Below are positions 1-64,000 of a stretch of 64,000 bases of DNA, piece after piece. The notes below the pieces were generated by a model that worked only from the letters and a program-made list of their open reading frames with translations, was not told where the DNA came from and ran no database searches. Location of the stretch: contig NZ_APNH01000003.1 in the NCBI RefSeq assembly GCF_040361275.1, positions 62,001 to 126,000 of the forward strand. Reading direction: 5' to 3'. Position numbers and translations under genes: made by a program. Source of the DNA: Salinisphaera sp. T31B1 (GTDB taxonomy: Bacteria; Pseudomonadota; Gammaproteobacteria; Nevskiales; Salinisphaeraceae). Within the stretch, counting starts at the first letter, position 1; every line of letters begins with the position of its first letter.

Positions 1-488
1 ACGTCGGTGGCGTCCACCCGATAATCCAGGGTGATCGTGTTGCCGGGCGCATGCTCCGTGATGAACGTGCGAGCCCGGCCAAGCATGAAGGTATGCGCGG
101 GTTCGGTCCAGGTGGCGCCGCCCACGGCGGGCAGGGCGAGGATCTTGACCGGCGGCTGGTCCATGATGGGGTAGTGCGTGGTCACCGATTTCCGCGCGAC
201 CCGATAATAGCCATCGTCGCGGCGGGTGACATAGAACCGTTCGCCGCTGTCGTTGCGACGAATGACGATGTCCGGTTCGCCGGCGAAGTCGCCGACGCTG
301 ACATTGCTCATCACCCGGGTGCTGGTCTGCATGGGCTCGCCCATGGGCTTGAGTTCCACGCGGTAGGTCCATTCCAGGCCGGGCGCGAGCGGGTAAAGTG
401 CTTTGGGGTCCACATCGGCGCCGCAGGCCGTCAACCCGGCCGCCGCCGTCACTGCCAGTGCCAGAGTGCGTAGGCCGGTCATGCTCAT
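1..488 (-). CDS. Putative lipoprotein, 3' end beyond window
   Basis: The reading frame starts at an ATG whose first bases overlap the stop of the upstream gene (ATGA), so the two are probably translationally coupled. The N-terminus is a lipoprotein signal: a hydrophobic stretch rich in Leu, Ala and Val, then the lipobox LTAC with Cys at residue 22. The rest is a soluble, beta-rich domain facing the periplasm, with many Thr, Val and Arg. The frame is still open at base 1, so the C-terminus is missing. I do not recognise the family. It is the last visible gene of an ExbB/ExbD-like operon, so a role in that envelope complex is possible but is inferred only from position. Confidence 0.72.
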   Translation of the reverse strand, partial: MSMTGLRTLALAVTAAAGLTACGADVDPKALYPLAPGLEWTYRVELKPMGEPMQTSTRVMSNVSVGDFAGEPDIVIRRNDSGERFYVTRRDDGYYRVARKSVTTHYPIMDQPPVKILALPAVGGATWTEPAHTFMLGRARTFITEHAPGNTITLDYRVDATD

Positions 489-997
489 TTCTCCGGAAGG
501 CTGGGTTCGGGCACGTCGTGCAGGTTGATCTGCTGATGGTCGGGCGCGAACGCCGACGGATTGCTCGTGCGCAGCGTGCCGTCGGTGGAGGTGACATCGC
601 CCATCTGCAGCTGGCCGTTGCGCATCGCGTCCCGGGCGCGCTCGACCCGGGTATGCAGATCGCGGTTGTAGGGCAGCGCAAAGGCCCGCGGAATACCCAG
701 GGGCTCGTCGTCGACGATGGGCGTCACCCACAGATAGATCTGGCCGGGCCGCCCCAGATTCTCGTCGGGCTCGAGCACGGAGGAGGCGTTGAGCAGAAAA
801 TGCGGCGGCAGGGCGCCGCGGGTTGGCCAGCCGCGCAGATCCTGCAGAGACTGCCAGGTGACGAAATACAGCGCGCTGACCAGCACGATACACGCCAGGC
901 GGATCCACAGCGGCCAACCGCTGCGGATATTGAGCGCGAGCACGAGCACGCCGAGTGCGACATAGGCGCCGCCCAGCAGCCACAGGGTCTGATTCAT
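485..997 (-). CDS. Hypothetical membrane protein (170 aa)
   Basis: A 170-residue protein with two N-terminal hydrophobic segments (about residues 4-22 and 29-46) followed by a soluble domain of about 120 residues. A region around residues 75-115 contains the motif IYLWVTPIVDDEPLG, which looks like an extended domain in the periplasm. It lies 42 bases after the ExbD-like gene and overlaps the lipoprotein gene by four bases, so it belongs to the same operon. No family is recognised. It probably works with the energy-transducing ExbB/ExbD-like pair (inferred from position). Confidence 0.7.
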   Translation of the reverse strand: MNQTLWLLGGAYVALGVLVLALNIRSGWPLWIRLACIVLVSALYFVTWQSLQDLRGWPTRGALPPHFLLNASSVLEPDENLGRPGQIYLWVTPIVDDEPLGIPRAFALPYNRDLHTRVERARDAMRNGQLQMGDVTSTDGTLRTSNPSAFAPDHQQINLHDVPEPSLPEK

Positions 998-1039
998 TGC
1001 CGATCCTCGTTCATTGTTGTCTCGGTGGCATTGCGATCG

Positions 1040-1636
1040 TCATTCGACGATGGACGTCTGAAGTGTGTTCACGTTGGAGACCGAGCCATCGCCGTTGACG
1101 GTGAATCGCACCGCGGTCTTTTCCTGATTGGGATAGTCGAGCGTGGTCGTGCCCTTGTAGACGACTTCCAGTCGCGGGTTGACTCGGGTGACCGCGACAT
1201 CGACCTCCACCGGCTGTCCGGTCTCGGAGGCGTAGTACTGCAGGTTGACGATGTATTCGCCCGGCGCGCGGCCGCGTACGGTCACCACCTCCTGGTTCAG
1301 CTCGTTGGTAATGCGGTTTCCATCGACGATCATCTCGTCGTTGATCAGGCCGCGATCGTCGCGATCGAGGTTCATCAGGCCGGCTTCCGGATGCAGGTAC
1401 CAGACCTTGTCGCCGCTCGGACCTTTCACCCACAGATCGATATCGTCCGGCCGACCGGGCTCCCAGGTGGCGGTGACGATATATTCGGCCTTGGCCGGAA
1501 TATCGCCCTGCTTGGTCGGCGGGTTGAGAAAGAACACCGCGATCAGAAACATGAACGTGAAGCCGAGCAGGGCGTTGAACAGCAGATCCGTGAACGGATC
1601 CGTGTCGCTGTGGCGGCGCGTGCGGCGAAAAGCCAT
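1040..1636 (-). CDS. ExbD-like membrane-anchored protein with DUF2135-like domain
   Basis: 198 aa. The N-terminus has the layout of ExbD/TolR/MotB-type partners: a short basic cytoplasmic tail, Asp-Pro-Phe-Thr-Asp ahead of the membrane, and one transmembrane helix (about residues 17-37) that contains Asn. The outer domain has a DIDLWVKGPSG segment followed by LDRDDRG, resembling proteins of the DUF2135/YfaP type (resemblance judged by eye). The gene starts six bases after the ExbB-like gene ends, so the two are almost certainly co-translated and form an ion-driven complex. The substrate or partner is unknown. Confidence 0.72.
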   Translation of the reverse strand: MAFRRTRRHSDTDPFTDLLFNALLGFTFMFLIAVFFLNPPTKQGDIPAKAEYIVTATWEPGRPDDIDLWVKGPSGDKVWYLHPEAGLMNLDRDDRGLINDEMIVDGNRITNELNQEVVTVRGRAPGEYIVNLQYYASETGQPVEVDVAVTRVNPRLEVVYKGTTTLDYPNQEKTAVRFTVNGDGSVSNVNTLQTSIVE

Positions 1637-1642
1637 GGCCGG

Positions 1643-2398
1643 TCAGTGGCCGCGCGTGCCGAACGGGTGTTGCTGGGCGAAGATCACGATGCGTGTCTGC
1701 AGCCGGTCGGCAGCCCGGTCGAGCAGCAGATAGTGCAGGCTCAACACCATGCTCGTGGCCAGACCGACAAGGGTGGTGTAGAGCGCAACACGCATGCCCT
1801 GGCTCATGCCGACCAGCAGCTGCTGGATGGCGGCCACGTCGAAAGACTGCGTACTGTCGACGGTGGCGAGCATCACGATGAAGCCGATCACCGTGCCCAG
1901 AAGACCGAGCTTGATCAACAGGCCACAGATGAACCAGCCCATTTCATGACTGCCGGCTAGGCGCTCGCCGAGCACGTCGACCAGCGTATCCGGCGGTTCG
2001 CCGCCGCGATGGGCATGTACGTGCAGCAGCGACGCGAGATAGGCCCCGGCCGCGCTGTCGGGCTGTGCATGATCGCCGATTCGCACACGGTCGTCGCCGT
2101 CCAGGCGCAGGCTATCGCCGCCTCGAGTGGCGATGACGATCGCATCGAACCGCGCGGCCTCGCGTGACAACCAGGCGCTGCGTATGCCGCAGTAGGCCCA
2201 GGTGACCACGAAAATGAGCGCGATCAGCAGGCTCACGCGCGTACTGTCACCGGCGATCAGTGCGCTGACCACATGGTACTGCTGGGCAACCCATAGCCCG
2301 AACAACAGCACGCCGGTGATAATCAGCCACTGCTGGAATACATGATAGGACGCCGTGCCCGGCGCACGCGCCTTGAAGCGGGTCAGCGAGACCGCCAT
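1643..2398 (-). CDS. MotA/TolQ/ExbB-family proton channel protein
   Basis: 251 aa from the chosen start, which has a strong ribosome site (GGAGGAG) just upstream; the longer frame to 2515 has none. The protein has two transmembrane helices near the N-terminus (about 23-42 and 52-70), a cytoplasmic domain, and two further helices (about 150-175 and 195-215) with the sequence LGLLGTVIGF typical of ExbB/TolQ/MotA third helices. Such proteins form the ion channel that powers a MotB/ExbD-like partner, here encoded six bases downstream. It leads an operon of four visible genes running off the left end of the window. Confidence 0.85.
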   Translation of the reverse strand: MAVSLTRFKARAPGTASYHVFQQWLIITGVLLFGLWVAQQYHVVSALIAGDSTRVSLLIALIFVVTWAYCGIRSAWLSREAARFDAIVIATRGGDSLRLDGDDRVRIGDHAQPDSAAGAYLASLLHVHAHRGGEPPDTLVDVLGERLAGSHEMGWFICGLLIKLGLLGTVIGFIVMLATVDSTQSFDVAAIQQLLVGMSQGMRVALYTTLVGLATSMVLSLHYLLLDRAADRLQTRIVIFAQQHPFGTRGH

Positions 2399-2530
2399 GA
2401 CTTGCTCCTCCGGTAGGCCGTCGCCGGCGTACCTGTTCGTGTATCGCGCCGGCCTTCTGGGCGGGCCGGTTCGCTGTTGTTGTCTTACGTGCCCGGCGGC
2501 AGTCGGATCCGCCACCGAGCGTCCGCGTGT

Positions 2531-3835
2531 TCAGCCGAAGCTGTCGTGCACCATGTTCTGATACCAGGACCGCGCGTATTCGGATTCGGCCTGCCGGGTT
2601 GCGGCATCGGCCGCCAGAGCCGAAATGCCCCCGGCCTGCTGGATCGCTGCGATGCTATCGCCGTTCAAGGCATAGACCTCGGTCACGCTGATGCCGTAGT
2701 CGGGCGCGACCAGGCTGTAGCAGGCGTTGATCATCTGTGTATCGGCGGGCGTCTCGCCGGCCAGTTCGGCCGCCAGTGCGAACGCACAGATCTTGGCCTG
2801 CATGTTTGCCGCATAGGCGGACTTGGGCATGGGTTCGGCATGGGTCGCGTCGCCGATCACATGAATTCCGTCGTGGCCGGGCACCGAAAAGTCGTGTGCC
2901 GCTACCGGCACCCAGCCGGCTGTATCGGTCAGTCCGGCATCGGCGGCCAATCGGCCGGCGCGCTGCGGCGGAATGATATTGAGTACGTCGGCGGCCACTT
3001 CGTCTCCGCCGGCGGTCGTCACCCGGCGTGCGTCGACGTCCACGGCCACGACACGGGCGCCGTCGCGTCGGCCGCGCCATTCGACGCGGTCCGGATAGCG
3101 CGCATCCCAGCCGATCCGGAACAGCGGCTCCTTGGAGAAATGATCCTTTGCATCGAGCAGCAGGACGCGTGCGTTCGGCTTGTGCCGGGAGGCAAACCAG
3201 GCGATCAGGCTGGCTCGCTCGTAGGGCCCCGGCGGACAGCGATACGGATTGTCGGGCACGGTGATGACCACCTGGCCGTCGTCCGGCATGCGGCGCAGCT
3301 GATCGTGCAGCAGACCGATCTGGTATGCGCCGCCGGGCCAGGCATGTGGTACACGGTCGACCGCCTCGGGGCCATAGCCCTCGATCACCTGCCAGTCGAA
3401 GCCGATCCCCGGCGCGATCACCAGCCGGTCGCCGCCGATACGCCGACCGTCGGCCAGGCGAGCTTCCCGCCGTGTCGTATCCACGCCGTCGATCTCGGCA
3501 TGCACGACTTGTACGCCGGCCGCCGTCAGCGCGGCGTGGGTCTGGGTGATGCGCTCGACCGGGTTGAGGCCGCACACCACGGTGTTGCAGAACGGCCCGG
3601 TGACAAAACGCTGCTGGCGATCGATGAGCGTGATGTCGATCGAGGGCGCCAAACGTCGCAATGCCAGCGCGCAGCTGGCCCCGGCGAAACCGCCGCCGGC
3701 GATGACGACCTGCGGCCGCGGTGCACTCCGTACGATCGGTGCCACGCCGGTCGCGGCCAGCGCCGTAGCGCCGGTCAGGCCACGCAGCAGCGCGCGTCGA
3801 CGTTCATCGACCCGGCGTATCACGGGCTTCGTCAT
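2531..3835 (-). CDS. fccB: Flavocytochrome c sulfide dehydrogenase, flavoprotein subunit
   Basis: 434 aa. It oxidises sulfide to sulfur or polysulfide in the periplasm and passes electrons to the cytochrome subunit. An RRALLRGL twin-arginine-like leader precedes the FAD-binding motif GGGFAGA. Conserved FccB features are present: GPFCNTVVCGL in the region of covalent FAD attachment, Cys in YRCPPGPYERAS, and Cys in NACYSLVAPDYG, the last two forming the redox-active pair in the family. The start at 3835 is preferred because the frame to 3895 adds a basic, non-signal extension. Its 5' end overlaps fccA by 32 bases. Confidence 0.88.
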   Translation of the reverse strand: MTKPVIRRVDERRRALLRGLTGATALAATGVAPIVRSAPRPQVVIAGGGFAGASCALALRRLAPSIDITLIDRQQRFVTGPFCNTVVCGLNPVERITQTHAALTAAGVQVVHAEIDGVDTTRREARLADGRRIGGDRLVIAPGIGFDWQVIEGYGPEAVDRVPHAWPGGAYQIGLLHDQLRRMPDDGQVVITVPDNPYRCPPGPYERASLIAWFASRHKPNARVLLLDAKDHFSKEPLFRIGWDARYPDRVEWRGRRDGARVVAVDVDARRVTTAGGDEVAADVLNIIPPQRAGRLAADAGLTDTAGWVPVAAHDFSVPGHDGIHVIGDATHAEPMPKSAYAANMQAKICAFALAAELAGETPADTQMINACYSLVAPDYGISVTEVYALNGDSIAAIQQAGGISALAADAATRQAESEYARSWYQNMVHDSFG

Positions 3836-4145
3836 GGCTTGTCTCGCGGCCTGTCTGCTGCGCGAAATAGGCGGCCAGAGCGGCCGTACGGGCATCGTCG
3901 TAGCCGGGGGCGATACGATTCATGATCGTGCCCCGGCCTTGCTTGAATGCCTGCATGCGCTGGATGAACACGTGGGTATCCATGCCCGCCAGCGAGGGGA
4001 TGGCGCCTGTGCTGCGGCCGTCGGTTCCGTGACAGGCTGTACAGGCCGCGGCGGTCTGGGCGATCGGCGCGTCCGCGCTCATTGCCGCCCACGGGGTCGC
4101 CGCAATTCCTAGTGCAACAAACTGTAGTAGGCAACGGTTCATCAT
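3804..4145 (-). CDS. fccA: Cytochrome c subunit of flavocytochrome c sulfide dehydrogenase
   Basis: 113 aa with a Sec-type signal peptide (about residues 1-23) and one haem motif CTACH at residues 35-39. Met75 in TIMNRIAPGY is the likely axial ligand. It accepts electrons from FccB and hands them to the respiratory chain. The single haem and small size match short FccA proteins rather than the dihaem form of purple sulfur bacteria. The last 15 or so residues are charged and unusual, and they are encoded in the overlap with fccB. The start could be either of two adjacent ATG codons (4145 or 4142). Confidence 0.85.
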   Translation of the reverse strand: MMNRCLLQFVALGIAATPWAAMSADAPIAQTAAACTACHGTDGRSTGAIPSLAGMDTHVFIQRMQAFKQGRGTIMNRIAPGYDDARTAALAAYFAQQTGRETSHDEARDTPGR

Positions 4146-4471
4146 CCGTCAAGCTACCCCGGCTACCGGCGCGCGGCAAGCGTCGGTTCAACCCCGGCAC
4201 AGCGCGCCTGCGGCGCAGTTGCCGGGTGCTGCAATGCAGCGAGGGTGCGACAGGGCATGTCCGCGATCCGCCGGACTTGCGCAAGACCACGATTGGCGTG
4301 CAATTTATTCACTTGCGCGGTGTCCGAGACAATGGACTGGCCCGTTCGGGAGATCATCCCGTGTGCGCCGAGTCACCGCGCAGGATAATTACAAATGGCC
4401 GCGCGCTGGATCGCCGGCCCGACGCGACCTGGACGTTCGCCGCGACAAGCGCGTTCCGGGCAGGAGAGAGC
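4146..4471. other. Intergenic region between divergent fccA and ABC operon
   Basis: 326 bases separate two divergently transcribed operons, so promoters for both must lie here. I see no convincing sigma-70 or sigma-54 pair and no stable hairpin followed by T. An A/T-richer patch lies around 4290-4330. The only clear signal is the ribosome site AGGAGAG just before the ATG at 4472. Confidence 0.5.
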
Positions 4472-5482
4472 ATGACCCGACCGAGCCGATCCGGTATCCG
4501 GCTGCTGTATGCGCTGGCGCTGGCCTGTGTGCTGCTGCTGAGTGCGTGTTCGGGCGACGACGAAACGTCCGGCACGCGGCTGCGGGTGGGCGTGCTCGAA
4601 TACGGCACGGTCAACTGGGAAATGGACGTCATCCAGCGCCGTCAGCTGGCTGCCAAGCACGGCATCGAGCTGGAAATCGTGCCGCTGGCCTCCGAGAACG
4701 CGCTGGCCGTGGCACTGCAGGGTGACCGGGTCGATCTGATCGTCTCGGACTGGCTGTGGGTGGCCCACCAGCGAACCCAGAATCGCGATTATCAGTTCGT
4801 GCCGTATTCGCTTGCAGTGGGCGCGGTGATGGTCAATCCGGGCTCGGGCGTGCAGACGCTCGCCGATCTGAACGGTCGCAAGCTGGGCGTGGCCGGCGGC
4901 CCGGTCGACAAGACCTGGCTGCTGCTCCAGGCGTACGCGCGCAAGACTGCGAACGAGGATCTGGCCGAAGCCGTCGAGCCGACGTATGCCGCGCCGCCGA
5001 TGATCAACCGTCTGCTGCTCGACGGCGAGCTGCCGGCCGCCATCAATTTCTGGCATTACAACGCGCGGCTGTCCGCGCTCGGTATGAAGCCGCTGCTCAC
5101 CGTCAAGCAGATGCTCGCCGGGCTTGGGGTGGACACGGTGCCGCCACTGCTGGGCTGGGTGTTTTCCGAATCCTGGGCAGCCGACCATCGCGACGCGCTG
5201 CAGGGATTTTTCGCGGCCAGCATGGAAGCCAAACAGGTGCTGGTCGATTCGGACGAGGCCTGGGCGCCGTTGCGCGACAAGATCAAGCCGGAAAGTGATG
5301 CGGTGTTCGCCGCCATTCGCGACGGCTACCGGGCGGGTGTGCTGCATCATTACGGCGCCGCCGAGATAGCGGCCGCCGGTCAGCTGTTCGATATCCTCGC
5401 TCAGCAGAGTGGACGCGAGGTCACCGGTCAGGCTGACTCGCTGTCGCCGGATGTGTTCTGGGATGGCTTTCGCCTGCCATGA
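4472..5482 (+). CDS. ABC transporter substrate-binding lipoprotein, NitT/TauT type
   Basis: 336 aa. A lipoprotein signal ends in LSAC with Cys26. The body has the SsuA/TauA/NMT1-like fold signature: RVGVLEYGTVNWEMDV at the start of the domain, DLIVSDWLWVAHQR in the middle, and a long C-terminal helical region. Start chosen from the AGGAGAG site; upstream frame extension lacks one. It captures a small solute in the periplasm and delivers it to the permease encoded next (four-base overlap). The substrate is not evident. Position at the head of an operon with PQQ-alcohol-dehydrogenase accessory genes suggests an alcohol- or cofactor-related solute (inference). Confidence 0.85.
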   Translation: MTRPSRSGIRLLYALALACVLLLSACSGDDETSGTRLRVGVLEYGTVNWEMDVIQRRQLAAKHGIELEIVPLASENALAVALQGDRVDLIVSDWLWVAHQRTQNRDYQFVPYSLAVGAVMVNPGSGVQTLADLNGRKLGVAGGPVDKTWLLLQAYARKTANEDLAEAVEPTYAAPPMINRLLLDGELPAAINFWHYNARLSALGMKPLLTVKQMLAGLGVDTVPPLLGWVFSESWAADHRDALQGFFAASMEAKQVLVDSDEAWAPLRDKIKPESDAVFAAIRDGYRAGVLHHYGAAEIAAAGQLFDILAQQSGREVTGQADSLSPDVFWDGFRLP

Positions 5483-6222
5483 ATCGTCGCTGGCTGGTAA
5501 GAGCCGGCTCCCTGGTCGGGCTGGTCGTGCTCTGGCAGATCGTGGCATGGATCGCCGCCAGCGATGTGCTCCCGACGCCGTGGGCAGTGCTGTTGAGTCT
5601 GGTATCACACACCCTTTCCGGGGATCTGCCCTATCATCTGTCGATCACGCTGGCCCGCGTGGCCGTCGCCTTCGTGCTGGCCATGGCCATCGGTACGGCG
5701 ATCGGCGTGGTCATGGGGCGCTATCGTCAGCTCGATCTGATGTTCGACGGCGCGCTGGTGCTCGGTCTGAACATTCCCGCGCTGGTGACGATCATCCTCT
5801 GTTATCTGTGGTTCGGTCTGAACGATGTGGCGGCGGTGGTCGCGGTCGCAATCAACAAGATTCCGGTGGTTGTAGTCATGGTGCGCGAAGGCGCCCGCGC
5901 GGTCGATCCGAAACTGCTGGCGGTGGCCCAGGCCTATCGCGTGCCGCGGAGGGTGACGCTGCGGCGGGTGTTTCTGCCCCAGCTGTATCCGTATCTGATG
6001 GCGGCCGCGCGCAGCGGCCTATCGCTGATCTGGAAGATCGTGCTCGTGGTAGAACTGCTCGGGCGCAGCAATGGGGTCGGTTTCCAGCTGCATCTGTTCT
6101 ATCAATTCTTCGATATCACCAGCATTCTGGCCTACACGCTGGCCTTTGCCGGGGTCGTGCTGCTCATCGAAGCGCTGCTGATGCGGCCGCTGGAAGAACG
6201 ACTCACGCGGTGGCGATCATGA
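5479..6222 (+). CDS. ABC transporter permease, NitT/TauT type
   Basis: 247 aa with about six transmembrane helices. The cytoplasmic coupling loop EGARAVDPKLLAVAQAYRVP at about residues 136-155 is the EAA motif of binding-protein-dependent importers. It begins within the stop codon of the binding protein gene and ends overlapping the ATPase gene, so the three make one importer of the SsuABC/TauABC class. Length and layout are normal for SsuC/TauC. Confidence 0.88.
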   Translation: MNRRWLVRAGSLVGLVVLWQIVAWIAASDVLPTPWAVLLSLVSHTLSGDLPYHLSITLARVAVAFVLAMAIGTAIGVVMGRYRQLDLMFDGALVLGLNIPALVTIILCYLWFGLNDVAAVVAVAINKIPVVVVMVREGARAVDPKLLAVAQAYRVPRRVTLRRVFLPQLYPYLMAAARSGLSLIWKIVLVVELLGRSNGVGFQLHLFYQFFDITSILAYTLAFAGVVLLIEALLMRPLEERLTRWRS

Positions 6223-7061
6223 GCGTTGAATCACCTAACGGCGTGTCGCCTGTCACCGACGGGTTGCATATCGTCATCCGGGAGAAGCGTTTCGGCCGGA
6301 CGCCGGTGATCGGGCCGGTCGATTTTCAGGCCGCGGCCGGCGAGTTCGTGGCCGTGGTGGGGCCATCGGGCGCCGGCAAGAGCACGTTGCTGAGCCTGGT
6401 CGCCGGCCTGGACGACGACTACGACGGCGAGATCACCTGGAACGGCGAGCCGCTGTCCACGCCGGGTCGTTCGCCGGCGCGGCTGGGCATGATGTTTCAA
6501 GAGCCCAGGCTCATGCCCTGGCTCAGCGCGCTGGACAATGTCCGGTTGGTGGAGTCCGGCCGCCGTGCCGGCGAACCGGGCTTTATCTCCCGAGCTGTGG
6601 AACTGCTCGAAGAAGTGGGTCTCGGCCAGGCGCTGGACGTCTGGCCGAATCATCTGTCCGGGGGCATGCAGCGACGGGTTGCGCTGGCTCGTGCGTTCAC
6701 GGTCGAACCGCGTCTGCTGCTCATGGACGAGCCGTTCGTATCCCTGGACATGCCCACCGGCAACCGCCTTCGCCAATCGCTGCTGGGACTGTGCGAGCGC
6801 CACCGGCCGCTGGTGCTGTTCGTCACCCATGATTTGCGCGAAGCGCTGGCGCTGGCCGATCGCATTCTGTTCATGGGCGACACGCCGGCGCGTGTCATGC
6901 TCGACTATCGGGTCGACATACCGCGCAATCGCAACCTCGAAAGCGCCGAGGTTGCACAGGCCCAGCAGGCGCTTTTGGGACGTTATCCCGACCTGCTGTC
7001 AGGCATACTTCAGGACAGGCCCGACGAGGCGGCCTGCGATTATAACGAGGACAACCGATGA
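6219..7061 (+). CDS. ABC transporter ATP-binding protein, NitT/TauT type
   Basis: 280 aa. Walker A is GPSGAGKST, the Q-loop is FQEPRLMPW, the signature is LSGGMQRRVALARA, Walker B is LLLMDEPF, and the switch His lies in VTHDLREAL. These are typical of SsuB/TauB ATPases. The C-terminal 50 residues are acidic and less conserved. ATGA overlaps join it to the permease before it and to the second ATPase gene after it, so both ABC systems are translated from one messenger. Confidence 0.9.
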   Translation: MSVESPNGVSPVTDGLHIVIREKRFGRTPVIGPVDFQAAAGEFVAVVGPSGAGKSTLLSLVAGLDDDYDGEITWNGEPLSTPGRSPARLGMMFQEPRLMPWLSALDNVRLVESGRRAGEPGFISRAVELLEEVGLGQALDVWPNHLSGGMQRRVALARAFTVEPRLLLMDEPFVSLDMPTGNRLRQSLLGLCERHRPLVLFVTHDLREALALADRILFMGDTPARVMLDYRVDIPRNRNLESAEVAQAQQALLGRYPDLLSGILQDRPDEAACDYNEDNR

Positions 7062-7825
7062 GCGACGCGCAATCCCCGGCGGTGGCGCTGTCGGTCGACC
7101 GGGTCAGCAAATCCTATGGCAGCCTGAAGGCACTGGACGAGCTGTCGTTGACCGTGCCCAGGGGCGAGTTCGTGGCACTGCTGGGCCCCAACGGCGCCGG
7201 CAAGAGCACTCTGTTTCAGCTGCTGACCGGGTTGTTCGTGCCCGATACCGGCGAAATCGAGGTGGCTGGCCACGACATGCGCCGCGATGCCCGCGCAGCC
7301 CTGGCCAAGCTGGGCGTGGTCTTCCAACAGCCCACGCTCGACCTGGACCTTTCGGTCATCGCCAACCTGCGTTTTCATGCTCGACTGCACGGCATGGGCC
7401 GAAGCGCGCGTACGCGTATCGACGATGAGCTTGCGCGTATCGGTCAGGCCGAGCGGGCACGGGATCCGGCGCGTGCGCTGTCCGGCGGCAACCGGCGCAA
7501 GATCGAGCTTGCGCGGGCGCTGCTGCACGAGCCGTCGCTGCTGCTCATGGATGAGCCCACGGTAGGGCTCGATCCGGGCTCGCGCGAACTGCTGCTGGAT
7601 TATGTTCACCAACTGTGTCGCGAACGCGGCATGGGCGTGCTCTGGGCGACCCATCTGGTCGATGAAGCCGAACGCGCCCACCGGGTGATCGTGCTTCACA
7701 AGGGCCGGCGCATCGCGGTGGATACGCCGCGCGCGCTATGCGAACAGACCGATACGACATCGCTGGGCGAGGCCTTTCTGGCTCTGACCGGCGAAGCACC
7801 ACGAAAAAAAGAGGAGACCGTCTGA
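7058..7825 (+). CDS. ABC ATPase of PQQ-dependent alcohol dehydrogenase system
   Basis: 255 aa. Walker A GPNGAGKST, Q-loop FQQPTLDLDLSV, signature LSGGNRRKIELARALL, Walker B LLLMDEPT and the ATHLVDEAE switch region are all intact. The signature and the following Asp-loop belong to the ABC-2 (exporter-like) group, unlike the neighbouring SsuB-type ATPase. The gene order ATPase, beta-propeller, binding protein, ABC-2 permease is the one known beside quinoprotein alcohol dehydrogenases (ped/exa clusters). It presumably energises the permease at 10134. The transported molecule is not known for this family. Confidence 0.87.
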   Translation: MSDAQSPAVALSVDRVSKSYGSLKALDELSLTVPRGEFVALLGPNGAGKSTLFQLLTGLFVPDTGEIEVAGHDMRRDARAALAKLGVVFQQPTLDLDLSVIANLRFHARLHGMGRSARTRIDDELARIGQAERARDPARALSGGNRRKIELARALLHEPSLLLMDEPTVGLDPGSRELLLDYVHQLCRERGMGVLWATHLVDEAERAHRVIVLHKGRRIAVDTPRALCEQTDTTSLGEAFLALTGEAPRKKEETV

Positions 7826-8823
7826 TGCGAGTCCGTACATTGCTGCCCGGCCTGGCGGTGGCCGCCGGGCTTTTGACCAGTCCGGCCCTTTGGGCGGCCG
7901 GCACGGGCCATGTGTTCGTCTCCAGCGAGGACGACGATATCGTGACCGTGTTCGACGGCAAGACCATGGAGCCGGTCGGCCGGATCAAGACCGAGGAAAG
8001 GCCGCGCTGGCTGGCGTTTTCGCCCGATCATACGAAACTCTATGTCGCGGCCGGCGACGGCGATGCCATCGACATCATCGACGTTGCGCAGATGAAGGTC
8101 ACCGGCCGCATACCCGATATCGATGACCCGGAGATCTTCGCCATCGGTGCCTCGGGCGAGCGTCTGTATATCTCCAACGAGGACGACGCCCAGTTCACCA
8201 TCTACGATCTGGGCTCGAAAAAGGTGATCGCGCGTATCGATGTCGGTCAGGAGCCGGAGGGCGTGCTCGCGACCCCGGATGGCAAGACCGCCTATGTCAC
8301 CTCGGAAGTGGCCAACATGGTCCATCGGGTCGATCTGGCCTCCCACGAGATCGTGGCCAACATCGTGGTCGGCAACCGGCCGCGCCGTTTTGCTCTGACC
8401 GAGGACGGCAAGCATCTGTGGGTGACCAACGAGCTGTCGGGCTCGGTGAGCATCATCGACACCGATACCAATAAGGTTGTCGACACGATCAAGTTCGAGC
8501 CAAAGGGTTTCCGCGCCGAGGACGTCACACCCGTAGGCATCGCGCTGTCCAAGGATGGCAAGCAGGCGTTTGTGACGCTCGGCCGGGCCAACCATGTCGC
8601 GTTCGTCGACACCGCAAGCCACGAGGTCGAAGACTATGTCCTGGTCGGTGCGCGCGCGTGGGGCGTGGCGCAATCCAACGATGGCAAGCAGCTGTACGTG
8701 ACCAACGGCTTGTCCGATGATCTGTCGATCGTCGATATCGCGGACAAGAAACAGCTGCGCTCGATTCCGGCCGGCCGGCGCCCGCATAGTGTGGTCGTGG
8801 ACACCGAGGCTGGCGGCTCATGA
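7825..8823 (+). CDS. YVTN beta-propeller protein linked to PQQ-dependent catabolism
   Basis: 332 aa with a signal peptide cleaved near residue 25 (ALWAAG). The mature part is a series of about seven repeats of the YVTN type, visible as LYVAAGDGDAIDIID, AYVTSEVANMVHRVD, LWVTNELSGSVSIID and LYVTNGLSDDLSIVD. It is a periplasmic beta-propeller of the family called PQQ-dependent catabolism-associated beta-propeller protein. Its start overlaps the ATPase stop (TGATG) and its stop overlaps the next start. It may bind a quinoprotein, cofactor or metal; the function is not established. Confidence 0.88.
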   Translation: MRVRTLLPGLAVAAGLLTSPALWAAGTGHVFVSSEDDDIVTVFDGKTMEPVGRIKTEERPRWLAFSPDHTKLYVAAGDGDAIDIIDVAQMKVTGRIPDIDDPEIFAIGASGERLYISNEDDAQFTIYDLGSKKVIARIDVGQEPEGVLATPDGKTAYVTSEVANMVHRVDLASHEIVANIVVGNRPRRFALTEDGKHLWVTNELSGSVSIIDTDTNKVVDTIKFEPKGFRAEDVTPVGIALSKDGKQAFVTLGRANHVAFVDTASHEVEDYVLVGARAWGVAQSNDGKQLYVTNGLSDDLSIVDIADKKQLRSIPAGRRPHSVVVDTEAGGS

Positions 8824-10118
8824 GCGGCCGGCGCGCACGCAACGACCTCGTCGCGCGCCTGTGTCGGCCGGTCTGGTGGTTGTTGATAGCGGGCATGGCG
8901 ACGCTCCCGGTCCATGCGCAGGACAGTTTGCCCGAGGCCGGGTCGGCTGCGCCCTCGGCGGCTGCCCAGGCGACGCCGGAGTCGGCCGGGCCCAGACCTT
9001 TTGCGTTCGGCTATATCGGTTGGGACGATGATCCGCGCTATTCGGAGGCACGGACCGACCAGCGCTTCCAGGGCGAGCCCTGGGGGCGCCCATTGGCCGG
9101 CGCCGAGGTCGCGCTCGACGAGTCGAAGTTCCCCGGCATCGCCGCGGGGGTGAAATTCTCGCTGGACGATCAGCTGGTGGCCAACACCAGCGCCGCGATC
9201 GCCGCAATCAAGCGGATGCAGACCCAGGGCACGCATTTCGTGTTGCTCGACCTGCCGGCCGGAACGGTCGCGCGAATCGCCGACGAGTTCGACGATCAGG
9301 ATCTGACGTTTTTCAACGTCGCCGCCAGCGACGACCGCCTGCGAGGCGCGCATTGCCGGGCCGATCTGCTGCACACCATTCCCAGCGATGCCATGCGTAA
9401 CGATGCGCTGGCCCAGTATCTGGTCTCGCGGCAGTGGAGCCGCGTGCTGGTGCTGCGCGGCCCCGAACCGGCCGACGCGGTGGTCGCACGTTCGTTTGCC
9501 CGCTCGGCCAAGCGCTTCGGGCTCGATATCGTGGCCACGCGCGACTTCATTCTGGGTAACAACCCGCGCGAACGCGAACAGAACAATCCGAAGTTGATCA
9601 CTTCGGGTGTGGATTACGACGTGGTCTATATCGCCGACACGCAGGGCGAGTTCTCGCGCTCGGCCAATTTCGCAGTCCAGCATCCTCGCCCGGTCGTCGG
9701 CGCTGCCGGACTGGTCGCCGAAGCCTGGCACTGGTCGTGGAACAAGCACGGTGCCCGCCAGCTCAACAACCGCCTCGAGCGCAAGGCCGACCGGCCGATG
9801 ACCGGCTACGACTGGGCGGCCTGGGCGGCGGTCAAGGCGATCGTCGCCGGCGTGCAGCGTACCGGCTCGACCGATTACGCCGCGCTGCGGCGATACATTC
9901 TCAGCGATCAGATCGATCTCGACGGCTTCAAGGGCTTTCGCATGGCCTTTCGCGATTTCAACGGCCAGCTCGGCCAGCCGATGCTGCTGTCCACGGGCAA
10001 CTGGGTGGTGGCGGTTGCGCCACTGGAGGGTTTTCTCGACCCGAAGAACTACCTGAACACCCTGGGCATGGATGCGCGCGAGAGCGCTTGCCGTGCGGCT
10101 TTCGGGCACGACTCATGA
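8820..10118 (+). CDS. Periplasmic binding protein of PQQ-dependent alcohol dehydrogenase ABC system
   Basis: 432 aa. A signal peptide (hydrophobic about residues 17-35, ending in VHAQ) is followed by a Pro/Ala/Ser linker and a two-lobed type-I periplasmic binding fold like the LivJ/LivK group. Sequence typical of the PQQ-linked subfamily includes FGYIGWDDDPRYSEART near the start of the mature part and YDWAAWAAVKAIV near residue 330. It overlaps the propeller gene by four bases and precedes the permease by 15. It is odd that a binding protein should partner an ABC-2 permease, which usually exports. Confidence 0.86.
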   Translation: MSGRRARNDLVARLCRPVWWLLIAGMATLPVHAQDSLPEAGSAAPSAAAQATPESAGPRPFAFGYIGWDDDPRYSEARTDQRFQGEPWGRPLAGAEVALDESKFPGIAAGVKFSLDDQLVANTSAAIAAIKRMQTQGTHFVLLDLPAGTVARIADEFDDQDLTFFNVAASDDRLRGAHCRADLLHTIPSDAMRNDALAQYLVSRQWSRVLVLRGPEPADAVVARSFARSAKRFGLDIVATRDFILGNNPREREQNNPKLITSGVDYDVVYIADTQGEFSRSANFAVQHPRPVVGAAGLVAEAWHWSWNKHGARQLNNRLERKADRPMTGYDWAAWAAVKAIVAGVQRTGSTDYAALRRYILSDQIDLDGFKGFRMAFRDFNGQLGQPMLLSTGNWVVAVAPLEGFLDPKNYLNTLGMDARESACRAAFGHDS

Positions 10119-10133
10119 GCAAGGAGCGCTGTC

Positions 10134-10949
10134 ATGGCACGCGCTAGTCATATCGGTCAAGCACTGCTGGCGGTCTCCTCGCGCGAGACGGTGAAGTTCC
10201 TGCATCAGCGGGGCCGACTGGCATCGGCCGTGGTTCGTCCGAGCCTGTGGCTGTTGATCTTTGCCGCCGGCTTCAAGAACGTTTTCGGTATCTCGGTGCT
10301 ACCGCCCTACGACAGCTATATCGAATACCAGGTCTACGTCGTGCCGGGGCTGCTGGGCATGGTGCTTCTATTCAACGGCATGCAATCGTCGCTGGCCATG
10401 GTCTACGATCGCGAAATGGGTCTGATGCGGCTGCTGCTGACCGCACCGCTGCCGCGTTCGGTGCTGCTGGCTTGCAAGCTGGCCGCCGGTACGTTCCTGT
10501 CGGTGTTGCAGGCCTATGCGTTCCTGATCGTTTGTGCGTTGTTCGGCGTCGATCTGCCGTGGTGGCCCGGTCTGTTGACCGTTCTGCCGGCCTTGATGCT
10601 GACCGGGCTGATGCTGGGCGCACTCGGATTGTTGCTGTCGGTCTATATCAAGCAGCTCGAGAATTTCGCCGGCACCATGAATTTCGTGATCTTTCCGATG
10701 TTCTTTCTCTCTCCGGCGCTCTACCCGCTGTGGAAGCTCAAGGAGTCCGGGGCTCAGGTCATCTACCAGCTCTCCAGGATCAATCCATTCACCCATGGGG
10801 TGGAACTGGTGAGATTCGCCTTCTATGGTCAGATCAACTGGGTCGCGGCGGCCGTGGTCTCCGGCTCGCTGGTGGTGTTCTTTGCCATTGCGGTCTGGGG
10901 TTACGACCCGCAGCGGGGTCTGGTGCGGCGCAAGCGCCAGGGCGGTTGA
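10134..10949 (+). CDS. ABC-2 type permease, PedC-like
   Basis: 271 aa with six predicted transmembrane helices. It contains the ABC-2 permease signature region around residues 85-120 (MGLMRLLLTAPLPRSVLL) and a C-terminal half rich in aromatic residues. The ribosome site AAGGAG is eight bases before the ATG. It matches the permease seen with phenylethanol and ethanol quinoprotein dehydrogenases (PedC). With the ATPase at 7058 it would make a homodimeric ABC-2 transporter. It is the last gene of the operon that begins at 4472. Confidence 0.86.
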   Translation: MARASHIGQALLAVSSRETVKFLHQRGRLASAVVRPSLWLLIFAAGFKNVFGISVLPPYDSYIEYQVYVVPGLLGMVLLFNGMQSSLAMVYDREMGLMRLLLTAPLPRSVLLACKLAAGTFLSVLQAYAFLIVCALFGVDLPWWPGLLTVLPALMLTGLMLGALGLLLSVYIKQLENFAGTMNFVIFPMFFLSPALYPLWKLKESGAQVIYQLSRINPFTHGVELVRFAFYGQINWVAAAVVSGSLVVFFAIAVWGYDPQRGLVRRKRQGG

Positions 10950-11045
10950 ATCGGGACGCCCGTGCGTCCGCTGTGCGGGCACGTGCGGGTCGCTTTCCGT
11001 GTTGATCTGTCCGACCCCGCCGGCAAGTACACGTCGGGCGCAACG

Positions 11046-11073
11046 AAAAGCCCGTGCGAGCTAGCGCACGGGC
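11046..11073 (-). terminator. Intrinsic terminator after PepSY gene
   Basis: A perfect nine-base stem, GCCCGTGCG pairing with CGCACGGGC (11050-11058 with 11065-11073) around a six-base loop, is followed on the minus strand by TTTT. It ends the PepSY/TonB-receptor transcript 40 bases after the PepSY stop codon. Confidence 0.85.
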
Positions 11074-11112
11074 TGGCAACATGGCTGGGCGTTTGTTCGT
11101 CCGGGCCGTCGG

Positions 11113-11709
11113 TCAGGTTCCGCTGTCCGGCGAGCCGGACGCCGCGGCGCCGCCATCGACTTCTTCAGACGGTTCGTGCCCGATCTGCCACGTCTCGACC
11201 GACAACTCGATGATGTCGCCGGTAACGGCATCCACCTCGACCTTGAGCTCGTTGTCCTGGCCGTCCTGGGCCACGTCGATCTCGTAGGTGGGCGAGCCGT
11301 CGGACTCGATTTCGTATTCGACTTCGACGATCTCGCCACCGAAACGGTCGATCACTGTCTGGCGTGCCTGCGCTTCGGTGATCTTAGCCTGCCGGGCAAA
11401 CGCCTCGTCCTGGGGCGAGTCGGCCTCGGTTTCCAGCTCGTAGATATCGCCGGTGCGGGCGTTGCACATCAACTCCCATTCGGTGTCATCGTTATCGCGG
11501 ATTTCGATCTCGTAGGTTGGTGCGCCCGCCGGGCTCACGCTCAAAAATTCAACCTTCACGATATCGCCCTGACGCACGCTACGAGCGGATTCGATGCACT
11601 GCTCGAGCGGCACCAGGTCCGCGTTCTGTTTAGCGATCGCCGGTGCAGTAATCGCCATCATGGCCAGACTCGATACAGCGGCCAGTTGGCTCAATCGGTC
11701 GTTTATCAT
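11113..11709 (-). CDS. Secreted acidic protein with two PepSY repeats (LanPepSY-like candidate)
   Basis: 198 aa. A signal peptide (cleavage near APAIA-K, residue 26) shows export. The mature protein has two repeats, about residues 34-96 and 110-172, each with PTYEI followed by an acidic loop and TGDI-EL. This is the PepSY fold. The loops RDNDDTEWE and AQDGQDNE are rich in Asp, Asn and Glu and could bind a metal. Cys38 and Cys82 may form a disulfide. LanPepSY of Methylobacillus flagellatus, a lanthanide-binding protein, also has two PepSY domains. The context here (TonB receptor, PedS2/R2-like sensor, PQQ genes) makes the comparison worthwhile, but binding is unproven. Ribosome site AGGAGG. 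Confidence 0.82.
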   Translation of the reverse strand: MINDRLSQLAAVSSLAMMAITAPAIAKQNADLVPLEQCIESARSVRQGDIVKVEFLSVSPAGAPTYEIEIRDNDDTEWELMCNARTGDIYELETEADSPQDEAFARQAKITEAQARQTVIDRFGGEIVEVEYEIESDGSPTYEIDVAQDGQDNELKVEVDAVTGDIIELSVETWQIGHEPSEEVDGGAAASGSPDSGT

Positions 11710-11893
11710 GGTGTGGGTTGCCTCCTTGGTTTTATGCAGAACCTATGTATCTCGTCGCGCTTCGGCCAGGACTGGCCGCGTGGCGATTCGAGCGTGTGAA
11801 CAAGAAGCAGGCGACTCCATCGATGACTCCAAGAGGGAGAGTCGAACCATCGAAAGGCCGCCTGCGGAGGAGACTCGTGAAAACGGTTGCGCG

Positions 11894-14239
11894 CTAGAGC
11901 TCGATACGAACGCCGCCCCAGATACCGAACGGGGCGCCCGGCCCGATGAAACGATTAGCGTCCTCGTAGCGATCGCCTTCGAGGACCTCGTCGGATTCGC
12001 CGTACAGGCCGAACGTCTCGTAATCGGAGTCCAGCAGGTTGTTGACGCGCACGAAGGTCGTAATGCGATCGGTCCAGGCGTAGGAGGCGTTCGCGTTGAC
12101 GATCGCGTAGCCGCTGATGTCTTCGTTGTCGGTGTTCGACTCGTCGCCTCGATAGATCTGATCGCCGTTGCCGACCACCTGCACGCCCAGCTTGAGCTTG
12201 TCAGTGGCCAGCCAGTCGACGCCCACGTTGAACAGGTGCTCCGGGATCAACGGAATACGATCACCTGATTCGACCTGCTGGGTCGGGTCGTCGCCGGGGG
12301 CGGCGTCCTCGTCGGCCAGCGGATGGTTCGGCGAGTTGGTCACGAACGGATCGCGGAATTCCGCGTTGAGATAGGTGTAGTTCGCCGACAGCAGGAAGCG
12401 TTCCAGAAACTGCCAGTCCACGCCCAGCTCGATGCCCTGGCGACGGGTCTTGCCGACGTTGTCGAAATAGCCCTCGAAGCGAGATTCGGCGGCAATGAAC
12501 AGGATATCGTCCTGGTTGTCGGAGCGGAACGCCGAGGCACGCCAGTGCAGCGTGCCGGACCCGCCGCGAAGACCCAGCTCGTAGGTGGTGGTCACGACCT
12601 GATCCAGGGGCGGATCGTCCACGAAGCCGTTGGGCAGGCGACAGGGCGCATCCGGATTCGCACAGGTCAGCTCGACCGGCGAGGGGGCACGTGAGGATTG
12701 CGAGATGCTGCCGAACGTAGTCAGGTGATCGTTGATCTCGTAGGTCAGGCCGCCGGCCAGATTCAGGCGCTTGAACTCGTGATCGCCGCTGAGGCTCAGA
12801 TCGGCCCCGTCATCGTCGTCCCCGCCTTCGAAGTTCACCTCCGGGCTGGTGTCGTGCAGGGAGATAGCGGTACGGTTGTAGCGGCCGGCGATAGTGCCTT
12901 CCAGCCGGTCGGTGATCGGCACGCGCTGGAGGAAGAACAGGCTGGCCGTACTGTTGCGGGCATTGACGCCGGTCAACGATTCACCGGAAATGATGCCGCT
13001 GCCTACGGTGCCGCGGTCGTCGGTCAGACGCGCCAGCTCGGTCTGCTGAAAGAACTGGCTGCTGCCGTAGTCGATACTCGCGCCCACGATGAGATCGCCG
13101 CCCAGAACGCCGTCCTGGCGCCCCTGTACGTTCAGGCCGAAACCATCCTCCTTGGTCTGCGAGGTGTTCTGGGTGCCGCCGAGCACGTTCGGCCCGACCG
13201 CGACCGCGTTGCCGTTGGCGTCAAAGATGATTTCTTCTTCGCCGCCGCCTTCCTCGGTCTCACACAGCAGCCCGGCGTTACCAGCCTCTTCACAGGCACC
13301 GAATTCCGATCCGTCGCCATTGAAGGTGTTGATTTCGTTACGGCGGTAGTAGGCACCCCAGGCAAGCGTGAAATCCTCGGTGACGTCCTCGGTGCCCCGC
13401 AGGTTGAACATCACCATGTCCGGCTTGGTCTCGTCCGGGTAGGTGAACACCGAATCCCGACCTTCGGCATCGGCCAGCTCGCGCGGGATCGCACCGTTGC
13501 CCCGCAGCGTGTTGTCGGCCGCGGTGATCGAGAAGTCCAGCGTGCCGTTTTCGGTGAGCGTGGAAAACTGCGTGAACAGCTGGGTGACGTCCGAATCGGA
13601 GAAGTCGCGCCAGCCGTCTTCGGACATGCCCTGGGCGGCGAAATACCAGCCGGTCTCGCCGTCGTTGCCACCGGCCTGAAAATAACCGCCGAAGCGTCCG
13701 AAGCTGCCGCCGAACAGCTCCAGTTCGCGCCCCTGGTAAGTAAAGCCGGTCTTGGTCCTGACCGAGACCGCGCCGCCCAGCGTGTTCTGACCGAACACCG
13801 GATTGGAACCGGGAATCAGATCGATGGAATCGATGGCAACCTGAGGTATCAGATCCCAGTTGACGGTATCGCCGAACGGTTCGTTGATCCGTACTCCGTC
13901 CTGGTAGATGGACAAGCCCTGGGGCAGACCCAGCAACGGCGACGCGGTATAGCCGCGATAGTTCAGGTCCGGCTGGAACGGGTTATTGACAGCGTCGTTG
14001 ACATGCACGCTGCCCAGTTCGTCACGCAGGAACTCGTTGATGTTGAGCGTCTCGGATCGACGGATATCGTCCGCGTTCGCGCTCTGTACGTTGGCCGGGT
14101 ATCGATCGGCATCGACGTCGCTGCCGGAAAACGGCGTGGCGCCGATCACTTCGATGCCGCCGAGCGCGGAATCCTGAGCCCAGGCCCCGGTACTGATCAC
14201 AACGCCAGTGACAAGGCACAGGCCCCCTTTGATATCCAT
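11894..14239 (-). CDS. TonB-dependent outer membrane receptor
   Basis: 781 aa with a signal peptide (ending AWAQ, residue 22), a plug domain (about 45-165, with NEPFGDTVNWDLIP and NTLGGAVSV) and a 22-strand barrel ending in Leu. No clear TonB box of the ETVIV type is seen; GGIEVIGATP at residues 27-36 is the likely one. Two strongly acidic loops stand out: about 326-340 (ETEEGGGEEE) and 471-480 (GGDDDDGAD). It would import a scarce metal complex or other solute. Its place between a PedS2/R2-like system and a double PepSY protein suggests a lanthanide complex or PQQ as ligand (inference). Ribosome site AAGGGGGAG. Confidence 0.88.
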   Translation of the reverse strand: MDIKGGLCLVTGVVISTGAWAQDSALGGIEVIGATPFSGSDVDADRYPANVQSANADDIRRSETLNINEFLRDELGSVHVNDAVNNPFQPDLNYRGYTASPLLGLPQGLSIYQDGVRINEPFGDTVNWDLIPQVAIDSIDLIPGSNPVFGQNTLGGAVSVRTKTGFTYQGRELELFGGSFGRFGGYFQAGGNDGETGWYFAAQGMSEDGWRDFSDSDVTQLFTQFSTLTENGTLDFSITAADNTLRGNGAIPRELADAEGRDSVFTYPDETKPDMVMFNLRGTEDVTEDFTLAWGAYYRRNEINTFNGDGSEFGACEEAGNAGLLCETEEGGGEEEIIFDANGNAVAVGPNVLGGTQNTSQTKEDGFGLNVQGRQDGVLGGDLIVGASIDYGSSQFFQQTELARLTDDRGTVGSGIISGESLTGVNARNSTASLFFLQRVPITDRLEGTIAGRYNRTAISLHDTSPEVNFEGGDDDDGADLSLSGDHEFKRLNLAGGLTYEINDHLTTFGSISQSSRAPSPVELTCANPDAPCRLPNGFVDDPPLDQVVTTTYELGLRGGSGTLHWRASAFRSDNQDDILFIAAESRFEGYFDNVGKTRRQGIELGVDWQFLERFLLSANYTYLNAEFRDPFVTNSPNHPLADEDAAPGDDPTQQVESGDRIPLIPEHLFNVGVDWLATDKLKLGVQVVGNGDQIYRGDESNTDNEDISGYAIVNANASYAWTDRITTFVRVNNLLDSDYETFGLYGESDEVLEGDRYEDANRFIGPGAPFGIWGGVRIEL

Positions 14240-14328
14240 CGCTCCCCCTTATTTATTTAGTATTCGCCACGATCGTCATCGAGTGTCCGCCGTTCGATCA
14301 GCGGTATTCAATGGGAAAAATTCCCGTT

Positions 14329-15639
14329 TTATGCCGGCCGGTTGTCCCGGGGGATACGAGCCAATACACATGTTCCGCGCCCGGGTCGGCTGATCAGCTC
14401 GAAGCGCCCGTTCATCAGCGCGATGCGCTCGGCCATGCCCGACAGTCCCAAGCCGCGGTGACGCGCCGTCGTATCGAAGCCGCGTCCGTCGTCGCGTATT
14501 TCAGCCTCGACCCGCACGTCATCGGTGTGCAGGCGTACTGTGATCTGCCGGGCCTGCGCATGGCGCAGGGCGTTGGTCAGCGCCTCCTGGATCAGCCGGA
14601 AGACGTGGATCGCCACCGTCGGGGCGAGATCGTCGTCGTTGCCCTGGCATTCGAACTCGATATGAATATCCGGCCGGCTTCGATGCCAGCGGGCGATATG
14701 ATCCTCCAGCGCGGCCATCAGACCGAGTTCGTCGAGCCCCGGCGGGCGCAGCCGGCGCATCATCTGCCGCGCCTGGTCGTAGATATGTGCCGCCACCTCG
14801 GCGATCGCCTCGGCCGACTCGGCCACACCGGCGGGCAAGCGATCGCCGCGTGCCAGAATGCCAGCGGCGTCGGCGCGTATGGCGGTGAGACTCTGGCCGA
14901 GCTCGTCGTGCAGTTCACGGGCGAGATTGCGTCGTTCGTCTTCCTGGATACGCAACGAATGATCGCGCAGGCGATGGTTTTCTCGGCGCGCATCGGCCAG
15001 CGTTGCGGCCATGTGATTGAACTGGCGGGCGATGCCGTCGAACTCCGGGAGCGAGAACGCCGGCAGCCGGGTCTCGTAGTCGCCATGCTCGATCTGCTGG
15101 AGCGCGGCATCGATCCGGCGTACGGGGACCATGGCGCGGCCCATCAGGACATAGGCGATCGCCACGATCGCAAGATAGAAGATCAGCAGCAGCGCGAGCA
15201 GGCCGCGGGTGTCGTGCCATGTTTCGTCGATCTCGTCGTCGGGGTCGGCCAGAATACGGATCTGCAGATCGTGCGCGACCTCGATGCGTCGCTCGGGCAG
15301 CGACGCCGGACGGGTCAGGGCCGCGAACCAGGCCGGCGCACGCAGGGCGGGCTTGGACGGGCAGGCCGGGGCCGACGAGCCCGGCGACACCAAGGACAGA
15401 CACAGATGCCGAAGATGGCCGATCCGTTCCAGGCGTCGAGCGGCGACCAGACTGGCTTCGCCGTCGGCCAGGCTGGCCTCGACGATATCCGATGCCAGCG
15501 TCACACTCGAATGCATTTCGTCGGCGATGGCTTCATGCGCATTGGCCACGATCATCCAGCCGGCTGCCAGAAGCACACCGGCGGCCAGCAGAGATACCGA
15601 AATCATCAATCGCTGGCGAAGGCGCAGACGCTTGTCCAT
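14329..15639 (-). CDS. Membrane sensor histidine kinase, NarX/UhpB (HisKA_3) type, PedS2-like
   Basis: 436 aa. Two membrane helices (about 12-32 and 145-167) bracket a periplasmic domain of roughly 110 residues that contains Cys and several Pro. A HAMP segment follows (about 168-220), then the HisKA_3 phosphoacceptor region (ERRNLARELHDELGQSLTAIRADA, His near residue 242) and an HATPase domain with LIQEALTNALRHA and DDGRGF. It lies 18 bases after the response regulator gene. In Pseudomonas putida a similar system, PedS2/PedR2, controls the switch between calcium and lanthanide alcohol dehydrogenases; the setting here makes the same role plausible. Confidence 0.87.
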   Translation of the reverse strand: MDKRLRLRQRLMISVSLLAAGVLLAAGWMIVANAHEAIADEMHSSVTLASDIVEASLADGEASLVAARRLERIGHLRHLCLSLVSPGSSAPACPSKPALRAPAWFAALTRPASLPERRIEVAHDLQIRILADPDDEIDETWHDTRGLLALLLIFYLAIVAIAYVLMGRAMVPVRRIDAALQQIEHGDYETRLPAFSLPEFDGIARQFNHMAATLADARRENHRLRDHSLRIQEDERRNLARELHDELGQSLTAIRADAAGILARGDRLPAGVAESAEAIAEVAAHIYDQARQMMRRLRPPGLDELGLMAALEDHIARWHRSRPDIHIEFECQGNDDDLAPTVAIHVFRLIQEALTNALRHAQARQITVRLHTDDVRVEAEIRDDGRGFDTTARHRGLGLSGMAERIALMNGRFELISRPGRGTCVLARIPRDNRPA

Positions 15640-15657
15640 GCGAGCCGGCCGCTTTGG

Positions 15658-16290
15658 TCAGAGTGCGACCACGCCGGTGCGTATGGCCAGCCGGGTCAGA
15701 TCGGCTGTGCCGCTCGCGCCCAGCTTGGTCCGCAGTCGGGTCGTGTGATTCGCGACCGTCTTGGGGCTGAGAAACAGCTCCTCGGCAATGGCATTCACGC
15801 TCGCACCGGAAGCCAGCAATCGGAAGATCTCGAATTCGCGTGACGACAGGCAGGCCAGAGGATTGGCGGCGTCGGGGCCGGCCTCGTCGGCCAGTTCGGC
15901 GTCGATATAGCGTTGTCCGGTGGCCACCGCTCGCACGGCGTTCACGAGTACCTCGGACACCGCACGCTTGCTGATATAGCCGGTCGCCCCCGCGGTCAGC
16001 GCGCGGCGGACGAATATCTGTTCTTCGTGTACGGAGAACACGAGTACACGCACGCCCGGGTAGCGCGAGAGAATACGCTTTGTCGCCTCGATACCGCTCA
16101 TGCCCGGCAGCGACAGGTCCATCACGATGACGTGGATATCCAGGTCCCGGCACGCCGCGTAGGCGCGTTCGCCGCTGTCGGCTTCACCGACCACCTGGAT
16201 ATCGTCTGCGAGCTTGAGCAGCCGGCCATAGCCGGCCCGTACGACGGCGTGGTCATCGACCAGAAGCACGCGGATGGGCGTGGTCTGCAT
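15658..16290 (-). CDS. NarL/LuxR-type response regulator, PedR2-like
   Basis: 210 aa. The receiver has the acidic pair in LLVDDHAVVRAGY, the phosphorylation Asp in VIVMDLSLPGMSG and Lys in YISKRAV. A LuxR-type helix-turn-helix fills the C-terminus (SSREFEIFRLLASGASVNAIAEELFLSPKTVANH, written in part). The start at 16290 follows a GGAGGA ribosome site; the longer frame to 16428 has no support. It is the first gene of a likely operon with the kinase, the TonB receptor and the PepSY protein. Confidence 0.88.
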   Translation of the reverse strand: MQTTPIRVLLVDDHAVVRAGYGRLLKLADDIQVVGEADSGERAYAACRDLDIHVIVMDLSLPGMSGIEATKRILSRYPGVRVLVFSVHEEQIFVRRALTAGATGYISKRAVSEVLVNAVRAVATGQRYIDAELADEAGPDAANPLACLSSREFEIFRLLASGASVNAIAEELFLSPKTVANHTTRLRTKLGASGTADLTRLAIRTGVVAL

Positions 16291-16430
16291 GAAGTCCTCC
16301 TGGTGCCGGCGGTGGATCGGCTCGGTCGGATGCCGTGACGATTGGCTATGGACGCCTCGGCTTCGATCATCGTGACCCACGACAATAGCGCATGCCAAAG
16401 CCGGCGTGCGTGCCGACCGGCAGCCCACCC

Positions 16431-16465
16431 AAAAGAGCCGGCTACCGCATGACGGCAGCCGGCTC
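16431..16465 (-). terminator. Intrinsic terminator after aldehyde dehydrogenase gene
   Basis: GAGCCGGCT (16435-16443) pairs perfectly with AGCCGGCTC (16457-16465), and on the minus strand the stem is followed by TTTT. It lies 37 bases after the aldehyde dehydrogenase stop, which separates that gene from the response regulator operon downstream. Confidence 0.85.
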
Positions 16466-16501
16466 GTGTCGGGTACGGTCGCTATCGACCGCGCCGTTGG
16501 C

Positions 16502-18013
16502 CTACAACGATACCGTCACGGTCTTGGTTTCGGTGTAGTTGTTGAGCACCTGTGCGCCCATTTCCCGACCCCAGCCGGACTGCTTGAATCCGCCGAACGG
16601 CAGGGCCGCATCGAAGATGTTGTAGCAGTTGACCCAGACCGTGCCGGCGCGCAGCTTGTTGGCCAGCTTGTGAGCACGACCGATATCCTGCGTCCACACG
16701 CCGGATGCCAGCCCGAAGACCGTATCGTTGGCGCGCTTGATCAATTCGGCGTCCAGGTCCGAGAACCGGGTCGCGGTGACGACCGGACCGAAGATCTCTT
16801 CCTGATAGACCTTCATGTCGTCCTTGACGTCAACGAGCACCGTCGGCTTGACGAAATAGCCGTCGCCGTCTCCCTTCTCGCCGCCCGCCGCTGCGCGGGC
16901 ACCCTGGCTCTTGCCGGATTCGAGATACCCCGTCACGCGGTCGAACTGGGTACGCGAGACCAGCGGCCCCATCTGGGTTTCCGGATCCAGGCCCGGGCCC
17001 AGCTTGATGTTGCGAGCGAACTCGGACACACCCTCGACCACCTCATCGTAGATCTTGTCGTGTACGAAAAGCCGCGAACCGGCGGCACAGCACTGGCCAT
17101 GATTGAAGAAGATGGCGTTGGCCGCCCCCGGAATCGCCTTTTCCAGGTCGGCGTCGTCGAGGATGATGTTCGGCGACTTGCCGCCCAGTTCCAGCGACAC
17201 TTTCTTGAGGTTGCCCTTGGCGGCGTCGACGATCAGACGGCCGACTTCGGTGGACCCGGTGAAGGCGATCTTATCGACCATCGGGTGTGCGGCAAGCGGG
17301 GCACCGGCCTCTTCGCCGAAACCGGTGATGATGTTGACGACACCGTCCGGTACGCCAGCCTCCTGCATGATCTCGGCCAACTTGAGACCTGACAACGGCG
17401 TCTCTTCGGCCAGTTTCATGACGATGGTGTTACCGGTCGCCAGCGCCGGTGCCAGCTTCCAGGCTGCCATCAGCAGCGGGAAATTCCAGGGGATGATCTG
17501 GCCACACACGCCCACCGGCTCGCGCCGGGTATAGGCATGCCATTCGGCGCCGGGCGCGTACGGCACGGTCGGACTGATCAACTCGCCGTTGAGCTTGGTC
17601 GCCCAGCCCGCCATATAACGAAACATCTCGGCGGCCAGCGGTACATCGGCGGCACGTGCAATCGAGATCGGCTTGCCGTTGTCCAGCGACTCGAGCTGCG
17701 CCAGTTCTTCCTGATAATGCATGATCAGGTCGCCGATCTTCCAGACGATCTGCTGGCGCTCGGCGGGAGACATGCGGGTCCAGGGCCCGTCGTCGAATGC
17801 CTTGCGGGCGGCCTTCACCGCCTTGTCGACGTCGGCCTTGCCGGCCGACTGGGCATGCGCGACGACCTGATCGTTGGATGGATTGTAGACATCGAACGTT
17901 TCGCCCGACTCGGCGGCGACCCACTGGCCGCCGATGAGCATCTTGCGCGGCGTGTCGATGAATTGCTTGACGCTGGGTTCCAGCGCGACTTCAGAAGCGG
18001 CTACTGCACACAT
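16502..18013 (-). CDS. NAD-dependent aldehyde dehydrogenase, PedI/ExaC-like
   Basis: 503 aa, the usual length for the ALDH superfamily. The general base Glu lies in LELGGKSPN (about residue 275), the catalytic Cys in FFNHGQCCAAGSR (about residue 309), the NAD-binding region is PWNFPL and FTGSTEVG, and the C-terminal PFGGFKQSGWGRE is intact. It would oxidise the aldehyde made by a quinoprotein alcohol dehydrogenase to the acid, as PedI and ExaC do. A sigma-54 promoter and an activator-like palindrome lie upstream, and the divergent neighbour is a sigma-54 activator. The substrate range cannot be told from sequence. Confidence 0.9.
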   Translation of the reverse strand: MCAVAASEVALEPSVKQFIDTPRKMLIGGQWVAAESGETFDVYNPSNDQVVAHAQSAGKADVDKAVKAARKAFDDGPWTRMSPAERQQIVWKIGDLIMHYQEELAQLESLDNGKPISIARAADVPLAAEMFRYMAGWATKLNGELISPTVPYAPGAEWHAYTRREPVGVCGQIIPWNFPLLMAAWKLAPALATGNTIVMKLAEETPLSGLKLAEIMQEAGVPDGVVNIITGFGEEAGAPLAAHPMVDKIAFTGSTEVGRLIVDAAKGNLKKVSLELGGKSPNIILDDADLEKAIPGAANAIFFNHGQCCAAGSRLFVHDKIYDEVVEGVSEFARNIKLGPGLDPETQMGPLVSRTQFDRVTGYLESGKSQGARAAAGGEKGDGDGYFVKPTVLVDVKDDMKVYQEEIFGPVVTATRFSDLDAELIKRANDTVFGLASGVWTQDIGRAHKLANKLRAGTVWVNCYNIFDAALPFGGFKQSGWGREMGAQVLNNYTETKTVTVSL

Positions 18014-18130
18014 GAGTTGTTGACTCCTCCGATTCGTTTAACAAAACACGCACGCGCTCACGCTCGTCGTGTTGTCGTCGTTGTCGAGCCACCGCATACC
18101 CCTTGGAGCGCGGTGCCTGTCGTGTCTCAA

Positions 18131-18146
18131 CGCAAGGATCAGGCCA
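18131..18146 (-). promoter_or_regulatory. Sigma-54 promoter (-24/-12) for aldehyde dehydrogenase
   Basis: On the minus strand the sequence TGGCCTGATCCTTGCG fits the sigma-54 consensus (TGGCACG-N4-TTGCA) with invariant GG and GC separated by exactly ten bases. The -12 element TTGC is complete. Transcription would start near 18120, giving a leader of about 107 bases before the ATG at 18013. The AcoR-like sigma-54 activator gene lies next door. Confidence 0.7.
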
Positions 18147-18198
18147 CGCGCCACGGCGCTCGTTCTACCGTGTTTTTTGGTTGTTATCCGTCCGGATC

Positions 18199-18211
18199 AC
18201 AGTGTCACTGT
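18199..18211. promoter_or_regulatory. Perfect 13-base palindrome, candidate activator binding site
   Basis: ACAGTGTCACTGT is a perfect inverted repeat with a one-base centre. It lies about 85 bases upstream of the predicted sigma-54 start site of the aldehyde dehydrogenase gene, the usual place for an enhancer-binding protein site, and between that gene and the activator gene at 18392. Binding by that activator is inferred. Confidence 0.5.
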
Positions 18212-18391
18212 CACGGAACTGGCGCAACCGTGTTGCATCGCTGCGTCGGCGCCTGTCCGGACCAGTTGTGCGCGGTGTGCAAACCTGCTACAAAAATCCA
18301 AAGGTTCGTATGCCCGCCTCTTAAGCGGGACGGCCCAGAAAAAGAAAAAATGACGGAGCGGCTCGACCGCACCGCATCAGGAGGAGACACC

Positions 18392-20356
<1,965 letters not shown>

Positions 20357-20405
20357 TTCATCGGCCGCGGAGCGGGTCCGCCGGTGAGGTGAGCGGTCGA
20401 ACGAC

Positions 20406-20421
20406 TGGCACGACTCCTGCC
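20406..20421 (+). promoter_or_regulatory. Sigma-54 promoter (-24/-12) for pqqBCD
   Basis: TGGCACGACTCCTGCC matches the sigma-54 -24 element TGGCACG completely, and GG and GC are exactly ten bases apart; the -12 box CTGC differs from TTGC in one base. Transcription would start near 20432, about 29 bases before the pqqB ATG. Confidence 0.78.
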
Positions 20422-20460
20422 TAGGTTCCAGGATTCGAACGACAGTCAGCAGGGGCAGGA

Positions 20461-21372
20461 ATGTATATCAGGGTTCTGGGATCGGCCGCGGGCGGCGGCT
20501 TTCCGCAATGGAACACCAACGTCGGCCTGAACCGGGCTTTCCACGAGGGCGCGACCCGAGCTCGCGCCCGTACCCAGTCGTCGATCGCGGTCAGCGCCGA
20601 TGGCGAACGCTGGTTGCTGGTCAACGCGTCGCCCGATGTCCGGCAGCAGATTCTGGATTTCCCCGCGCTGCGCCCGGCGCCGGAAACACGCGGTACCGGT
20701 ATCGGCGCCGTGCTGCTCATGGACAGCCAGATCGATCACGCCACCGGGCTGATCATTCTGCGCGAGGGCGATACGCTGCCCGTCTGGTCGACGCGCCCCG
20801 TCTACGAAGACCTCACTACCGGTCTGCCGCTGTTCAACGTGCTCTCACACTACTGTGGCGTGGACTGGCACGAGATCGATACCGCGGCCGATCATTTCGC
20901 AATCGACGGCGTACCGGGGCTGTCGTTTCGTGCGGTCGAGCTGTCCTCGGCCGCGCCGCCGTATTCGCCGCACCGGGGCGACCCGCATCCCGGCGACAAC
21001 ATTGGCCTGGTCGTGACCGACGACGCCACCGGCGGCACGCTGTTCTATGCGCCCGGCCTCGGCGCGCCGGACGACACCATCGCCGCCGTCGCAAGGCAAT
21101 CGGATTGCCTGCTCGTGGACGGCACCTTCTTCACCGAAACCGAGATGATCGACCAGGGCGTGGGCGTGAAACCTGCGGCAGCGATGGGCCATCTGCCGCA
21201 GTCCGGCGAAAACGGCATGCTCGCCTGGCTGGCGAACTTTCCCGACAAGCGCCGGGTGCTCATCCATATCAACAACACCAATCCCATCCTCGACCCGGAC
21301 TCGCCGGAGCGTGCCACGGTCGAAAACGCCGGGGTGGAAGTCGCCTATGACGGTATGGAAATAAAGCTATGA
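20461..21372 (+). CDS. pqqB: Pyrroloquinoline quinone biosynthesis protein B
   Basis: 303 aa, the normal length. This metallo-beta-lactamase-fold protein is thought to hydroxylate the PqqA-derived intermediate. The start [18 protein letters not shown] is the family's hallmark N-terminus, and the metal-site region [13 protein letters not shown] and the late [10 protein letters not shown] are present. The ATG follows the site CAGGGGCAGG. A sigma-54 promoter lies 40 bases upstream. It overlaps pqqC by four bases. Confidence 0.97.
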
Positions 21373-22115
21373 GCGTTGCCAACGACGGTCAAAAGCCCTG
21401 GTCGCGTGACGAATTCGAAGCCCGCCTTCGGGCCAGGGGCGCGCGCTATCACATCCATCATCCCTACCACCGGATGATGCACGAAGGTCGCTGCACGCCG
21501 GATCAGATTCGTGGCTGGGTGCTCAACCGCTACTACTACCAGGTCTGTATTCCCATCAAGGATGCCAACGTGCTCGCCAACTGCCCGGACCCGGCCGCTC
21601 GCCAGCTCTGGGTTCAGCGCATCATCGACCACGACGGCGCGCCGGGCGAAACCGGCGGCATCGAAGCCTGGCTGATGCTGGCCGAAGCCACCGGCCTGGA
21701 TCGCGCGCGCGTCGCCAACCTCACTGACCTGCTGCCGGGCGTGCGTTTCGCCGTCGATGCCTATGTAAACTTCGCCCGGCGCGCGTCCTGGCAGGAAGCC
21801 GCCTGCTCGTCGCTCACCGAACTGTTCGCGCCGGAAATCCATCAGCAACGCCTGACCGGCTGGCCCGATCACTACCCGTGGATCGATGATTCCGGCCTGA
21901 GCTACTTCCGCAAGCGTCTGTCGGAAGCACGGCGCGATGTCGAACACGGCCTGCGGGTCACGCTGGGCCATTTCACCACCCGCGCCGAGCAGGAATACGC
22001 GCTATCGATTCTGCAGTTCAAGCTCGACGTGCTCTGGAGCATGCTCGATGCCATGTGGATGGCTTATGTCGAAGACCGGCCGCCGTATCACAGCTGCCCG
22101 GAGCCGCAGACATGA
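21369..22115 (+). CDS. pqqC: PQQ synthase (pyrroloquinoline-quinone synthase)
   Basis: 248 aa, typical length. PqqC is the cofactor-free oxidase that performs the last ring-forming and eight-electron oxidation step. Conserved segments include [11 protein letters not shown] near residue 32, [11 protein letters not shown], the stretch around RIIDHDG, and [13 protein letters not shown] near the C-terminus. It starts in the pqqB stop and ends overlapping pqqD, so BCD are translationally coupled. Confidence 0.97.
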
Positions 22116-22402
22116 GCGCCGGTGCCCCCGTTTCCGATAGCGCCGTGCCACAGATCACCCGTGGCCACCGCCTGCAGTTCGAACCGGCCCAGGACTGCCA
22201 CGTCCTGCTCTACCCGGAAGGCATGATCACGCTCAACGACAGCGCGGCCGAAATCCTGCAGCGCTGCGATGGCCAGCGGTCCGTACAGGCGATCTGCAAC
22301 GATCTGTCGGCCGCATTCGACGGGGCCGATGTTACGGCCGATGTGCACGCGTTCCTGAAGCTGGCAGCATCGCACGGCTGGATCGTGTTCGATCAGACGT
22401 AG
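22112..22402 (+). CDS. pqqD: PQQ biosynthesis peptide chaperone PqqD
   Basis: 96 aa. PqqD binds the PqqA peptide and presents it to the radical SAM enzyme PqqE. The family signature is visible in [23 protein letters not shown]. It begins with the ATGA overlap at the pqqC stop, which supports this start over the upstream one in the same frame. pqqE does not follow directly as in many clusters; it lies 1.7 kb away on the other strand. Confidence 0.95.
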
Positions 22403-22524
22403 CGCCCGAAGATCAGTGGTGGAGTTCTGTCGCGAAAACGTCCGTACGGCGGCTGGCTGAACGTGGCTTTCCGACCTGCGCAGCACAAGGCTGTTGGCGC
22501 ACATCGTGAGTGTGTCTGTTATCG

Positions 22525-22968
22525 CTATGCGAAGACTCTTTTGCTGAACAGGATATCCACGCGATAAACATGCGCAGGGTAAGCAAGAATCTCGTTCATC
22601 CGTTCATTGTCGCGAAAAATATCGCCGCCACCGCCGGCCACGTGCGCGTCGCGTCCGGTAATGTTCGGAAACGCTTCAAAGATGCCAAATGTCGTCGGCG
22701 AATAACGCACGCCGTACCAGGGGCCCGTACCGGGTTCATCCAGCACGCAACCGTAGATGTCCTTCAGCATTAGAAGCACCTCGTCTTCTTTGCCCGGTTT
22801 GGCCTCGATATGGATATAGAACGCTTTCGGGCCATCCGCGCCGTTCTCGCCGGTTACGGCCACGCCGCGATGTGGCCGGTCATTCGAGCCAGCGTCGGGA
22901 TAGGGATTGGGGCCCGGCGAGGTCGAGAGGTCTTCGTCGCGCGTTGATGGGGGTGTGGCTTTCGACAT
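22525..22968 (-). CDS. Antibiotic biosynthesis monooxygenase (ABM) domain protein
   Basis: 147 aa. The N-terminal 40 residues are polar and Pro/Asp-rich; the rest is a dimeric alpha-beta barrel of the ABM/YgiN type, with FYIHIEAKPGKEDEVLLMLKDI, a central YGVRYSPTTFGIFEAF and a C-terminal helix. Such proteins act on quinones or polyphenols, or are regulatory dimers. The ATG at 22968 is preferred over a GTG at 22992 because GAAGGA lies nine bases upstream. It is transcribed away from the LysR gene at 23077, a common regulator/target layout. Codon use is more A/T-rich than in the pqq genes around it. Confidence 0.72.
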   Translation of the reverse strand: MSKATPPSTRDEDLSTSPGPNPYPDAGSNDRPHRGVAVTGENGADGPKAFYIHIEAKPGKEDEVLLMLKDIYGCVLDEPGTGPWYGVRYSPTTFGIFEAFPNITGRDAHVAGGGGDIFRDNERMNEILAYPAHVYRVDILFSKRVFA

Positions 22969-23076
22969 GGCTCGTAATCCTTCGCTGCTCACAGCATTTG
23001 GTTGAGGTTTTCCAGATTACGAGCCTCCAGCGTTGGCACAATTGCTAAAAGCGACACCGCCTTTTACTTTGTGCAA

Positions 23077-23955
23077 GTGCGCGGACTCCCTCCAATTCAA
23101 TCGCTTGATGCATTCATCAGCGTCGTGCGTCTGGGCAGTCTTGCGGCGGCCAGCCAGGAATTACATCTCTCGGTTCCGGCGCTGAGCCGTCGTATCGCTC
23201 GGTTGGAAGCGGATTTGGGGATCAGTCTGTTCGAGCGTCGTCCCCGAGGGCTGGTGCTCACGCCCGCTGGCGAGTCCTACCACGCCAAGATAGTGCCTGC
23301 GCTTAAGCTATTGCACGTCGCGCATGCGGGCATTTCGAAAGAACGCCGACACATCGTCAGACTGACCACGATTCCGGCCTTCGCGAACCGTTGGCTGTTA
23401 CCCCGATTGCATCGCTTTTCAGCGATGCATCCCGAGATTGAAGTGGACGTCATCGCTTCGACGTCGCTCGAGCGGCTGGATGATCAGGACCTGGATTTAG
23501 CCATCCGCCTGGCCCGGCACGATACGATGCCCGAGCCGCCGCTCCTCCCCATTCATGTTTCCCCCGTTTGGAGTCCGGCGCGGATTACGGGGCCGTCTCT
23601 GCCTTCGGACGTTTTGGATCATGTGCTGCTTGATCCCGACCATCGACCGGAGTTCTGGCGGGAGTGGCTTGCTGCGTATCAGCTTGAGCAGCACGTCATT
23701 CAGAGGCGCCCGGTCGATCCCCTGTTGCTGTACGAGTTAACGGCTAGCGGCGCGGGCATTGGAATCGGTCTTGACCCGCTGGTGACCGATCTAATCGATC
23801 AAGGGCGCTTGGCAACCATGAGCGCTTACCGCGTGCGTTCGACCCGCAGCTTTCATTTGGTGCAAAAACCTGACTCCGGGTTAGCCGCGCGTCGTTTAGC
23901 CGCCTGGCTACGGGAAGAGGCGGTGTCGCGATCAAGGCCCTCGCCATCTGACTGA
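23077..23955 (+). CDS. LysR-family transcriptional regulator, GcvA-like
   Basis: 292 aa from the GTG chosen because the product then begins MRGLPPIQSLDAF, the usual N-terminus of GcvA-type regulators. The helix-turn-helix is at about 18-45 (GSLAAASQELHLSVPALSRR, in part), followed by the linker helix and a periplasmic-binding-like effector domain. It probably controls the divergent ABM gene. Codons such as TTA and CGT are commoner than in the neighbours, and the pair sits between pqqD and pqqE, so recent insertion is likely. Confidence 0.82.
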   Translation: MRGLPPIQSLDAFISVVRLGSLAAASQELHLSVPALSRRIARLEADLGISLFERRPRGLVLTPAGESYHAKIVPALKLLHVAHAGISKERRHIVRLTTIPAFANRWLLPRLHRFSAMHPEIEVDVIASTSLERLDDQDLDLAIRLARHDTMPEPPLLPIHVSPVWSPARITGPSLPSDVLDHVLLDPDHRPEFWREWLAAYQLEQHVIQRRPVDPLLLYELTASGAGIGIGLDPLVTDLIDQGRLATMSAYRVRSTRSFHLVQKPDSGLAARRLAAWLREEAVSRSRPSPSD

Positions 23956-24063
23956 AAGAAGACGCTCATAGCGCCTGGCCAAATACTGAGTCTGCAATTT
24001 ATAAAAGCTGACAGGGTTTGTGGATCGGCGCTGCCGTTCACGCTACCTGGTAGCTGGCAACGC

Positions 24064-25218
24064 TTAATTCGGGCCGTTTTGCCGGTGCAGCCGCTTCGAA
24101 TTCTTGGGATTGCGAAACACGATCGGCTGGGCGGTGGGCGCTTCGACAGGCTGTGCGTTCGCGCGCTCGACGGCGTCGGTCACAAGATGGTGCTCGGGCG
24201 ATTTCGCACACACGGGATCGGTGGCGTACATGTCGCCGGTGAGCATATAGGCCTGGCAGCGGCAGCCGCCGTAGTCCTTGGTTTTTTCCGAGCAGCTGCG
24301 ACAGGGTTCTTTCATCCAGTCGTAGCCGCGGAAATGATTGAAGGCGGGGGATTCGGCCCAGATCCACTCGATGTCGTGATCGACCACGTTCGGAAATTCC
24401 AGGCCGGGTAGCTGGCGCGCGGCATGGCAGGGCAGGGCCACGCCGTCCGGGGCGACGGTGAGGAAGATATCGCCCCAGCCGCTCATGCAGGCCTTGGGCC
24501 GGTCTTCGTAGTAGTCCGGCACCACGAAATACAGCTTCATCGCGCCGCCGCGCTCGCGGTATTCGGTGGTGACCCGTTCGGCATGTTCAAGCTGTTCGCG
24601 GGTGGGCATGAGCGCGTCGCGGTTGTGCCAGGCCCAGCCGTAGTACTGGGTGTTGGCCAGTTCTACATAGTCGGCGTCGAGCGCTTCGGCCATGGCGATG
24701 ATCTCTTCGATATCGTCGATGTTCTTTCGGTGCAGCACGATGTTGAGCACCATCGGATAACCGTGGCGCTTGATCGAGCGGGCCATGTCCTTCTTCTTCT
24801 CGAAGCTGTCGGTGCCGCCGAGGAAATTGTTCATTTCGGCGTTGCTGGCCTGGAAGCTGATCTGGATATGATCGAGCCCGGCCTCGGCCAGACGGGCGAC
24901 CCGGTCATCGTCCATGCCGATGCCGGAAGTGATCAGATTGGAGTAGAAACCCAGCCGCCGGCCTTCGGCCACGATCTCTTCGAGGTCCTGCCGGACCAGC
25001 GGCTCACCGCCGGACAGGCCCAACTGGGCCGCCCCCATCGCGCGGGCCTGGCGCAGAACTTTCTTCCAGTCTTCGGTGCCGATCTCGCGACCGATCCGGG
25101 CCATTTCGGTGGGATTGCTGCAATACGGACACTGCAACGGACAGGCGTAGGTCAGCTCGGCCAGCAACCAGAGCGGTCGGGCCGGGGTAACGCCATCGTG
25201 TCGCGTGGGCAGATCCAT
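24064..25218 (-). CDS. pqqE: PqqA peptide cyclase, radical SAM enzyme
   Basis: 384 aa. PqqE joins Glu and Tyr of PqqA by a carbon-carbon bond. The radical SAM cluster motif CPLQCPYC lies near residue 25-32 after [13 protein letters not shown]. The SPASM domain in the C-terminal half has the auxiliary-cluster cysteines: [31 protein letters not shown] and DPVCAKS. The start at 25218 gives the normal N-terminus; no strong ribosome site is seen there, and a terminator-like hairpin lies 38 bases upstream, so expression may be kept below that of pqqA. Confidence 0.96.
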
Positions 25219-25250
25219 GGTATTGCTACTGACAGCTGGACGGACTGAGC

Positions 25251-25280
25251 GAAAAAGAAAGGGGCATGTAGCCCCTTTCT
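25251..25280 (-). terminator. Intrinsic terminator or attenuator between pqqA and pqqE
   Basis: A perfect ten-base stem (AGAAAGGGGC with GCCCCTTTCT, 25256-25265 and 25271-25280) with a five-base loop is followed on the minus strand by a run of T. It sits 20 bases after the pqqA stop. It should end most transcripts after pqqA and let a fraction read into pqqE, giving more precursor peptide than enzyme. Confidence 0.85.
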
Positions 25281-25299
25281 CCGACATCACAACCGATAA

Positions 25300-25377
25300 T
25301 CAGCGGTTGTTGACGTACATCGTGATTTCGAAACCCAGACGCAGGTCATGGGCCTTCGGGGTGGTCCACTGTTTCAT
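25300..25377 (-). CDS. pqqA: PQQ precursor peptide PqqA
   Basis: A 25-residue peptide that is the backbone of PQQ. It begins MKQWTTPK and contains the core FEITMYVNNR, in which Glu17 and Tyr21 are separated by three residues, exactly the spacing cross-linked by PqqE. The ribosome site AAGGAGAT lies a few bases upstream. A sigma-54 promoter precedes it at 25422-25437 and a strong hairpin follows. The gene is too short for usual ORF-length cutoffs and is easily missed. Confidence 0.95.
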   Translation of the reverse strand: MKQWTTPKAHDLRLGFEITMYVNNR

Positions 25378-25421
25378 AGCCTATCTCCTTGGTTGATATT
25401 CTGAATGGGCTAGTGAAAGGT

Positions 25422-25437
25422 TGCACGCACCGTGCCA
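25422..25437 (-). promoter_or_regulatory. Sigma-54 promoter (-24/-12) for pqqA
   Basis: On the minus strand TGGCACGGTGCGTGCA matches the sigma-54 consensus TGGCACG-N4-TTGCA in all but one base of the boxes, with GG and GC ten bases apart. The start site would be near 25411, about 34 bases before the pqqA ATG. Confidence 0.82.
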
Positions 25438-25546
25438 GACGCCGACCGTTCAGCGAATGCGGTTAACTCGTTGATAATTCGATCACTCGCGCGCCTTCTC
25501 GGCAGGTTGGCGGTCGGAGAGCGGGTTATCGGCGGCTAGTGGCGCT

Positions 25547-25578
25547 TATTGGCCAGCCAGTTCGGCCACTATTGGCCA
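25547..25578. repeat. Tandem TATTGGCCA sites upstream of pqqA
   Basis: TATTGGCCA occurs at 25547-25555 and 25570-25578, 23 bases apart, about two helical turns. They lie 135-165 bases upstream of the predicted pqqA start, a normal distance for enhancer-binding proteins, and just ahead of the NtrC-type two-component genes. A binding role is inferred. Confidence 0.5.
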
Positions 25579-25683
25579 ATCTCATACTGCCGTTCGCCGT
25601 CCAATGGGGCGCCTCGAACTGTTCGAGGCGCGCCGCGTGCAAACGCCATCGCGTGAAACCGCAACAGGCCCTAGACTCCGGGA

Positions 25684-27111
25684 ATGCCTTTTTCCCGCAC
25701 GCATTCGCTCAAGAGCCTGATCCGGCGCTACCAGCTGGCGTTTCTGCTTATCCTGACCGCCGCGGCTGGCCTGGGCGGGTTGTGGTCGATCTTCTGGCAG
25801 TCCGGCTATCAGAGTTCGCTGCGTCTCAATGGCCTGCTGATCGAGGCACAGGCCGTACGGGGGGATCTGTATCGCCAGATCAAGGCGCTGGACGAAACCA
25901 AGGGCGCGGGCCCAGGCGACGACTACTGGCAACGGCTGTATCGTATCGACGAGCATTTCTATCGCATGCGCCATTTTGCCGATACAGCGGCCGAACGGGA
26001 CACGATCGCACGCATGGAGGCGGCCTACGGGCTGCTGCTGGCTGCAATGAACCGGGTTGTCACCAACCCTGCCGATCCGAATGCGCGCGAAACAACGCTG
26101 GGTCCGTGGCAGGCCGGCGATTTCGAGACTGCCTACAGCGAGCTTACCGCCCAGGTGGCCGCCCAGCGTAACGCGCTGTCTCAGCGGATGCAGTTATGGA
26201 ACCGGCTGGCGCCGTGGCTGGCCTGGTTGCCGCTGGCGCTCGGCGTCGCGGTGGCCATCTGGCTCAACCGACGTTTCGTGCGCGGGTTCGTGCGCCCCCT
26301 GGAGCAATTGGTCGCCGACACCGCCGCACTGGGCCGCGGCCAGTTGTCCTACCGGCTGACCCGACGTGGTGTGGATGAAGTAGCCCAGCTCGCCACCACG
26401 ATCAACGCCATGGCCGCCGAACTGGAGCACAACCGCCAGGCACTGGTCGAGCGCGAACGCCAGGCCGCACTCGGGGCACTGGTTCCGGTGATCGCCCACA
26501 ACATCCGCAATCCGCTGGCGGGTATCCGCGCCAATGCACAGATGCTCGATCGCCACGCCACCATCGAGGATATCGAGGAGACCGGTGAAGACATCATCGA
26601 TGCAGCCGATCGACTCGAACGCTGGTTGGGCGCGCTGCTGGCCTATCTTCACCCGCTGCAGTTGACCCGTGAGCCGCACGCCCTGGACACGATCGTGGAT
26701 GCCGCGGTAGCCGCCCTCGGCGCTCGCGTGTCGGCACACGCGGTACGCCTCAGACGCACCCGGTCGAATGCACAGGTCGCTGTCGATGCGCCGCTGCTCG
26801 AACAGGCATTGCACGGGCTGATCGCCAATGCGCTCGAAGCTTCACCCGAAGGCGCCGTGCTCGGGCTGGAAACCGACGTCGTCGACGAGTGCGTGCAGTT
26901 GCTGATCGAAGATCAGGGGCCGGGCATGGCCACGACGGTGGATCTGCACGCCGAAGCGCCCATGGCCAGCACCAAGCGCCGCGGCACCGGACTTGGCATT
27001 CCCTTCGCGTTCAAGATCATCAAGGCCCACGACGGCGAGCTCGCCTTCGAATCGATGAGCGAGGGTGGAACGCGTGTGCGTGTACGACTGCCCGCATGGA
27101 AGACGACATGA
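25684..27111 (+). CDS. Membrane sensor histidine kinase, NtrB-like output
   Basis: 475 aa. Two membrane helices (about 20-38 and 181-198) frame a periplasmic helical domain of about 140 residues. HAMP follows (about 199-252), then the phosphoacceptor box ALVPVIAHNIRNPLAGIRANA with His near residue 278, and an HATPase domain with LIANALEASPEG, DQGPGM and GTGLGIPFAFKII. HNIRNP is a variant of the common HEIRNP. It overlaps the response regulator gene by four bases, so the two form a pair. The signal is unknown; location beside pqqA suggests control of PQQ or alcohol oxidation. Confidence 0.87.
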   Translation: MPFSRTHSLKSLIRRYQLAFLLILTAAAGLGGLWSIFWQSGYQSSLRLNGLLIEAQAVRGDLYRQIKALDETKGAGPGDDYWQRLYRIDEHFYRMRHFADTAAERDTIARMEAAYGLLLAAMNRVVTNPADPNARETTLGPWQAGDFETAYSELTAQVAAQRNALSQRMQLWNRLAPWLAWLPLALGVAVAIWLNRRFVRGFVRPLEQLVADTAALGRGQLSYRLTRRGVDEVAQLATTINAMAAELEHNRQALVERERQAALGALVPVIAHNIRNPLAGIRANAQMLDRHATIEDIEETGEDIIDAADRLERWLGALLAYLHPLQLTREPHALDTIVDAAVAALGARVSAHAVRLRRTRSNAQVAVDAPLLEQALHGLIANALEASPEGAVLGLETDVVDECVQLLIEDQGPGMATTVDLHAEAPMASTKRRGTGLGIPFAFKIIKAHDGELAFESMSEGGTRVRVRLPAWKTT

Positions 27112-28487
27112 AAGACGTGCCGCATATCCTGGTGCTTGAGGATGAGCGAGCGCTCGCACGGGCTATCGACCGGCGTCTGCGCCGCGATGGCTATACGGTA
27201 GCCGTTTGCGAGAATCTCGCCAATGCGCGCCTGGCCGCGGGTCGGCGCCGGCCGGATCTGGCCGTGCTGGATCTGCGACTGCCCGATGGTGATGGGCTGG
27301 CCTTTCTGGAATGGCTGCGCGCCGACATCGTCGATGCGCCCGCGATCGTGATGACCGCCTTCGGCGAGCTCGACGACGCGATCGCGGCCATGCGTCTCGG
27401 CGCGGTGGATTTCCTCAAAAAGCCGCTCGATCTGGACGCGCTGTCGCGTATCGCCAGCGATGCCCTGCAGCCTGAGAGCCCGGTTTCATCCTCTGCGGCG
27501 TCGGGCGCCGAGTCGCCGGTCGGGCCGACGATCGTCGGCGAAAGCCCCGAGATGGTGGCCTTGCGGCGGCAGATCGAGCGCATCGCCGCGCTCGGCGCCG
27601 GGGAGGCACCGCCCAACGTACTCATCGTAGGCGAGACCGGAACGGGCAAGGACCTGCTCGCGCGCTATCTGCATGCGCAGTCGCCGCGCGCGGCCGCCGA
27701 GTTCGTCCAGGTCGACTGTGCCGCGTTGCCCCGCGATCTGATCGAGGCCGAGCTGTTCGGCCACGAAAAAGGCGCGTTCACCAACGCGCATCGTGCCCGG
27801 CGCGGGTTGCTGGCCGCCGCTGGTCAGGGCTCGGCGTTTCTCAACGAAATCGGCGAGTTGCCGCTTGCCCTGCAGGCCAAACTTTTGAACGCCCTGGAAT
27901 CACGTACCGTGCGCGAAATCGGTAGCGATACCGAGCGTCCCATCGACGCGTGGTTCATCGCCGCGACACATCGTGATCTGGCCGAGATGATGGCGGCCGG
28001 CGATTTTCGCCAGGATCTGTATTACCGGTTGAATGTTCTGACCCTGCATGTGCCGCCGCTGCGCGAGCGAGGCGAGGACGTGATCGCGCTCGCTCGTCAT
28101 TTCGTGGCGAGTATCGCTGTCCGCTATGACCGGGCTGTCCCGACCTTGACCGCCGATGCCGAGCAAGCGCTCAGACGTCACGACTGGCCGGGCAACGTGC
28201 GGGAATTGCGGCATGTACTGGAACGGGCGGTGCTCGTGCATGCCGATACGCGGATCGAGAGCACGCATCTGGGTATCGAGCGACGTGATCGCAGGCTGCC
28301 GGCGGTCGACACCGCGTCCATGAAGTCGGCCCCTGTCACGACGCTGGCCGACAGCGAACGCGAATTGATCCGACAAACACTGGCGGCTACCGGTGACAAT
28401 GTGTCCGAGACTGCGCGACGACTCGGGCTGAGCCGTGGCGCGCTGCGTTATCGGCTGGACAAGTACGATATCGAGGCCGGACGCTGA
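27108..28487 (+). CDS. NtrC-family response regulator with degenerate sigma-54 contact loop
   Basis: 459 aa. The receiver has acidic residues in VLEDERALA, the phosphorylation Asp55 and Lys in FLKKPLD. The AAA+ domain has Walker A GETGTGKD (175-182). The loop that touches sigma-54 reads GAFTNA instead of GAFTGA (222-227), and Walker B reads FLNEIGE with Asn246 in place of Asp. FIS-type helix-turn-helix at about 428-450. These changes suggest that it cannot work as a normal sigma-54 activator and may repress or use sigma-70, as some NtrC relatives do. Its start lies in the kinase stop; an ATG at 27096 is an alternative. Confidence 0.86.
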   Translation: MKDVPHILVLEDERALARAIDRRLRRDGYTVAVCENLANARLAAGRRRPDLAVLDLRLPDGDGLAFLEWLRADIVDAPAIVMTAFGELDDAIAAMRLGAVDFLKKPLDLDALSRIASDALQPESPVSSSAASGAESPVGPTIVGESPEMVALRRQIERIAALGAGEAPPNVLIVGETGTGKDLLARYLHAQSPRAAAEFVQVDCAALPRDLIEAELFGHEKGAFTNAHRARRGLLAAAGQGSAFLNEIGELPLALQAKLLNALESRTVREIGSDTERPIDAWFIAATHRDLAEMMAAGDFRQDLYYRLNVLTLHVPPLRERGEDVIALARHFVASIAVRYDRAVPTLTADAEQALRRHDWPGNVRELRHVLERAVLVHADTRIESTHLGIERRDRRLPAVDTASMKSAPVTTLADSERELIRQTLAATGDNVSETARRLGLSRGALRYRLDKYDIEAGR

Positions 28488-28724
28488 CCGCCAGCGGCCG
28501 GGACGGCGACTTAAAAGAGAATTAGTCACCAGTCGGCGCAGAAAGCGCGAATAATACGGCCAATTTTGCGGAACGAACTTCCGCCGTACGGACTGTTTCG
28601 CGCAAATAATTGAAATTATTCGTTTTGCAAATTGTGGGCAGGCGATGCATTCGTTCGCTGTTTGCATCGCGATTTTCGCTGTGTGTAGCGTGCAGTTTCG
28701 TACAACAATAAGCAGAGAATGATT
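28488..28724. other. A/T-rich intergenic region with inverted repeats
   Basis: 237 bases clearly richer in A and T than the surroundings. It contains AATAATT-GA-AATTATT (28605-28620) and GCGGAA-CGAAC-TTCCGC (28568-28584). It should hold the promoter of the comEA-like gene; the AATAATT repeat could be an operator. No gene is seen. Confidence 0.5.
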
Positions 28725-28985
28725 ATGAAAAAGCTGCTACTAGGTCTCTTTGTCGCGCTGAGCGTCGTTGCGACTGCCGCCCTTGCGGCGGTCAACGTCA
28801 ATACGGCCGACGCCGACCAGCTCGCCCAGTTGTCGGGTATCGGACCGGCTAAAGCCAGCGCGATCGTCGAGGATCGTCAGGAAAACGGTGACTACGCCAA
28901 ACTCGATGAACTGACCCGCGTCAGTGGAATCGGCAGCAAGACCGTCGACAGCCTGCGCGACGAGGCGACGGTGGGGGGCGATTGA
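28725..28985 (+). CDS. ComEA-family helix-hairpin-helix DNA-binding protein
   Basis: 86 aa. A signal peptide (MKKLLLGLFVALS, cleaved near ALAA) is followed by two helix-hairpin-helix motifs: VNVNTADADQLAQLSGIGPAKA and LDELTRVSGIGSKTV. Such small secreted proteins bind incoming double-stranded DNA in the periplasm during natural transformation. The ATG at 28725 has AGAGA seven bases upstream, better than that at 28719. It stands alone and ends in a strong terminator. Confidence 0.87.
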   Translation: MKKLLLGLFVALSVVATAALAAVNVNTADADQLAQLSGIGPAKASAIVEDRQENGDYAKLDELTRVSGIGSKTVDSLRDEATVGGD

Positions 28986-29015
28986 TCGGGTCGGCAGGCG
29001 CCGAAACCCCTCAGG

Positions 29016-29040
29016 AGAGCCCGCGATCGCGGGCTCTTTT
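29016..29040 (+). terminator. Intrinsic terminator after comEA-like gene
   Basis: A perfect palindrome with eleven-base arms (29016-29026 with 29027-29037) whose arms begin AGAGCCCGCG is followed by a run of T. It lies 31 bases after the stop codon. Confidence 0.85.
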
Positions 29041-29044
29041 CGTT

Positions 29045-29710
29045 TCAGGCATAGGCATACGGGCCGCCTTTTTCCAGTGCGCGCTGGTAAGCCGGCCGTT
29101 GATGAATACGTTCCAGGAATGCCTTGATCCGGGGGCAGCGGCTCTCCAGCCCGCGTCGGCTCGCTGCAGCCTCCAGGGGGAAGCTCATCATGATGTCGGC
29201 TGCGCTGAACTGGTTGCCGACAAACCATTCGTGCTGGCGCAGCTCGTTCTCCATGAAGTCGAGATGCAGATCGAGCTGCGGCCTTATGAACTGCTTCTTG
29301 ACGTTCGCCGAGATGGCCTTGGCGATCGGCTTGATCAGGAAAGGCGATTTCTTTTCGACGGTGTCGAAGACCAGATGCAGCAGCAACGGCGGCATGGCGG
29401 ATCCTTCGGCATAGTGCAGCCAGTAGTCATACTGGAGTCGCTCGTCGCTGCCGCGCTCGGGCGCCAGACGACCACCGCCGTGGCGTTCGACGATGTAGTC
29501 CACGATCAGCCCGGTTTCGGCGACCGTGCGCTGGTCATCGGTGATCACGGGAGATTTGCCCAGCGGATGCACCTGGCGCAGGGCATCCGGTGCGAGCATG
29601 GTCTTGGGATCACGCCGGTAGTGCCGGATCTCGTACTCCAGCCCAAGCTCCTCGAGCAGCCAGAGCACACGCTGCGAGCGCGAGTCCTCCAGATGGTGAA
29701 CTGTAATCAT
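29045..29710 (-). CDS. Glutathione S-transferase family protein
   Basis: 221 aa with the GST layout. The thioredoxin-like N-terminal domain begins MITVHHLEDSRSQRVLWLLEELGLEYE, with the active-site Ser in SRSQR and cis-Pro in GKSPVI; ETGLIVDYI follows. The helical C-terminal domain starts near residue 90 and includes the N-capping region FSAADIMMSFPLEAA. It resembles cytosolic GSTs of the YfcG/Gst3 type. Substrate unknown. It is transcribed alone. Confidence 0.87.
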   Translation of the reverse strand: MITVHHLEDSRSQRVLWLLEELGLEYEIRHYRRDPKTMLAPDALRQVHPLGKSPVITDDQRTVAETGLIVDYIVERHGGGRLAPERGSDERLQYDYWLHYAEGSAMPPLLLHLVFDTVEKKSPFLIKPIAKAISANVKKQFIRPQLDLHLDFMENELRQHEWFVGNQFSAADIMMSFPLEAAASRRGLESRCPRIKAFLERIHQRPAYQRALEKGGPYAYA

Positions 29711-29766
29711 CGCCTGTCTCCCGGTGCGTTGAGCGTGGCCAACGATACGTCAATGAACGATGTGTT

Positions 29767-30045
29767 TCAGCCGCGGGCACGTCGGCCGGACCCGGGCCCG
29801 GGGGTGGTCGGCGCCGGCCAGACATTGCGTATGGCCTGCCGGCCTGTTTCGGGAAAACCGGCGGCAAATCGCAGGCGGGCATGGCGGCCCGCGCCCTTGC
29901 ATTCGATCTCGCCCTGCTCGATGGCGTGCAGTGACACGATATCTCGTACCGCGGCAATGAAGCGCGGCGGGGCGTTGCCCGTGACTACACGGACTTCGCC
30001 GTCATCGATACGCAATTTGTAGAGCAGTCGGAATCTTGCGAGCAC
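29767..30045 (-). CDS. DUF3634 family protein
   Basis: 92 aa beginning at a GTG. The segment LRIDDGEVRVVTGNAPPRF followed by LHAIEQGEIECKGAGRHARLRF and RQAIRNVWP matches the pattern of DUF3634 proteins of gammaproteobacteria as I recall it (growing from a short basic N-terminus to a final IRN-WP). The function of the family is unknown. It is divergent from the Hsp15 gene, whose ATG is 41 bases away. Confidence 0.65.
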   Translation of the reverse strand: MLARFRLLYKLRIDDGEVRVVTGNAPPRFIAAVRDIVSLHAIEQGEIECKGAGRHARLRFAAGFPETGRQAIRNVWPAPTTPGPGSGRRARG

Positions 30046-30086
30046 TAGACGTTTTCGTCGGGCCGGTTTGATGTCACAGTTTGCGT

Positions 30087-30506
30087 ATGAGCCGTGATAC
30101 CCGCAAGCCAGCCCCGTCGTTCGAGCCCGCCGCGGTGCGCGTCGACAAATGGTTGTGGGCTGCGCGTTTTTTCAAGACACGCAGCCTCGCCTCGACGGCT
30201 GTCAAGGGCGGCAAGATCGAAGTCGATGGTCACAATGCCAAGCCTAGTACGTCAGTGCGCCCCGGCCAGCGGCTGAACGTCACCAAGGGCGAGGACCGTT
30301 TCGAAATCGATATTCAGGCGGTATCCGACAAGCGCGGCCCCGCATCCCAGGCGCAGACGCTCTATGTCGAGACCCCGGCCAGCGTCAAACGACGTGGCGA
30401 ACAGGCCGAGCAAAGGCGTGCGGCGCGTATTTCAATGCCGCACTCGACTCATCGGCCGGACAAGAAGCAGCGTCGTCAGCTTCGCCGGTTCAAGGAAGGC
30501 CAGTAG
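30087..30506 (+). CDS. hslR: Heat shock protein 15, S4-domain ribosome rescue factor
   Basis: 139 aa. Hsp15 recycles 50S subunits that still carry nascent chains. The S4 RNA-binding domain is at about 18-80: VRVDKWLWAARFFKTRSLA, then GGKIEVDGHNAKPS and VRPGQRLNV. The C-terminus is basic and ends in RPDKKQRRQLRRFK, as in the family. The ATG at 30087 is chosen; an in-frame TTG lies six bases before it. Confidence 0.92.
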   Translation: MSRDTRKPAPSFEPAAVRVDKWLWAARFFKTRSLASTAVKGGKIEVDGHNAKPSTSVRPGQRLNVTKGEDRFEIDIQAVSDKRGPASQAQTLYVETPASVKRRGEQAEQRRAARISMPHSTHRPDKKQRRQLRRFKEGQ

Positions 30507-30519
30507 CCGGCCTGCCCGA

Positions 30520-31026
30520 CTATCGACAACGCGGCGGTAGATAGGCCTCGGGTACCCCATCGCCAGAGGGCGCCGTGCAGTGCCAGCGGATCGTTGCGCC
30601 GGATACATCGGCCTGAAGATACAAGCGGCGATTGTCGAGCACGCCGCCGTCGAACTTGATGCGGATACCCGGGTGGTCGGCGTTGTTGTTCCACCAGATG
30701 CGTTTGACATAGGTGCCGCTGGCCGCACCGGCCTCGCCGGTGTAATCCACGCCCAGTTCGTCGAGCACCAGGTTCCAGGTATTGTTTTCCACGGCTGGCA
30801 GCCCGCCGTGCAGGGAGACATATTCGATCACGGCGCGGCGCAGTGGCTGCGCGAGGATCAAGCCTTCGCTGACCTTGGCTCGAGCGACATAGGCACGATA
30901 GGCCGGAATCGCCAGCGCGGCGAGTACACCGACGATCGCCACCACGATCATCAGCTCGATGAGGGTGAAACCAGGCTCGCAACGTCCGGCGGGCCGGTAC
31001 GGCGAACGGTGGGTCGCGCATTTCAT
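30520..31026 (-). CDS. Type IV pilin-like protein (PilA/PilE class)
   Basis: 168 aa. The prepilin signal has a 19-residue basic leader ending in Gly, then [24 protein letters not shown], the type IV pilin N-terminal helix with Glu at position 5. The globular domain ends with two Cys (WHC and PPRC), the likely disulfide loop. The start at 31026 follows GGGAGG. No pilus assembly genes are adjacent, so it is an orphan subunit. Together with the ComEA-like protein and the secreted ligase it could serve DNA uptake (inference). Confidence 0.9.
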
Positions 31027-31196
31027 GAGCGCCTCCCAACTCTTTTTGTTATGGCCTTTTTTGTCGCCTGCCCGGCGCTTTGTTGTCAACCCGTCCGGTC
31101 GGCCGCTGGCCGGCTGCGTTCGGGCCGCTATAATCCGTGCCGAGCGCGGCCGAGCTCGCGCCTGAAAATATTGTCAGAATATCAAGGGGGTAAGGG

Positions 31197-31676
31197 ATGC
31201 CAGATCGAACATACAGGGTCCGACGCGTCGGCATGGTCACGGCCATGACCGTCACGCTGATCGGCACTACCGCCTGTGGCGTGGTGCTCTACCCGGAACG
31301 CAAGGGCCAGATCGAAGGACGGATCGACCCAGCGATCGCGATACTGGATGCGGTCGGACTGCTGTTTTTCATCGTGCCGGGCGTGATCGCCTTCGCCGTG
31401 GATTTCGCCACCGGGGCGATCTATCTGCCGGGCGGCTCAGGCTATACGACCCTGGACATGGACGACGCCCGGGTCATTCGCCTGGATCCGAAGCACATGA
31501 GCGCGCCGGACATCGAGCGCGCCATTCGTGAGCAGACCGGTCAGCGGCTGTCACTGGGCGATCCTGCAGTGCTGGGCCGGCGACCCGCCGGCACCCTGTG
31601 GCGGCCGCTGTCCGAGGTTCTCGCCCCTCGCCAGTATGCCGAACTGACCGGCCGGGTCATGCAGGCACGCCGCTAG
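31197..31676 (+). CDS. Putative conserved lipoprotein
   Basis: 159 aa. A signal sequence ends in the lipobox-like TTAC with Cys27. The segment that follows, YPERKGQIEGRIDPAIAILDA, leads into a hydrophobic helix (LLFFIVPGVIAFAVDFATGAIYLP) that suggests a second membrane anchor. The rest is polar. I have no family name for it. It is preceded by GGGGTAAGGG and stands alone between the pilin and the DUF4010 gene. Confidence 0.7.
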   Translation: MPDRTYRVRRVGMVTAMTVTLIGTTACGVVLYPERKGQIEGRIDPAIAILDAVGLLFFIVPGVIAFAVDFATGAIYLPGGSGYTTLDMDDARVIRLDPKHMSAPDIERAIREQTGQRLSLGDPAVLGRRPAGTLWRPLSEVLAPRQYAELTGRVMQARR

Positions 31677-31737
31677 CCATCGTGTGTCGCTACCCCGGCG
31701 GGCGCGGCGCCCGGCCGCGGTGTTGCGGTCACGCAGA

Positions 31738-33027
31738 TCAGATCCCGGGCAGGCTCGGCAAGCGAGTCATCAGGCAGAGCATGCCGCCCCCGACGGACGC
31801 GACACCGGCGGCACTGGCAGCCACCAGCCAACCGAGTCGACGCCCACCGAGGGTGTAGGCCAGAAAGCTCTTGAACAGCACGCTGCTGATCGCGGCGACG
31901 ACCAGCGCGCGAGCGGCGGTATCGATCGGCACACCCGAATGGCTGAGCTGAGCTACCGACAGGGTCACGGCAGTCAGGTCGCCCATGGCTGCGACCGCTG
32001 CGATAGCGAACACGCCGGCATCGCCGACCAGGCGGTGCGCGGCCGCACTGGCCACGGTGATGACGATCAGCAGCACGGCAAAGCGCAGCGTGTCCTTGAG
32101 TCGAAAGGGCGGGCCCATGCGCCGCGGGGCGCGCAGATGGGCGGTGTCGAGACGCAGATGCAGCAGCAGCGCCGATAACAGGCCGACGGTCATCATCACA
32201 AGCAACGGCGCCATCGCGCTACGCGCCAGGGCAGGGCTGGCCACCGAAGCCACCGCGAGCATGCGCGGCATGCCCATCGCCTGGGCCAGCACAACCCCCA
32301 CGGCCAGCAGCGAATCCATGCCGCTGGTGCGTCTGGACAGACGGGCGAAATGGAGAGTCAAGGCGGTCGAAGAGGCCATGCCGCCGAACACCCCGGTGGT
32401 CAGTATCCCACGGGCGTGGCCGAGCAGGCGCACTGCGAAGTGGCCGGCGAACGAGATCGCTGCCACCAGCACGACCAAGGTCCATAGCCGATAGGGGTTG
32501 AGCGTGTCCCACGGGCCGACGCCGTGATCGGGCATCAGCGGCAACACCAGCACCGAGATCATCAGCAGCTTGAGGGCGGCAATCAGCTCGTCGCGATCGA
32601 GGCGCTCGATCCAGCGGTGCAGTTCGGGCTTGAGACCGAGCAGGGTGGCGGTGACGACCGCGCCCGCGGCAGCCAGCGCGGGCGAGCCGAGCGTGGCCAT
32701 CGCTGCCAGCGCGTAGGTGGTGAACGCCGCCATCTCGCTGGTGATTCCGTATTCGCCGCGTTCGCGGGAGGACACCAGGTGCGCAGAGATGAGAATGGCC
32801 GCAACGGCCAGCAAGCCCATGCCAAGTACAATCGCGCCGAGCGTGAGTGCCAGATGGCCGGTGACGCCGCCGGCCACGCCGATGATCGCAAAAGTGCGCA
32901 GCCCGGCCACGCGCTGGCCGCTGTCGGCCTGCCGTTGTTGCCAGCCGCGCTCCAGGCCTACCAGAAGGCCGATCGCCAGTGCGACGCCCAGGTTTCGGAA
33001 CAGAATGAGTGTGGTGTCGGTATCCAT
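31738..33027 (-). CDS. MgtC/SapB-DUF4010 family membrane protein
   Basis: 429 aa with 11-13 transmembrane helices. The N-terminal part has the MgtC/SapB signature: LGVALAIGLLVGLERGWQQR and VAGLRTFAIIGVAGGV. The C-terminal part is DUF4010, with FGGMASSTALTLHFARLSRR in the middle. The true start is the ATG at 33027; the longer frame to 33303 adds no sensible sequence. Function unknown; relatives are annotated as Mg-transport related without proof. Confidence 0.87.
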   Translation of the reverse strand: MDTDTTLILFRNLGVALAIGLLVGLERGWQQRQADSGQRVAGLRTFAIIGVAGGVTGHLALTLGAIVLGMGLLAVAAILISAHLVSSRERGEYGITSEMAAFTTYALAAMATLGSPALAAAGAVVTATLLGLKPELHRWIERLDRDELIAALKLLMISVLVLPLMPDHGVGPWDTLNPYRLWTLVVLVAAISFAGHFAVRLLGHARGILTTGVFGGMASSTALTLHFARLSRRTSGMDSLLAVGVVLAQAMGMPRMLAVASVASPALARSAMAPLLVMMTVGLLSALLLHLRLDTAHLRAPRRMGPPFRLKDTLRFAVLLIVITVASAAAHRLVGDAGVFAIAAVAAMGDLTAVTLSVAQLSHSGVPIDTAARALVVAAISSVLFKSFLAYTLGGRRLGWLVAASAAGVASVGGGMLCLMTRLPSLPGI

Positions 33028-33156
33028 CGGCGATCTGTCGACGTCCTGCGATCGTAGATAGTAAGCCAAGTCCTGTGCGTGGCATGCCGTGATGCCGGTA
33101 GTCGCCGACGACCGAAAACGGCACGATAGCGACGATTCTCCCAGTCGAGAGCGCGC

Positions 33157-33972
33157 ATGTCCCATACCGATTGTCTTCAGGTCAGCCGCGACGACGGGCT
33201 GGCCGCCGTACGCCTCAACCGTCCCGAAAAGCACAACGGCATGAACCTCGCGATGCTGGACGCGGTTAACGACGCCGCGCGATCGCTGTCGCGGGATCGT
33301 CAAGTGCGGGCCGTGGTCGTCGAGGGCGCCGGGCCGTCGTTTTGTGCCGGGCTGGATTTCAAGTCCGTGTTCGACTCGCCGCTGGCCGCGGCGCCGGCCG
33401 TGGCCGAACTATGGCGGCCCTATGCCAACCGCTTTCAGCGCTGGAGCCTGAGCTGGCGCGAGATCGGCGCGCCGGTGGTAGCCGCGATTCATGGCAACTG
33501 CTTTGGCGCCGGCATGCAACTGGCCCTCGGAGCCGACGTGCGCATTGCCTCGCCTGACGCGAGGCTGTCGATCATGGAAGCCAAATGGGGGCTGATACCG
33601 GACATGGGCGGTGCCGTGCTTTTGCGTGAACTGGTGTCCATCGATATCGCCAAACAGCTGGTCATGAGCGCCGAGGTGATCGACGGCCGCGAAGCGCATC
33701 GGCTCGGCCTGGTGACCCATCTCGCCGACGACCCGCAGGCACACGCGCGCGAAATCGCTGGCCGGATGAGCCACTATTCGCCCGATGCCGTCGCCGCCGG
33801 TAAATTCCTGCTCCAGGACGCCTGGCTGGCAGACGACAAGACCGCGGCCGCCGCCGAACGGCGATGGCAGCGGCGCTTGATCGGACGGCGCAATCAGCGG
33901 ATCAGCATGGCTCGCAACGCCGATGCGCCGGATACGGCCTTCGCTGGGCGTCGAATCAAGTACCGAGGCTGA
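33157..33972 (+). CDS. Enoyl-CoA hydratase/isomerase (crotonase) family protein
   Basis: 271 aa. The crotonase fold is shown by the oxyanion-hole segments FCAGLDFKSV and NCFGAGMQLALGADVRIAS, and by MEAKWGLIPDMGG. Of the two catalytic Glu of true hydratases, the one in MEAKWGL is kept, whereas the one in GGGCEL is replaced by Gln (GAGMQL). That pattern fits an isomerase or other crotonase activity rather than a standard hydratase. No beta-oxidation genes are adjacent. Confidence 0.85.
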   Translation: MSHTDCLQVSRDDGLAAVRLNRPEKHNGMNLAMLDAVNDAARSLSRDRQVRAVVVEGAGPSFCAGLDFKSVFDSPLAAAPAVAELWRPYANRFQRWSLSWREIGAPVVAAIHGNCFGAGMQLALGADVRIASPDARLSIMEAKWGLIPDMGGAVLLRELVSIDIAKQLVMSAEVIDGREAHRLGLVTHLADDPQAHAREIAGRMSHYSPDAVAAGKFLLQDAWLADDKTAAAAERRWQRRLIGRRNQRISMARNADAPDTAFAGRRIKYRG

Positions 33973-34109
33973 TCGAGGCGCGGTTCGCTCGATCGGCCGA
34001 CGCGCGGCATCATGTACCGCAATCGGCGACGCCGCGGTGCGCGGCCGGTGTTGAAACGTCACGGGGGCCGGTCAGGCCACGGGCGTGGGGGTGTCGAGTT
34101 GTGACTGGC

Positions 34110-34670
34110 CTATGGGTCCACGCCGAATACCGGCAGATGGCCCAGCGAGACGATCTCATGCCAGTTTTCGCGCTCGCCCTCGGTCAGTATCGCTGCCTCG
34201 GCAGCCACCACCGCGCCGGCCCGGTCGGTGATCGCGCGCATGGCCTGCAGCGTCGAGCCGGAGCTGATCACGTCGTCGACGAGCACGATCGCCGCGCCGT
34301 CCATGATGTGGCGGTCTTTGGCATCCAGATACAGCGTCTGCGGCGTGCCGGTGGTGATCGACAGCGTCTCGGCCGAGAGCGCGTCGCCCATATAGGGTTT
34401 GTAGTTCTTGCGCAGGACGACATAAGGCTTGCCGGTGGCCACCGACAGCGCATGAACCAAGGGTATGGATTTGGCCTCGGCCGTGACCAGCACGGCATAG
34501 TCCAGCGAGCTCAGCTTCGCGGCCAGCGCCCGCGCGGCGGTTTCGACCAGCTCGGTATCGCCGAGCACGTTGAGCACGGCGATGCGTACCCCCGGGGCGA
34601 CTTCGAACAACGGCAGCTTGCGCTCGAGCCCCGCGATCTCCATTGGATGAGTGGCCTGACAGTCTTTCAT
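34110..34670 (-). CDS. Purine phosphoribosyltransferase-like protein
   Basis: 186 aa. The PRPP-binding loop is IVLVDDVISSGSTL, a type I phosphoribosyltransferase motif, and the region LDYAVLVTAEAKSIPLVHALS corresponds to the flexible N-terminal part of adenine/xanthine PRTases. It probably makes a nucleotide from a purine base, or it may be a PurR-type regulator. The start at 34670 is chosen because upstream frame sequence is not protein-like. Confidence 0.8.
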   Translation of the reverse strand: MKDCQATHPMEIAGLERKLPLFEVAPGVRIAVLNVLGDTELVETAARALAAKLSSLDYAVLVTAEAKSIPLVHALSVATGKPYVVLRKNYKPYMGDALSAETLSITTGTPQTLYLDAKDRHIMDGAAIVLVDDVISSGSTLQAMRAITDRAGAVVAAEAAILTEGERENWHEIVSLGHLPVFGVDP

Positions 34671-34817
34671 CGGCGAACAGCGTGTGCTGGCAAACGCGCA
34701 TTGTGCCTCAAGGGGCGGGCTGGCTCGACCGGACCCTGCCGATCGGCCGTCGACGATGATAGATTGCCGGTCTGGCCGTGACTCGGTCGTTGTCGAACCT
34801 ATTGCCAAGGAGAAACC

Positions 34818-35942
34818 ATGCAGACCCGTGCCGCCGTGCTGCGAGAGATGACCTCGTCGCGTCCTTTCGATGAATCCCGTCCGCTGTCGATCGAAACCTT
34901 CGAGCTGGATCCGCCGGGCGCGGGCGAGGTGATGCTCAAGATCCATGCCGCGGGGCTATGCCATTCGGACCTGTCGAGCATCAACGGGAACCGGCCGCGT
35001 CCGACCCCCATGGTGCTGGGTCACGAAGCCGCGGGCGAAGTCATCGAAGTCGGCGAGGGCGTCGAGGACTTCGCGGTCGGCGATCATGTGGTGTGCTCGT
35101 TCGTGCCCAGCTGCGGTCACTGTCGGTACTGCGCCGACGGACGCGCGGCCCTGTGCACGCCGGGTGCGGCGGCCAACAACGAAGGCACGCTGCTGTCGGG
35201 CGAGCGTCGGCTCAGCGAGAACGGCCAGGACGTGCATCATCATCTCGGCATATCCGGTTTCGCCGAGTATGCCGTCGTGCGTCGGGAGTCGCTGGTCAAG
35301 ATCGACCCGGCCCTGGATTACGAGATCGCCGCGGTGTTCGGCTGTGCCGTGCTCACCGGCGTGGGGGCGATGATCCATACGGCGAAGCTGCAGCTCGGCC
35401 AGACCGTGCTGGTGGTCGGCCTGGGCGGCGTGGGTCTGGCCGCCGTGCTCGGCGCCATCGCCGGCGGGGCGTCGCAGGTCATCGCCGCGGACATCGACGA
35501 CGACAAACTCGCCAAGGCGGTGGAAATGGGGGCGACCGCCACGGTCAACACCCGAGACGACGATGCGCTCGAGCAGGTACAGAAGCTCAGCGGCGGTGGC
35601 GTGGACGTCGCCGCCGAGTTCGCCGGGGTGCAGGCAGCGCTCGAGTTCGCCTTCGCGGCGACCGGCAAGGGCGGCAAAACGGTCACTGCCGGCCTTCAGC
35701 ATCCAGATGCGCGCATGCAGCTCAACGCCCTGCAGCTGGTCGCCCAGGAGCGCACGTTGATGGGCTCGTATCTGGGCGGGCATGTGCCCAAACTGGATAT
35801 ACCCGAGTACATCGCGCTCTATCAGGCGGGCCGCCTGCCGGTCGACAGACTGCTGACTCACCGGCTGACGCTGGACGAGATCAATCTGGGCTTCGAACGA
35901 CTGGCCGCCGGTCAGGCCATTCGCCAGGTCATCGTCTTCTGA
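34818..35942 (+). CDS. Zinc-dependent alcohol dehydrogenase (MDR family, class III-like)
   Basis: 374 aa. Catalytic zinc ligands are in GLCHSD and LGHEAAGEV; the structural zinc site is SCGHCRYCADGRAALC (four Cys). NAD binding is by VVGLGGVGLAAVLGA, with Asp in AADIDDDK selecting NAD over NADP. It would oxidise an alcohol in the cytoplasm with NAD, a separate route from the periplasmic PQQ system. Ribosome site AAGGAG. Confidence 0.9.
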   Translation: MQTRAAVLREMTSSRPFDESRPLSIETFELDPPGAGEVMLKIHAAGLCHSDLSSINGNRPRPTPMVLGHEAAGEVIEVGEGVEDFAVGDHVVCSFVPSCGHCRYCADGRAALCTPGAAANNEGTLLSGERRLSENGQDVHHHLGISGFAEYAVVRRESLVKIDPALDYEIAAVFGCAVLTGVGAMIHTAKLQLGQTVLVVGLGGVGLAAVLGAIAGGASQVIAADIDDDKLAKAVEMGATATVNTRDDDALEQVQKLSGGGVDVAAEFAGVQAALEFAFAATGKGGKTVTAGLQHPDARMQLNALQLVAQERTLMGSYLGGHVPKLDIPEYIALYQAGRLPVDRLLTHRLTLDEINLGFERLAAGQAIRQVIVF

Positions 35943-36179
35943 CATTTGCGCCTGGCGCGCCGTCGTCATCGGAACGCGCCTGTTCGTGGGCGATCGGATC
36001 GTCGGCACCGGCTCGGCGTCAGTTTGGGTTCAGTCCGTACGGGTTAGCGTTCTGGTGCGACAAATTGCCGCATATCGTATGCTGGTCCGTGCAAACCGGG
36101 CCGTGTACGAACGCACTGTTTGTCAACGACATGGCAATCGGTGCATGATGCATACGAACAACGATCGAAGGAGATCCTG

Positions 36180-36626
36180 ATGTTGAAAAAATCTTTGGTT
36201 TTCATGCTGTTTGCCGTTCTGTCGGCGTCGGCCTTCGCGGTTCAGGCCAAGACCGTCGAGATCGAAGGCAAGAACAGCCTGCGGTTCAGCGAAGAGGCGA
36301 TCAGCGCCAAGCCGGGTGAGGAGATCACGATTAAACTCACCAACAACAGCAAGCTGCCGGCCGCAGCGATGGCCCACAACTGGGTGCTGCTCAAGGCCGA
36401 TGCGGATGCTCAGAAGATCGACGAAGCGGCTGCCAAAGCCAAGTCCAACGACTACATTCCGTCGGATATGAGCGATCAGATCATCGCCCATACCGGTCTC
36501 GTCGGCGGTGGCGAGTCGGACACGGTCACCTTTAAGGCGCCGACCGAGCCGGGTGAGTACACCTATATCTGCACCTTCCCGGGCCATTTCGCCGCGGGCA
36601 TGAAGGGCACGCTGACGGTCAAGTAG
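36180..36626 (+). CDS. Azurin/auracyanin-like blue copper protein
   Basis: 148 aa with a signal peptide (cleaved near AVQA, residue 23). Copper ligands are His66 in MAHNWVLL, Cys131 and His136 in CTFPGH, and Met141. The segment DYIPSDMSDQIIAHTGLVGGGESDTVTF is typical of azurins. The Cys-His-Met loop is one residue longer than in Pseudomonas azurin (His to Met is five, not four), as in auracyanins, and the usual Cys pair is absent. It carries electrons in the periplasm. Ribosome site AAGGAGAT. Confidence 0.9.
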   Translation: MLKKSLVFMLFAVLSASAFAVQAKTVEIEGKNSLRFSEEAISAKPGEEITIKLTNNSKLPAAAMAHNWVLLKADADAQKIDEAAAKAKSNDYIPSDMSDQIIAHTGLVGGGESDTVTFKAPTEPGEYTYICTFPGHFAAGMKGTLTVK

Positions 36627-36672
36627 CCGTTCGGCTATCCGGCGGGCGAGTCATCGCCTGCCCGGCATACCG

Positions 36673-36703
36673 GGCCTCGTCGGATTGCGGCGGGGCCTTT
36701 TTT
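36673..36703 (+). terminator. Intrinsic terminator after azurin-like gene
   Basis: GGCC-rich arms (36673-36683 and 36688-36697) form a stem with one mismatch, followed by TTTTTT. It lies 47 bases after the stop codon. Confidence 0.8.
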
Positions 36704-36790
36704 CATTGTGCCGACGATGGGCGACTTGATTTGGATCCGGTCAGCGCCACCTCCTGTGATGTATTGCTCGTGCAACGACAAGGATCTTTC

Positions 36791-37903
36791 ATGTCTTTCG
36801 AAAAACTTCTCTCACCGGTGACTTTCGGCGCAGTCGAGCTGCCCAACCGGGTGATCATGGCGCCGCTGACCCGCTCGCGCACGCCCGATCAGGTACCCGG
36901 GCCCATGCAGCAGACATATTATGCCCAGCGCGCCGGGGCCGGTCTGATCATTTCCGAGGCCACCAACATCTCCGAAGGCGCGCGCGGATATGTCTACACG
37001 CCGAGCATATTCACCGACGAACAGGAAGCCGGCTGGAAGGGCGTGGTCGACGCGGTCCACGATGCCGGCGGACGCATGTGTCTGCAGTTGTGGCATGTCG
37101 GACGTGTCGGTCACGAAATGGTTCATCCGGACGGCCGCAAGCCGGTCGCTCCCTCGGCGATCCGTGGAGAGGGCGCCCAGAGCTTCGTGGAGTTCGAGGA
37201 CGGCTCCAACGGGCTCCAGGATTCCAGCACGCCGCGTGCGCTGGAAACAAAGGAGATTCCTGATGTGGTCGACGAGTATCGTCAGGCAGCTATTCGGGCC
37301 AAGCGAGCCGGCTTCGACCTGGTCGAGGTGCATGCGGCCAACGCGTATCTGCTACAGCAGTTCATGGCGACCGGATCGAACACGCGCACCGACGCCTACG
37401 GTGGCTCGATCGAGAATCGCGCGCGTCTGCCGCTCGAGGTGGTCGATGCCGTCTGCGAAGTCATGGGCGCCGATCGCGTGGGCATCCGTCTGTCGCCGTT
37501 CATCGAAATCTTCGGGCTGACGGACGACGAACCCAAGGCGATGGCGTTCTACATGGCAGAGCAGCTCAACGAGCGCGGCCTGGCGTATCTGCACGTCAAC
37601 GAACCGGACTGGGCCGGCGGCGATATCAAGCTCACTGACGAATTCCGGCATGCGATCCGCGAGCGCTTTTGCGATGGCGCACTGATTTTCTGTGGTCACT
37701 ACACCGCCGAGCGGGCCGAAGCGCTGATCGAAAACGGCTACGGCGACGGCGCCGCCTTCGGACGGCCGTATATCGCCAATCCGGATCTGGTCGAGCGGTT
37801 CCGTCAGAACGCGGAGTTGAACAAGCCGGACGAGTCCACCTACTACGGCGGCGACGAGACCGGTTATACCGACTACCCGACGCTGGCAGAACAGAAAGCC
37901 TGA
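36791..37903 (+). CDS. Old yellow enzyme family NADH:flavin oxidoreductase (NemA-like)
   Basis: 370 aa. A FMN-binding barrel with LPNRVIMAPLTRSR, LWHVGRVGH, HAANAYLLQQFMATGSNTR, YGGSIENRARL and a late FGRPYIANPDL, all family signatures. It reduces activated alkenes, such as enones or nitro compounds, with NAD(P)H in the cytoplasm. The ATG at 36791 follows AAGGAT; upstream frame has no better start. Transcribed alone with its own terminator. Confidence 0.92.
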   Translation: MSFEKLLSPVTFGAVELPNRVIMAPLTRSRTPDQVPGPMQQTYYAQRAGAGLIISEATNISEGARGYVYTPSIFTDEQEAGWKGVVDAVHDAGGRMCLQLWHVGRVGHEMVHPDGRKPVAPSAIRGEGAQSFVEFEDGSNGLQDSSTPRALETKEIPDVVDEYRQAAIRAKRAGFDLVEVHAANAYLLQQFMATGSNTRTDAYGGSIENRARLPLEVVDAVCEVMGADRVGIRLSPFIEIFGLTDDEPKAMAFYMAEQLNERGLAYLHVNEPDWAGGDIKLTDEFRHAIRERFCDGALIFCGHYTAERAEALIENGYGDGAAFGRPYIANPDLVERFRQNAELNKPDESTYYGGDETGYTDYPTLAEQKA

Positions 37904-37925
37904 CGCGCGAAAACCGCAGTGCCTT

Positions 37926-37957
37926 GAAAAGCCGGCGACGTCGTTCGCCGGCTTTTC
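37926..37957. terminator. Bidirectional intrinsic terminator
   Basis: A perfect 13-base stem with arms beginning GAAAAGCCGGCGA (37926-37938 with 37945-37957) and a six-base loop, flanked by A and T tracts, so it can end transcripts from either side. It lies between the old yellow enzyme (plus) and the tautomerase-like gene (minus). Confidence 0.88.
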
Positions 37958-38103
37958 ATTAAGGGTGGCCGCGTTTCGCCGAATGATTCGATTGCACGGC
38001 CCGGCCGGTCAGCCCGGCGATCGGAACCGGCGTGAAAATGTCAGGCCGACACTGGACGCGCGCCGTTCGACCGGGCGATCAGCGGCCAGCGAACTCGCGG
38101 CCC

Positions 38104-38472
38104 TCAGTCTGCGAAGAAGCTCGCCTTGCCGTCGGCGAACGACCAGTCGATATCGTCGTTTTCGACGATCGTCATCATCACGTTGTGCGGGTCGATGCCC
38201 GGATCGCGTTTGAGATTGTCTGTGCAACGGGCGTAGAAAGCCTTCTTCTGGGCGTCACTCTTACCGGAACGCATGACCAGCGACATCATCACCCGGTCGC
38301 CACGGCGTGTTTGCAGCTGCAAGGCGTGTTCGGGATGTTCGGTGATCACTTGATAGCGATCGTCGGCCGGGAAATCGAGCTGCGAGATTGCGGCTTCGTT
38401 GACGCCGTCGGCTACGGCACGGGCATAGTCCGCGCCCTTGCCTTCGAGAATGGCGATATTGACCAATGGCAT
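38104..38472 (-). CDS. Tautomerase family protein
   Basis: 122 aa beginning Met-Pro, so Pro is the N-terminal residue after Met removal and can act as the catalytic base. PLVNIAILEGKGADYARAVADGVNEA is the typical first beta-alpha unit of 4-oxalocrotonate tautomerase relatives; the protein holds two such units, as in MSAD/cis-CaaD-like members. Substrate unknown. It lies just downstream of the AEC carrier gene (36 bases) and is probably co-transcribed with it. Confidence 0.84.
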   Translation of the reverse strand: MPLVNIAILEGKGADYARAVADGVNEAAISQLDFPADDRYQVITEHPEHALQLQTRRGDRVMMSLVMRSGKSDAQKKAFYARCTDNLKRDPGIDPHNVMMTIVENDDIDWSFADGKASFFAD

Positions 38473-38508
38473 GGCAACTCCTGGTTTGAGGGGATAGCGC
38501 GCCCGTTA

Positions 38509-39381
38509 TCAGAGCACGAAGTACAACGTAAGCGGAATGACGGCCAGCGCAATCACATGGCCGACCGCCACAATAGCGGCCACGCGCTGTGGTGCGATAT
38601 CAAACTGCTCGGCCAGCATGTAGTTGAGCACAGCCGGTGGCAAGGCGCCGAAGACGATCAGCAGGGCGCCCAGCGGCGCCGGAGGCTGCGTCAGCCATAC
38701 CCAGGGAATGGCGATTGCCAGACCGGTGGCCGGGCAGGCCAGACCGCCCCAGAATCCCGCGGCCCACTGACCCGACGCACCGTCGGCCAGGCGTACGCCC
38801 AGGGCCACCAGCATCAGCGGGATCGATACATCGCCGAGCATACGGATGCCGGGCTCGATGATCGCCGGCGCATGCCAGTCCATGATCATGCACACCACGC
38901 CTGCGGCGGTGGCGACCAGCATCGGATTGGTCGCCAGACGCTTGATATGGATCGAATCACCCAGCAGCCACAGCCCGACGGTGAATTGCACCAGGTTCTC
39001 GGTGACCAGCAGCACGACCGCCAAAGGCAGCGCATCGTCGCCGAACGCCAGTACGCCGAGCGGCAGGCCGAGATTGCCGCAGTTGTTGAACATGGCCGGG
39101 CCAACATAGACAGCCGTATCGCGACCGGTTGCGCGAGCCCAGACCCAGGCCAGCAACCCGGACCCGAGCACGATCACCAGCGCGCCGAGCGCCGCCAGTA
39201 CGAAGTCATCGCCGCCGCCCGAACGCTCGGTGAGCGCATGGAAGATGAGCGCCGGCGTGAAAATCGCGATATTCAAGCGATTGGCATCGCGCAGATCGGT
39301 CGGGCGCGCACGGCCATACACATAGGCCAAGGCAATGACGCCGAACACCGGCAGGGTGATCTCGAGAATACGGACGAGCAC
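38509..39381 (-). CDS. AEC (auxin efflux carrier) family transporter
   Basis: 290 aa with about ten transmembrane helices. The family motif GPAMFNNCGNLGLPLGVLAFG is near residue 100. The start is a GTG at 39381 preceded by AGGAAG; the frame extended to 39507 would run into the divergent IsdG-like gene start. Members export or import organic acids; the substrate is unknown. Followed by the tautomerase gene. Confidence 0.84.
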   Translation of the reverse strand: MLVRILEITLPVFGVIALAYVYGRARPTDLRDANRLNIAIFTPALIFHALTERSGGGDDFVLAALGALVIVLGSGLLAWVWARATGRDTAVYVGPAMFNNCGNLGLPLGVLAFGDDALPLAVVLLVTENLVQFTVGLWLLGDSIHIKRLATNPMLVATAAGVVCMIMDWHAPAIIEPGIRMLGDVSIPLMLVALGVRLADGASGQWAAGFWGGLACPATGLAIAIPWVWLTQPPAPLGALLIVFGALPPAVLNYMLAEQFDIAPQRVAAIVAVGHVIALAVIPLTLYFVL

Positions 39382-39506
39382 GGGGACTTCCTGGACGACA
39401 CGGGCGAGCGAAGCGCGGCAGTTTAGCTGCACAACACAACTTTCTGCCATCCATACGCCCGGCGTATCCGTATACTCGGCGGTCGATCCCAAGACTGGAG
39501 ACCGCA

Positions 39507-39809
39507 ATGTTCATCGCCATGAACCGATTCAAGATCAAACCGGGCCACGAAGAGGAATTCCTCGACATCTGGCGTGGCCGGGATACCCATCTCCAGGAGG
39601 TGCCGGGGTTCAAGCGCTTCAATCTGCTACAGGGCGAAACCACCGAGGCGCATACGTTGTTCGCCTCGCATTCGCTCTGGGAATCGCGCGACGCGTTCGA
39701 GGCCTGGACGCGCTCCGAGGCCTTTCGCAAGGCCCACGCAAACGCCGGATCGCGCAAGGAGATCTATCTAGGCCCGCCGCAGTTCGAGGGTTTCGACGTA
39801 AAGCTCTAG
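39507..39809 (+). CDS. IsdG/ABM-like haem-degrading monooxygenase candidate
   Basis: 100 aa, one ferredoxin-like ABM domain starting MFIAMNRFKIKPG. Asn6, Trp67 and His77 lie at positions equivalent to the catalytic Asn-Trp-His of staphylococcal IsdG. If the match is real, the protein degrades haem to release iron. It may instead be a general ABM protein. It is divergent from the AEC gene, with about 125 bases between their starts. Confidence 0.8.
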   Translation: MFIAMNRFKIKPGHEEEFLDIWRGRDTHLQEVPGFKRFNLLQGETTEAHTLFASHSLWESRDAFEAWTRSEAFRKAHANAGSRKEIYLGPPQFEGFDVKL

Positions 39810-39839
39810 ACGGTACGACCTGTCTATAGCGCCTTGTTC

Positions 39840-40751
39840 TCAGCGCGAGCCGCGCGCATGCCCGGCCGTGATCTCCGGCGGCGGCCCGCCGGGCCGGCGC
39901 CGCAGAAAGCGGGCGAAGCGGGGCAGGCCGGTGACGGTGAACCCGCTATAGCGGAAGGTGATCCACGACCCGATCGCTGGCGGATCGGCGCGTTGTTCGT
40001 CGGTAAAGCCGCTGCCGATCGCGAATTCGCGCCCGTCGGGCATACGCACCTCCAGCGAGCCCATCAGCCCGGCGAGCCGCCCGTTGCCCGGGTTGATGCC
40101 GATCACGCGCGCTTCGGCGTCCGTGAACGGCTTGAGCTTGAGCAGATCGTCGCTGCGTCCCGGTCGGTAGTCGGCCGTGCCGCGATGGAGTATGAGCCCT
40201 TCGCCGCCGCGCTCCAGCACGCGATGAAGTGCGGCCTCGAGGGCCCGCGTATCGGCGACATGGAATTGCTCGATGGCACGTACCCAGGGCTGATCGATCG
40301 AAGCGACCGCGGCGTCGATCGCCGGCACACGTCGATCGAAGTCGCCAGCGTGTGCCGGTAGATCGAAGACTCGATAGGTCACCTGGCGCCAGGCCGTGTC
40401 GTCAGCCTCCTGCGAGCGCACGATGCCCGACACGCGCGCGAATTCGCCGTACCCGGTCCAGAGTTCGCCGTCGAGCGGTGTGTCTGGCCACCCGGCGGTA
40501 AACCAGGCGGGCACGGCGATCACCGTGCCGCCGCGGGTAAGCAGACGCCCGCCGTCCCAGTAGCCGCGTACGCCGTCAAATTTTTCGCTGACCCAGTAGT
40601 CGTCCAGATCGACGCCCGGCGCGTAGGCCTCGGCCAGTGTCACGGCGGGCGGCTGGACCGCACCAGCGGCCTGCGCGACCAGACACAGCCAGACCAGGAT
40701 GAAGGCGTATCGGATGCCCCTGTGGGCGCCGCTTTTATCGTTATTCCACAT
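39840..40751 (-). CDS. Secreted ATP-dependent DNA ligase (LigE-like)
   Basis: 303 aa with a signal peptide (hydrophobic residues 15-30, ending AAGA). The nucleotidyltransferase motif I is SEKFDGVRG, with Lys57 as the site of adenylation, and motif III/IV segments LDGELW and EGLILHRG follow, then LLKLKP (motif V) and a small OB domain. It lacks other domains, as in minimal LigE ligases exported by proteobacteria, which seal nicks in extracellular or incoming DNA. No neighbouring repair genes. Confidence 0.88.
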   Translation of the reverse strand: MWNNDKSGAHRGIRYAFILVWLCLVAQAAGAVQPPAVTLAEAYAPGVDLDDYWVSEKFDGVRGYWDGGRLLTRGGTVIAVPAWFTAGWPDTPLDGELWTGYGEFARVSGIVRSQEADDTAWRQVTYRVFDLPAHAGDFDRRVPAIDAAVASIDQPWVRAIEQFHVADTRALEAALHRVLERGGEGLILHRGTADYRPGRSDDLLKLKPFTDAEARVIGINPGNGRLAGLMGSLEVRMPDGREFAIGSGFTDEQRADPPAIGSWITFRYSGFTVTGLPRFARFLRRRPGGPPPEITAGHARGSR

Positions 40752-40938
40752 GCCACTACCCCCAGTCCGAGCCTAACGTGCCATGTGCTCGGCTGCATCC
40801 CGGGCAGGTCGTCGAAAGCCGCCGCGACCGCGGCGGCCAGTGCGGATCGATTCCGACGCAGGCGGTCCTGCACGCGCGATTACTGCCGAGCCGGCCGGTT
40901 ACAATCCGCGCTTGTGCTCATCGACCCACGCGCCGCAT

Positions 40939-41835
40939 ATGCCTATCGAAATGGCCGGTCACGGCCGCTTTGACTATCGCGCCATCCATGATCGCCCGGC
41001 TTTCGACTGGCCGGATGGCAAACGGTTGGCGGTCTATATCGGTCTGAACTTCGAACACTTCCATTTCGGCAAGGGCTACGGGGCCGCGCTGGCCGACGGG
41101 CGACGCGAACCGGACGTGCTCAACTACGCATGGCGGGATTACGGCAACCGCGTCGGCGCCTGGCGCCTGCTGGACCTGTTCGCGGCGCTCGAGTTTCCCG
41201 TGGGGCTGATCGTCAATTCCGGCATGATCGATCACTGTCCCGAGCTGATTCACGCCTACCGAAACCGGCTCGACTGCGAGCTGATTGCCCATGGCCGGAC
41301 CAACAGCGAGTCGCAGAACGAATTCGACGAGGCCGATGAGGCGGCCTTGATCGCCGAATCACGCGATCGATTAAGCGAAGCCTTCCGGGAGCGCCCGGCG
41401 GGTTGGCTGGGGCCGTGGATTGCCCAGAGTCACATCACCCCGGATCTGCTGGCCGAAGCCGGTTTTGCTTATCATCTTGATTGGGCGCATGACGATCAGC
41501 CGACCTGGATGGCGACCCGCGGTGCGCCCGGGCAGATTCTGTCGGTGCCCTATCCGCAGGAGATCAACGATATTCCGTCGATCGTCGCGCACCATATCGA
41601 CTATCGCGAGTTCAGCGCGCGTATCGTCGACCAGTTCGATGAAATGTATGAGCAGTCGTGCCAGCAGTCGCTGGTGATGGGCATCGCCCTGCATCCCTAC
41701 ATCATGGGTCAGCCGTTCCGGCTGCGGGCGCTGCGCCGTGCGCTTGCGCATATTGCAGCCCATCGGGACGATATCTGGCTGACCACGCCGGGCGCGATCG
41801 CGGCCCACTACATGCGTTGTGTCCCGCACGGATGA
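40939..41835 (+). CDS. Polysaccharide deacetylase family protein (PuuE-like)
   Basis: 298 aa. The NodB-like fold shows in DWPDGKRLAVYIGLNFEHFHFG, FPVGLIVNSGMIDHCPELI and LIAHGRTNS, with WLGPWIAQSHITPDLLAEAGF later. These resemble the allantoinase PuuE and related deacetylases of the DUF/PuuE branch more than cell-wall deacetylases, and no signal peptide is seen. The metal-binding TFDDG motif is altered, so the substrate is open. Ends next to a convergent MFS gene. Confidence 0.82.
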   Translation: MPIEMAGHGRFDYRAIHDRPAFDWPDGKRLAVYIGLNFEHFHFGKGYGAALADGRREPDVLNYAWRDYGNRVGAWRLLDLFAALEFPVGLIVNSGMIDHCPELIHAYRNRLDCELIAHGRTNSESQNEFDEADEAALIAESRDRLSEAFRERPAGWLGPWIAQSHITPDLLAEAGFAYHLDWAHDDQPTWMATRGAPGQILSVPYPQEINDIPSIVAHHIDYREFSARIVDQFDEMYEQSCQQSLVMGIALHPYIMGQPFRLRALRRALAHIAAHRDDIWLTTPGAIAAHYMRCVPHG

Positions 41836-41865
41836 GCGGCGTCCGCGCGTCGTCCGCCGGCCGGA

Positions 41866-43053
41866 TTACGCGTGCGGTGCGGTCTCGCGCCCTGCCAGGC
41901 GACGGTCGTAGGCATAGGTGATCGCCCACATCACCATGCCGGCACAGGACAGCCCTACACCGACCAGCCCGGTCGAGCCCAGTCCGTAGCCCATCGCCAG
42001 CACGCTGCCGGCCAGCAGTGGCCCGAGCGCGTTGGCCGCGTTGAAGGCCACGTGGTTGAGCGCGGCTGCAAGGTTCTGCGCGTCGCCAGCCACATCCATC
42101 AGTCGGGTCTGGAGTATGGCCGCCATGGCCACGCTCATGCCGATACAGAACACGTCCAGGGTGATCGCCCAAACGTGCGGTGCGGCGAGCGGGAATGCCG
42201 CCAGCGATATCGCCGACCAGACCAGTGTGGCCCCGGCCGTGGGCATCTGCGCGCGGTCGGCGAACTTTGGTACCACGATATTGCCCACGGTCATGCCGAT
42301 GCCGAACACCGAGACCACCAACGGTATCCAGACATCGGCTAGTCCGGTGACCTGCGACAGCGTGGTGGTCAGATAGGTGTAGACCGAAAAGATGCCGCCG
42401 AAACCGATGGCGCCAATCGACAGCGTCAGCCATACGTTCGGCCGCAGCAGAGCGCCGAGTTCGCGTTTCGGGTGCGCGCCGCTGGCTGCGGACTCGAACG
42501 GGGCATAGACGCTCACCAGCGCCGCGGCCAGCAGCGCGATCGCGGTGACCGCCCAGTAGCCCCAGCGCCAGCCGACGATCCCGCCCAGCCAGGTGGCCGC
42601 CGGCACGCCGACGATGGTCGCCAGGGTCAGCCCGAGCATCACGTAGCCGACCGCCTGGGTGCGTCGATGCGGCGCGACGACAGAGGCGGCGACCAGCGAT
42701 GCCAGGCCGAAATAGGCGCCGTGCGGCAGGCCCGACAGGAACCTGAACAGCAGCATCCAGCCATAGTCGGGTGCAAGCGCGCTCAGACCGTTGCCCAGTG
42801 CGAAGGTGATCATCAGGCCGATCAGCAGCGGCTTGCGCGGCAGACGGGCGGCGATCACCGTAATCAGCGGAGCGCCTACCACTACGCCCAGCGCATAAGC
42901 GCTGATCAGATGGCTGGCAGTGGACTCGTCGATAGCCAGCCCGCGCATGATATTGGGCAGCAGGCTCATCGTTGCGAATTCGGTGGTGCCGATGGCAAAA
43001 CCACCGGTGGCCAGTGCCAGGAAGATGGGCACCGGATTACGTATTTGGGCCAT
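41866..43053 (-). CDS. MFS transporter, DHA1 (AraJ/YdhP) type
   Basis: 395 aa with twelve predicted transmembrane helices. The N-terminal motif FALATGGFAIGTTEFATMSLLP and PLITVIAARLPRKPLLIG (motif A-like loop) are typical of drug-sugar-nucleoside exporters of the AraJ/YdhP/NepI group. The substrate cannot be read from sequence. It stands alone; the start at 43053 has no strong ribosome site, so it could begin elsewhere in frame. Confidence 0.85.
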   Translation of the reverse strand: MAQIRNPVPIFLALATGGFAIGTTEFATMSLLPNIMRGLAIDESTASHLISAYALGVVVGAPLITVIAARLPRKPLLIGLMITFALGNGLSALAPDYGWMLLFRFLSGLPHGAYFGLASLVAASVVAPHRRTQAVGYVMLGLTLATIVGVPAATWLGGIVGWRWGYWAVTAIALLAAALVSVYAPFESAASGAHPKRELGALLRPNVWLTLSIGAIGFGGIFSVYTYLTTTLSQVTGLADVWIPLVVSVFGIGMTVGNIVVPKFADRAQMPTAGATLVWSAISLAAFPLAAPHVWAITLDVFCIGMSVAMAAILQTRLMDVAGDAQNLAAALNHVAFNAANALGPLLAGSVLAMGYGLGSTGLVGVGLSCAGMVMWAITYAYDRRLAGRETAPHA

Positions 43054-43227
43054 GGGTGATCGCCGTACGGCAGGACGCGAAGCGCGATAACCTGCGCTCT
43101 TGATCCACGTAAGTCAAAAGTATGATTGCGCGACGCCAAAGGCCTGTGGTTCTCGTCAGGTTGCGGCTTCGCCCTGCCGGGCGGCAGCCGCCGGTATATG
43201 CAGGGGGCAGGCTGACGGGCCACCGTC

Positions 43228-44001
43228 CTATTCGACGCCCAGCACCATGAACAGTCGGGGAAAAGGCAATACGAGCGTGCCGTCGTCAAGCACCGGATAG
43301 GCCGCCGCGAGTCGACGCCGGTAGGCTTCGAGGAAGGCGTCCCGGTCATCGGCGCCCAGCGGCGCCAGATAAGGCCTCAGCCCCGAGCCCTTGAACCATT
43401 CGACCACGCCGTCGACGCCGTCGGCGATCAGATGGTGATAGGTCGTGCGCCATACATCGAGGCTGGCTACGTGAGGCTTGAGCCGGGCGACGTACCAGCT
43501 TGGCGTATGGCGCGGCGCGCGCAGCGGGCTCGTGGTGAGTTCCAGCGGCGCCCACCGGGGTTCGGCGGCCACTTCACGCATCAGCGCGTGAGCGGGTTCG
43601 TCGAGGTTGTCGGGCATCTGGATCGCGAGTCGTCCGCCGGGCGCCAGCGTGGTCAAAAGCCGTTTGAACAAACGGTGATGCTCGCCCAGCCAGTGGAGCG
43701 AGGCGTTGGCAAAGACCAGATCGAAGCGTTGCGTCGGCCGCCAGTCGGCGATGTCGATCTGATCGAACGTCAGTCGGGGCAAGCGTTCGCGGGCGGCGGT
43801 GAGCATGTCGGAGGAGCGATCGATACCGATAATCTCCGCCTCGGGATAGTGCTGTCGCAGCAGCTGGGTGGAATTGCCCGGACCGCAGCCCAGATCGGCG
43901 ATACGGTGGACGCCGTGGACGGGCAGCCGGGCGAGCAGATCGTGGATCGGCTGGTTGCGCTCGGCTTCGAACTTCACATACTGCTTCGACGACCAGTCCA
44001 T
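43228..44001 (-). CDS. tam: Trans-aconitate 2-methyltransferase
   Basis: 257 aa. SAM-binding motif DLGCGPGNSTQLL and the neighbouring IGIDRSSDML, then FANASLHWL and LAPGGRLAIQMPDN, a set seen in Tam. It methylates trans-aconitate, a toxic by-product of aconitase. The start at 44001 follows GGAGGG; the frame to 44061 is longer but has no better signal. Transcribed in the same direction as the MFS gene downstream, 174 bases away. Confidence 0.9.
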   Translation of the reverse strand: MDWSSKQYVKFEAERNQPIHDLLARLPVHGVHRIADLGCGPGNSTQLLRQHYPEAEIIGIDRSSDMLTAARERLPRLTFDQIDIADWRPTQRFDLVFANASLHWLGEHHRLFKRLLTTLAPGGRLAIQMPDNLDEPAHALMREVAAEPRWAPLELTTSPLRAPRHTPSWYVARLKPHVASLDVWRTTYHHLIADGVDGVVEWFKGSGLRPYLAPLGADDRDAFLEAYRRRLAAAYPVLDDGTLVLPFPRLFMVLGVE

Positions 44002-44077
44002 CGTCCCTCCTTTGGAACAAGCGCCAGTCATTTTATGGGGTCGGACGGGGTGGGCGCGCACCCTGTGCCGTGGGCGA

Positions 44078-45124
44078 TCAGCGCGGATTCACGGTCCCGT
44101 CGAGACGAAGATGTGCCACCATCGGATCGTCGCTGTTGGCCACGATCTCGGCGTGGGCGATCACGAAGGCCCGGCCGGTGATCGTGTTCTTGACCACGTC
44201 CACGCCGCCGACCTGGGCACCGATCCGTTCGCATTTGGTGAATTCGCCGATGAAACGCGTGTTGCGGAGCGAGATCGTTTCGAGACGGTCGCCGGGCGAG
44301 ATGCGATTTTCATAGTTCATCAGGGCCAGGCGCGCCGAGGTGCCGGTGCCGGTAGTGCTGCGACAGATCACGCCCGGGTGCACGTAGGTCGCCGAGCGCG
44401 ACCGGCAGAAGCCGGGTTCGACTTCCTCGACGGGCCCCATGAAATGCAAAAACGGCAGCGGACCGACATCGCCCAGGCTGTAGTGTTGAAAGGGCATACG
44501 CGAGCGAATCGCCTCGACGATGGCATGCGCGGTTTCGGCAAGCTGTCGTTCTTCGGCAGCCACCAGCTCGAAGCCGAGTTCGGCAGCGTCGACCAGCGCA
44601 TAGAAGCCGCCGCTGTAAGCCACGCTGTAGGTGACATCGCCCAGAATCGGCACGTGCACGGTGGCGCGGTAGGTATCGATATAACTGGGCAGACCTTCGC
44701 AGGTGACGGACTCGACCACGCCGTCAGTCACTTGGGCAGTGATCTCCACCAGCCCGGCGGGTGCTTCGAGCATGAAGCGCTGCGTGCCTTCGCGTTTTTC
44801 CACGAGACCCGTCTCGAGCACCGCGGTGGCGGTGCAGAGCGTATTCGAACCCGAATAGATCGGATAGCCCATCACCTCCATGATGATATAGCCGGCTGCC
44901 GCGCGCGGGTCGGTGGCCGGTACCAGCAGGTCGACCGACATCTCGGGAATGCCGTTGGGCTCTTCGAGCAGCAGCCGGCGCAGGTCGTCGGCGTGGTCGC
45001 GCAGGTATTCCATCTGTGCGCGCACGGTCGCACCGGGCAGCGGCGCCACGCCGCCGGTGACGATCCGGCTGACATCGCCACCCGCATGGGTGTCCAAGAG
45101 GGTGAGCGCATGCTGACGGCTCAT
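44078..45124 (-). CDS. Proline racemase superfamily protein with Ser/Thr active site
   Basis: 348 aa. The superfamily fold is clear: TLLDTHAGGDVSRIVTGG at the start, SGSNTLCTATAVLETG, and RSTTGTGTSARLAL. In proline racemase and hydroxyproline 2-epimerase the two catalytic bases are Cys (MCGHNS and SPCGTGTSA). Here they are Ser91 and Thr258. Trans-3-hydroxyproline dehydratases have Cys/Thr, so this Ser/Thr pair is unusual and activity is uncertain. It overlaps the Zn-binding dehydrogenase gene by four bases. Confidence 0.85.
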   Translation of the reverse strand: MSRQHALTLLDTHAGGDVSRIVTGGVAPLPGATVRAQMEYLRDHADDLRRLLLEEPNGIPEMSVDLLVPATDPRAAAGYIIMEVMGYPIYSGSNTLCTATAVLETGLVEKREGTQRFMLEAPAGLVEITAQVTDGVVESVTCEGLPSYIDTYRATVHVPILGDVTYSVAYSGGFYALVDAAELGFELVAAEERQLAETAHAIVEAIRSRMPFQHYSLGDVGPLPFLHFMGPVEEVEPGFCRSRSATYVHPGVICRSTTGTGTSARLALMNYENRISPGDRLETISLRNTRFIGEFTKCERIGAQVGGVDVVKNTITGRAFVIAHAEIVANSDDPMVAHLRLDGTVNPR

Positions 45125-46284
45125 GCGCGAGCCACGCATGCAAACGGCGCACCGTGCTGCGCCCACTGTGCGTCGGGCACGACCACGATCTTGCCGAGAT
45201 AGTCGCTGCCACGGTTCATGAAGTAACGCTCGCATTCGTGCAGCTCGGACAGCCGGAAGGTGGCGTGCAGCACCGGCTTGAGCGTGCCGGCACGAATCCA
45301 TTCGACCAGCTGCTCGGCTTCGGCCCGGGTGCCGTGGGACACGCCGAAGATCTGTACCTGATACAGATAGATCACCGTCCACATGATCTCGGAGACGTTG
45401 GCCGCGCTGGCCCCGGCGATGGACAGGCGCGGGTAGGTGCTGCGCTGGCGCATGTCGAAGGTCATGGTCTCTATGAGGCGATGGGTCATGTCACCGCCGA
45501 CCAGGTCCATTACGGCGTCGATCGGCCGGCCGCCGGTCAGTGCGCGTATCCGATCGGTGAAGCCGTTCATGTCGGTGCGATCGAACACCGCCTCGGCGCC
45601 GAGGGCGGTCAATGCATCGGTCTTGTCGCGCCGGCTCAAGGCGTAGGGGATCGCGCCGACGATACGACACAGCTGGATCAGCGCGGTGCCTACACCGCCG
45701 CTGGCGCCGGTCACCAGAACGCGTTCGCCGGCGCTCACTCCGGCCGCCGTCATCATGTGATACGCGGTTTGATAGGAGCACATTCCCATTGCCGCGAGTT
45801 CTGCATCGGCCAGGTCGGGATTGTCGACCGCATGAAACTGATCGCACGGAACCACGACATATTCGGCGAAGCCGCCGTCGGCACCGTGGCCGTAATAGTC
45901 GGGCGTGAGATTCAGATCGCGTCGTGTGCCGGCATAGATATTGAAGTCCAGCAGCCCGCGTTCTCCGATACGCGCGGTGTCCACGTCGTCGCCGATCGCT
46001 ACGATACGACCGACGATGTCCGCCCCCTGTATACGCGGGAAGGTGAGCGTGGTCTCGCCGCCGATCGCGAACGACGTCACGTCGGCCTTGTCGCGCGTGG
46101 GGTAGAGTCCTTCGCGCGCTTTCCGATCGGTGTTGTTCTTGGCTGTGGCGGTGACCTGGACCAGCAGCTGGTCCGCACCGGGACGCGGCACCGGGACATC
46201 GTCACGGTAGACGAGCTGTTCGATTCCCCCGTGGCCGATAAGCTGCATCGCGGCCATGCGATCTGGAACAAACGGCTGGCTCAT
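45121..46284 (-). CDS. Zinc-binding dehydrogenase / quinone oxidoreductase-like (MDR)
   Basis: 387 aa. GroES-like N-terminal half and Rossmann C-terminal half. NADP-binding motif VTGASGGVGTALIQL is like that of quinone oxidoreductases. GAD(I)VGRIVAIGDD and GHGADGGFAEYVVVP correspond to the substrate side. Catalytic zinc ligands are not fully kept, so it may be a zinc-free reductase. It precedes the proline racemase-like gene, with ATGA overlap, so the two enzymes probably act on one pathway. Confidence 0.85.
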   Translation of the reverse strand: MSQPFVPDRMAAMQLIGHGGIEQLVYRDDVPVPRPGADQLLVQVTATAKNNTDRKAREGLYPTRDKADVTSFAIGGETTLTFPRIQGADIVGRIVAIGDDVDTARIGERGLLDFNIYAGTRRDLNLTPDYYGHGADGGFAEYVVVPCDQFHAVDNPDLADAELAAMGMCSYQTAYHMMTAAGVSAGERVLVTGASGGVGTALIQLCRIVGAIPYALSRRDKTDALTALGAEAVFDRTDMNGFTDRIRALTGGRPIDAVMDLVGGDMTHRLIETMTFDMRQRSTYPRLSIAGASAANVSEIMWTVIYLYQVQIFGVSHGTRAEAEQLVEWIRAGTLKPVLHATFRLSELHECERYFMNRGSDYLGKIVVVPDAQWAQHGAPFACVARA

Positions 46285-46357
46285 GAAAGACTCCGCTGGA
46301 GCGGCGTCGCCTTGCGGCGCCTGGATAGGCACTCGATGTTAGTGGCTCGATCGACGG

Positions 46358-46975
46358 ATGCAAAACATGAACGACGCGCATGCCCATGAAGCACATGGCC
46401 GACGGCTGCGTTGCGCCTGGCCCGGCGACAACGCGCTTTTGTGCGCCTACCACGACGGTGAGTGGGGAGTGCCCGAGTACGACGGTCGGGCGTTGTGGGA
46501 AAAGCTGATGCTCGACGGGTTTCAGGCCGGTCTGTCGTGGCTGACGATATTGCGCAAGCGCCCGGCGTTCCGGGAGGTGTTCGCCGGTTTCGAACCCGAC
46601 GTGGTGGCTCGCTTCGACGAGCGCGACGTCGAACGGCTGCTCGCGGACGCGCGGATCGTGCGCTCGCGGTCCAAGATCGAGGCGGTGATCGGCAACGCCC
46701 GGGCATGGCTGGCGATGGAGTCGTCCGGTGAGGCGTTCGCGCCGTTCGTGTGGTCGTTCGTCGGCGGCGAGCCGGTATGCGGCGACGGAGTGCATGTGCC
46801 GACCGCCACGCCGGTGTCGGCCGAGCTGTCGAAAGCGCTCAAGCAGCGCGGTTTCAAGTACGTCGGCCCCACGATCGTCTATGCCTGGATGCAAGCGGTC
46901 GGCATGGTCAACGATCACGCCGAGCACTGTTTTCGACGCGACGAGGTCACACGCGAGGCGCGGCCGCTCCGATAG
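46358..46975 (+). CDS. tag: DNA-3-methyladenine glycosylase I
   Basis: 205 aa. Tag removes 3-methyladenine from alkylated DNA. The zinc ligands are present: Cys in RCAWPG and His in AYHDGEWGVPE near the N-terminus, and His and Cys in NDHAEHCF near the C-terminus. The FQAGLSWLTILRKR and GPTIVYAWMQAVGMVNDH segments are conserved. A second ATG nine bases in could be the start. Divergent from the MDR gene. Confidence 0.93.
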   Translation: MQNMNDAHAHEAHGRRLRCAWPGDNALLCAYHDGEWGVPEYDGRALWEKLMLDGFQAGLSWLTILRKRPAFREVFAGFEPDVVARFDERDVERLLADARIVRSRSKIEAVIGNARAWLAMESSGEAFAPFVWSFVGGEPVCGDGVHVPTATPVSAELSKALKQRGFKYVGPTIVYAWMQAVGMVNDHAEHCFRRDEVTREARPLR

Positions 46976-47047
46976 CGGATTCATGAACGCAACCGGCAGG
47001 GACATATGAATTGTCCGGGTTTCACCAGGCCCCGGCGCCGACGGCTG

Positions 47048-47911
47048 TCAGTCGAGACGGCGGATGTCGTAGCCACGTTCGCGTAACAGTGCGATCAGCC
47101 CGTGCGGGCCGACCAGATGCGCAGCGCCGACCAGCACCATGGCATTGTCCGGACTGTGCAGCACGGCCGTGATCGGCGTCAGCCAGGCCCGCGTGCGATC
47201 GAAGATCAGCCGGTCGTAGAGGGCGGGATAGGCATCGGCCTGGTCGGTGACTGATGCGGTAAAGCCCGCTACGTCGCCGTGGTGCCAGAAGTCGTAGAGT
47301 TCCTGAGGCGCAGCAGCCAGTTCGTCGGCGTTGTCGAGCGTGGCCGACAGCTGATCGCGCGACAGCGCCTCGGGCATGTCAGTGACCACCGCCAGATGAG
47401 CGGCGACCGGCTGCAGCGGCAGGATCGTCTTGCCGTCTGCCTGGGCGCGCGCATAGAAATTTCCGTCCAGCCCGAGATCGCCTCGAAAGCCTGCGTCGCC
47501 GAATGCCTTGGCCTCGATCGCCATGGACACGAACCAGGGTCGCGCTGCGGCCATACGCTGGCTCGACAGCCCGAGCCGTTCCAGCAGTGCTTCGGTGCGT
47601 CGATACGTGTCGGCATCCAGATGACCGGCCAGGTCACCCTCGTCGTAGCGGGCGGCGGCGAGCATCGCGCGCCGTGTCTGATCGCTTTGCAGCGCATCCT
47701 GGTCGGCTTCCACGACCAGCAAGGCCGAGTCGGCATACGCACGCTCGTAGGCTGTGGGCAGCGGATAGGCGCGTTCGGGAAGCAGATGCAGTGCGCCGGC
47801 CAGATAGACTGTGTTCGAATGGCCCTGGATGCGCCATACGAACGTCTGTGCCTGGGCCGCGCTGCCCACGAACAACGCCATCCAGACGACAAGCCGGAGG
47901 TGGCGGTGCAT
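47048..47911 (-). CDS. TraB/GumN family protein
   Basis: 287 aa with a signal peptide (about residues 1-22, ending AQAQ). Family motifs GALHLLP near residue 39 and VLVGAAHLVGPHGLIALL near the C-terminus hold the two His-containing signatures of the TraB/GumN fold, which is thought to be a metal-dependent peptidase-like enzyme. It faces the periplasm. The start at 47911 gives this signal peptide; the open frame continues far upstream across another gene and is not coding there. Confidence 0.86.
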   Translation of the reverse strand: MHRHLRLVVWMALFVGSAAQAQTFVWRIQGHSNTVYLAGALHLLPERAYPLPTAYERAYADSALLVVEADQDALQSDQTRRAMLAAARYDEGDLAGHLDADTYRRTEALLERLGLSSQRMAAARPWFVSMAIEAKAFGDAGFRGDLGLDGNFYARAQADGKTILPLQPVAAHLAVVTDMPEALSRDQLSATLDNADELAAAPQELYDFWHHGDVAGFTASVTDQADAYPALYDRLIFDRTRAWLTPITAVLHSPDNAMVLVGAAHLVGPHGLIALLRERGYDIRRLD

Positions 47912-47991
47912 GAAGTCTATCCAGGATGGGCCGTGATTCACATTAACCGGATACGACGCCCGTGCTCCAGCGGTTGCCGGCGGCTGGTCGG

Positions 47992-49017
47992 TTACTCGAG
48001 CTGATCGTGATCGTCCTGGGTGAGCAGATAGGCGATCCGTCGGGTGCTGCTGAACTGGCGACCGCCGATGATGAAGGCTGCGGTCAGCGGCACGGCCAGC
48101 AGCGCGCCGGCAAAACCCCATAGCCAGCTCCAGAACAGCAGCGACAGGATGATCGATACCGGTGGCAGCGACAGACCGCGCGATTGCAGCATGGGATAGA
48201 CGAAGTTGCTGATCACGATCTGGAGCACCGCATATCCTGCGAATACCACTGCCGGCATCGTCCAGCCGTCGTACTGGATCAGCGCATACAGCGTCGGCGG
48301 AACGATCCCGGCAATGTTGCCGACCACCGGAATGAAGTTGAGCAGGAAATTGAGCACGCCCCACAGCGTCGCGAGATCGAGCCCGATGGCCAACGCCCAT
48401 GCCGTCGATGCCACGCCCGTGATCAGGCTCGAGATCACCGTCATGATCACATAGCTGCGGAAGTTGGCCGCGATGCGCAGCGAGGTGACATACAGCTCGC
48501 GGCTCTGGTCCCGATCGAACTCGTGGGCGAATTTGCGACCGAGGGCGGGGATTTCCGGCAGCCCCATGATGACGATGACCGCGATCAGGCCCAGATAGCT
48601 CAGAATCGTGTAAACATCCGAGAGCAGCGATCGCGCGATACCCGTCAGGCGGTCGAACCCGCCGCTGTTGCCGAACACCGGTAATCCGTTGGCTTCCGCC
48701 CAGCCGGTATACCGGTTGTAGAGCGCGCGAAACTCCTCCTGATGATCGTAGAAGTGCTGCGCGACCTGGGCCACGGCGTAGTACATCAGCGCAAAGAAGC
48801 CGAGAAACAGCACCATGAGCATGATGACCGTGCCGATATAGCTCAGTACGGTGGGCATACGCGCGTCGAGCCAGTTCTTTACCGGCCAGGCCGTGGCAAT
48901 GATGAACAGGGCCGTGATCGCGGGCATGATCACCGGGTAACCGACCCGCATCGCGCCAATGGCCAGAATTACGCCGATCAACGTCAGCAACTTGAGGTGC
49001 ACGGACTCGTTGTGCAT
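47992..49017 (-). CDS. AI-2E family transporter
   Basis: 341 aa with about eight transmembrane helices, in the AI-2E/PerM layout: three helices at the N-terminus, a soluble amphipathic region (about 85-145), and the conserved LLNFIPVVGNIAGIVPPTLYAL and FVYPMLQSRGLSLPPVSIILSLLFW regions. These transporters were once linked to autoinducer-2 and others act as Na/H exchangers; the substrate here is open. The gene is in the same direction as traB, 80 bases upstream of it. Confidence 0.9.
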   Translation of the reverse strand: MHNESVHLKLLTLIGVILAIGAMRVGYPVIMPAITALFIIATAWPVKNWLDARMPTVLSYIGTVIMLMVLFLGFFALMYYAVAQVAQHFYDHQEEFRALYNRYTGWAEANGLPVFGNSGGFDRLTGIARSLLSDVYTILSYLGLIAVIVIMGLPEIPALGRKFAHEFDRDQSRELYVTSLRIAANFRSYVIMTVISSLITGVASTAWALAIGLDLATLWGVLNFLLNFIPVVGNIAGIVPPTLYALIQYDGWTMPAVVFAGYAVLQIVISNFVYPMLQSRGLSLPPVSIILSLLFWSWLWGFAGALLAVPLTAAFIIGGRQFSSTRRIAYLLTQDDHDQLE

Positions 49018-49344
49018 CGGGCTCCTTGCGGCAGGGGTTGCGCGGACGGCCGGTCGGCCGGTATCGCATCATCCTACCGGCCGCGACCAACCGCGGAGCA
49101 ATCCGTAGAATGCCCCGGTTGGCTTCAGCGGCGGAAAGAACTCACCGCCGCGCGACGTGCGGGCGCGACAGGTATGGCTTTCGGCGACGCCGACTGCTGC
49201 CCGGCAGGCCCGCCGCCGCGACGGGTGACCCTGCGCAGGCCATGTACGACGCCCGCCGTGCCCACGAAGCCTGATCCGTCTCGCCCCGCGCAGTCGCCGA
49301 TCACGATAGGACCGCCGGCGTCGCGCGAATCGAACGGATAGCGG
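49018..49344. other. Intergenic region, no gene seen
   Basis: 327 bases between the AI-2E transporter and the MFS gene, both on the minus strand. Frames exist on both strands but have no ribosome site and no family match. It should contain the promoter of the AI-2E gene; no clear signal or hairpin was seen. Confidence 0.45.
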
Positions 49345-50550
49345 TCAGCGTGTCGTGTGCGTCGTGGCCGCGAGCCGTCGTGCGTCGAGCGCCTGGGCCC
49401 GAGCGGCAGCGTACACACACACGCCGGCCGCGAGCGCAAAAACGACACATACACCCAGTACGCTCGTCCACCCGATCTGCTCGTACAACCACACCATCGC
49501 GCTCGAGCCCAGCGTGCCTCCTGCGAACACGGCCGCCACGAACAGTGCGTTGACCGTGCCGGACTGGGACCGGGCGAAGTAGTCGTTGAGCAGCACGATC
49601 TGTGTGGCTTGCAGAAAGACCATGCTGCCGCACAGCATCACCACGCCGACGACCAGTGCGGCGAATGCGCCCAGAATCACACCGAGCAGGCCCAGCGTGA
49701 ACACGATCGAAGCCGCGAGCGTGGCATTGGGCAGGCCGCGGCTGACCCGGGTGATACGCGGCGCGCCCAGCGACGTGACGATACCCACCGCATAGCCGCC
49801 GTAAACGATCGCCAGCATCAGCGTGCCGCCGCGTTCGTAGCCGATCTCGAACGGGAGACAGGTCAGGATTGCGGTCAGCGTGGCGAACGACAGCGCCAGG
49901 CCAAGATAGGACAGGCTTACCGCGCTTTGCCAGCTCTTGCGCGCGACGACGGGTGCCGGTGTGGTGCCCTGAATGCCGTTACCGGTGATCTTGAGTTCCG
50001 AGGCCAGCGTCGGCGGATGACGCAGCAGCGCCGCCGAGAACAGTAGCATGGCCGTGATTGCCAGGCTGCCGAGCTGCCAGTGCGACAAGGCGATCGAGCC
50101 CACCGCTACCAGCCGGCCGCCGACCCCGCCCACGATCGTGCCGGCCGTATAGAACGCCAGATCCCGCGCGCGATTGTCCGAGCCGCGAATATTCGACGAC
50201 CCGGTGATCACGGCCGGAATCAGCAGCGGCAGCAGCAGTACCTGCAACCCGCGGATGACGAAATAAGCGTTCGCCGAACTCACCAGCGCCTGAGCGGCAA
50301 ACAGCGCTGCCAGCGCCAGTTCGGTGACCAGCACCAGTCGCATGGCCCGGGCCACGGTGATGAACCGCCCGAACAGCACCGGACCCGAGGTCAGCACGAT
50401 GAACGCGGCGGTCATGGGCATTGCGCCCCACAGCGCCGACAGATCGAACGACGACTGGATACGCGCGGCCAGCGGCTGCGGATAATAGATACAGGCCGCA
50501 GCGGCGGCACCGGCCACGGCGAGCTTGAGAGCGTCACGAACAGCGGTCAT
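49345..50550 (-). CDS. MFS transporter
   Basis: 401 aa with about twelve transmembrane helices. The sequence IYYPQPLAARIQSSFDL near the start and an unusually small central loop are as in small-solute exporters of the major facilitator group. I cannot narrow the subfamily. The ATG at 50550 is chosen; an upstream in-frame ATG at 50574 has no better ribosome site. Confidence 0.8.
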   Translation of the reverse strand: MTAVRDALKLAVAGAAAAACIYYPQPLAARIQSSFDLSALWGAMPMTAAFIVLTSGPVLFGRFITVARAMRLVLVTELALAALFAAQALVSSANAYFVIRGLQVLLLPLLIPAVITGSSNIRGSDNRARDLAFYTAGTIVGGVGGRLVAVGSIALSHWQLGSLAITAMLLFSAALLRHPPTLASELKITGNGIQGTTPAPVVARKSWQSAVSLSYLGLALSFATLTAILTCLPFEIGYERGGTLMLAIVYGGYAVGIVTSLGAPRITRVSRGLPNATLAASIVFTLGLLGVILGAFAALVVGVVMLCGSMVFLQATQIVLLNDYFARSQSGTVNALFVAAVFAGGTLGSSAMVWLYEQIGWTSVLGVCVVFALAAGVCVYAAARAQALDARRLAATTHTTR

Positions 50551-51130
50551 GCGTCGTCCATCGGAAAGAACCATTGAGGTTCACCAGGCCAGAATGTGGC
50601 CTATACATCAAGTTCTATGCGCCCGCTGATGTGCCCGGCCGAGCCAAATATGCGCACGACCGTCGCCGCGCAGCGCGCAGACACGGCTCCTCGCCGCGCG
50701 GCGCGAGTCGTCGTTCGGCCGAGTTGTATCAGTCCGCTGGCTCAGTCCCGGTGGGAGTGGGGCCTGGCGAGCACGCACTGTCGCAGCGCGAGCCATTGGC
50801 AAGAGCGAACGGCGTTTTCTGTCGATATCCGAATTCCGTCAATGCTGTGACACAGAGAGGCCGTAGCGACGGGGGGCCGGCGCCTGGGGAGGGTGTACGC
50901 CGCCCGTCCGAGCAGTGGCAACGCGATCCGCCCGCGTCGATGTTCGACGGCGCCATGCCCGGTGGCCGCTGGGCGTCGGCGTGCACCAGCGTTCGCTGAC
51001 GCGGCGGGGTCGTTTTTCCTTTACCGACTGGCGTGTGTAAACGCAAGGCCGTCGTATCTCCATGCGACGTCAAGCGGCCGACCGATGCTCGAGCGCGCCA
51101 CGGCACCTCGCCCGCGCCCGCAGCCGAGGA
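50551..51130. other. Intergenic region, no gene seen
   Basis: 580 bases without a convincing gene. Open frames in it are Arg- and Pro-rich and lack ribosome sites, which is usual for chance frames in high-GC DNA. No clear promoter, repeat or terminator was recognised. It separates the MFS gene from yceH, both on the minus strand. Confidence 0.45.
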
Positions 51131-51787
51131 TCAGTTTGGCTCGCGCAGACGCTGACGCAACGCCGCGTTCTCGGCCTCCAACGCTTGCACCCGTGCTTCG
51201 AGCTCGGCAACCCGCGCGGTTGCCGCGGAGCCGCTGCGATTGGCGGCTGCCTTTTCGGCATGCGCCGATCGGTCCACCGGCCCGCAGAGCTGATGCATCA
51301 GCTCTGCTTCCTTGCGGCCGGGCGTACGCGGCAGCTCGACGAGCAAGGCGCTGTCGTCCTCGCCGACCCGCTCCGCGACGGCGGCGGTGACCGCGGCGTT
51401 GTCGGCAAAGTCGTGGAGGCGGCCGCTACGGGCGCGCAGCTCACCCGGTGTCTGCGCACCGCGCAGCAGCAGCAGGGTAAGCACGGCGAACTCGGCGCGG
51501 TCGAGCTTCAGATCGGCGAACTGGGTGTTGCACAGTCGCTGCTTGTATTTTTCCGTGCCGTTACGAAAGTTCTCCTCGATATGCAGCAGACTGCGCTGGC
51601 CGAGCGCGCGGCAGGCGCGCTGAACTTCGGCCGGCTTGAGCGACATGACCGGATCGCGTGCCGATTTCTGGTTGGCCGCGTTGGTGAGCGCGTTGAGCGT
51701 CAGCGGGTATTGATCCGGCGTGGTGACCGATTTCTCCATGAGACAGCCGAGAATCCGAGCTTCGATATCGGTGAGCGTGGGCAGCAT
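51131..51787 (-). CDS. yceH: YceH family protein (DUF480)
   Basis: 218 aa. The family N-terminus LTDIEARILGCLMEKSVTTPDQYPLTLNALTNAANQKS is fully kept, and so is the second winged-helix part with EFAVLTLLLLRGAQTPGELRAR. The C-terminal 30 residues are a short coiled coil (ARVAELEARVQALEAENAAL). YceH is a DNA-binding-like protein of unknown role in gammaproteobacteria. It is transcribed alone. Confidence 0.93.
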   Translation of the reverse strand: MLPTLTDIEARILGCLMEKSVTTPDQYPLTLNALTNAANQKSARDPVMSLKPAEVQRACRALGQRSLLHIEENFRNGTEKYKQRLCNTQFADLKLDRAEFAVLTLLLLRGAQTPGELRARSGRLHDFADNAAVTAAVAERVGEDDSALLVELPRTPGRKEAELMHQLCGPVDRSAHAEKAAANRSGSAATARVAELEARVQALEAENAALRQRLREPN

Positions 51788-52092
51788 GGCATTCGCGCAT
51801 TGAAGACAGGGGCGACCATGCTAGGGCTTGTCGGGGTTTCGTACGAGCCCGGCCGGTGGCGTACAGCCGGTTCCAGGCGCGCCGCGCCACGCGATCCGGG
51901 CGCTATCGGAGCGCGATCGCCGCGGGGCACGGTGCCGGGTGGTGTGGAATCAGCGGGCCGGCCTGCTCGCAATGGCCAGGCGATGCGCATGAGCGTACAG
52001 GCTGGACCCGGCTCGGTGTCGTGGTCGCACCTGCGTTCGAGGCGTTGCCCCAGGGGATGGCCGGTTGGTCGAGTCGGGATTCGGCCGGTGAT
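51788..52092. other. Intergenic region, no gene seen
   Basis: 305 bases between yceH and the 647-aa gene, both on the minus strand. The open frames here look like chance ones. No promoter or hairpin of note was seen. Confidence 0.45.
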
Positions 52093-54036
52093 TCAGAAGG
52101 CCTGGCCCCAGCTTTCGCCTGCCAGCGCGAGGACCTGTTCGATCTCGTCGTCCGGTACGGCCTGTGCGTCGCCCTTTTCCAGAGGGTCGTCGTGGAATAC
52201 GAACAACCGCGAGGCGAACTGCGCGAACGGCAGGCTGGCCTCGCCCGCGATTTCTCCGTGGCCGCGGGTCGCGGTAACGATGCTCTGGCCCCAGTCCTGG
52301 CCGCTGTCGTTGTTTGGGTTGTAGAAATACACGCGCATCTTGTGGTTCGGGTCCAGCCCGACGCGCAGGATAGTGATGGCATGACGGCCGACATAACGCG
52401 CTGCGCTGTCGGTGACCGCGATGCCGGCCGGCTGCGGGTGGATCACCGGCAGATTGCCGTTGTAGTACGGGTGGTAACTGGCATAGAACTGACGGATGAA
52501 GTCGTCGTGGTGTTCGATCTTGCCGGTGACATGGTGGGCGACGGTGCGAAAGCCCTGGCCGACCCACCAGCCGTAGAACGCCGGGTTGATCCAGCGATGC
52601 AGGTCGTCGTCGCGCGCTCCGCAGAGCCGTCCCATCTCGATATAGATTCGGTCGAGATGCGGTACCAGCACCATCGAAACGGCATCGACATCGAGCGGCC
52701 GCTGTTTGGCCAGACCGGCGTCCAGGCCCTTGGATGAGACGGTCTCGCCTTCGAAACGGATGAGGATCTCGTCGTCACGAGCGGCCCAGGCGATCAGCTG
52801 CAGCAGATAGTCGGGGTCGTTATCGGCCCACATCGACAGCCCGATCACCGACTGGCAGGTCGGATTGTTGCCCTGACCGACGCCCAGCGGCTGGCCGAGC
52901 AGCTTGAGCACGCCGGCCAGCAGATACACGCGCGGTTTGTGAGCGGGTCCAAAGGCCTGTGTCAGCATGTCGGCGGTTTCGGCCGACAGCGGCAGCTGAA
53001 TCTGTCGCCACAGCCCGGCGGCGACCGGCGCCGAATAAAGCACCGCTCGTTCGATCAGTCGTGCCAGCCCGTAAATGGCCTCGGCGGTTTCGACATGCAC
53101 GGCTTCGTCGATGAGCGTATGCACCAGCGCCTGGTAGCACAGCAGTACATCGCGGCCTGTCGTGCTCAGTCCGAGCGCGATCGGAATCAGCTCGTCGCCT
53201 TCTTCGCCAAGACTGCGCAGATGGCGCAGGAAAACCGCGTGATAGACCGATGTCAGGCCGCTGTCGTGCATGGCCTGGGCGAAGCCGTGGGCTTCGTCGG
53301 ACAGCGCGCCCGGCTGCATGGCGGCCAGGCGTTCGGCATACAGCTCGATGCCCGGATCCTCGCGACAGCCAGGGGTGGGCGCAAACAGGCAGTCGACCAG
53401 CCGCGCCGCGTCCGGGTTGTCGGTTTCCAGGGAACGACCGTAGAGACACTGGGCGATCTGTACGACCATGGTTCGGGCGCTGGATACGTCGATAGGGCGC
53501 TGGTCGAGAATCCGCCACACCTCGGCGACGAGGCTGTCGAGGATGTTCTCGTAGCCCATGCGCTCGACCAGAAAGGCATACAGGTTCTGGACGGCTCGCG
53601 TGAGCTCGGGCTCGCGTTCGCGATCGGATTCGGTGAGCTGCCCGGACAGCAGGTCCAGGTTCAGTGCCATGACCTGTTTTATGAAATGCTCGGCTCGTTC
53701 GGCGCTGATGCCCGGGTGTTCATAGTCGCCGGCGGCTACGGCCAGCAGACGCAGTTCGCTGAGCGATTCGATCACGGTGATATGGGCATCGCCGGCGCGC
53801 AGCGAGCGGCGGGCCAGCGCCGGCTGCAGGATCGAGGGCCGCGCCCAGTCCGTGCCCGAAAACACGCCCGCCGACTCGAACTTGGATACGCGCTCGTAGA
53901 GCACCTGGGCGCCGCCGGGTTCGGCCAGTACCGTGGCAGCGGCGGCAAGTACCCCGTGGGCAGGAATCGCCGGATCGGTCTGGCGGGCCTGGCCCAGCTG
54001 CAGCAGGGCGGTGTCGAGTGCGGATGTATCGGGCAT
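52093..54036 (-). CDS. Unrecognised 647-aa protein with possible papain-like Cys-His-Asn site
   Basis: 647 aa without a signal peptide, so cytoplasmic. The first 350 residues are helical (many Leu/Ala/Glu stretches such as RAEHFIKQVMALNLDLL) and of unknown fold. In the C-terminal part, GQGNNPTCQSVIGLSMWA holds Cys394, and RHAITILRVGLDPNHKMRVYFYNPNND holds His552 and Asn573. The order Cys, His, Asn with HAI(T) and YNP recalls papain/calpain-type hydrolases, whose His and Asn follow in HAYS and NPW. The Cys to His gap (158) is close to that of calpains. I do not know the family; the enzyme role is a hypothesis. Confidence 0.8.
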   Translation of the reverse strand: MPDTSALDTALLQLGQARQTDPAIPAHGVLAAAATVLAEPGGAQVLYERVSKFESAGVFSGTDWARPSILQPALARRSLRAGDAHITVIESLSELRLLAVAAGDYEHPGISAERAEHFIKQVMALNLDLLSGQLTESDREREPELTRAVQNLYAFLVERMGYENILDSLVAEVWRILDQRPIDVSSARTMVVQIAQCLYGRSLETDNPDAARLVDCLFAPTPGCREDPGIELYAERLAAMQPGALSDEAHGFAQAMHDSGLTSVYHAVFLRHLRSLGEEGDELIPIALGLSTTGRDVLLCYQALVHTLIDEAVHVETAEAIYGLARLIERAVLYSAPVAAGLWRQIQLPLSAETADMLTQAFGPAHKPRVYLLAGVLKLLGQPLGVGQGNNPTCQSVIGLSMWADNDPDYLLQLIAWAARDDEILIRFEGETVSSKGLDAGLAKQRPLDVDAVSMVLVPHLDRIYIEMGRLCGARDDDLHRWINPAFYGWWVGQGFRTVAHHVTGKIEHHDDFIRQFYASYHPYYNGNLPVIHPQPAGIAVTDSAARYVGRHAITILRVGLDPNHKMRVYFYNPNNDSGQDWGQSIVTATRGHGEIAGEASLPFAQFASRLFVFHDDPLEKGDAQAVPDDEIEQVLALAGESWGQAF

Positions 54037-54128
54037 CTATCGTCGGCTTTTCAGAGCAATGGACGCTAGCCTGCGCGCTTTCGCAGGCTGCGGCAAAGTC
54101 GTCGGCCGGAATTGCGCCCGAGCCGGGG

Positions 54129-55412
54129 CTAGCGGTAGAACAGTTCTGGCAGGATCTGGCTCAGCCACGGCAGGCAGGTGATCAGCGCCAGCGCGACCAG
54201 CGAGGCGAGCAGGAACGGCACGATCGCCACCCAGATTCGTTCGATCGGCTCGCCGCTGACGCGCGCGCTGACGAACAGGTTCACTGCCACGGGCGGAGTG
54301 ATCTGGCCGATGGCCAGGTTCAGCGTCATCATCACGCCGAACCAGACCGGATCCCAGCCGAGCTGCTGCATGACCGGGATCAGCACCGGCAGGGTCAGGT
54401 AATAGATGCTGATTGCATCCATGAGCATGCCCAGCACCAGCCACATCAGATTGAGCAGCAGCAAGAACCAGGCGCCGTTATCTGCGATCGACAGCAGGGC
54501 ATTGCTCAGTGTGTCCACCAACCCGACGGTGTCGGCGGCCCAGGCGAACAGGCCTGCCCAGGCGACGATCAGCAGAATAACGCCGCTGGATACCGCCGAG
54601 CTGACGAGCGTGGCATGGATATCGCGCCAACCCAGGCTGCGATAGATGAATACACCCACGAACAGCGCCCAGAACACACCCACGGCGGCGGCTTCGGTGG
54701 GCGTGAACAGCCCGCCGTAGATACCGCCCAGAATGATGACAGGCGTCATCAGCCCCCAGAAAGCATCGCGGACGGCGCGTGCGGTACCGCGCGGCGGCGT
54801 GTCGCTGGCGTCAGTCCGGCCCCAGCCTCGCATGCGTACCGTGATGATCGCGGCCACGCCCAGCAGCAGGCCGGTGAGCATGCCGGGAATGATGCCGGCC
54901 ACGAACTGTTCGGCCACCGAGCCGGACACGATGGTGGCGTAGATGATGAACGCGATCGACGGGGGAATGATGATCGAAACTTCCGAGGCCGCCGCTACCA
55001 GTGCGCCGCCGAACGGGCGTCCGTAGCCCTGGCGGGTCATCATCGGGATCAGGATCGGGCCGAGAGCGGCCACCGTCGCCGGCCCGGAGCCGGACACCGC
55101 GCCCCAGAACATCGCCACGACCAGCGTGGTGATCGCGGCACTGCTGCCGCGCTGGCCGAACATCGCCATGGCCAGAGCCACGATGCGCTGGGCGATGCCA
55201 GCCCGGTCCATGATCGCACCGGCGAGGATGAAAAACGGTATCGCCAGCAGCGGAAAGTTGGCGATGCCGGCCTGAAAATTGAACGACACGATGCCCACGC
55301 CCAGATCGGCCTGCCAGATCACGAACACTGCGGCCGCACCCAGCGCCACGCCGACCGGCACGCGCAGGATCAGCAGCAGTGCGAAGATCGCAATCAGTGC
55401 CCAGTGCGGCAT
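54129..55412 (-). CDS. dctM: TRAP transporter large permease (DctM)
   Basis: 427 aa with about twelve transmembrane helices. Family features are GVALGAAAVFVIW near the start, FFILAGAIMDRAG, SGSGPATVAALGPILIP and IIPPSIAFIIYA. This is the ion-driven membrane subunit for import of dicarboxylates or other organic acids. It starts ten bases after the DctQ gene; the binding protein lies further upstream, so the three make one transporter operon. Confidence 0.92.
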   Translation of the reverse strand: MPHWALIAIFALLLILRVPVGVALGAAAVFVIWQADLGVGIVSFNFQAGIANFPLLAIPFFILAGAIMDRAGIAQRIVALAMAMFGQRGSSAAITTLVVAMFWGAVSGSGPATVAALGPILIPMMTRQGYGRPFGGALVAAASEVSIIIPPSIAFIIYATIVSGSVAEQFVAGIIPGMLTGLLLGVAAIITVRMRGWGRTDASDTPPRGTARAVRDAFWGLMTPVIILGGIYGGLFTPTEAAAVGVFWALFVGVFIYRSLGWRDIHATLVSSAVSSGVILLIVAWAGLFAWAADTVGLVDTLSNALLSIADNGAWFLLLLNLMWLVLGMLMDAISIYYLTLPVLIPVMQQLGWDPVWFGVMMTLNLAIGQITPPVAVNLFVSARVSGEPIERIWVAIVPFLLASLVALALITCLPWLSQILPELFYR

Positions 55413-55422
55413 GGCCTGAACG

Positions 55423-55899
55423 TCAGCCCCGGCGCCAGACAGCGGCCGCGCCCAGCAGGGCGCGCACGGCCACCCAGGCCGAGAGCACCGGCGTCGGCCC
55501 GGTATACATCCAGTTCGGCCAGCCGAGCGCCGGCGAGGTCATGCCCAGCAGCAGATCGTCGGCGAGCTGGTAGTAACTCAGCCAGGCCAGCACGGCGAAC
55601 AGCCCCGCTGTGACGACGAAGCCGAAGACGACGGCGCCCCGGCGCAGTGGCTCCGGCAGGAATTCCGTGGCTGCAACGAAGCGGATGTGCGCGCCTTCGC
55701 CGCCCTCGCGCAGGCCGATGGCGATACCGATGAGGGTCAGCCATACGAAGGCATTGACGATGATCTCGTGGGAAGCCGCCAGTGGGTAATGCAGCAGGTA
55801 GCGCGTCAGCACGTTGGCGAACGCCAGCGTGACCATGGCGGCGAGCACCAGGGCAGCCAGACCCTCCTCGAGCCGATCGACCCAGCGCGCTGCGATCAC
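55423..55899 (-). CDS. dctQ: TRAP transporter small permease (DctQ)
   Basis: 158 aa with four transmembrane helices. The stretch LAFANVLTRYLLHYPLAASHEI near residue 26 is the family signature and ALRE/LREGGEGAHIRFVAATEFLP lies between helices. It links the binding protein to DctM. The gap to the DctP gene upstream is 110 bases; to DctM it is ten. Confidence 0.88.
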   Translation of the reverse strand: MIAARWVDRLEEGLAALVLAAMVTLAFANVLTRYLLHYPLAASHEIIVNAFVWLTLIGIAIGLREGGEGAHIRFVAATEFLPEPLRRGAVVFGFVVTAGLFAVLAWLSYYQLADDLLLGMTSPALGWPNWMYTGPTPVLSAWVAVRALLGAAAVWRRG

Positions 55900-56009
55900 G
55901 CCGGCCGGCTCGCTATTTCGGCCGGCGTTTCATCTCGTCCGCGCCAGAGTCCGTGGCCGGTCGCGATCGCGACGCGGCCACAAGACACGGCAGACGAATC
56001 CGACACCGG

Positions 56010-57074
56010 CTAGCGCGCCTGCTGCTGATCGGTGCGCGCGGTATCAACCAGCTTGGCGCCGATGGTGTCTGTCCACTGGTCGACCACGGGGGCCACCTTG
56101 GCCTTGAAGGCGGCCAGCTGATCGTCGCTCAGCCGAGTGATGGTGACGCCGTTTTCCTCGAGCACTGCGTATGGGTCGGTGACGTCCGGCACCTCGTCGT
56201 GCTCTTTCAGCCAGGCGAGCGCGGCGCCGTCGTCCAGGCCCACGCGGGCCAGCGCCTTCTGATACTGCGCGGCATCCTCGGCGGACCGGCGGATCGCCTG
56301 CTTGATATCGTCGGGAAAGGCTCGCCATTCACGGCCGTTCACCGCATAGATGAGCGGGTCGACCACATAGTTCCATACGGTCAGCTGGTTCTGGCCGTAC
56401 TGCCAGAGCTTGTAGGGCACGATCACGCCCGCCACCGGGTTTTCCTGGCCGTCGACCACGCCCTGCTGGAGCGCGGTCAGCGCCTCGGAGTAGGGCATGG
56501 CGGTCGGATTGGCGCCCAACGCCTGGAAGGTGTCGATGAACAGCTTCGAGCCCACCACGCGGATCTTCAGATCGTGCAGGTCGTCGGGTTTGACGATCGC
56601 GCGCTGGCTATTGGTCAGCTGGCGATAGCCGTTTTCGCCCCACGCGAGCGGCTGGACGCCCAGTTGCTCCAGACGGGCAAAGATCTGCTCGCCGGTCTTG
56701 CCATGGACGACCGCGTCCAGGCTGCCCGGCTGGGAAAAGAAGAACGGCAGGGAAAAGAGGTTCAGCTCTTTGACCTGCGGCGACCAGTTGATCGTCGAGG
56801 CCAGGGAGAAATCAGCCACGCCCTGTCGCAACAGGGTGAACTCGTTGGTCTGGTGGCCGGCGAACAGAGCGCCGGAATAGTAGACCTTGATGTTGATCCG
56901 GCCGTCGGTGCGCTCCTTGACCAGATCGGCGAAGCGCTGTGCGCCCATGCCCCAGGCGGTGTTGGGCCCGACCACCATGGACAGTTTGTACTGGGACTTG
57001 AGCGCCAGCGCCGGCGTGCTCATCAGTGTCGTCAGACACAGTACGGCCGCGAGACGCATCCATTTGTTCGACAT
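56010..57074 (-). CDS. dctP: TRAP transporter substrate-binding protein (DctP)
   Basis: 354 aa with a Sec signal peptide (cleavage near PALAL, residue 25). The DctP fold shows in VVGPNTAWGMGAQRFADLVKERTDGRINIKVYYSGAL, in the Arg-containing segment DLKIRVVGSKLF (the Arg that binds the carboxylate) and in ALQQGVVDGQENP. The start at 57074 follows GGGGAG and gives a normal signal. It sets the substrate of the TRAP system, but I cannot tell which organic acid. Confidence 0.92.
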   Translation of the reverse strand: MSNKWMRLAAVLCLTTLMSTPALALKSQYKLSMVVGPNTAWGMGAQRFADLVKERTDGRINIKVYYSGALFAGHQTNEFTLLRQGVADFSLASTINWSPQVKELNLFSLPFFFSQPGSLDAVVHGKTGEQIFARLEQLGVQPLAWGENGYRQLTNSQRAIVKPDDLHDLKIRVVGSKLFIDTFQALGANPTAMPYSEALTALQQGVVDGQENPVAGVIVPYKLWQYGQNQLTVWNYVVDPLIYAVNGREWRAFPDDIKQAIRRSAEDAAQYQKALARVGLDDGAALAWLKEHDEVPDVTDPYAVLEENGVTITRLSDDQLAAFKAKVAPVVDQWTDTIGAKLVDTARTDQQQAR

Positions 57075-57395
57075 GATTCTCCCCTGCATCGGTAGGCACT
57101 GGGCGCCCGGTGTGGCCGCTCGGTGGGCCGAGCGGTTCACGACCGCCCCCGGCGATCTGTTGTTATGCGCGAAATCGGTACGATCCAGGCTGCCCCTGCG
57201 CCATACAGTCTTTTCCGCGCGAGAAGTTTAGGCCTGCCGTGTTCCCACTGGCAACCGCGGCGCTCATGCCCCGGCAAGACGGTTACAAAGATGGCTCGCC
57301 AAGGCGGCGCCGGCGGCCGCCACGCTCACGCGCAACAGGTCAGCTTCGGCGCGCGTGTGCTGGATGGTTGCGAACGGCGGCTGCAGCGGCGGCGT
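57075..57395. other. Intergenic region, no gene seen
   Basis: 321 bases between the TRAP operon and the DksA-like gene. It must carry the TRAP promoter. Chance frames only; no repeat or hairpin of note. Confidence 0.45.
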
Positions 57396-57755
57396 TCATT
57401 CCGTAGCGGACGCACAGTCCAGACAGCGCAGTACCGTAGGGTCGTGTTTCAGACGGGGCGCCGCGATCGGTTCGTCGCAGTCCGTGCACAGTCCGAACGT
57501 GTCGCTATCCAGACGTTTCCGCGTGCCAGCGATACGCGTCAGGGTCTGGTTGGCCCGTTGGCGCGCGGCGCGGCTCATCGCCTGGGCCTGTAGCGCGTCC
57601 ATGCGCGACAGCCGGCCCTGACGGGTCTGGTCCAGTTCTACCGCTTCGCCGCTGTCGCGACTGGCGTCGAGATAGTGCCGCGTCTCGGCTTCCATGGCAT
57701 CCAGACGAGCGGTGAGTTCTGCGCGGGAGGGTTGTGCATCGGTCATGCCCGTCAT
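57396..57755 (-). CDS. DksA/TraR-family zinc-finger protein
   Basis: 119 aa. A coiled-coil N-terminal part (ELTARLDAMEAETRHYLD) is followed by a four-Cys zinc finger, CTDC-x17-CLDC, as in DksA. The Asp pair at the coiled-coil tip (about 45-50) is replaced by Ser/Gly/Glu, so it may not modulate RNA polymerase as DksA does. The start is uncertain between ATG codons at 57755 and 57746; a GTG at 57797 is also in frame. Confidence 0.82.
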   Translation of the reverse strand: MTGMTDAQPSRAELTARLDAMEAETRHYLDASRDSGEAVELDQTRQGRLSRMDALQAQAMSRAARQRANQTLTRIAGTRKRLDSDTFGLCTDCDEPIAAPRLKHDPTVLRCLDCASATE

Positions 57756-57865
57756 GGTTGGCTCAATCGCCACGGTCTGCAAATCGCACGTGGCCACGGC
57801 GCCGGGCGCGGCTATGGCAGAATCGCGTCTTGTCTGCTTTTCACGATCGTCGGGGAAATGGTTTG

Positions 57866-58726
57866 GTGAATACGATGAATATCCGGTGGGCCCGGTCGGC
57901 AGCGCTGCTTGTCGCCGGTTTGGTCGCGCTGGCCATGGCCGGTTGCAGCCAGGACGAAGGCGCGACCGTCGACGGCATCCATCTAGTCCAGGCCGACGCT
58001 CTGACGGTCTGTACTCATCTTCCCTACAAGCCGTTCCAGTTCACCCGCGACGGCGATGTGGTCGGCTTCGACGTGGATATCCTCAAGCTGCTTGCCGACG
58101 ACCTCGGTGTCGAGGAAAAGGTCGTAAGCATGGACTGGAACCAGATCACCTCGGGCGCGGTGTTCGCTGCCGGCAAGTGCGATATCGCCATGGGCGGGGC
58201 GACGATCACGCCCGAGCGCGCCGAAGCCGTGCTGTTCTCCGACCCTTATTTCAATGCCACGCAGGCCCTGCTGGTCAAGGATGACAGCGGCATTTCCGGG
58301 CTGGCCGATCTCAAGGGCAAGCGGCTCGGCATACAGACCGACACCACCGGCGCGCTGTATGCGAACAAGCATGCCGACCAATATGGCTATACCACGGTCG
58401 TGTTCGACGATCTGGCGCTTGAGACCGCGGCCGTGAGCGCCGGCCAGGTCGCAGCCTCGATCGGCGACAACGGCCCGCTCTACCAATACGCGGCCGACAA
58501 TCCGGGCACGGCGGTCGCCGCGGAGCTCGACACCGGCGAACACTACGGGTTTCTGGCCGAGAAGAACGACGACAACGCCCGCAAGCTCGTCGATCGTTTG
58601 AACAAGCTCATCGCCCAGGCTCGTGAAAGCGGTGCCTACGATCGCATCTACGAGCAGTGGTTCGGTCACAAGCCCGGCCAGGCCGAAGCCCCCAGCCAGG
58701 CCGACGACGCCGGCAACGCGTCCTGA
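57866..58726 (+). CDS. Amino acid ABC transporter substrate-binding lipoprotein (polar amino acid type)
   Basis: 286 aa. The signal ends in a lipobox-like MAGC. The two-lobed fold of polar amino acid binding proteins is clear: LTVCTHLPYKPFQF, VGFDVDILKLLADDLG, WNQITSGAVFAAGKCDIAMGGATITPER and GLADLKGKRLGIQT. GTG at 57866 has GGGGA nine bases upstream; ATG at 57875 is an alternative. It heads an operon with a permease and an ATPase. The 3' end carries a short Pro/Ala/Gln tail. Confidence 0.88.
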   Translation: MNTMNIRWARSAALLVAGLVALAMAGCSQDEGATVDGIHLVQADALTVCTHLPYKPFQFTRDGDVVGFDVDILKLLADDLGVEEKVVSMDWNQITSGAVFAAGKCDIAMGGATITPERAEAVLFSDPYFNATQALLVKDDSGISGLADLKGKRLGIQTDTTGALYANKHADQYGYTTVVFDDLALETAAVSAGQVAASIGDNGPLYQYAADNPGTAVAAELDTGEHYGFLAEKNDDNARKLVDRLNKLIAQARESGAYDRIYEQWFGHKPGQAEAPSQADDAGNAS

Positions 58727-58745
58727 TTCGCCAGGTGGACTAGCG

Positions 58746-59573
58746 ATGGCCAGCGAGCGCAACACGCGTGGCACGCCCCGTCGCGGGCTGAGTCCACGCC
58801 GGCGCGCACAGCGCGTGCGCGCCATCCAGTACGCCGTACTGGTCCTGTTCGTGGCCGGGGCGATCTTCATGGCCGACTGGGCGACCATCGGCCACACCTT
58901 CTTCGCGCCCGGACTGATCGTCGATACAGTCGTCAACGGCCTGTGGCTCGCGCTATGGAACACCGTCGTCTATTCGGCCGGCGGGTTCGTGCTCGGGCTG
59001 GTCGCCGGGACCGTACTGGCGTTGATGCGGTTGTCCGAGATCGGGCCCTACCGCTGGCTGGCCACGATCTATATCGAGTTCTTCCGGGGGCTGCCGGCGC
59101 TGGTGGTGTTCATGGCGTTTTCGCTGCTGCCGCTGGCGTTCCCGGGTCTGGTGATGCCATGGGCGCCGTATGGCACGGTGTGGGCCGCGCTCGGTATTGT
59201 CGGCAGCGCCTATATGGCCGAAACCATCCGTGCCGGCATCCTGGCGGTGCCGCGTGGCCAGATCGAGGCCGCACGATCGCTCGGGCTGTCGGCCGGTCAG
59301 ACGCTGCGTCGTGTCACGCTGCCGCAGGCCTTCCGTATCATGATTCCGCCGCTGACCAACGAGCTGATCATGCTCATCAAGGATTCCTCGCTTGTGTTCA
59401 TCGTCGGCCTGTCAGCGGCCAATTTCGATCTGACCAAGTTCGGCCGGGCCGCGGCCAATACCCACGTCAACATCACGCCGCTGGTGGTCGCGGGTGTGGG
59501 CTATCTGCTGATCACGCTGCCATTGTCGATTCTGGTGCGCCGCATGGAAGCCGCGGCCGGACGTGGCCGATGA
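58746..59573 (+). CDS. Amino acid ABC transporter permease
   Basis: 275 aa. A basic N-terminal tail of about 30 residues is followed by five or so transmembrane helices. The coupling loop (EAA) is [26 protein letters not shown], typical of HisM/GlnP permeases. It begins 19 bases after the binding protein gene and overlaps the ATPase gene by four bases. A single permease subunit is expected to form a homodimer. Confidence 0.9.
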
Positions 59574-60331
59574 GCGCATCGTCGCCGTCGCTGGTCGACA
59601 TCCGCGGGCTGAACAAGTCGTTCGGCGCCCACCACGTGCTGCACGATATCGACTTCTGCGTGGAACGCGGCGAGGTCGTCTGCGTCATCGGACCGTCGGG
59701 CTCCGGCAAGTCCACGCTGCTACGCTGCGTGAACCTGCTCGAGCGACCGCAGTCCGGTGCGGTGATCGTGCAGGGCGAGGATCTGACCGATCCGGACTGC
59801 GATATCGATGCCGCTCGACGCCATATCGGCATGGTGTTCCAGCAGTTCAACCTGTTTCCGCATCACAGCGCGCTGGCCAACTGCATGCTGGCACTGACCA
59901 CCGTGGCCGGCTACAAGCGGGACGCCGCCGAACGTATCGCCCGTGCCAATCTCGAACGCGTGGGCCTGGCTGACAAGACCGATGCGTATCCGGCACGCCT
60001 GTCGGGCGGCCAACAGCAGCGCGTGGCCATTGCCCGGGCGTTGTCGATGGACCCGGCGCTGATGCTCTTCGACGAGCCCACGTCCGCCCTGGACCCGGAG
60101 CTGGTCGGCGAGGTGCTGGCGGTGATGCGGGGCCTGGCCGACGACGGCATGACCATGATCGTGGTCACCCACGAAATCGCGTTTGCGCGCGAGGTCGCCG
60201 ATCGGGTGGTGTTCATGGACGGCGGTGCGGTCGTCGAGCAGGGGCCGCCGGCTCAGCTGCTCAGCGAACCGCGCGAGCCGCGGACGCGGGATTTCCTGCA
60301 GCGCGTACTGACGCCCGCACGGGCGCGCTGA
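59570..60331 (+). CDS. Amino acid ABC transporter ATP-binding protein
   Basis: 253 aa. Walker [11 protein letters not shown]-loop [13 protein letters not shown], signature [15 protein letters not shown], Walker [16 protein letters not shown] and switch His in [12 protein letters not shown] are all intact. This is the GlnQ/HisP class. It starts in the permease stop codon and completes the three-gene importer. Confidence 0.93.
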
Positions 60332-60447
60332 ACGACGACCGGTCGGCGGGCCGGGCTTTTCCGGTGCCGCCACGCCGCGGCCATCGCGATTGACCGCAGG
60401 CGCTGTACGCGCCAGCGTTGGGCCATCGTTTTCAATCCGGATCGGCA

Positions 60448-61179
60448 ATGGACGACATTCACAATCGCGTGGCGCTGGTGACCGGCGCGTCGCGCGGCAT
60501 CGGGCATGCGGCGGCAATCGCGCTCGGCCGCGCGGGCTGCCGAGTCGCGCTCGGCTACCACCAATCCCCTGAGGCCGCAGAAACGGCCGTACAGACGATC
60601 GAGCAGGCCGGCGGGACCGCATTCGCCGTACAGGCCGACCTCGCCGAATCCCGCGCGATCGCGGCCATGGTCGATACCGTCGAGGCAAGGCTCGGCGAGG
60701 TCGAGATCCTGGTCAACAATGCCGGCATCAACCCGGTCTATCCCCTCGAGGAGATCGACGCCGAGCGCTGGGCCGAGACCCTGCAAGTCAATCTCACCGG
60801 CTGTTTCCTGCTGTCGCAGCGCGTGCTTCCGGCAATGCGCCGACGCGGCTGGGGCCGCTTGATCATGATGTCGTCGGTGGCTGCCCATATCGGCGGTGTG
60901 ATCGGGCCGCACTACGCCGCCAGCAAAGCCGGCCAGCTCGGGCTCATGCGCAGCTATGCCCGTATGCTCGCCACCGAAGGCATCACGTCCAACGCCATCG
61001 CGCCGGCGCTGATCGAAACGGACATGATCGCCCACAACGACGCGATCACCCCGGACCTGATCCCGGTCAAGCGCTTCGGCCGGGTGGACGAGATCGCCGA
61101 CATGGTGGTCCACATGGCTCGCAACGCTTATATGACCGGCCAGACCGTCAATATCGACGGCGGCATGTATATGAGCTGA
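60448..61179 (+). CDS. SDR family oxidoreductase (FabG-like)
   Basis: 243 aa. The glycine-rich motif TGASRGIG near residue 13, the structural NNAG motif, the catalytic Ser in MSSVAAH, and YAASKAG (Tyr-x3-Lys) are intact. Resembles 3-oxoacyl-ACP reductases, but without other fatty acid genes nearby; it may act on another ketone or alcohol. The stop TGA is followed by a convergent LD-carboxypeptidase gene. Confidence 0.88.
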   Translation: MDDIHNRVALVTGASRGIGHAAAIALGRAGCRVALGYHQSPEAAETAVQTIEQAGGTAFAVQADLAESRAIAAMVDTVEARLGEVEILVNNAGINPVYPLEEIDAERWAETLQVNLTGCFLLSQRVLPAMRRRGWGRLIMMSSVAAHIGGVIGPHYAASKAGQLGLMRSYARMLATEGITSNAIAPALIETDMIAHNDAITPDLIPVKRFGRVDEIADMVVHMARNAYMTGQTVNIDGGMYMS

Positions 61180-61205
61180 GTCCGCTGCGGGTCTCGACTC
61201 GCAGC

Positions 61206-62153
61206 TCAGCCGGCAAAGGTGAGCCGGGCATCGGCGATACGCGCCAAGCCGGCGTAACGCCAGGCATGGTTGACCGTGCCGTGGCCGACCGCGAGGCCGC
61301 GATACAGCGCGATGCCGCGCGCGCCGGTGTATTCGCCGATGATCCCGGCCAGCGATGACATCCCGTCGGCGAGGTCGCACCCCTCGAACACGCCGAGGCA
61401 GACGGTCCTCAGGCGATCTTCGTCGAGCGACGCGATCAGCTGGTGAAAACTGCGTTCCAGCCGGAACTCGGCTTCGCCGACGTCTTCCAGTAACAGAATC
61501 GAATCCGTTTCCAGTCGCAGCGCGGCGGCGGTGCCGACCATGCTGGCGAGTGTGGTCAGATTGCCGCCGACCAGTTGGCCGGCCACGCCCGTCGTGGGGG
61601 CCGCCGTCGAGGCGAGTGACCAATCAGTCGCCCGGCCGTGCAGCAGATCGACCAGTGATGCGATCGAGGCCGCGCGCTGTTCTTGTTCTTCGGCTGTGTC
61701 TCCGGGCATGGCCAGTTGGGTGGCGACCGGGCCGTGGATGCCGGCGCGTCCGTGCTGGCGAAAGGCTTCGAGCAGCACGGTGATGTCTGAAAAGCCGATG
61801 AGCGGGATATCGCGCGGGATGCGTGACCAATCAATGTGATCGACCAGGTGCGCGCTGCCGTAGCCGCCGCGCAGGCACCAGACGGCAGCGACATCGGGCA
61901 ACTCGAATGCCCAGTGAAGATCGGCCAGGCGAGCCTCTGCGGTGCCGGCAAGGTAGCGGTGGTGATCGCGGGCGTGGGCACCCAGCTTCGCATCGATGCC
62001 CGCCGCCTCGAGCACCGTGAGCATGATATCGATACGTTCGTTCTTGACCCCGCCGGCGGGGGCGATCAAGGCGATGCGCTGGCCGGCCAGCGGGCGCAGC
62101 ACCTCGGCCAGCCGTGCGAGCGGGGCGCTCAGTTCGTGGGTGTCAGAGGTCAT
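61206..62153 (-). CDS. LD-carboxypeptidase / MccF-like peptidase S66
   Basis: 315 aa. The Ser-Glu-His triad is present: Ser122 in IGFSDIT, Glu223 in LLEDVGEAEF and His291 in GHGTVNHAW. Such cytoplasmic enzymes cut the terminal D-Ala from recycled peptidoglycan tetrapeptide (LdcA) or inactivate microcin C (MccF). LAGQRIALIAPAG is the usual start. Its start overlaps the 3' end of the YhaN-like gene by eleven bases. Confidence 0.88.
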   Translation of the reverse strand: MTSDTHELSAPLARLAEVLRPLAGQRIALIAPAGGVKNERIDIMLTVLEAAGIDAKLGAHARDHHRYLAGTAEARLADLHWAFELPDVAAVWCLRGGYGSAHLVDHIDWSRIPRDIPLIGFSDITVLLEAFRQHGRAGIHGPVATQLAMPGDTAEEQEQRAASIASLVDLLHGRATDWSLASTAAPTTGVAGQLVGGNLTTLASMVGTAAALRLETDSILLLEDVGEAEFRLERSFHQLIASLDEDRLRTVCLGVFEGCDLADGMSSLAGIIGEYTGARGIALYRGLAVGHGTVNHAWRYAGLARIADARLTFAG

Positions 62154-64000
62154 GCGTGTGTACCCGCGGGCCCAACCGTTCGGTAGCCATATCGCGCAGA
62201 TGCTGGTGATGGGTGAAGAACAACACCTGGGTCTTTTCGGCGAGCCCCGCCAGCGCGTCGAGCCCGGCCATGGCGCGTTCGTCGTCGAAGTTGATGAACA
62301 GATCGTCGGCCACCACGGGCAGCGGCGCGGCGCGTTCCAGATAATCCTCGATCGCGGCGATACGCAGGGCGAGATACAGCTGGTCGCGCGTGCCTTCGCT
62401 CATGCCGATGGGGGCCACGCGTGAGCCGTCCGGCCGTACGCCGACGATCTGCAGTTCGTCGCGCTCGTCAAATTCACCCGTGAGCCGTTCGAAGGAGCCG
62501 CCGGTGAGCTGGTTCATGAGCGCGGAGCCGCGCTCGATCAATGGGCGCTGCTTGTCCATTGCATAACGCTGGCCGGCCCATTTGAGCAGCAGCGCGGCGG
62601 TGCCCACGCGCAGGTAGCGCTCGGCGGCGTCCTCCATATCGGCGAGCGCGGTCTGGCGCTCGGCCGCGGCGGTTACGGCGCGATCGTCGCCGCCGATGGC
62701 TTCGAATTCCGTGCGGGCTTCGTTGCGGGCATCGCGGGCGGGGCCGAGTTCGGTTTCGAGATCGGCCAGCTGGTCGGCCAGCGCATCGATCTGTTCGCGC
62801 AGGGAATCGAGATCGCTGGCTTCGACCGCTGCGATGAGGTCTGCCACCGGCTGGCCGTCGCCCTGTTCGGCCAGTGTTTCTGCCGTAGCGGCGTGTTCGG
62901 AGGCCAGCGCCTGGCGGCGTTCGGCGCGGGCGATGACGGTTTCCAGCGACTCGGGGTCGGCCACGCCGGCCTGGCGGGCGAGTGCGTCGAGCTGGCGTTC
63001 GGCCCCTTCGCGCGTGGCCTCGTGTTCGGCGATGCGTTCGCGATGGGCGGCGCGGTCGGCTGTACGAGTTTCGAGGCGGTCGTATTGCGACTGGGCCTCG
63101 CGCAGCGCGGCGGTGAGGCGCTGTACGGTCTGTTCGGCCGCCTCGCCTTCGCGGGCCTCGCGGCCGGTGGCTTCCAGCACCTGGGCGAGCCGGTCCTCGA
63201 AGCGGGCCTGGCGGTCCTGCTTGTCGCTGCGTTCGGCGGCCAGGTCGCGGCTTTGTCGGGCGCGTTCGTGGCCGGCGTCCAGTACGTCGAGCGCGGCCCG
63301 GCCGGCGGCGGCATCGAGTTCCGCACCCAGCCCCAGTTCGGCCAGCGCGGCGGCCCAATCGTGCTGCCAGTCGTCCAGTGCTGTCCTGGCTTCGTCGTAG
63401 TCGGCCTGCAGCTTGTCTATCCGTCGCGCCTGTTCGCTGCGTTCGCGTTGTAGACGCTGGCGTTCGTCGCGGCGCCGGTTTTCGCGCTCGACGAGCTGGC
63501 GGGCGTGTTCGATCAGCTCGGCAAGCGAGGCCTCGGCGAGCTGGCTTTCGTTGACGCCGAGTGCGGTGATCTGCGGCGTGGCGCGTTGCCGATGCTCGGC
63601 GATACGCGCGGCCAGCTCGTCGCGGGCGGCTTCGGCGTCGATGCGCTCGGCGCGCTTCTCGAGCACCGCATCGCGGCGATCGAGCCAGTCGCGCATGGCG
63701 GCGGGTCCGGTGGGTTGCAGTTCCGTGGCCAGCCAGAGCGTGGCCCATTCGGTGCGCAGGCCGTCCAGCCGAGCCTTGGCTTCATCGCGCCGGGCCGTGG
63801 CCTGTTCGAGCGCCTGTTCGCGTTCGGCGACCTGGCGCTGGCGCCCGGCGTCGTCGGCGATCGCCTCGGCCCGCTCGAAGCGGGTATCAGCCAGGTCGTC
63901 GGCCTCGCGGCTGGTGCGCTCGAAGGCGTCGACCGGATGCTTCTCGGCCGTCTTGTCGAGCTTCGGCGTATCGGCCGTGTCGAACAGATCGGGCTCGCGC
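62143..64000 (-). CDS. YhaN-like SMC/Rad50-type ATPase, 5' end beyond window
   Basis: At least 618 aa are visible; the frame is open to base 64000, so the start and Walker A lie outside. The visible part is a long coiled coil (about 400 residues rich in Glu, Arg, Ala and Gln), then the C-terminal ATPase half with LTGGSFERLT, GMSEGTRDQLYLALRIAAIEDYL (signature) and VVADDLFINFDDERAMAGLDALAGLAEKTQVLFFTHH (Walker B and switch, in part). It fits the YhaN/Rad50-like family that pairs with YhaO-type nucleases. The nuclease gene may be upstream of the window. Confidence 0.86.
   Translation of the reverse strand, partial: REPDLFDTADTPKLDKTAEKHPVDAFERTSREADDLADTRFERAEAIADDAGRQRQVAEREQALEQATARRDEAKARLDGLRTEWATLWLATELQPTGPAAMRDWLDRRDAVLEKRAERIDAEAARDELAARIAEHRQRATPQITALGVNESQLAEASLAELIEHARQLVERENRRRDERQRLQRERSEQARRIDKLQADYDEARTALDDWQHDWAAALAELGLGAELDAAAGRAALDVLDAGHERARQSRDLAAERSDKQDRQARFEDRLAQVLEATGREAREGEAAEQTVQRLTAALREAQSQYDRLETRTADRAAHRERIAEHEATREGAERQLDALARQAGVADPESLETVIARAERRQALASEHAATAETLAEQGDGQPVADLIAAVEASDLDSLREQIDALADQLADLETELGPARDARNEARTEFEAIGGDDRAVTAAAERQTALADMEDAAERYLRVGTAALLLKWAGQRYAMDKQRPLIERGSALMNQLTGGSFERLTGEFDERDELQIVGVRPDGSRVAPIGMSEGTRDQLYLALRIAAIEDYLERAAPLPVVADDLFINFDDERAMAGLDALAGLAEKTQVLFFTHHQHLRDMATERLGPRVHTHDL

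Follow-up and report, generated by a model that had tools for sequence, protein, structure and literature searches.

A four-gene module of Salinisphaera sp. T31B1, encoding a NarL-type response regulator, a sensor histidine kinase, a TonB-dependent receptor and a secreted double-PepSY protein, probably serves the acquisition and sensing of lanthanides (Ln) for PedH-type quinoprotein alcohol dehydrogenases; we put the probability of this reading at about 80%. A first-pass annotation of the 64,000-nucleotide stretch of DNA analysed here (the window) had already proposed a lanthanide function, which is now supported, with corrections, by two DYD enzymes in the genome, by the homology of the PepSY protein to LanPepSY and by the way in which the receptor tracks Ln-type enzymes. 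The genes, their families, synteny and co-occurrence, and the palindromes they have in common, are established. While the parts of the module are known from methanol-eating bacteria, we found no description of their linked arrangement and shared DNA switch.

Organisation of the locus

The module and its surroundings comprise the following features:

7058..7825, plus strand: PedB-like ABC ATPase of the neighbouring transporter (conserved synteny)
7738..8823, plus strand: PedA2-like beta-propeller (TIGR03866, 342.6 bits, cut-off 287.3)
8820..10118, plus strand: PedA1-like ABC binding protein (TIGR03863, 416.3 bits, cut-off 413.6)
10134..10949, plus strand: PedC-like ABC permease (conserved synteny)
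11049..11074, minus strand: intrinsic terminator 3' of the PepSY gene (10 pairs, T-rich tail)
11113..11709, minus strand: LanPepSY-like secreted double-PepSY protein, 198 aa (Pfam, phmmer, homologues, AF2 model)
11894..14239, minus strand: TonB-dependent receptor with a distribution tracking Ln-type PQQ-ADH genes (Pfam, co-occurrence, AF2 model)
14312..14326, no strand assigned: palindrome TGGGAAAAATTCCCG (minus strand: CGGGAAnnnTTCCC), putative operator, conserved upstream of receptor and PQQ-ADH genes
14329..15639, minus strand: sensor histidine kinase with LapD/MoxY-like periplasmic domain, HAMP and HisKA_3 (Pfam, homologue profiles)
15658..16284, minus strand: NarL-type response regulator (Pfam)
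16502..18013, minus strand: aldehyde dehydrogenase of the alcohol oxidation cluster (Pfam and synteny)
18347..20356, plus strand: sigma-54 activator with GAF, AAA+ and Fis domains (Pfam and synteny)
20461..22402, plus strand: pqqB, pqqC and pqqD (pqqD from Pfam, the other two from position and synteny)
24064..25290, minus strand: pqqE (TIGR02109, 2e-166)

Open reading frames and Pfam matches bear out the gene order of the first-pass annotation (regulator, kinase, receptor, double-PepSY protein, all on the minus strand), and the terminator that it had placed after the PepSY gene was found at 11074-11049. The listed reading frame of the regulator opens further upstream than its ATG at 16284. With intergenic gaps of 18 bp between regulator and kinase, 89 bp between kinase and receptor and 184 bp between receptor and PepSY gene, a single transcript of all four genes is plausible. 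The receptor gene has a conserved palindrome of its own upstream. Salinisphaera relatives whose proteins are 62-82% identical keep the four-gene order, and the arrangement is not due to chance; the PepSY gene is absent from two of seven Salinisphaera genomes, in which receptor and kinase are present. The module adjoins a PedA1A2BC-type transporter (7058-10949) that was missing from the earlier annotation and is assigned by TIGR03863 and TIGR03866 matches above cut-off, beside an ABC ATPase and a permease. Rfam and tRNA scans gave no match.

Module proteins and their link to Ln-type dehydrogenases

The double-PepSY protein (two PepSY stretches, Pfam, 2.1e-20) has the size and architecture of LanPepSY (LanP), which is secreted, has a mass of ~19 kDa and contains two PepSY domains. 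It is acidic, as had been noted before: its mature form contains 42 D/E and 11 K/R in 172 aa. Its homology to PDB entry 9vy3 is full-length (phmmer 6e-34, residues 33-179), with 47% identity over 144 aa. Judging by its name and its 84% identity to a Methylobacillus gramineus homologue, 9vy3 is probably LanPepSY of Methylobacillus flagellatus or a near relative. Homologues of the Salinisphaera protein occur nearly exclusively in methylotrophs, and all 20 family-conserved acidic positions are kept in this putative Ln binder. A fold search with its AF2 model (pLDDT 86; library to April 2026) returned other PepSY proteins at low TM-score, 9vy3 not being among the matches listed, and a comparison with a plasmid collection gave no match.

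The regulator (Response_reg and GerE, NarL type) and the kinase (HAMP, HisKA_3 and HATPase_c) had been likened to PedR2/PedS2. This stands for the combination of a HAMP-HisKA_3 kinase with a LuxR/NarL-type regulator. It probably does not extend to the sensor domain, which appears to belong with LapD/MoxY-like domains such as that of MxaY and not with that of PedS2: PF16448 is matched by 15 of 21 homologues (E<=0.1), and a profile comparison with LapD_MoxY_N gave 99.4%, while the kinase on its own fell below the passing level against that Pfam model. The periplasmic domain of PedS2 is reported to differ from the LapD/MoxY class (PMC6115532). MxaY controls the Ln switch, and a change of its E147 (E147G) yields a La-blind kinase (PMC5018670). 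The probable location of this residue is the conserved DEIxExW motif, represented in the window kinase by E136/E139.

The search for a lanthanide-type (DxD) quinoprotein dehydrogenase, on which the first-pass annotation had made its reading hinge, yielded two DYD enzymes: of the four PQQ-alcohol dehydrogenases in the genome, two have WDYDG (Ln-type), with the extra Asp two residues beyond the catalytic one, and the others have WDYAG and WDYTA. An Ln enzyme thus exists, as had been assumed; instead of lying elsewhere, however, the gene of the nearest one is about 16 kb from the module, within its pqq/ped cluster and a little beyond the window. This PedH relative is accompanied by PedF, SoxYZ-like and SoxH-like genes and has its best match in 6zcv/6zcw, 'Quinoprotein ethanol dehydrogenase', which we take to be PedH (E 1e-248, versus 1e-197 for 1flg).

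The palindrome CGGGAAnnnTTCCC lies 73 bp ahead of the start codon (ATG) of the receptor gene and is found in all seven Salinisphaera genomes with the receptor, in one of them with a mismatch. It precedes the receptor gene and, exactly or with a single mismatch, the genes of the two Ln enzymes and of one Ca enzyme, and these are the four strongest matches in 180 kb of this genome. It is a putative operator common to receptor and dehydrogenase promoters, and we infer that it is bound by the NarL-type regulator of the module.

The receptor (Plug and TonB barrel domains by Pfam; AF2 model at pLDDT 87.5) had been credited with two acidic loops. Both are present (EEGGGEEE near residue 330 and DDDD near 477) but not conserved, no column being acidic in >=80% of 47 homologues; they are therefore weak evidence, and we dropped them as a sign of Ln binding. 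Across 61 genomes, the receptor occurs in 23 of 24 with the Ln-type motif and in none of 37 without it; restricted to genomes with PQQ-ADH, the figures are 23/24 with DxD and 0/22 without, and class-wide the motif is present in 33 of 37 receptor carriers versus 20 of 333, all three comparisons being uncorrected for relatedness and based on a pattern sought anywhere in the genome, with not every match confirmed inside a PQQ-ADH. The pattern takes in the WDFDG form and leaves out NExWD[FY]DG. Two of the class-wide exceptions also have DxD on inspection, and the association repeats inside genera g1 (7 versus 7) and g12 (5 versus 6). The receptor thus tracks Ln-type enzymes, not PQQ enzymes generally, which makes its family a possible genome marker for Ln use. 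In DxD-positive, receptor-negative genomes we found kinase matches, none identifiable as PedS2. Receptor homologues adjoin a LanPepSY gene in Methylophaga and a DFD-type ADH in Variovorax and Sphingobium, and one lies a single gene away from lanmodulin in Methylobacterium nodulans; the adjacency of kinase, regulator and receptor is also found in other lineages.

Alternative explanations and a proposed mechanism

The nearest solved fold to the receptor model is PqqU with PQQ (9c4o, E 9.5e-50), its sequence weakly matches PqqU/YncD, and its gene sits inside the pqq cluster. Like PqqU, the receptor might thus be an importer of PQQ, alone or complexed with metal, and the module might serve PQQ enzymes in general. 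We consider this improbable: the score of 103 bits against the PqqU family model NF041535 is far under the cut-off of 1200, all 22 relatives that have PQQ-ADH yet no DxD motif lack the receptor, and its homologues lie beside LanPepSY and near lanmodulin; moreover, with pqqB, C, D and E in the genome, there would be less need to import PQQ. Uptake of an iron- or copper-chelate, with a generic periplasmic PepSY protein and incidental linkage to PQQ genes, could appeal to the weak matches of siderophore receptor models and to the copper-related precedent of a TonB receptor adjoining a PepSY gene of the PepSY_TM type (PMC12914433). We regard it as very improbable, given a PepSY protein that is soluble, double and LanPepSY-like, a receptor that follows Ln-type enzymes over many genera, and a palindrome that this receptor has in common with dehydrogenase genes.

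Receptor and PepSY protein might also serve Ln while the kinase-regulator pair responds not to Ln but to alcohol, to aldehyde or to the redox state, and induces receptor and dehydrogenases with the substrate. In other genera (L105, L110, L111), the pair indeed lies beside an aldehyde dehydrogenase and PedH with no adjacent receptor, and PedS2-PedR2 is found in pseudomonads without pedH (PMC12997753). That the sensor domain belongs to the class of MxaY, controller of the Ln switch (PMC5018670), that the pair recurs beside receptor and LanPepSY, and that the palindrome precedes Ln enzymes, Ca enzyme and receptor alike, argues against this division of labour, which we consider possible but somewhat unlikely.

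For the preferred reading, Ln acquisition and sensing, we infer that the ligand is a lanthanide, as well as the direction of transport and the sign of regulation. The receptor would carry Ln3+ into the periplasm, either uncomplexed or chelated; there, the LanPepSY-like protein may bind and buffer it, and the neighbouring PedA1A2BC-type transporter could handle a further step. The LapD/MoxY-type kinase would sense the periplasmic Ln status and, via the NarL-type regulator at CGGGAAnnnTTCCC sites, set the expression of receptor and of Ln- and Ca-type dehydrogenases. In a speculative and rather unlikely extension, the four genes and the palindrome would form a closed circuit: the MoxY-type sensor would read Ln via the loaded or empty LanPepSY-like protein instead of as free metal, and one regulator site, CGGGAAnnnTTCCC, would link the expression of the outer-membrane receptor to that of both types of dehydrogenase outside the classic methylotrophs. 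In the literature, we found neither a sensor partner for LanPepSY nor such a DNA operator for an Ln switch.

Comparison with known systems

Salinisphaera is a genus outside the classic methylotrophs. The lut cluster of Methylorubrum extorquens comprises LutA, LutB, LutE, LutF and LutH, and LutBAH homologues lie beside xoxF1 in Methylocella silvestris (PMC7391723, PMC9291206). Like the Salinisphaera locus, it combines a TonB receptor with an ABC transporter, a YVTN-type propeller and a binding protein near an Ln-dependent dehydrogenase. Salinisphaera, however, has a LanPepSY-type protein and a kinase-regulator pair in place of lanmodulin, and its enzyme is PedH-type, not XoxF-type; its receptor is a candidate counterpart of LutH or LanA by its occurrence with Ln-dependent dehydrogenases. 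The ped cluster of Pseudomonas putida (PMC6115532, PMC12997753) likewise unites PedH, PedF, SoxYZ-like and PedA1A2BC-like proteins, an aldehyde dehydrogenase and a NarL/LuxR-type pair, but Salinisphaera additionally has the receptor, the LanPepSY-like protein and a MoxY-like sensor domain. With MxaY/MxaB of Methylotuvimicrobium buryatense (PMC5018670) the module shares a kinase with a LapD/MoxY-class periplasmic domain; it differs in having the regulator gene alongside and in being linked to PedH-type enzymes. LanPepSY of M. flagellatus resembles the PepSY protein of the module in its small size, periplasmic type, pair of PepSY domains and many conserved D/E; the Salinisphaera protein, a predicted Ln binder, differs in its acidic C-terminal tail and in being encoded, outside the classic methylotrophs, in a cluster that includes PedH and PedA1A2BC-like genes. 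PqqU (YncD), although nearest in fold, is set apart by only 17% identity to the receptor.

A review of the ped system mentions no homologue of LutH for P. putida KT2440 and regards the passage of Ln across the outer membrane as unresolved (PMC12997753), and what MxaY-class sensors detect is an open question (PMC5018670). The Salinisphaera locus unites a candidate receptor, a LanPepSY-like protein, a MoxY-class sensor, a regulator and a candidate operator outside the classic methylotrophs; with these parts side by side, both questions become directly testable.

Module genes and the PepSY protein

Inspection of the module bore out the first-pass annotation in its four minus-strand genes (regulator, kinase, TonB receptor and double-PepSY protein), their order and the terminator behind them. 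From regulator to PepSY gene, the intergenic gaps measure 18, 89 and 184 bp, and a PedA1A2BC-type transporter operon runs convergently to the PepSY gene, with the terminator at the meeting point.

16284, minus strand: ATG start codon of the regulator gene
7058-10949, plus strand: PedA1A2BC-type operon

The propeller and binding protein of this operon score above the cut-offs of TIGR03866 and TIGR03863, respectively, both models of PQQ-dependent alcohol dehydrogenase systems. Adjoining the ped-like cluster are genes for a flavocytochrome c sulfide dehydrogenase-like flavoprotein and a small cytochrome c (2531-3895 and 3804-4145); a relative of the flavoprotein also adjoins the kinase at locus L099. 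In genome G008, genes for a third PQQ-alcohol dehydrogenase (WDFSG), a pentapeptide-repeat protein and PedF (L094:7746-11260) separate pedC from the PepSY gene.

The PepSY protein matched a single PDB sequence, 9vy3 (E 6e-34, 47% identity over 144 residues), which is shared by eight entries under the sole name 'Propeptide, PepSY amd peptidase M4'. The 84% identity of this sequence to the Methylobacillus gramineus homologue makes it a probable M. flagellatus LanPepSY or close relative of that protein. Homologues occur at 66 loci in the 84,980 species genomes scanned, nearly all in methylotroph genera. The Salinisphaera protein retains two invariant cysteines and all 20 acidic positions conserved in the family, and its AF2 model (pLDDT 86) comprises two PepSY units, each of a helix and four strands.

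Lanthanide-type dehydrogenases and the receptor

The window corresponds to C3:62001-126000 of the source genome, G000. The search of this genome for a lanthanide-type dehydrogenase suggested in the first-pass annotation yielded two WDYDG enzymes; in all, four PQQ-alcohol dehydrogenases score past the family cut-off.

C3:55629: WDYDG, lanthanide type
C2:265146: WDYDG, lanthanide type
C1:816811: WDYAG, calcium type
C1:1453314: WDYTA, calcium type

The first of these, about 16 kb from the module and followed by PedF-type, SoxYZ-like and SoxH-like genes, has as nearest PDB entry 6zcv/6zcw, which we take to be PedH. Genomes G003 and G006 (loci L097 and L096) lack both the PepSY gene and the PedH-type enzyme, keeping receptor, kinase, regulator and, as sole lanthanide enzyme, the second one.

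With presence defined as a best hit of more than 200 bits (the highest-scoring genome below that reaches 52), the receptor is present in 23 of 61 genomes, the source and 60 relatives; the DxD motif occurs in those 23 and in G020. PQQ-alcohol dehydrogenases exceed the cut-off in 46 genomes, and the receptor is found in none of the 22 that lack the motif (Fisher 5.8e-12), a split repeated within genera g1 (7 vs 7) and g12 (5 vs 6). A sample of 370 genomes from across the class showed the motif in 33 of the 37 that carry the receptor and in 20 of the 333 that do not (Fisher 7e-29). Both tests ignore relatedness and count the motif by pattern match rather than hit-by-hit inspection; two of the four motif-negative receptor genomes of the class-wide sample contain NExWD[FY]DG, which the pattern misses. 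Receptor homologues also stand immediately 5' of LanPepSY genes in Methylophaga, adjoin DFD-type dehydrogenases in Variovorax and Sphingobium and, in Methylobacterium nodulans, are separated from a lanmodulin gene by a single gene, that of a NarL-type regulator. Since the nearest solved fold to the receptor is that of PqqU, we retain import of PQQ as a rival explanation. On comparative evidence, the lanthanide reading of the module is well supported.

A shared palindrome and a possible sigma-54 layer

The kinase-receptor gap contains the palindrome GGGAAnnnTTCCC in all seven receptor-bearing Salinisphaera genomes, once with a mismatch, between flanks that differ among them. The exact pattern CGGGAAnnnTTCCC, whose count is a genome-wide estimate, occurs at four places in the 4.36 Mb source genome: before the receptor, before the second lanthanide enzyme and twice within reading frames. 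Scanning 179.7 kb of that genome with a matrix derived solely from the receptor sites gave six places scoring at least 11, a density that is not a genome-wide estimate because the scanned regions were chosen for holding these genes. The four best (16-23 bits) precede the receptor, both lanthanide enzymes and the WDYAG calcium enzyme, with about 73-246 bp between site and start codon; no palindrome precedes the type II enzyme. Dehydrogenase sites elsewhere in Salinisphaera are for the most part degenerate, and G008 has no clear ones. We infer that the palindrome is a putative site of the adjacent regulator. A different TonB receptor gene, encoding a Plug domain, is also preceded at about 90 bp by an exact copy of the palindrome in two Salinisphaera genomes, G012 (L275:1602-3014) and, at the matching place, G011.

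Sigma-54-like promoters (TGGCACG-N4-TTGC, one or two mismatches) at window positions 20406, 25423 and 18132 and at L014:10966 stand before pqqB, pqqE, the aldehyde dehydrogenase gene and pedH; two-mismatch matches also fall within genes. This arrangement suggests that these genes are targets of the sigma-54 activator (18347-20356), as a second regulatory layer.

The kinase and known lanthanide switches

The kinase aligns end to end with its relatives, with E41, R77, H78, P102, W104, E136 and W141 invariant in the sensor. LapD_MoxY_N is matched by 15 of 21 relatives at E<=0.1, and the Salinisphaera sensor domain aligns to this group with 99.4% probability. The adjacency of kinase, regulator and receptor recurs in other lineages, all four parts lying within about 10 kb at loci L154, L178/L240 and L227.

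The individual parts of the module are already known. The literature searched, whose coverage excluded most subscription papers, contained no description of their linked combination, its MoxY-class sensor or the shared palindrome. The La-blind change E147G of MxaY (PMC5018670) probably falls within the motif DEIxExW, as its two glutamates number 141-147 in methanotroph homologues. The Salinisphaera kinase has the same sensor class, LapD_MoxY_N, as MxaY, the kinase of the calcium/lanthanide switch, whereas the periplasmic domain of PedS2 is reportedly unlike the LapD/MoxY class (PMC6115532).

Follow-up and report, generated by a model that had tools for sequence, protein, structure and literature searches.

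Whether the genes for pyrroloquinoline quinone (PQQ) synthesis can be placed under sigma-54 control is the question raised by the pqq locus of Salinisphaera sp. T31B1; PQQ synthesis is mostly described as being under AgmR-type regulators in Pseudomonas. The original prediction, made from the letters of a 64-kb stretch of this genome (the window), proposed a sigma-54 promoter for pqqBCD downstream of a sigma-54 activator gene and suggested one regulon with similar sites before pqqA and an aldehyde dehydrogenase gene. We followed up this proposal by comparing the locus with those of relatives. Our analysis of the sequences points with good confidence to 20405–20421 as a functional sigma-54 promoter of pqqBCD, with the adjacent AcoR-like activator and RpoN probably driving a PQQ/alcohol-oxidation regulon. 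The features of the locus are collected in Table 1.

Table 1. Features of the pqq locus (positions in the window).
Feature	Position	Strand	Basis or remark
Aldehyde dehydrogenase (PF00171)	16502–18013	-	Domain match; under the curated ExaC and StyD cut-offs
Probable sigma-54 promoter before the aldehyde dehydrogenase gene, GTGGCCTGATCCTTGCG	18131–18147	-	Score 10.3, weak alone; conserved in seven congeners
Candidate enhancer dyad, TGCGCCAGTTCCGTGACA	18209–18226	-	One mismatch to TGTNNC-N6-GNNACA
AcoR-like sigma-54 activator	18392–20356	+	GAF, AAA+ and Fis-type HTH domains
Probable sigma-54 -24/-12 promoter of pqqBCD, CTGGCACGACTCCTGCC	20405–20421	+	Sequence, matrix score, conservation, co-occurrence
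pqqB	20461–21372	+	TIGR02108, 396.9 bits, above cut-off
pqqC	21369–22115	+	TIGR02111, 377.6 bits, above curated cut-off
pqqD	22112–22402	+	TIGR03859, 107.6 bits, above curated cut-off
pqqE	24064–25290	-	TIGR02109, 553.3 bits
pqqA, 25-aa peptide MKQWTTPKAHDLRLGFEITMYVNNR	25300–25377	-	
Probable sigma-54 promoter of pqqA, CTGGCACGGTGCGTGCA	25422–25438	-	Best site in the window (16.1), conserved
Two GGCCANTANTGGCCA-like dyads	25540–25578	.	Conserved in congener alignment; candidate site of another activator
Sensor histidine kinase	25684–27111	+	Divergent from pqqA
NtrC-type response regulator	27096–28487	+	GAFTNA replaces GAFTGA; start inferred

The sequence TGGCACGACTCCTGCC was located by sequence match at positions 20406–20421 of the forward strand. 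As predicted, it carries a complete -24 element (TGGCACG) and the GG-N10-GC arrangement; its -12 element is CTGC, not TTGC, and the two mismatches to YTGGCACGRNNNTTGCW both lie in or adjoin this element (CTGCC). The full site, CTGGCACGACTCCTGCC at 20405–20421, lies 48 nt past the stop codon of the activator gene, which lies directly upstream as had been claimed. The short gap to the pqqB start codon also stood, although it amounts to 39 nt from the end of the site instead of the 40 bases given originally. Judging from the -12 GC, transcription of pqqB is predicted to start at about 20431. We scored the window with a 17-column sigma-54 matrix approximated from the published consensus and not fitted to data, and the two highest scores belong to the pqqA site (16.1) and the pqqB site (15.0). 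When 400 kb from other parts of this genome were sampled, only four sites reached a score of 15, about one per 100 kb. The exact pattern TGGCACG-N5-TGC matches only twice in the window, at the pqqB site and at 25423–25437 on the reverse strand upstream of pqqA.

The comparison with relatives carries most of the argument. Among the seven activator-bearing congeners, including T31B1 itself, identity to the majority sequence is about 96% for the pqqB site, against 54% for the 45 nt on either side. The other sites behave alike in the same seven congeners, with identities of 0.94 at pqqA, 0.90 at the aldehyde dehydrogenase and 0.94 at a quinoprotein dehydrogenase, and 0.50–0.66 in their flanks. Throughout the relatives, the distance from the pqqB site to the ATG stays within 38–43 nt. 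In 19 pqqB-bearing genomes of the order, activator and pqq genes are linked; all 25 pqq upstream regions of the activator-linked genomes score at least 12.4, whereas 21 of the 22 from genomes without a linked activator score at most 9.2, counts that are inflated by kinship since the genomes are related and perhaps four or five independent lineages stand behind them. The sole exception with a strong site (L163, genome G061) encodes a homologue of the activator at another place in the genome. Because unlinked homologues were also found in several other genomes without linkage, a missing linkage does not mean a missing protein family. Two negatives, L168 and L169, have pqqD and pqqE upstream of pqqB, as do L037 and L038 with the same genes, so that in L168 and L169 the unit containing pqqB is probably headed by another gene.

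Within the genus, four congeners carry pqqB (73–77% identity) with neither an orthologous activator (nothing above 45% identity) nor the site. Quinoprotein dehydrogenases of the methanol/ethanol type are present in all seven activator-positive congeners and in no others. In the activator-negative congeners (L129–L132), a C-terminal reading that looks similar to an HtpX-like (M48) protease lies directly upstream of pqqB.

The machinery for sigma-54-dependent transcription is encoded in the genome, with one rpoN gene and an activator with an intact GAFTGA loop (residue 413) and an intact Walker A motif. Together with the conserved site in diverged flanks and the co-occurrence with linked activators, these features support the original sigma-54 reading, by which the signal in front of pqqB is very likely a genuine sigma-54 promoter. 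AcoR in the strict sense is acetoin-responsive and linked to acetoin dehydrogenase genes. The neighbours identified here are pqq and aldehyde dehydrogenase genes, and we call the protein AcoR-like and do not file it as AcoR proper. The aldehyde dehydrogenase reaches 472.6 bits against the ExaC family NF050026, below its cut-off of 900 bits. An Rfam search of 16–29 kb gave zero matches. Between pqqD and pqqE, the region 22525–23955 holds a 147-aa open reading frame without an NCBIfam match and a LysR-type gene; pqqD and pqqE nearly adjoin in L126–L128. A terminator-like hairpin with a T-rich tail lies at 25258–25277 on the reverse strand between pqqA and pqqE, and it could raise the level of pqqA mRNA over that of pqqE.

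Could the pqqB match have arisen by chance in a GC-rich genome? The whole-genome scan suggested along with the original prediction fits such an origin, as TGGCACG-N5-TGC has 29 matches in the 4.36-Mb genome against 28 for the reversed control. The simple pattern does not discriminate, and we therefore dropped its count as evidence and let the case rest on comparison. The comparison already contradicts a chance match: the conservation and position of the site, its co-occurrence with the activator and the location of the window's two top scores at the two pqq units together make it highly improbable. A second possibility is that read-through of the activator gene, or else a sigma-70 promoter, accounts for most transcription of pqqBCD, with the sigma-54 site playing a minor part. 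The gap between the activator stop codon and pqqB measures only 104 bp, and no terminator-like site was found in it, which would suit read-through. Against this, the site is strictly kept at its distance from the ATG inside an otherwise diverged spacer, and no sigma-70-like match was found in 17.9–25.7 kb by a scan that is weak for such GC-rich DNA. We regard this explanation as unlikely, and favor transcription of pqqBCD from the sigma-54 promoter.

The sites, their conservation, their co-occurrence with the activator and a dyad shared between promoters are seen directly in the genomes, and from them we infer how binding, opening and induction would proceed. RNA polymerase with RpoN would wait in a closed complex at 20405–20421 for an AAA+ activator to open it; the likeliest candidate is the AcoR-like protein with its GAF domain, whose gene lies just upstream. 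The GAF domain would presumably sense a substrate or product of alcohol oxidation. The same activator would drive the divergent aldehyde dehydrogenase gene and the operon of a quinoprotein alcohol dehydrogenase, and probably pqqA, so that the cofactor and the enzymes would be induced together.

By reading upstream regions of relatives outside the genus, we found the inverted repeat TGTNNC-N6-GNNACA, a candidate binding site that presumably belongs to the AcoR-like activator. Outside the genus, a perfect copy accompanies 12 of 12 pqqA and 10 of 10 aldehyde dehydrogenase promoters, mostly 113–175 bp upstream; 400 kb of background hold 4 perfect matches, a comparison that is no independent test since the dyad was derived from these same loci. 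In T31B1, the dyad TGCGCCAGTTCCGTGACA lies about 70 bp upstream of the aldehyde dehydrogenase site, and throughout the genus the corresponding dyad is found 69–71 bp upstream with at most one mismatch; three of six congeners have a perfect copy. Near pqqB and pqqA in the genus, the only dyad found was a one-mismatch match at 20213 inside the activator gene, which is not common to the congeners. Since pqqB has no dyad of its own in the genus, its activation would have to depend on the dyad at a distance of 2.2 kb, on a degenerate site or on another activator; long-range action from the dyad at 18.2 kb is possible.

The original prediction also expected the same type of site before the quinoprotein dehydrogenase, and this was found to the left of the window. 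A methanol/ethanol-type quinoprotein dehydrogenase (TIGR03075, 775 bits) is encoded at contig C3:55545–57314 (L142:7546–9318), about 5–6 kb left of the window, and is followed by cytochrome c550 PedF. Upstream of it are the site CTGGCATCGATCTTGCG and a one-mismatch dyad; site and dyad recur in four congeners (three besides T31B1) with the same site position and 0–1 dyad mismatches. The operon just upstream of this dehydrogenase has a site scoring 15.9, accompanied at 115 bp by a dyad with one mismatch. We consider the quinoprotein dehydrogenase result to be closer to an independent test of the dyad. The remaining quinoprotein dehydrogenases of these genomes lack a strong site directly upstream, save for one operon of T31B1 itself (L144:5524–11355), in which a site scoring 17.4 precedes an aldehyde dehydrogenase and a quinoprotein dehydrogenase; this second alcohol-oxidation cluster adjoins its own, different AcoR-like activator gene. 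A further PQQ-domain match (C5:385654) was rejected as a dehydrogenase, as its size and position suggest BamB.

The dehydrogenase at C3:55545–57314 has WDYDG at the presumed catalytic aspartate, a pattern that we take to be associated with lanthanide-dependent enzymes. Its neighbours include the PedF cytochrome and SoxYZ-like and SoxH-like quinoprotein-associated proteins, and an HtpX-like (M48) protease gene (L142:3299–4489) lies nearby.

The proposal of one regulon is supported by the dyad shared by pqqA and aldehyde dehydrogenase promoters and by the quinoprotein dehydrogenase site, with the limit that pqqB and pqqA of the genus lack the dyad. The promoters may be real while pqqA of the genus, and perhaps pqqB, answers to the two-component system at 25684–28487, leaving the aldehyde and quinoprotein dehydrogenases alone to the AcoR-like protein. 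The stretch that separates pqqA from the divergent kinase gene lacks the AcoR-type dyad but contains two conserved GGCCANTANTGGCCA-like dyads, 110–135 bp upstream of the pqqA site. Together with the divergent kinase and NtrC-type regulator genes, they indicate that pqqA may have a second activator, and the kinase accompanies the AcoR-like activator and the sites in seven of seven congeners. The GGCC dyad was rejected as a genome-wide regulon motif, its counts being no higher than the control, and is kept as a local candidate at pqqA. Against such a division of control, the loop with which the response regulator would contact sigma-54 reads GAFTNA, not GAFTGA, identically in the three congeners checked, and the protein may not work through sigma-54 in the ordinary manner. 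Outside the genus, moreover, pqqA carries the AcoR-type dyad, and we found no comparable kinase and regulator genes next to it. This arrangement is conceivable, and we rate it below control by the AcoR-like activator, which remains our preferred reading. More broadly, several families of one proteobacterial order may have PQQ synthesis under sigma-54 by way of a GAF-domain activator dedicated to it, with two sigma-54 units and two activators in the genus, one of them acting over about 2 kb, so that pqqA, for the cofactor precursor, and pqqBCD, for the maturation enzymes, would be separately controllable; we offer this wider picture as speculative and rather doubtful in its entirety.

AgmR belongs to the LuxR-type response regulators, not to the sigma-54 activators. 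In the passages of PMC12997753 and PMC3480352 consulted, AgmR controls the pqq operon of Pseudomonas, which resembles the arrangement proposed for Salinisphaera in co-regulating PQQ synthesis with alcohol dehydrogenases, and no sigma-54 promoter for pqq is reported there. In Ralstonia solanacearum, rpoN1 is needed for growth on ethanol and a link between AcoR and ExaC has been predicted (PMC4676750). Both organisms pair an AcoR-type sigma-54 activator with an aldehyde dehydrogenase, whereas the word "pqq" is absent from the text of PMC4676750 and the Salinisphaera enzyme falls below the ExaC cut-off. According to PMC12826043, exaA of Azospirillum brasilense Sp7 is under sigma-54 and a LuxR-type regulator (doi 10.1128/JB.00035-17), and the expression of pqqA and exaA is tied to the ECF sigma factor RpoE6; sigma-54 control of a quinoprotein alcohol dehydrogenase, as proposed for Salinisphaera, is the point in common, but the regulator named there is LuxR-type. 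As cited in PMC13390443, hbdH of Pseudomonas aeruginosa is under PA2005 and RpoN, likewise a carbon catabolic dehydrogenase under sigma-54 and an enhancer-binding protein, although a different enzyme without PQQ. A full-text literature search, with most subscription papers outside its reach, turned up nothing on pqq genes governed by sigma-54.

The promoter type itself is well known; what is new is the proposed regulon, combining PQQ synthesis with alcohol oxidation. The analysis supplies a candidate binding motif that can be tested, and names a candidate regulator of alcohol oxidation for a group in which none was found described in the literature searched. If true, a sigma-54 regulon joining PQQ synthesis with the aldehyde and quinoprotein dehydrogenases would provide these bacteria with a simple route to a strictly inducible cofactor supply.

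Follow-up and report, generated by a model that had tools for sequence, protein, structure and literature searches.

A putative two-component, sigma-54-dependent switch upstream of the PQQ precursor gene pqqA in Salinisphaera and other Gammaproteobacteria

The intergenic region between pqqA and a divergent kinase-regulator gene pair in Salinisphaera probably acts, with a likelihood that we put at roughly three in four, as a sigma-54 switch devoted to PQQ precursor synthesis, one that a two-component system operates with assistance from IHF. In this model the kinase, a membrane protein that senses through a periplasmic four-helix bundle, would phosphorylate the NtrC-type regulator encoded with it, and the regulator would bind two 16-bp dyads of the form TGGYY-N6-RRCCA placed two helical turns apart, as the co-occurrence of regulator and dyads suggests. 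The AAA+ ring of the regulator would assemble on the dyads and, with an IHF bend helping in many species, would reach a sigma-54 holoenzyme about 140 bp downstream; this contact would turn on pqqA, here together with pqqE. In many Gammaproteobacteria pqqA would be controlled by members of this regulator clade through a like arrangement of sites, even if the regulator gene lies far from pqqA. Sigma-54 would govern the entire pathway in this Salinisphaera clade, because matching promoters before pqqBCD and before an aldehyde dehydrogenase gene are probably worked by another activator, which is AcoR-like. We infer the signal, phosphorylation, binding and activation from sequence features and from their conservation, co-occurrence and spacing.

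The window, a stretch of 64,000 nucleotides, belongs to a genome of 4.36 Mb and contains the PQQ genes in two blocks. The precursor peptide gene pqqA (MKQWTTPKAHDLRLGFEITMYVNNR; 25300..25377, minus strand) was recognized from its translation and by NCBIfam TIGR02107 (37.3 bits, cut-off 20), and pqqE follows it downstream on the same strand (24064..25227, start uncertain; TIGR02109, 553 bits, cut-off 381). The separate block of pqqB, pqqC and pqqD (20461..22402, plus strand; TIGR02108, TIGR02111 and TIGR03859, all above cut-off) stands behind the gene of the AcoR-like sigma-54 activator (about 18353..20356, plus strand, start uncertain), whose GAFTGA and FLDEI motifs are intact. A LuxR-type response regulator gene (15658-16428) also lies in the cluster, and no site was assigned to its product. 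Divergent from pqqA, across 306 intergenic bases, are the genes for a sensor histidine kinase (25684..27111, plus strand), with HAMP, HisKA and HATPase domains identified by Pfam, and for a response regulator (27108..28487, plus strand) that overlaps it by four bases and carries the REC (PF00072), sigma-54 AAA+ (PF00158, 201.8 bits, cut-off 20.2) and Fis-type HTH (PF02954) domains of an NtrC-type protein. Kinase loci of this type were also found in S. orenii, S. halophila and S. shabanensis. The kinase mRNA is likely leaderless, since the kinase ATG lies only 6 nt (6-7 nt in the relatives read) past a conserved -10-like TAGACT (25672..25677, plus strand). A near-identical block of the CAACAGGCCCTAGA type, corresponding to 25650-25683 (plus strand) of the window, also precedes lgt-like and rmuC-like genes in the same genome.

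The candidate promoter and enhancer elements were all located within this intergenic region, pqqA being read from the minus strand. The -24/-12 element for pqqA(-pqqE), TGGCACGGTGCGTGCA (25422..25437, minus strand), spans -60 to -45 relative to the pqqA ATG and has GG at -24 and GC at -12, ten bases apart, in the context TGGCAC-N5-TTGCA. It has one mismatch to TGGCACG-N4-TTGCA and is the sole match with at most one mismatch in the window (0.43 expected from shuffling). A purine-rich ribosome site lies between the element and pqqA. Farther upstream are two 16-bp dyads, TGGCGCTTATTGGCCA (25540..25555) and CGGCCACTATTGGCCA (25563..25578), the latter being the best match genome-wide to TGGCCANTANTGGCCA. 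The dyads are 23 bp apart, start at -201 and -178 relative to the ATG, and have as half of each the sequence TATTGGCCA, whose only two exact copies in the window (25547-25555 and 25570-25578; 0.14 expected) are those in the dyads. Between enhancer and promoter, at -99 from the ATG, is a perfect match to the IHF consensus TATCAACGAGTTA (25464..25476, minus strand); the match, WATCAANNNNTTR, is the only exact one in the window (0.32 expected) and is a candidate IHF site. Of 20,000 first-order Markov shufflings of the 306 intergenic bases, one produced a dyad pair and 13 produced a comparable -24/-12 site.

Most of the original prediction for this region agreed with these results. A sigma-54 box one base off consensus was indeed found ending 45 bases before pqqA, the two copies of TATTGGCCA are exact and 23 bases apart as described, and the divergent genes do encode an NtrC-type pair. 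The upstream sites had been placed 135-165 bases before the start; this holds for the expected transcription start, which by arithmetic from the -12 element lies about 128-166 bases from the sites, but not for the ATG, from which the dyads lie 163-201 bases. An inverted repeat, TAGTGGC (25537-25543)/GCCACTA (25565-25571), had also been proposed; both arms are present, but they merely overlap the dyads, which are what recurs in relatives, and the repeat was rejected as a binding unit. The IHF consensus was absent from that prediction.

Both kinds of element were searched for in the genome that contains the window (G000). The promoter form of the genus, CTGGCAYGG-N2-SRTGCA, has three exact matches in G000. 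One is at pqqA. The other two, which serve as a positive control for the form, precede genes identified by eye from their translations, one for a nitrate-transport-type binding protein and one for a TorF-like porin, with a PII (GlnB/GlnK-type) gene beside the latter; judging by these products, both fit textbook sigma-54 genes. A wider regulon search of G000 found a single dyad site with at most one mismatch genome-wide, located at pqqA, and at up to two mismatches the counts equalled the control.

The elements are conserved within Salinisphaera. Among 14 genomes of the genus, pqqE was found in 10 and the regulator in 7, and the pqqA upstream region could be compared in six genomes with the pair (the window, G003, G004, G008, G011 and G012), the contig of G006 ending too early. 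The -24/-12 site is present in all six and the dyad pair, at 22-23 bp spacing, in five; G004 retains a single clear dyad plus looser copies, without the 22-23 bp pair. In the three pqqA-bearing genomes of the genus without the kinase-regulator pair (G001, G009 and G013), neither the -24/-12 site nor the dyads were found (0/3 for each), and these genomes instead share GGCGTA[CG]AGT[AG] near pqqA. The conservation in relatives that had been proposed as a check is thus seen, and together with the loci of other families described below it supports a predicted sigma-54 promoter for pqqA with upstream activator sites. However, G011 and G012 are near-identical, so the independent cases in the genus number about five, and presence and absence map to one change on the PqqE tree (96/91 support), so the correlation within the genus is a single event. 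The stronger point is the conservation of the motifs amid otherwise diverged intergenic DNA. Two other features of this sample were observed. First, pqqE in G006 is fragmented at a contig end (L050/L100, G006:C65; several tblastn segments), from either an assembly break or decay. Secondly, a Salinisphaera-type locus occurs in a record titled Endozoicomonas sp. G2_2 (L069), a record name that looks wrong.

The regulator belongs to a clade that extends well beyond the genus. A scan of 84,980 species with the Salinisphaera kinase alignment identified only Salinisphaera-type loci and one weak match, because its seed peptides were overly specific; the wider clade emerged with the regulator alignment. 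With that alignment, 32 matches at 453-900 bits, 30 of them outside the genus, were obtained from 369 genomes of the class, the next match scoring 397 bits. The 36 regulator rows were monophyletic (support 100/99) in a tree with 11 other activators. No match was found in plasmid records at E 1e-100. In the 30 regulator-bearing regions outside the genus, nine genomes have pqqA and the kinase gene adjacent and divergent, and two further genomes have pqqA elsewhere in the region. All nine of these intergenic regions contain tandem 16-bp dyads, mostly TGGTT-N6-AACCA, and the general form is TGGYY-N6-RRCCA occurring twice at 22-23 bp. When 549,380 bases, made up of the window, four loci of the genus and these 30 regions, were scanned for such pairs with two mismatches allowed, 15 were found and every one lies upstream of a pqqA; the reversed control yielded none. 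These include L183 and L193, where the kinase does not adjoin pqqA.

Dyads owned by this regulator would be expected before pqqA even where the regulator gene is unlinked, and this prediction was tested with a 22-bp pattern in the whole genomes of 30 regulator-positive organisms and of 13 pqqE-positive, order-level organisms in which no close regulator match was seen. All eight exact matches among those listed lie upstream of pqqA, in seven genomes, all regulator-positive. Among the matches listed, at least 20 of the 30 regulator-positive genomes outside the genus have the dyad pair at pqqA; they represent the family of the window and ten others, and the count does not take in the matches in G204, G243, G299, G397 and G414. 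The pair is on a different contig from the regulator in nine genomes (G095, G149, G216, G223, G280, G295, G328, G383 and G423). Matches away from pqqA were found in G174, G203 and G393, and the pattern search of the G092 and G179 genomes found none. Matches with up to two mismatches are about as numerous genome-wide as in the control, and thus only exact matches or those beside pqqA carry weight.

A -24/-12 match is present in 18 of the 21 wider-clade pqqA loci that were chosen for having the pair beside pqqA (ten genomes without a placed pair lie outside this set), and the other three have no -12 GC; by genome, 17 of the at least 20 dyad-bearing genomes outside the genus also have a sigma-54 site. 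Over 23 upstream regions measured, the distance from the first dyad to the promoter ranges from 124 to 170 bp. Matches to the IHF consensus with at most one mismatch lie in the spacer of 12 of the 23, where 2.7 would be expected, and these are putative IHF sites. In the pqqA upstream regions of regulator-less genomes, neither dyads (0/9, even at four mismatches) nor a -24/-12 site (0/9) was found, the nine controls being six order-level and three genus regions, with 11 of 17 control regions left out for want of a recognizable pqqA.

The dyads' owner is likely the regulator encoded at 27108 rather than the activator encoded at 18392, both of which the original prediction had named for footprinting. 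The first of these stands as the likely owner because the predicted sigma-54 targets of the second, pqqB and the aldehyde dehydrogenase gene, are without dyads. Recognition helix and site also vary in step in the sequences compared. The recognition helix in Salinisphaera is SRGALRYRL (six genus rows) and goes with TGGCC half-sites; elsewhere it is mostly TRMALRYRM, and TRM-type in nearly all, and goes with TGGTT half-sites. Position 4 is C in all 18 half-sites from Salinisphaera, and 66 of the 80 half-sites from elsewhere have T there, counts taken over a hand-picked set of rows.

The foremost alternative, which we consider unlikely, is that the AcoR-like activator drives the sigma-54 promoter of pqqA and that the regulator of the pair is a modulator or repressor acting on the dyads. 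Several results favour it. The AcoR-like protein has intact GAFTGA and FLDEI motifs and its gene accompanies the pair in all seven genus genomes, and the regulator of the pair has D, D, N or H, and N at four conserved AAA+ positions. In addition, conserved sigma-54-like sites stand beside the AcoR-like gene. One, TGGCACGACTCCTGCC (20406..20421, plus strand), lies 55 bases before pqqB, and its general form, TGGCACGA[CG]TCCTGCC, starts 54-59 bases upstream in all six pair-carrying genomes and is absent from both genomes without the pair. The other, TGGCCTGATCCTTGCG (within 18013-18353, minus strand), precedes the aldehyde dehydrogenase gene (16502-18013) and has counterparts of the form TGGCCTG[AG][AT][CT]CTTGC[GT] in all five genomes read, the window included. 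Both sites are probably worked by the adjacent AcoR-like activator. However, no dyads were found at pqqB or at the aldehyde dehydrogenase gene. Also, of the 30 regions outside the genus that carry the regulator, only L201 gave an AcoR-like homologue by tblastn (47% over 630 aa), and elsewhere the matches were confined to the AAA+ domain of the regulator itself; yet dyads precede pqqA in at least 20 such genomes, of which 17 also have a sigma-54 site.

The regulator is a variant at its ATPase site, which differs from the canonical GKE, switch asparagine and Walker B DE. In all seven genus regulators the Walker A glutamate is replaced by Asp (GKD), the switch asparagine by Asp and the Walker B aspartate by Asn (NE), and the GAFTGA loop reads GAFTNA in six and GAFTHA in one; the F and T of the loop and the RxDxxxR motif are retained. 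In the window the residues are D182, D203, N226 and N246. In the wider clade GKD and the switch Asp are found in all 25 loci and the Walker B NE in 3 of 25. The fifth position of the loop, for the 25 of 28 loci that the motif pattern captured (three were missed), is S in 11, N in 9, G in 2, H in 2 and T in 1. Another NtrC-type activator of the genome has GAFTDA (L137, G000:C3:186068-186568), so position 5 varies beyond the clade; in this comparison the pattern captured five of the other seven G000 activators.

The altered Walker A+1 residue, switch asparagine, GAFTGA position 5 and Walker B, together with the PspF D107A result, make the regulator's fitness as an activator uncertain. For PspF, ATPase Vmax was 39.5 for the wild type, 22.3 for E43D, 1.5 for N64Q and 0.23 for D107A (PMC3419264); D107A, which nearly abolishes ATPase activity, is the Walker B site altered here. 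In addition, NorR G266N escapes repression by the GAF domain and still forms open complexes (PMC2941729). On these data the residue exchange could tune or compensate activity and not abolish it.

The same residues enter a second alternative, which we regard as improbable and less likely than the first, that the regulator acts at pqqA without the usual sigma-54 mode, through a sigma-70-type promoter or by repression, and that the -24/-12 match is incidental. The altered GAFTGA and Walker B motifs and the three of 21 loci without a proper -12 are consistent with this, and the NtrC proteins of Caulobacter and Rhodobacter, which lack GAFTGA, provide a precedent (PMC10274813). Against it are the -24/-12 site in six of six genus genomes and in 18 of 21 other loci at a stable distance, the enrichment of the IHF consensus in the spacer, the retained F and T of the loop, and NorR G266N, which has the same loop change and still activates sigma-54 (PMC2941729). 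Chance, or unrelated conserved intergenic repeats with no regulator behind them, was already disfavoured and is very improbable: matches with up to two mismatches are common genome-wide, but 15 of 15 local pairs and eight of eight exact matches among those listed lie at pqqA, with 0 of 9 in controls.

A bolder form of the proposed switch is put forward only tentatively. It holds that this is an undescribed, widespread Gammaproteobacterial two-component system whose sole target is pqqA, reached through the two-dyad enhancer, and whose rebuilt AAA+ site (Glu to Asp in Walker A, Asn to Asp at the switch, GAFT[N/S/H/T]A and sometimes Asn in Walker B) changes how sigma-54 is driven. For example, the activator might escape the auto-inhibition that is usual in such proteins, with phosphorylation-dependent assembly on the tandem dyads as the main means of control.

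The sensor of the kinase, modelled alone from 25 rows, is predicted to be a periplasmic four-helix bundle (pLDDT 86), which two predicted transmembrane helices flank and which fold matches also indicate; the model of the entire kinase was poor (pLDDT 62.5). Structural neighbours of the sensor model include HK9 (3va9, Z 16.3), PcaY and KinB of P. aeruginosa (Z 13.7), scores that helical bundles reach easily. KinB, which pairs with the NtrC-type regulator AlgB, likewise has a periplasmic four-helix bundle; however, the sequence identity is 12%, such bundles match widely and HK9 scores higher. Foldseek with the sensor model gave no match at E <0.001, and a Pfam search of the sensor gave no convincing family.

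NtrB-NtrC has a kinase, a regulator of the REC-AAA+-Fis type, tandem dyads and a -24/-12 promoter, and resembles the system described here. The present system differs in its sensor, in its dyad sequence, in having PQQ and not nitrogen as its target and in its non-canonical AAA+ residues. AgmR of Pseudomonas is a LuxR-type regulator and not an enhancer-binding protein, which distinguishes it from the NtrC-type regulator here. AgmR does regulate PQQ synthesis, and control of pqqA through AgmR, or indirectly through CbrAB, is what the papers found describe (PMC3480352). CbrA-CbrB at crcZ in Pseudomonas likewise combines a two-component pair, RpoN, IHF and an upstream activating sequence; however, it exerts global carbon control, and its effect on pqqABCDE is mostly indirect according to the same paper (PMC3480352). 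NorR at norVW of E. coli is also a sigma-54 activator with several upstream enhancer sites, and N at GAFTGA position 5 is active in it (G266N; PMC2941729), but it is a single-component NO sensor with a GAF domain and another target, and its N is a laboratory mutation. Among the matches listed in a literature search whose scope took in little of the subscription literature, no description of NtrC-type or sigma-54 control of pqqA was found. No such system for pqqA appeared in the passages or term searches of PMC12997753, PMC3480352, PMC12403871, PMC9088363, PMC12316311 and PMC11996626, and a term search of the ped-cluster review (PMC12997753) did not return RpoN or enhancer. The NtrC-type pair, IHF and -24/-12 promoter are of a known kind, such a system for pqqA appears to be new, and the variant ATPase site may be novel too. 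If the proposed switch is correct, many genera would offer a regulator open to direct testing, together with a kinase that could be screened for its signal. In addition, the site code would let the regulon be inferred from genomes, and the clade, as a natural variant of the ATPase site of sigma-54 activators, could show how the motor tolerates change.

The PQQ dehydrogenases of marine and soil bacteria, lanthanide enzymes among them, oxidize alcohols and sugars. The PQQ alcohol dehydrogenase genes were considered as extra targets, and in 12 loci from three genomes no dyad pair at 22-23 bp was found; single dyad-like sites occur in seven of the 12, and there are two weak -24/-12-like matches (L087 and L088). 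A second AcoR-like activator, 44% identical to the first, is encoded beside a PQQ alcohol dehydrogenase gene (G000:C1:1453314-1457312), and the same neighbourhood is present in G012 (C34). Outside the genus, the kinase-regulator pair lies in L184 near a PQQ alcohol dehydrogenase gene, which scores just below the family cut-off, and near a PQQ-associated beta-propeller gene in L183. The number of pqqA genes also varies. Tandem pqqA copies stand behind one dyad pair in G149 and G223, a second pqqA-like peptide is found in G095, and two pqqA loci, each with its own dyad pair, occur in G247 and G223 (loci L204, L222, L246 and L221/L202).
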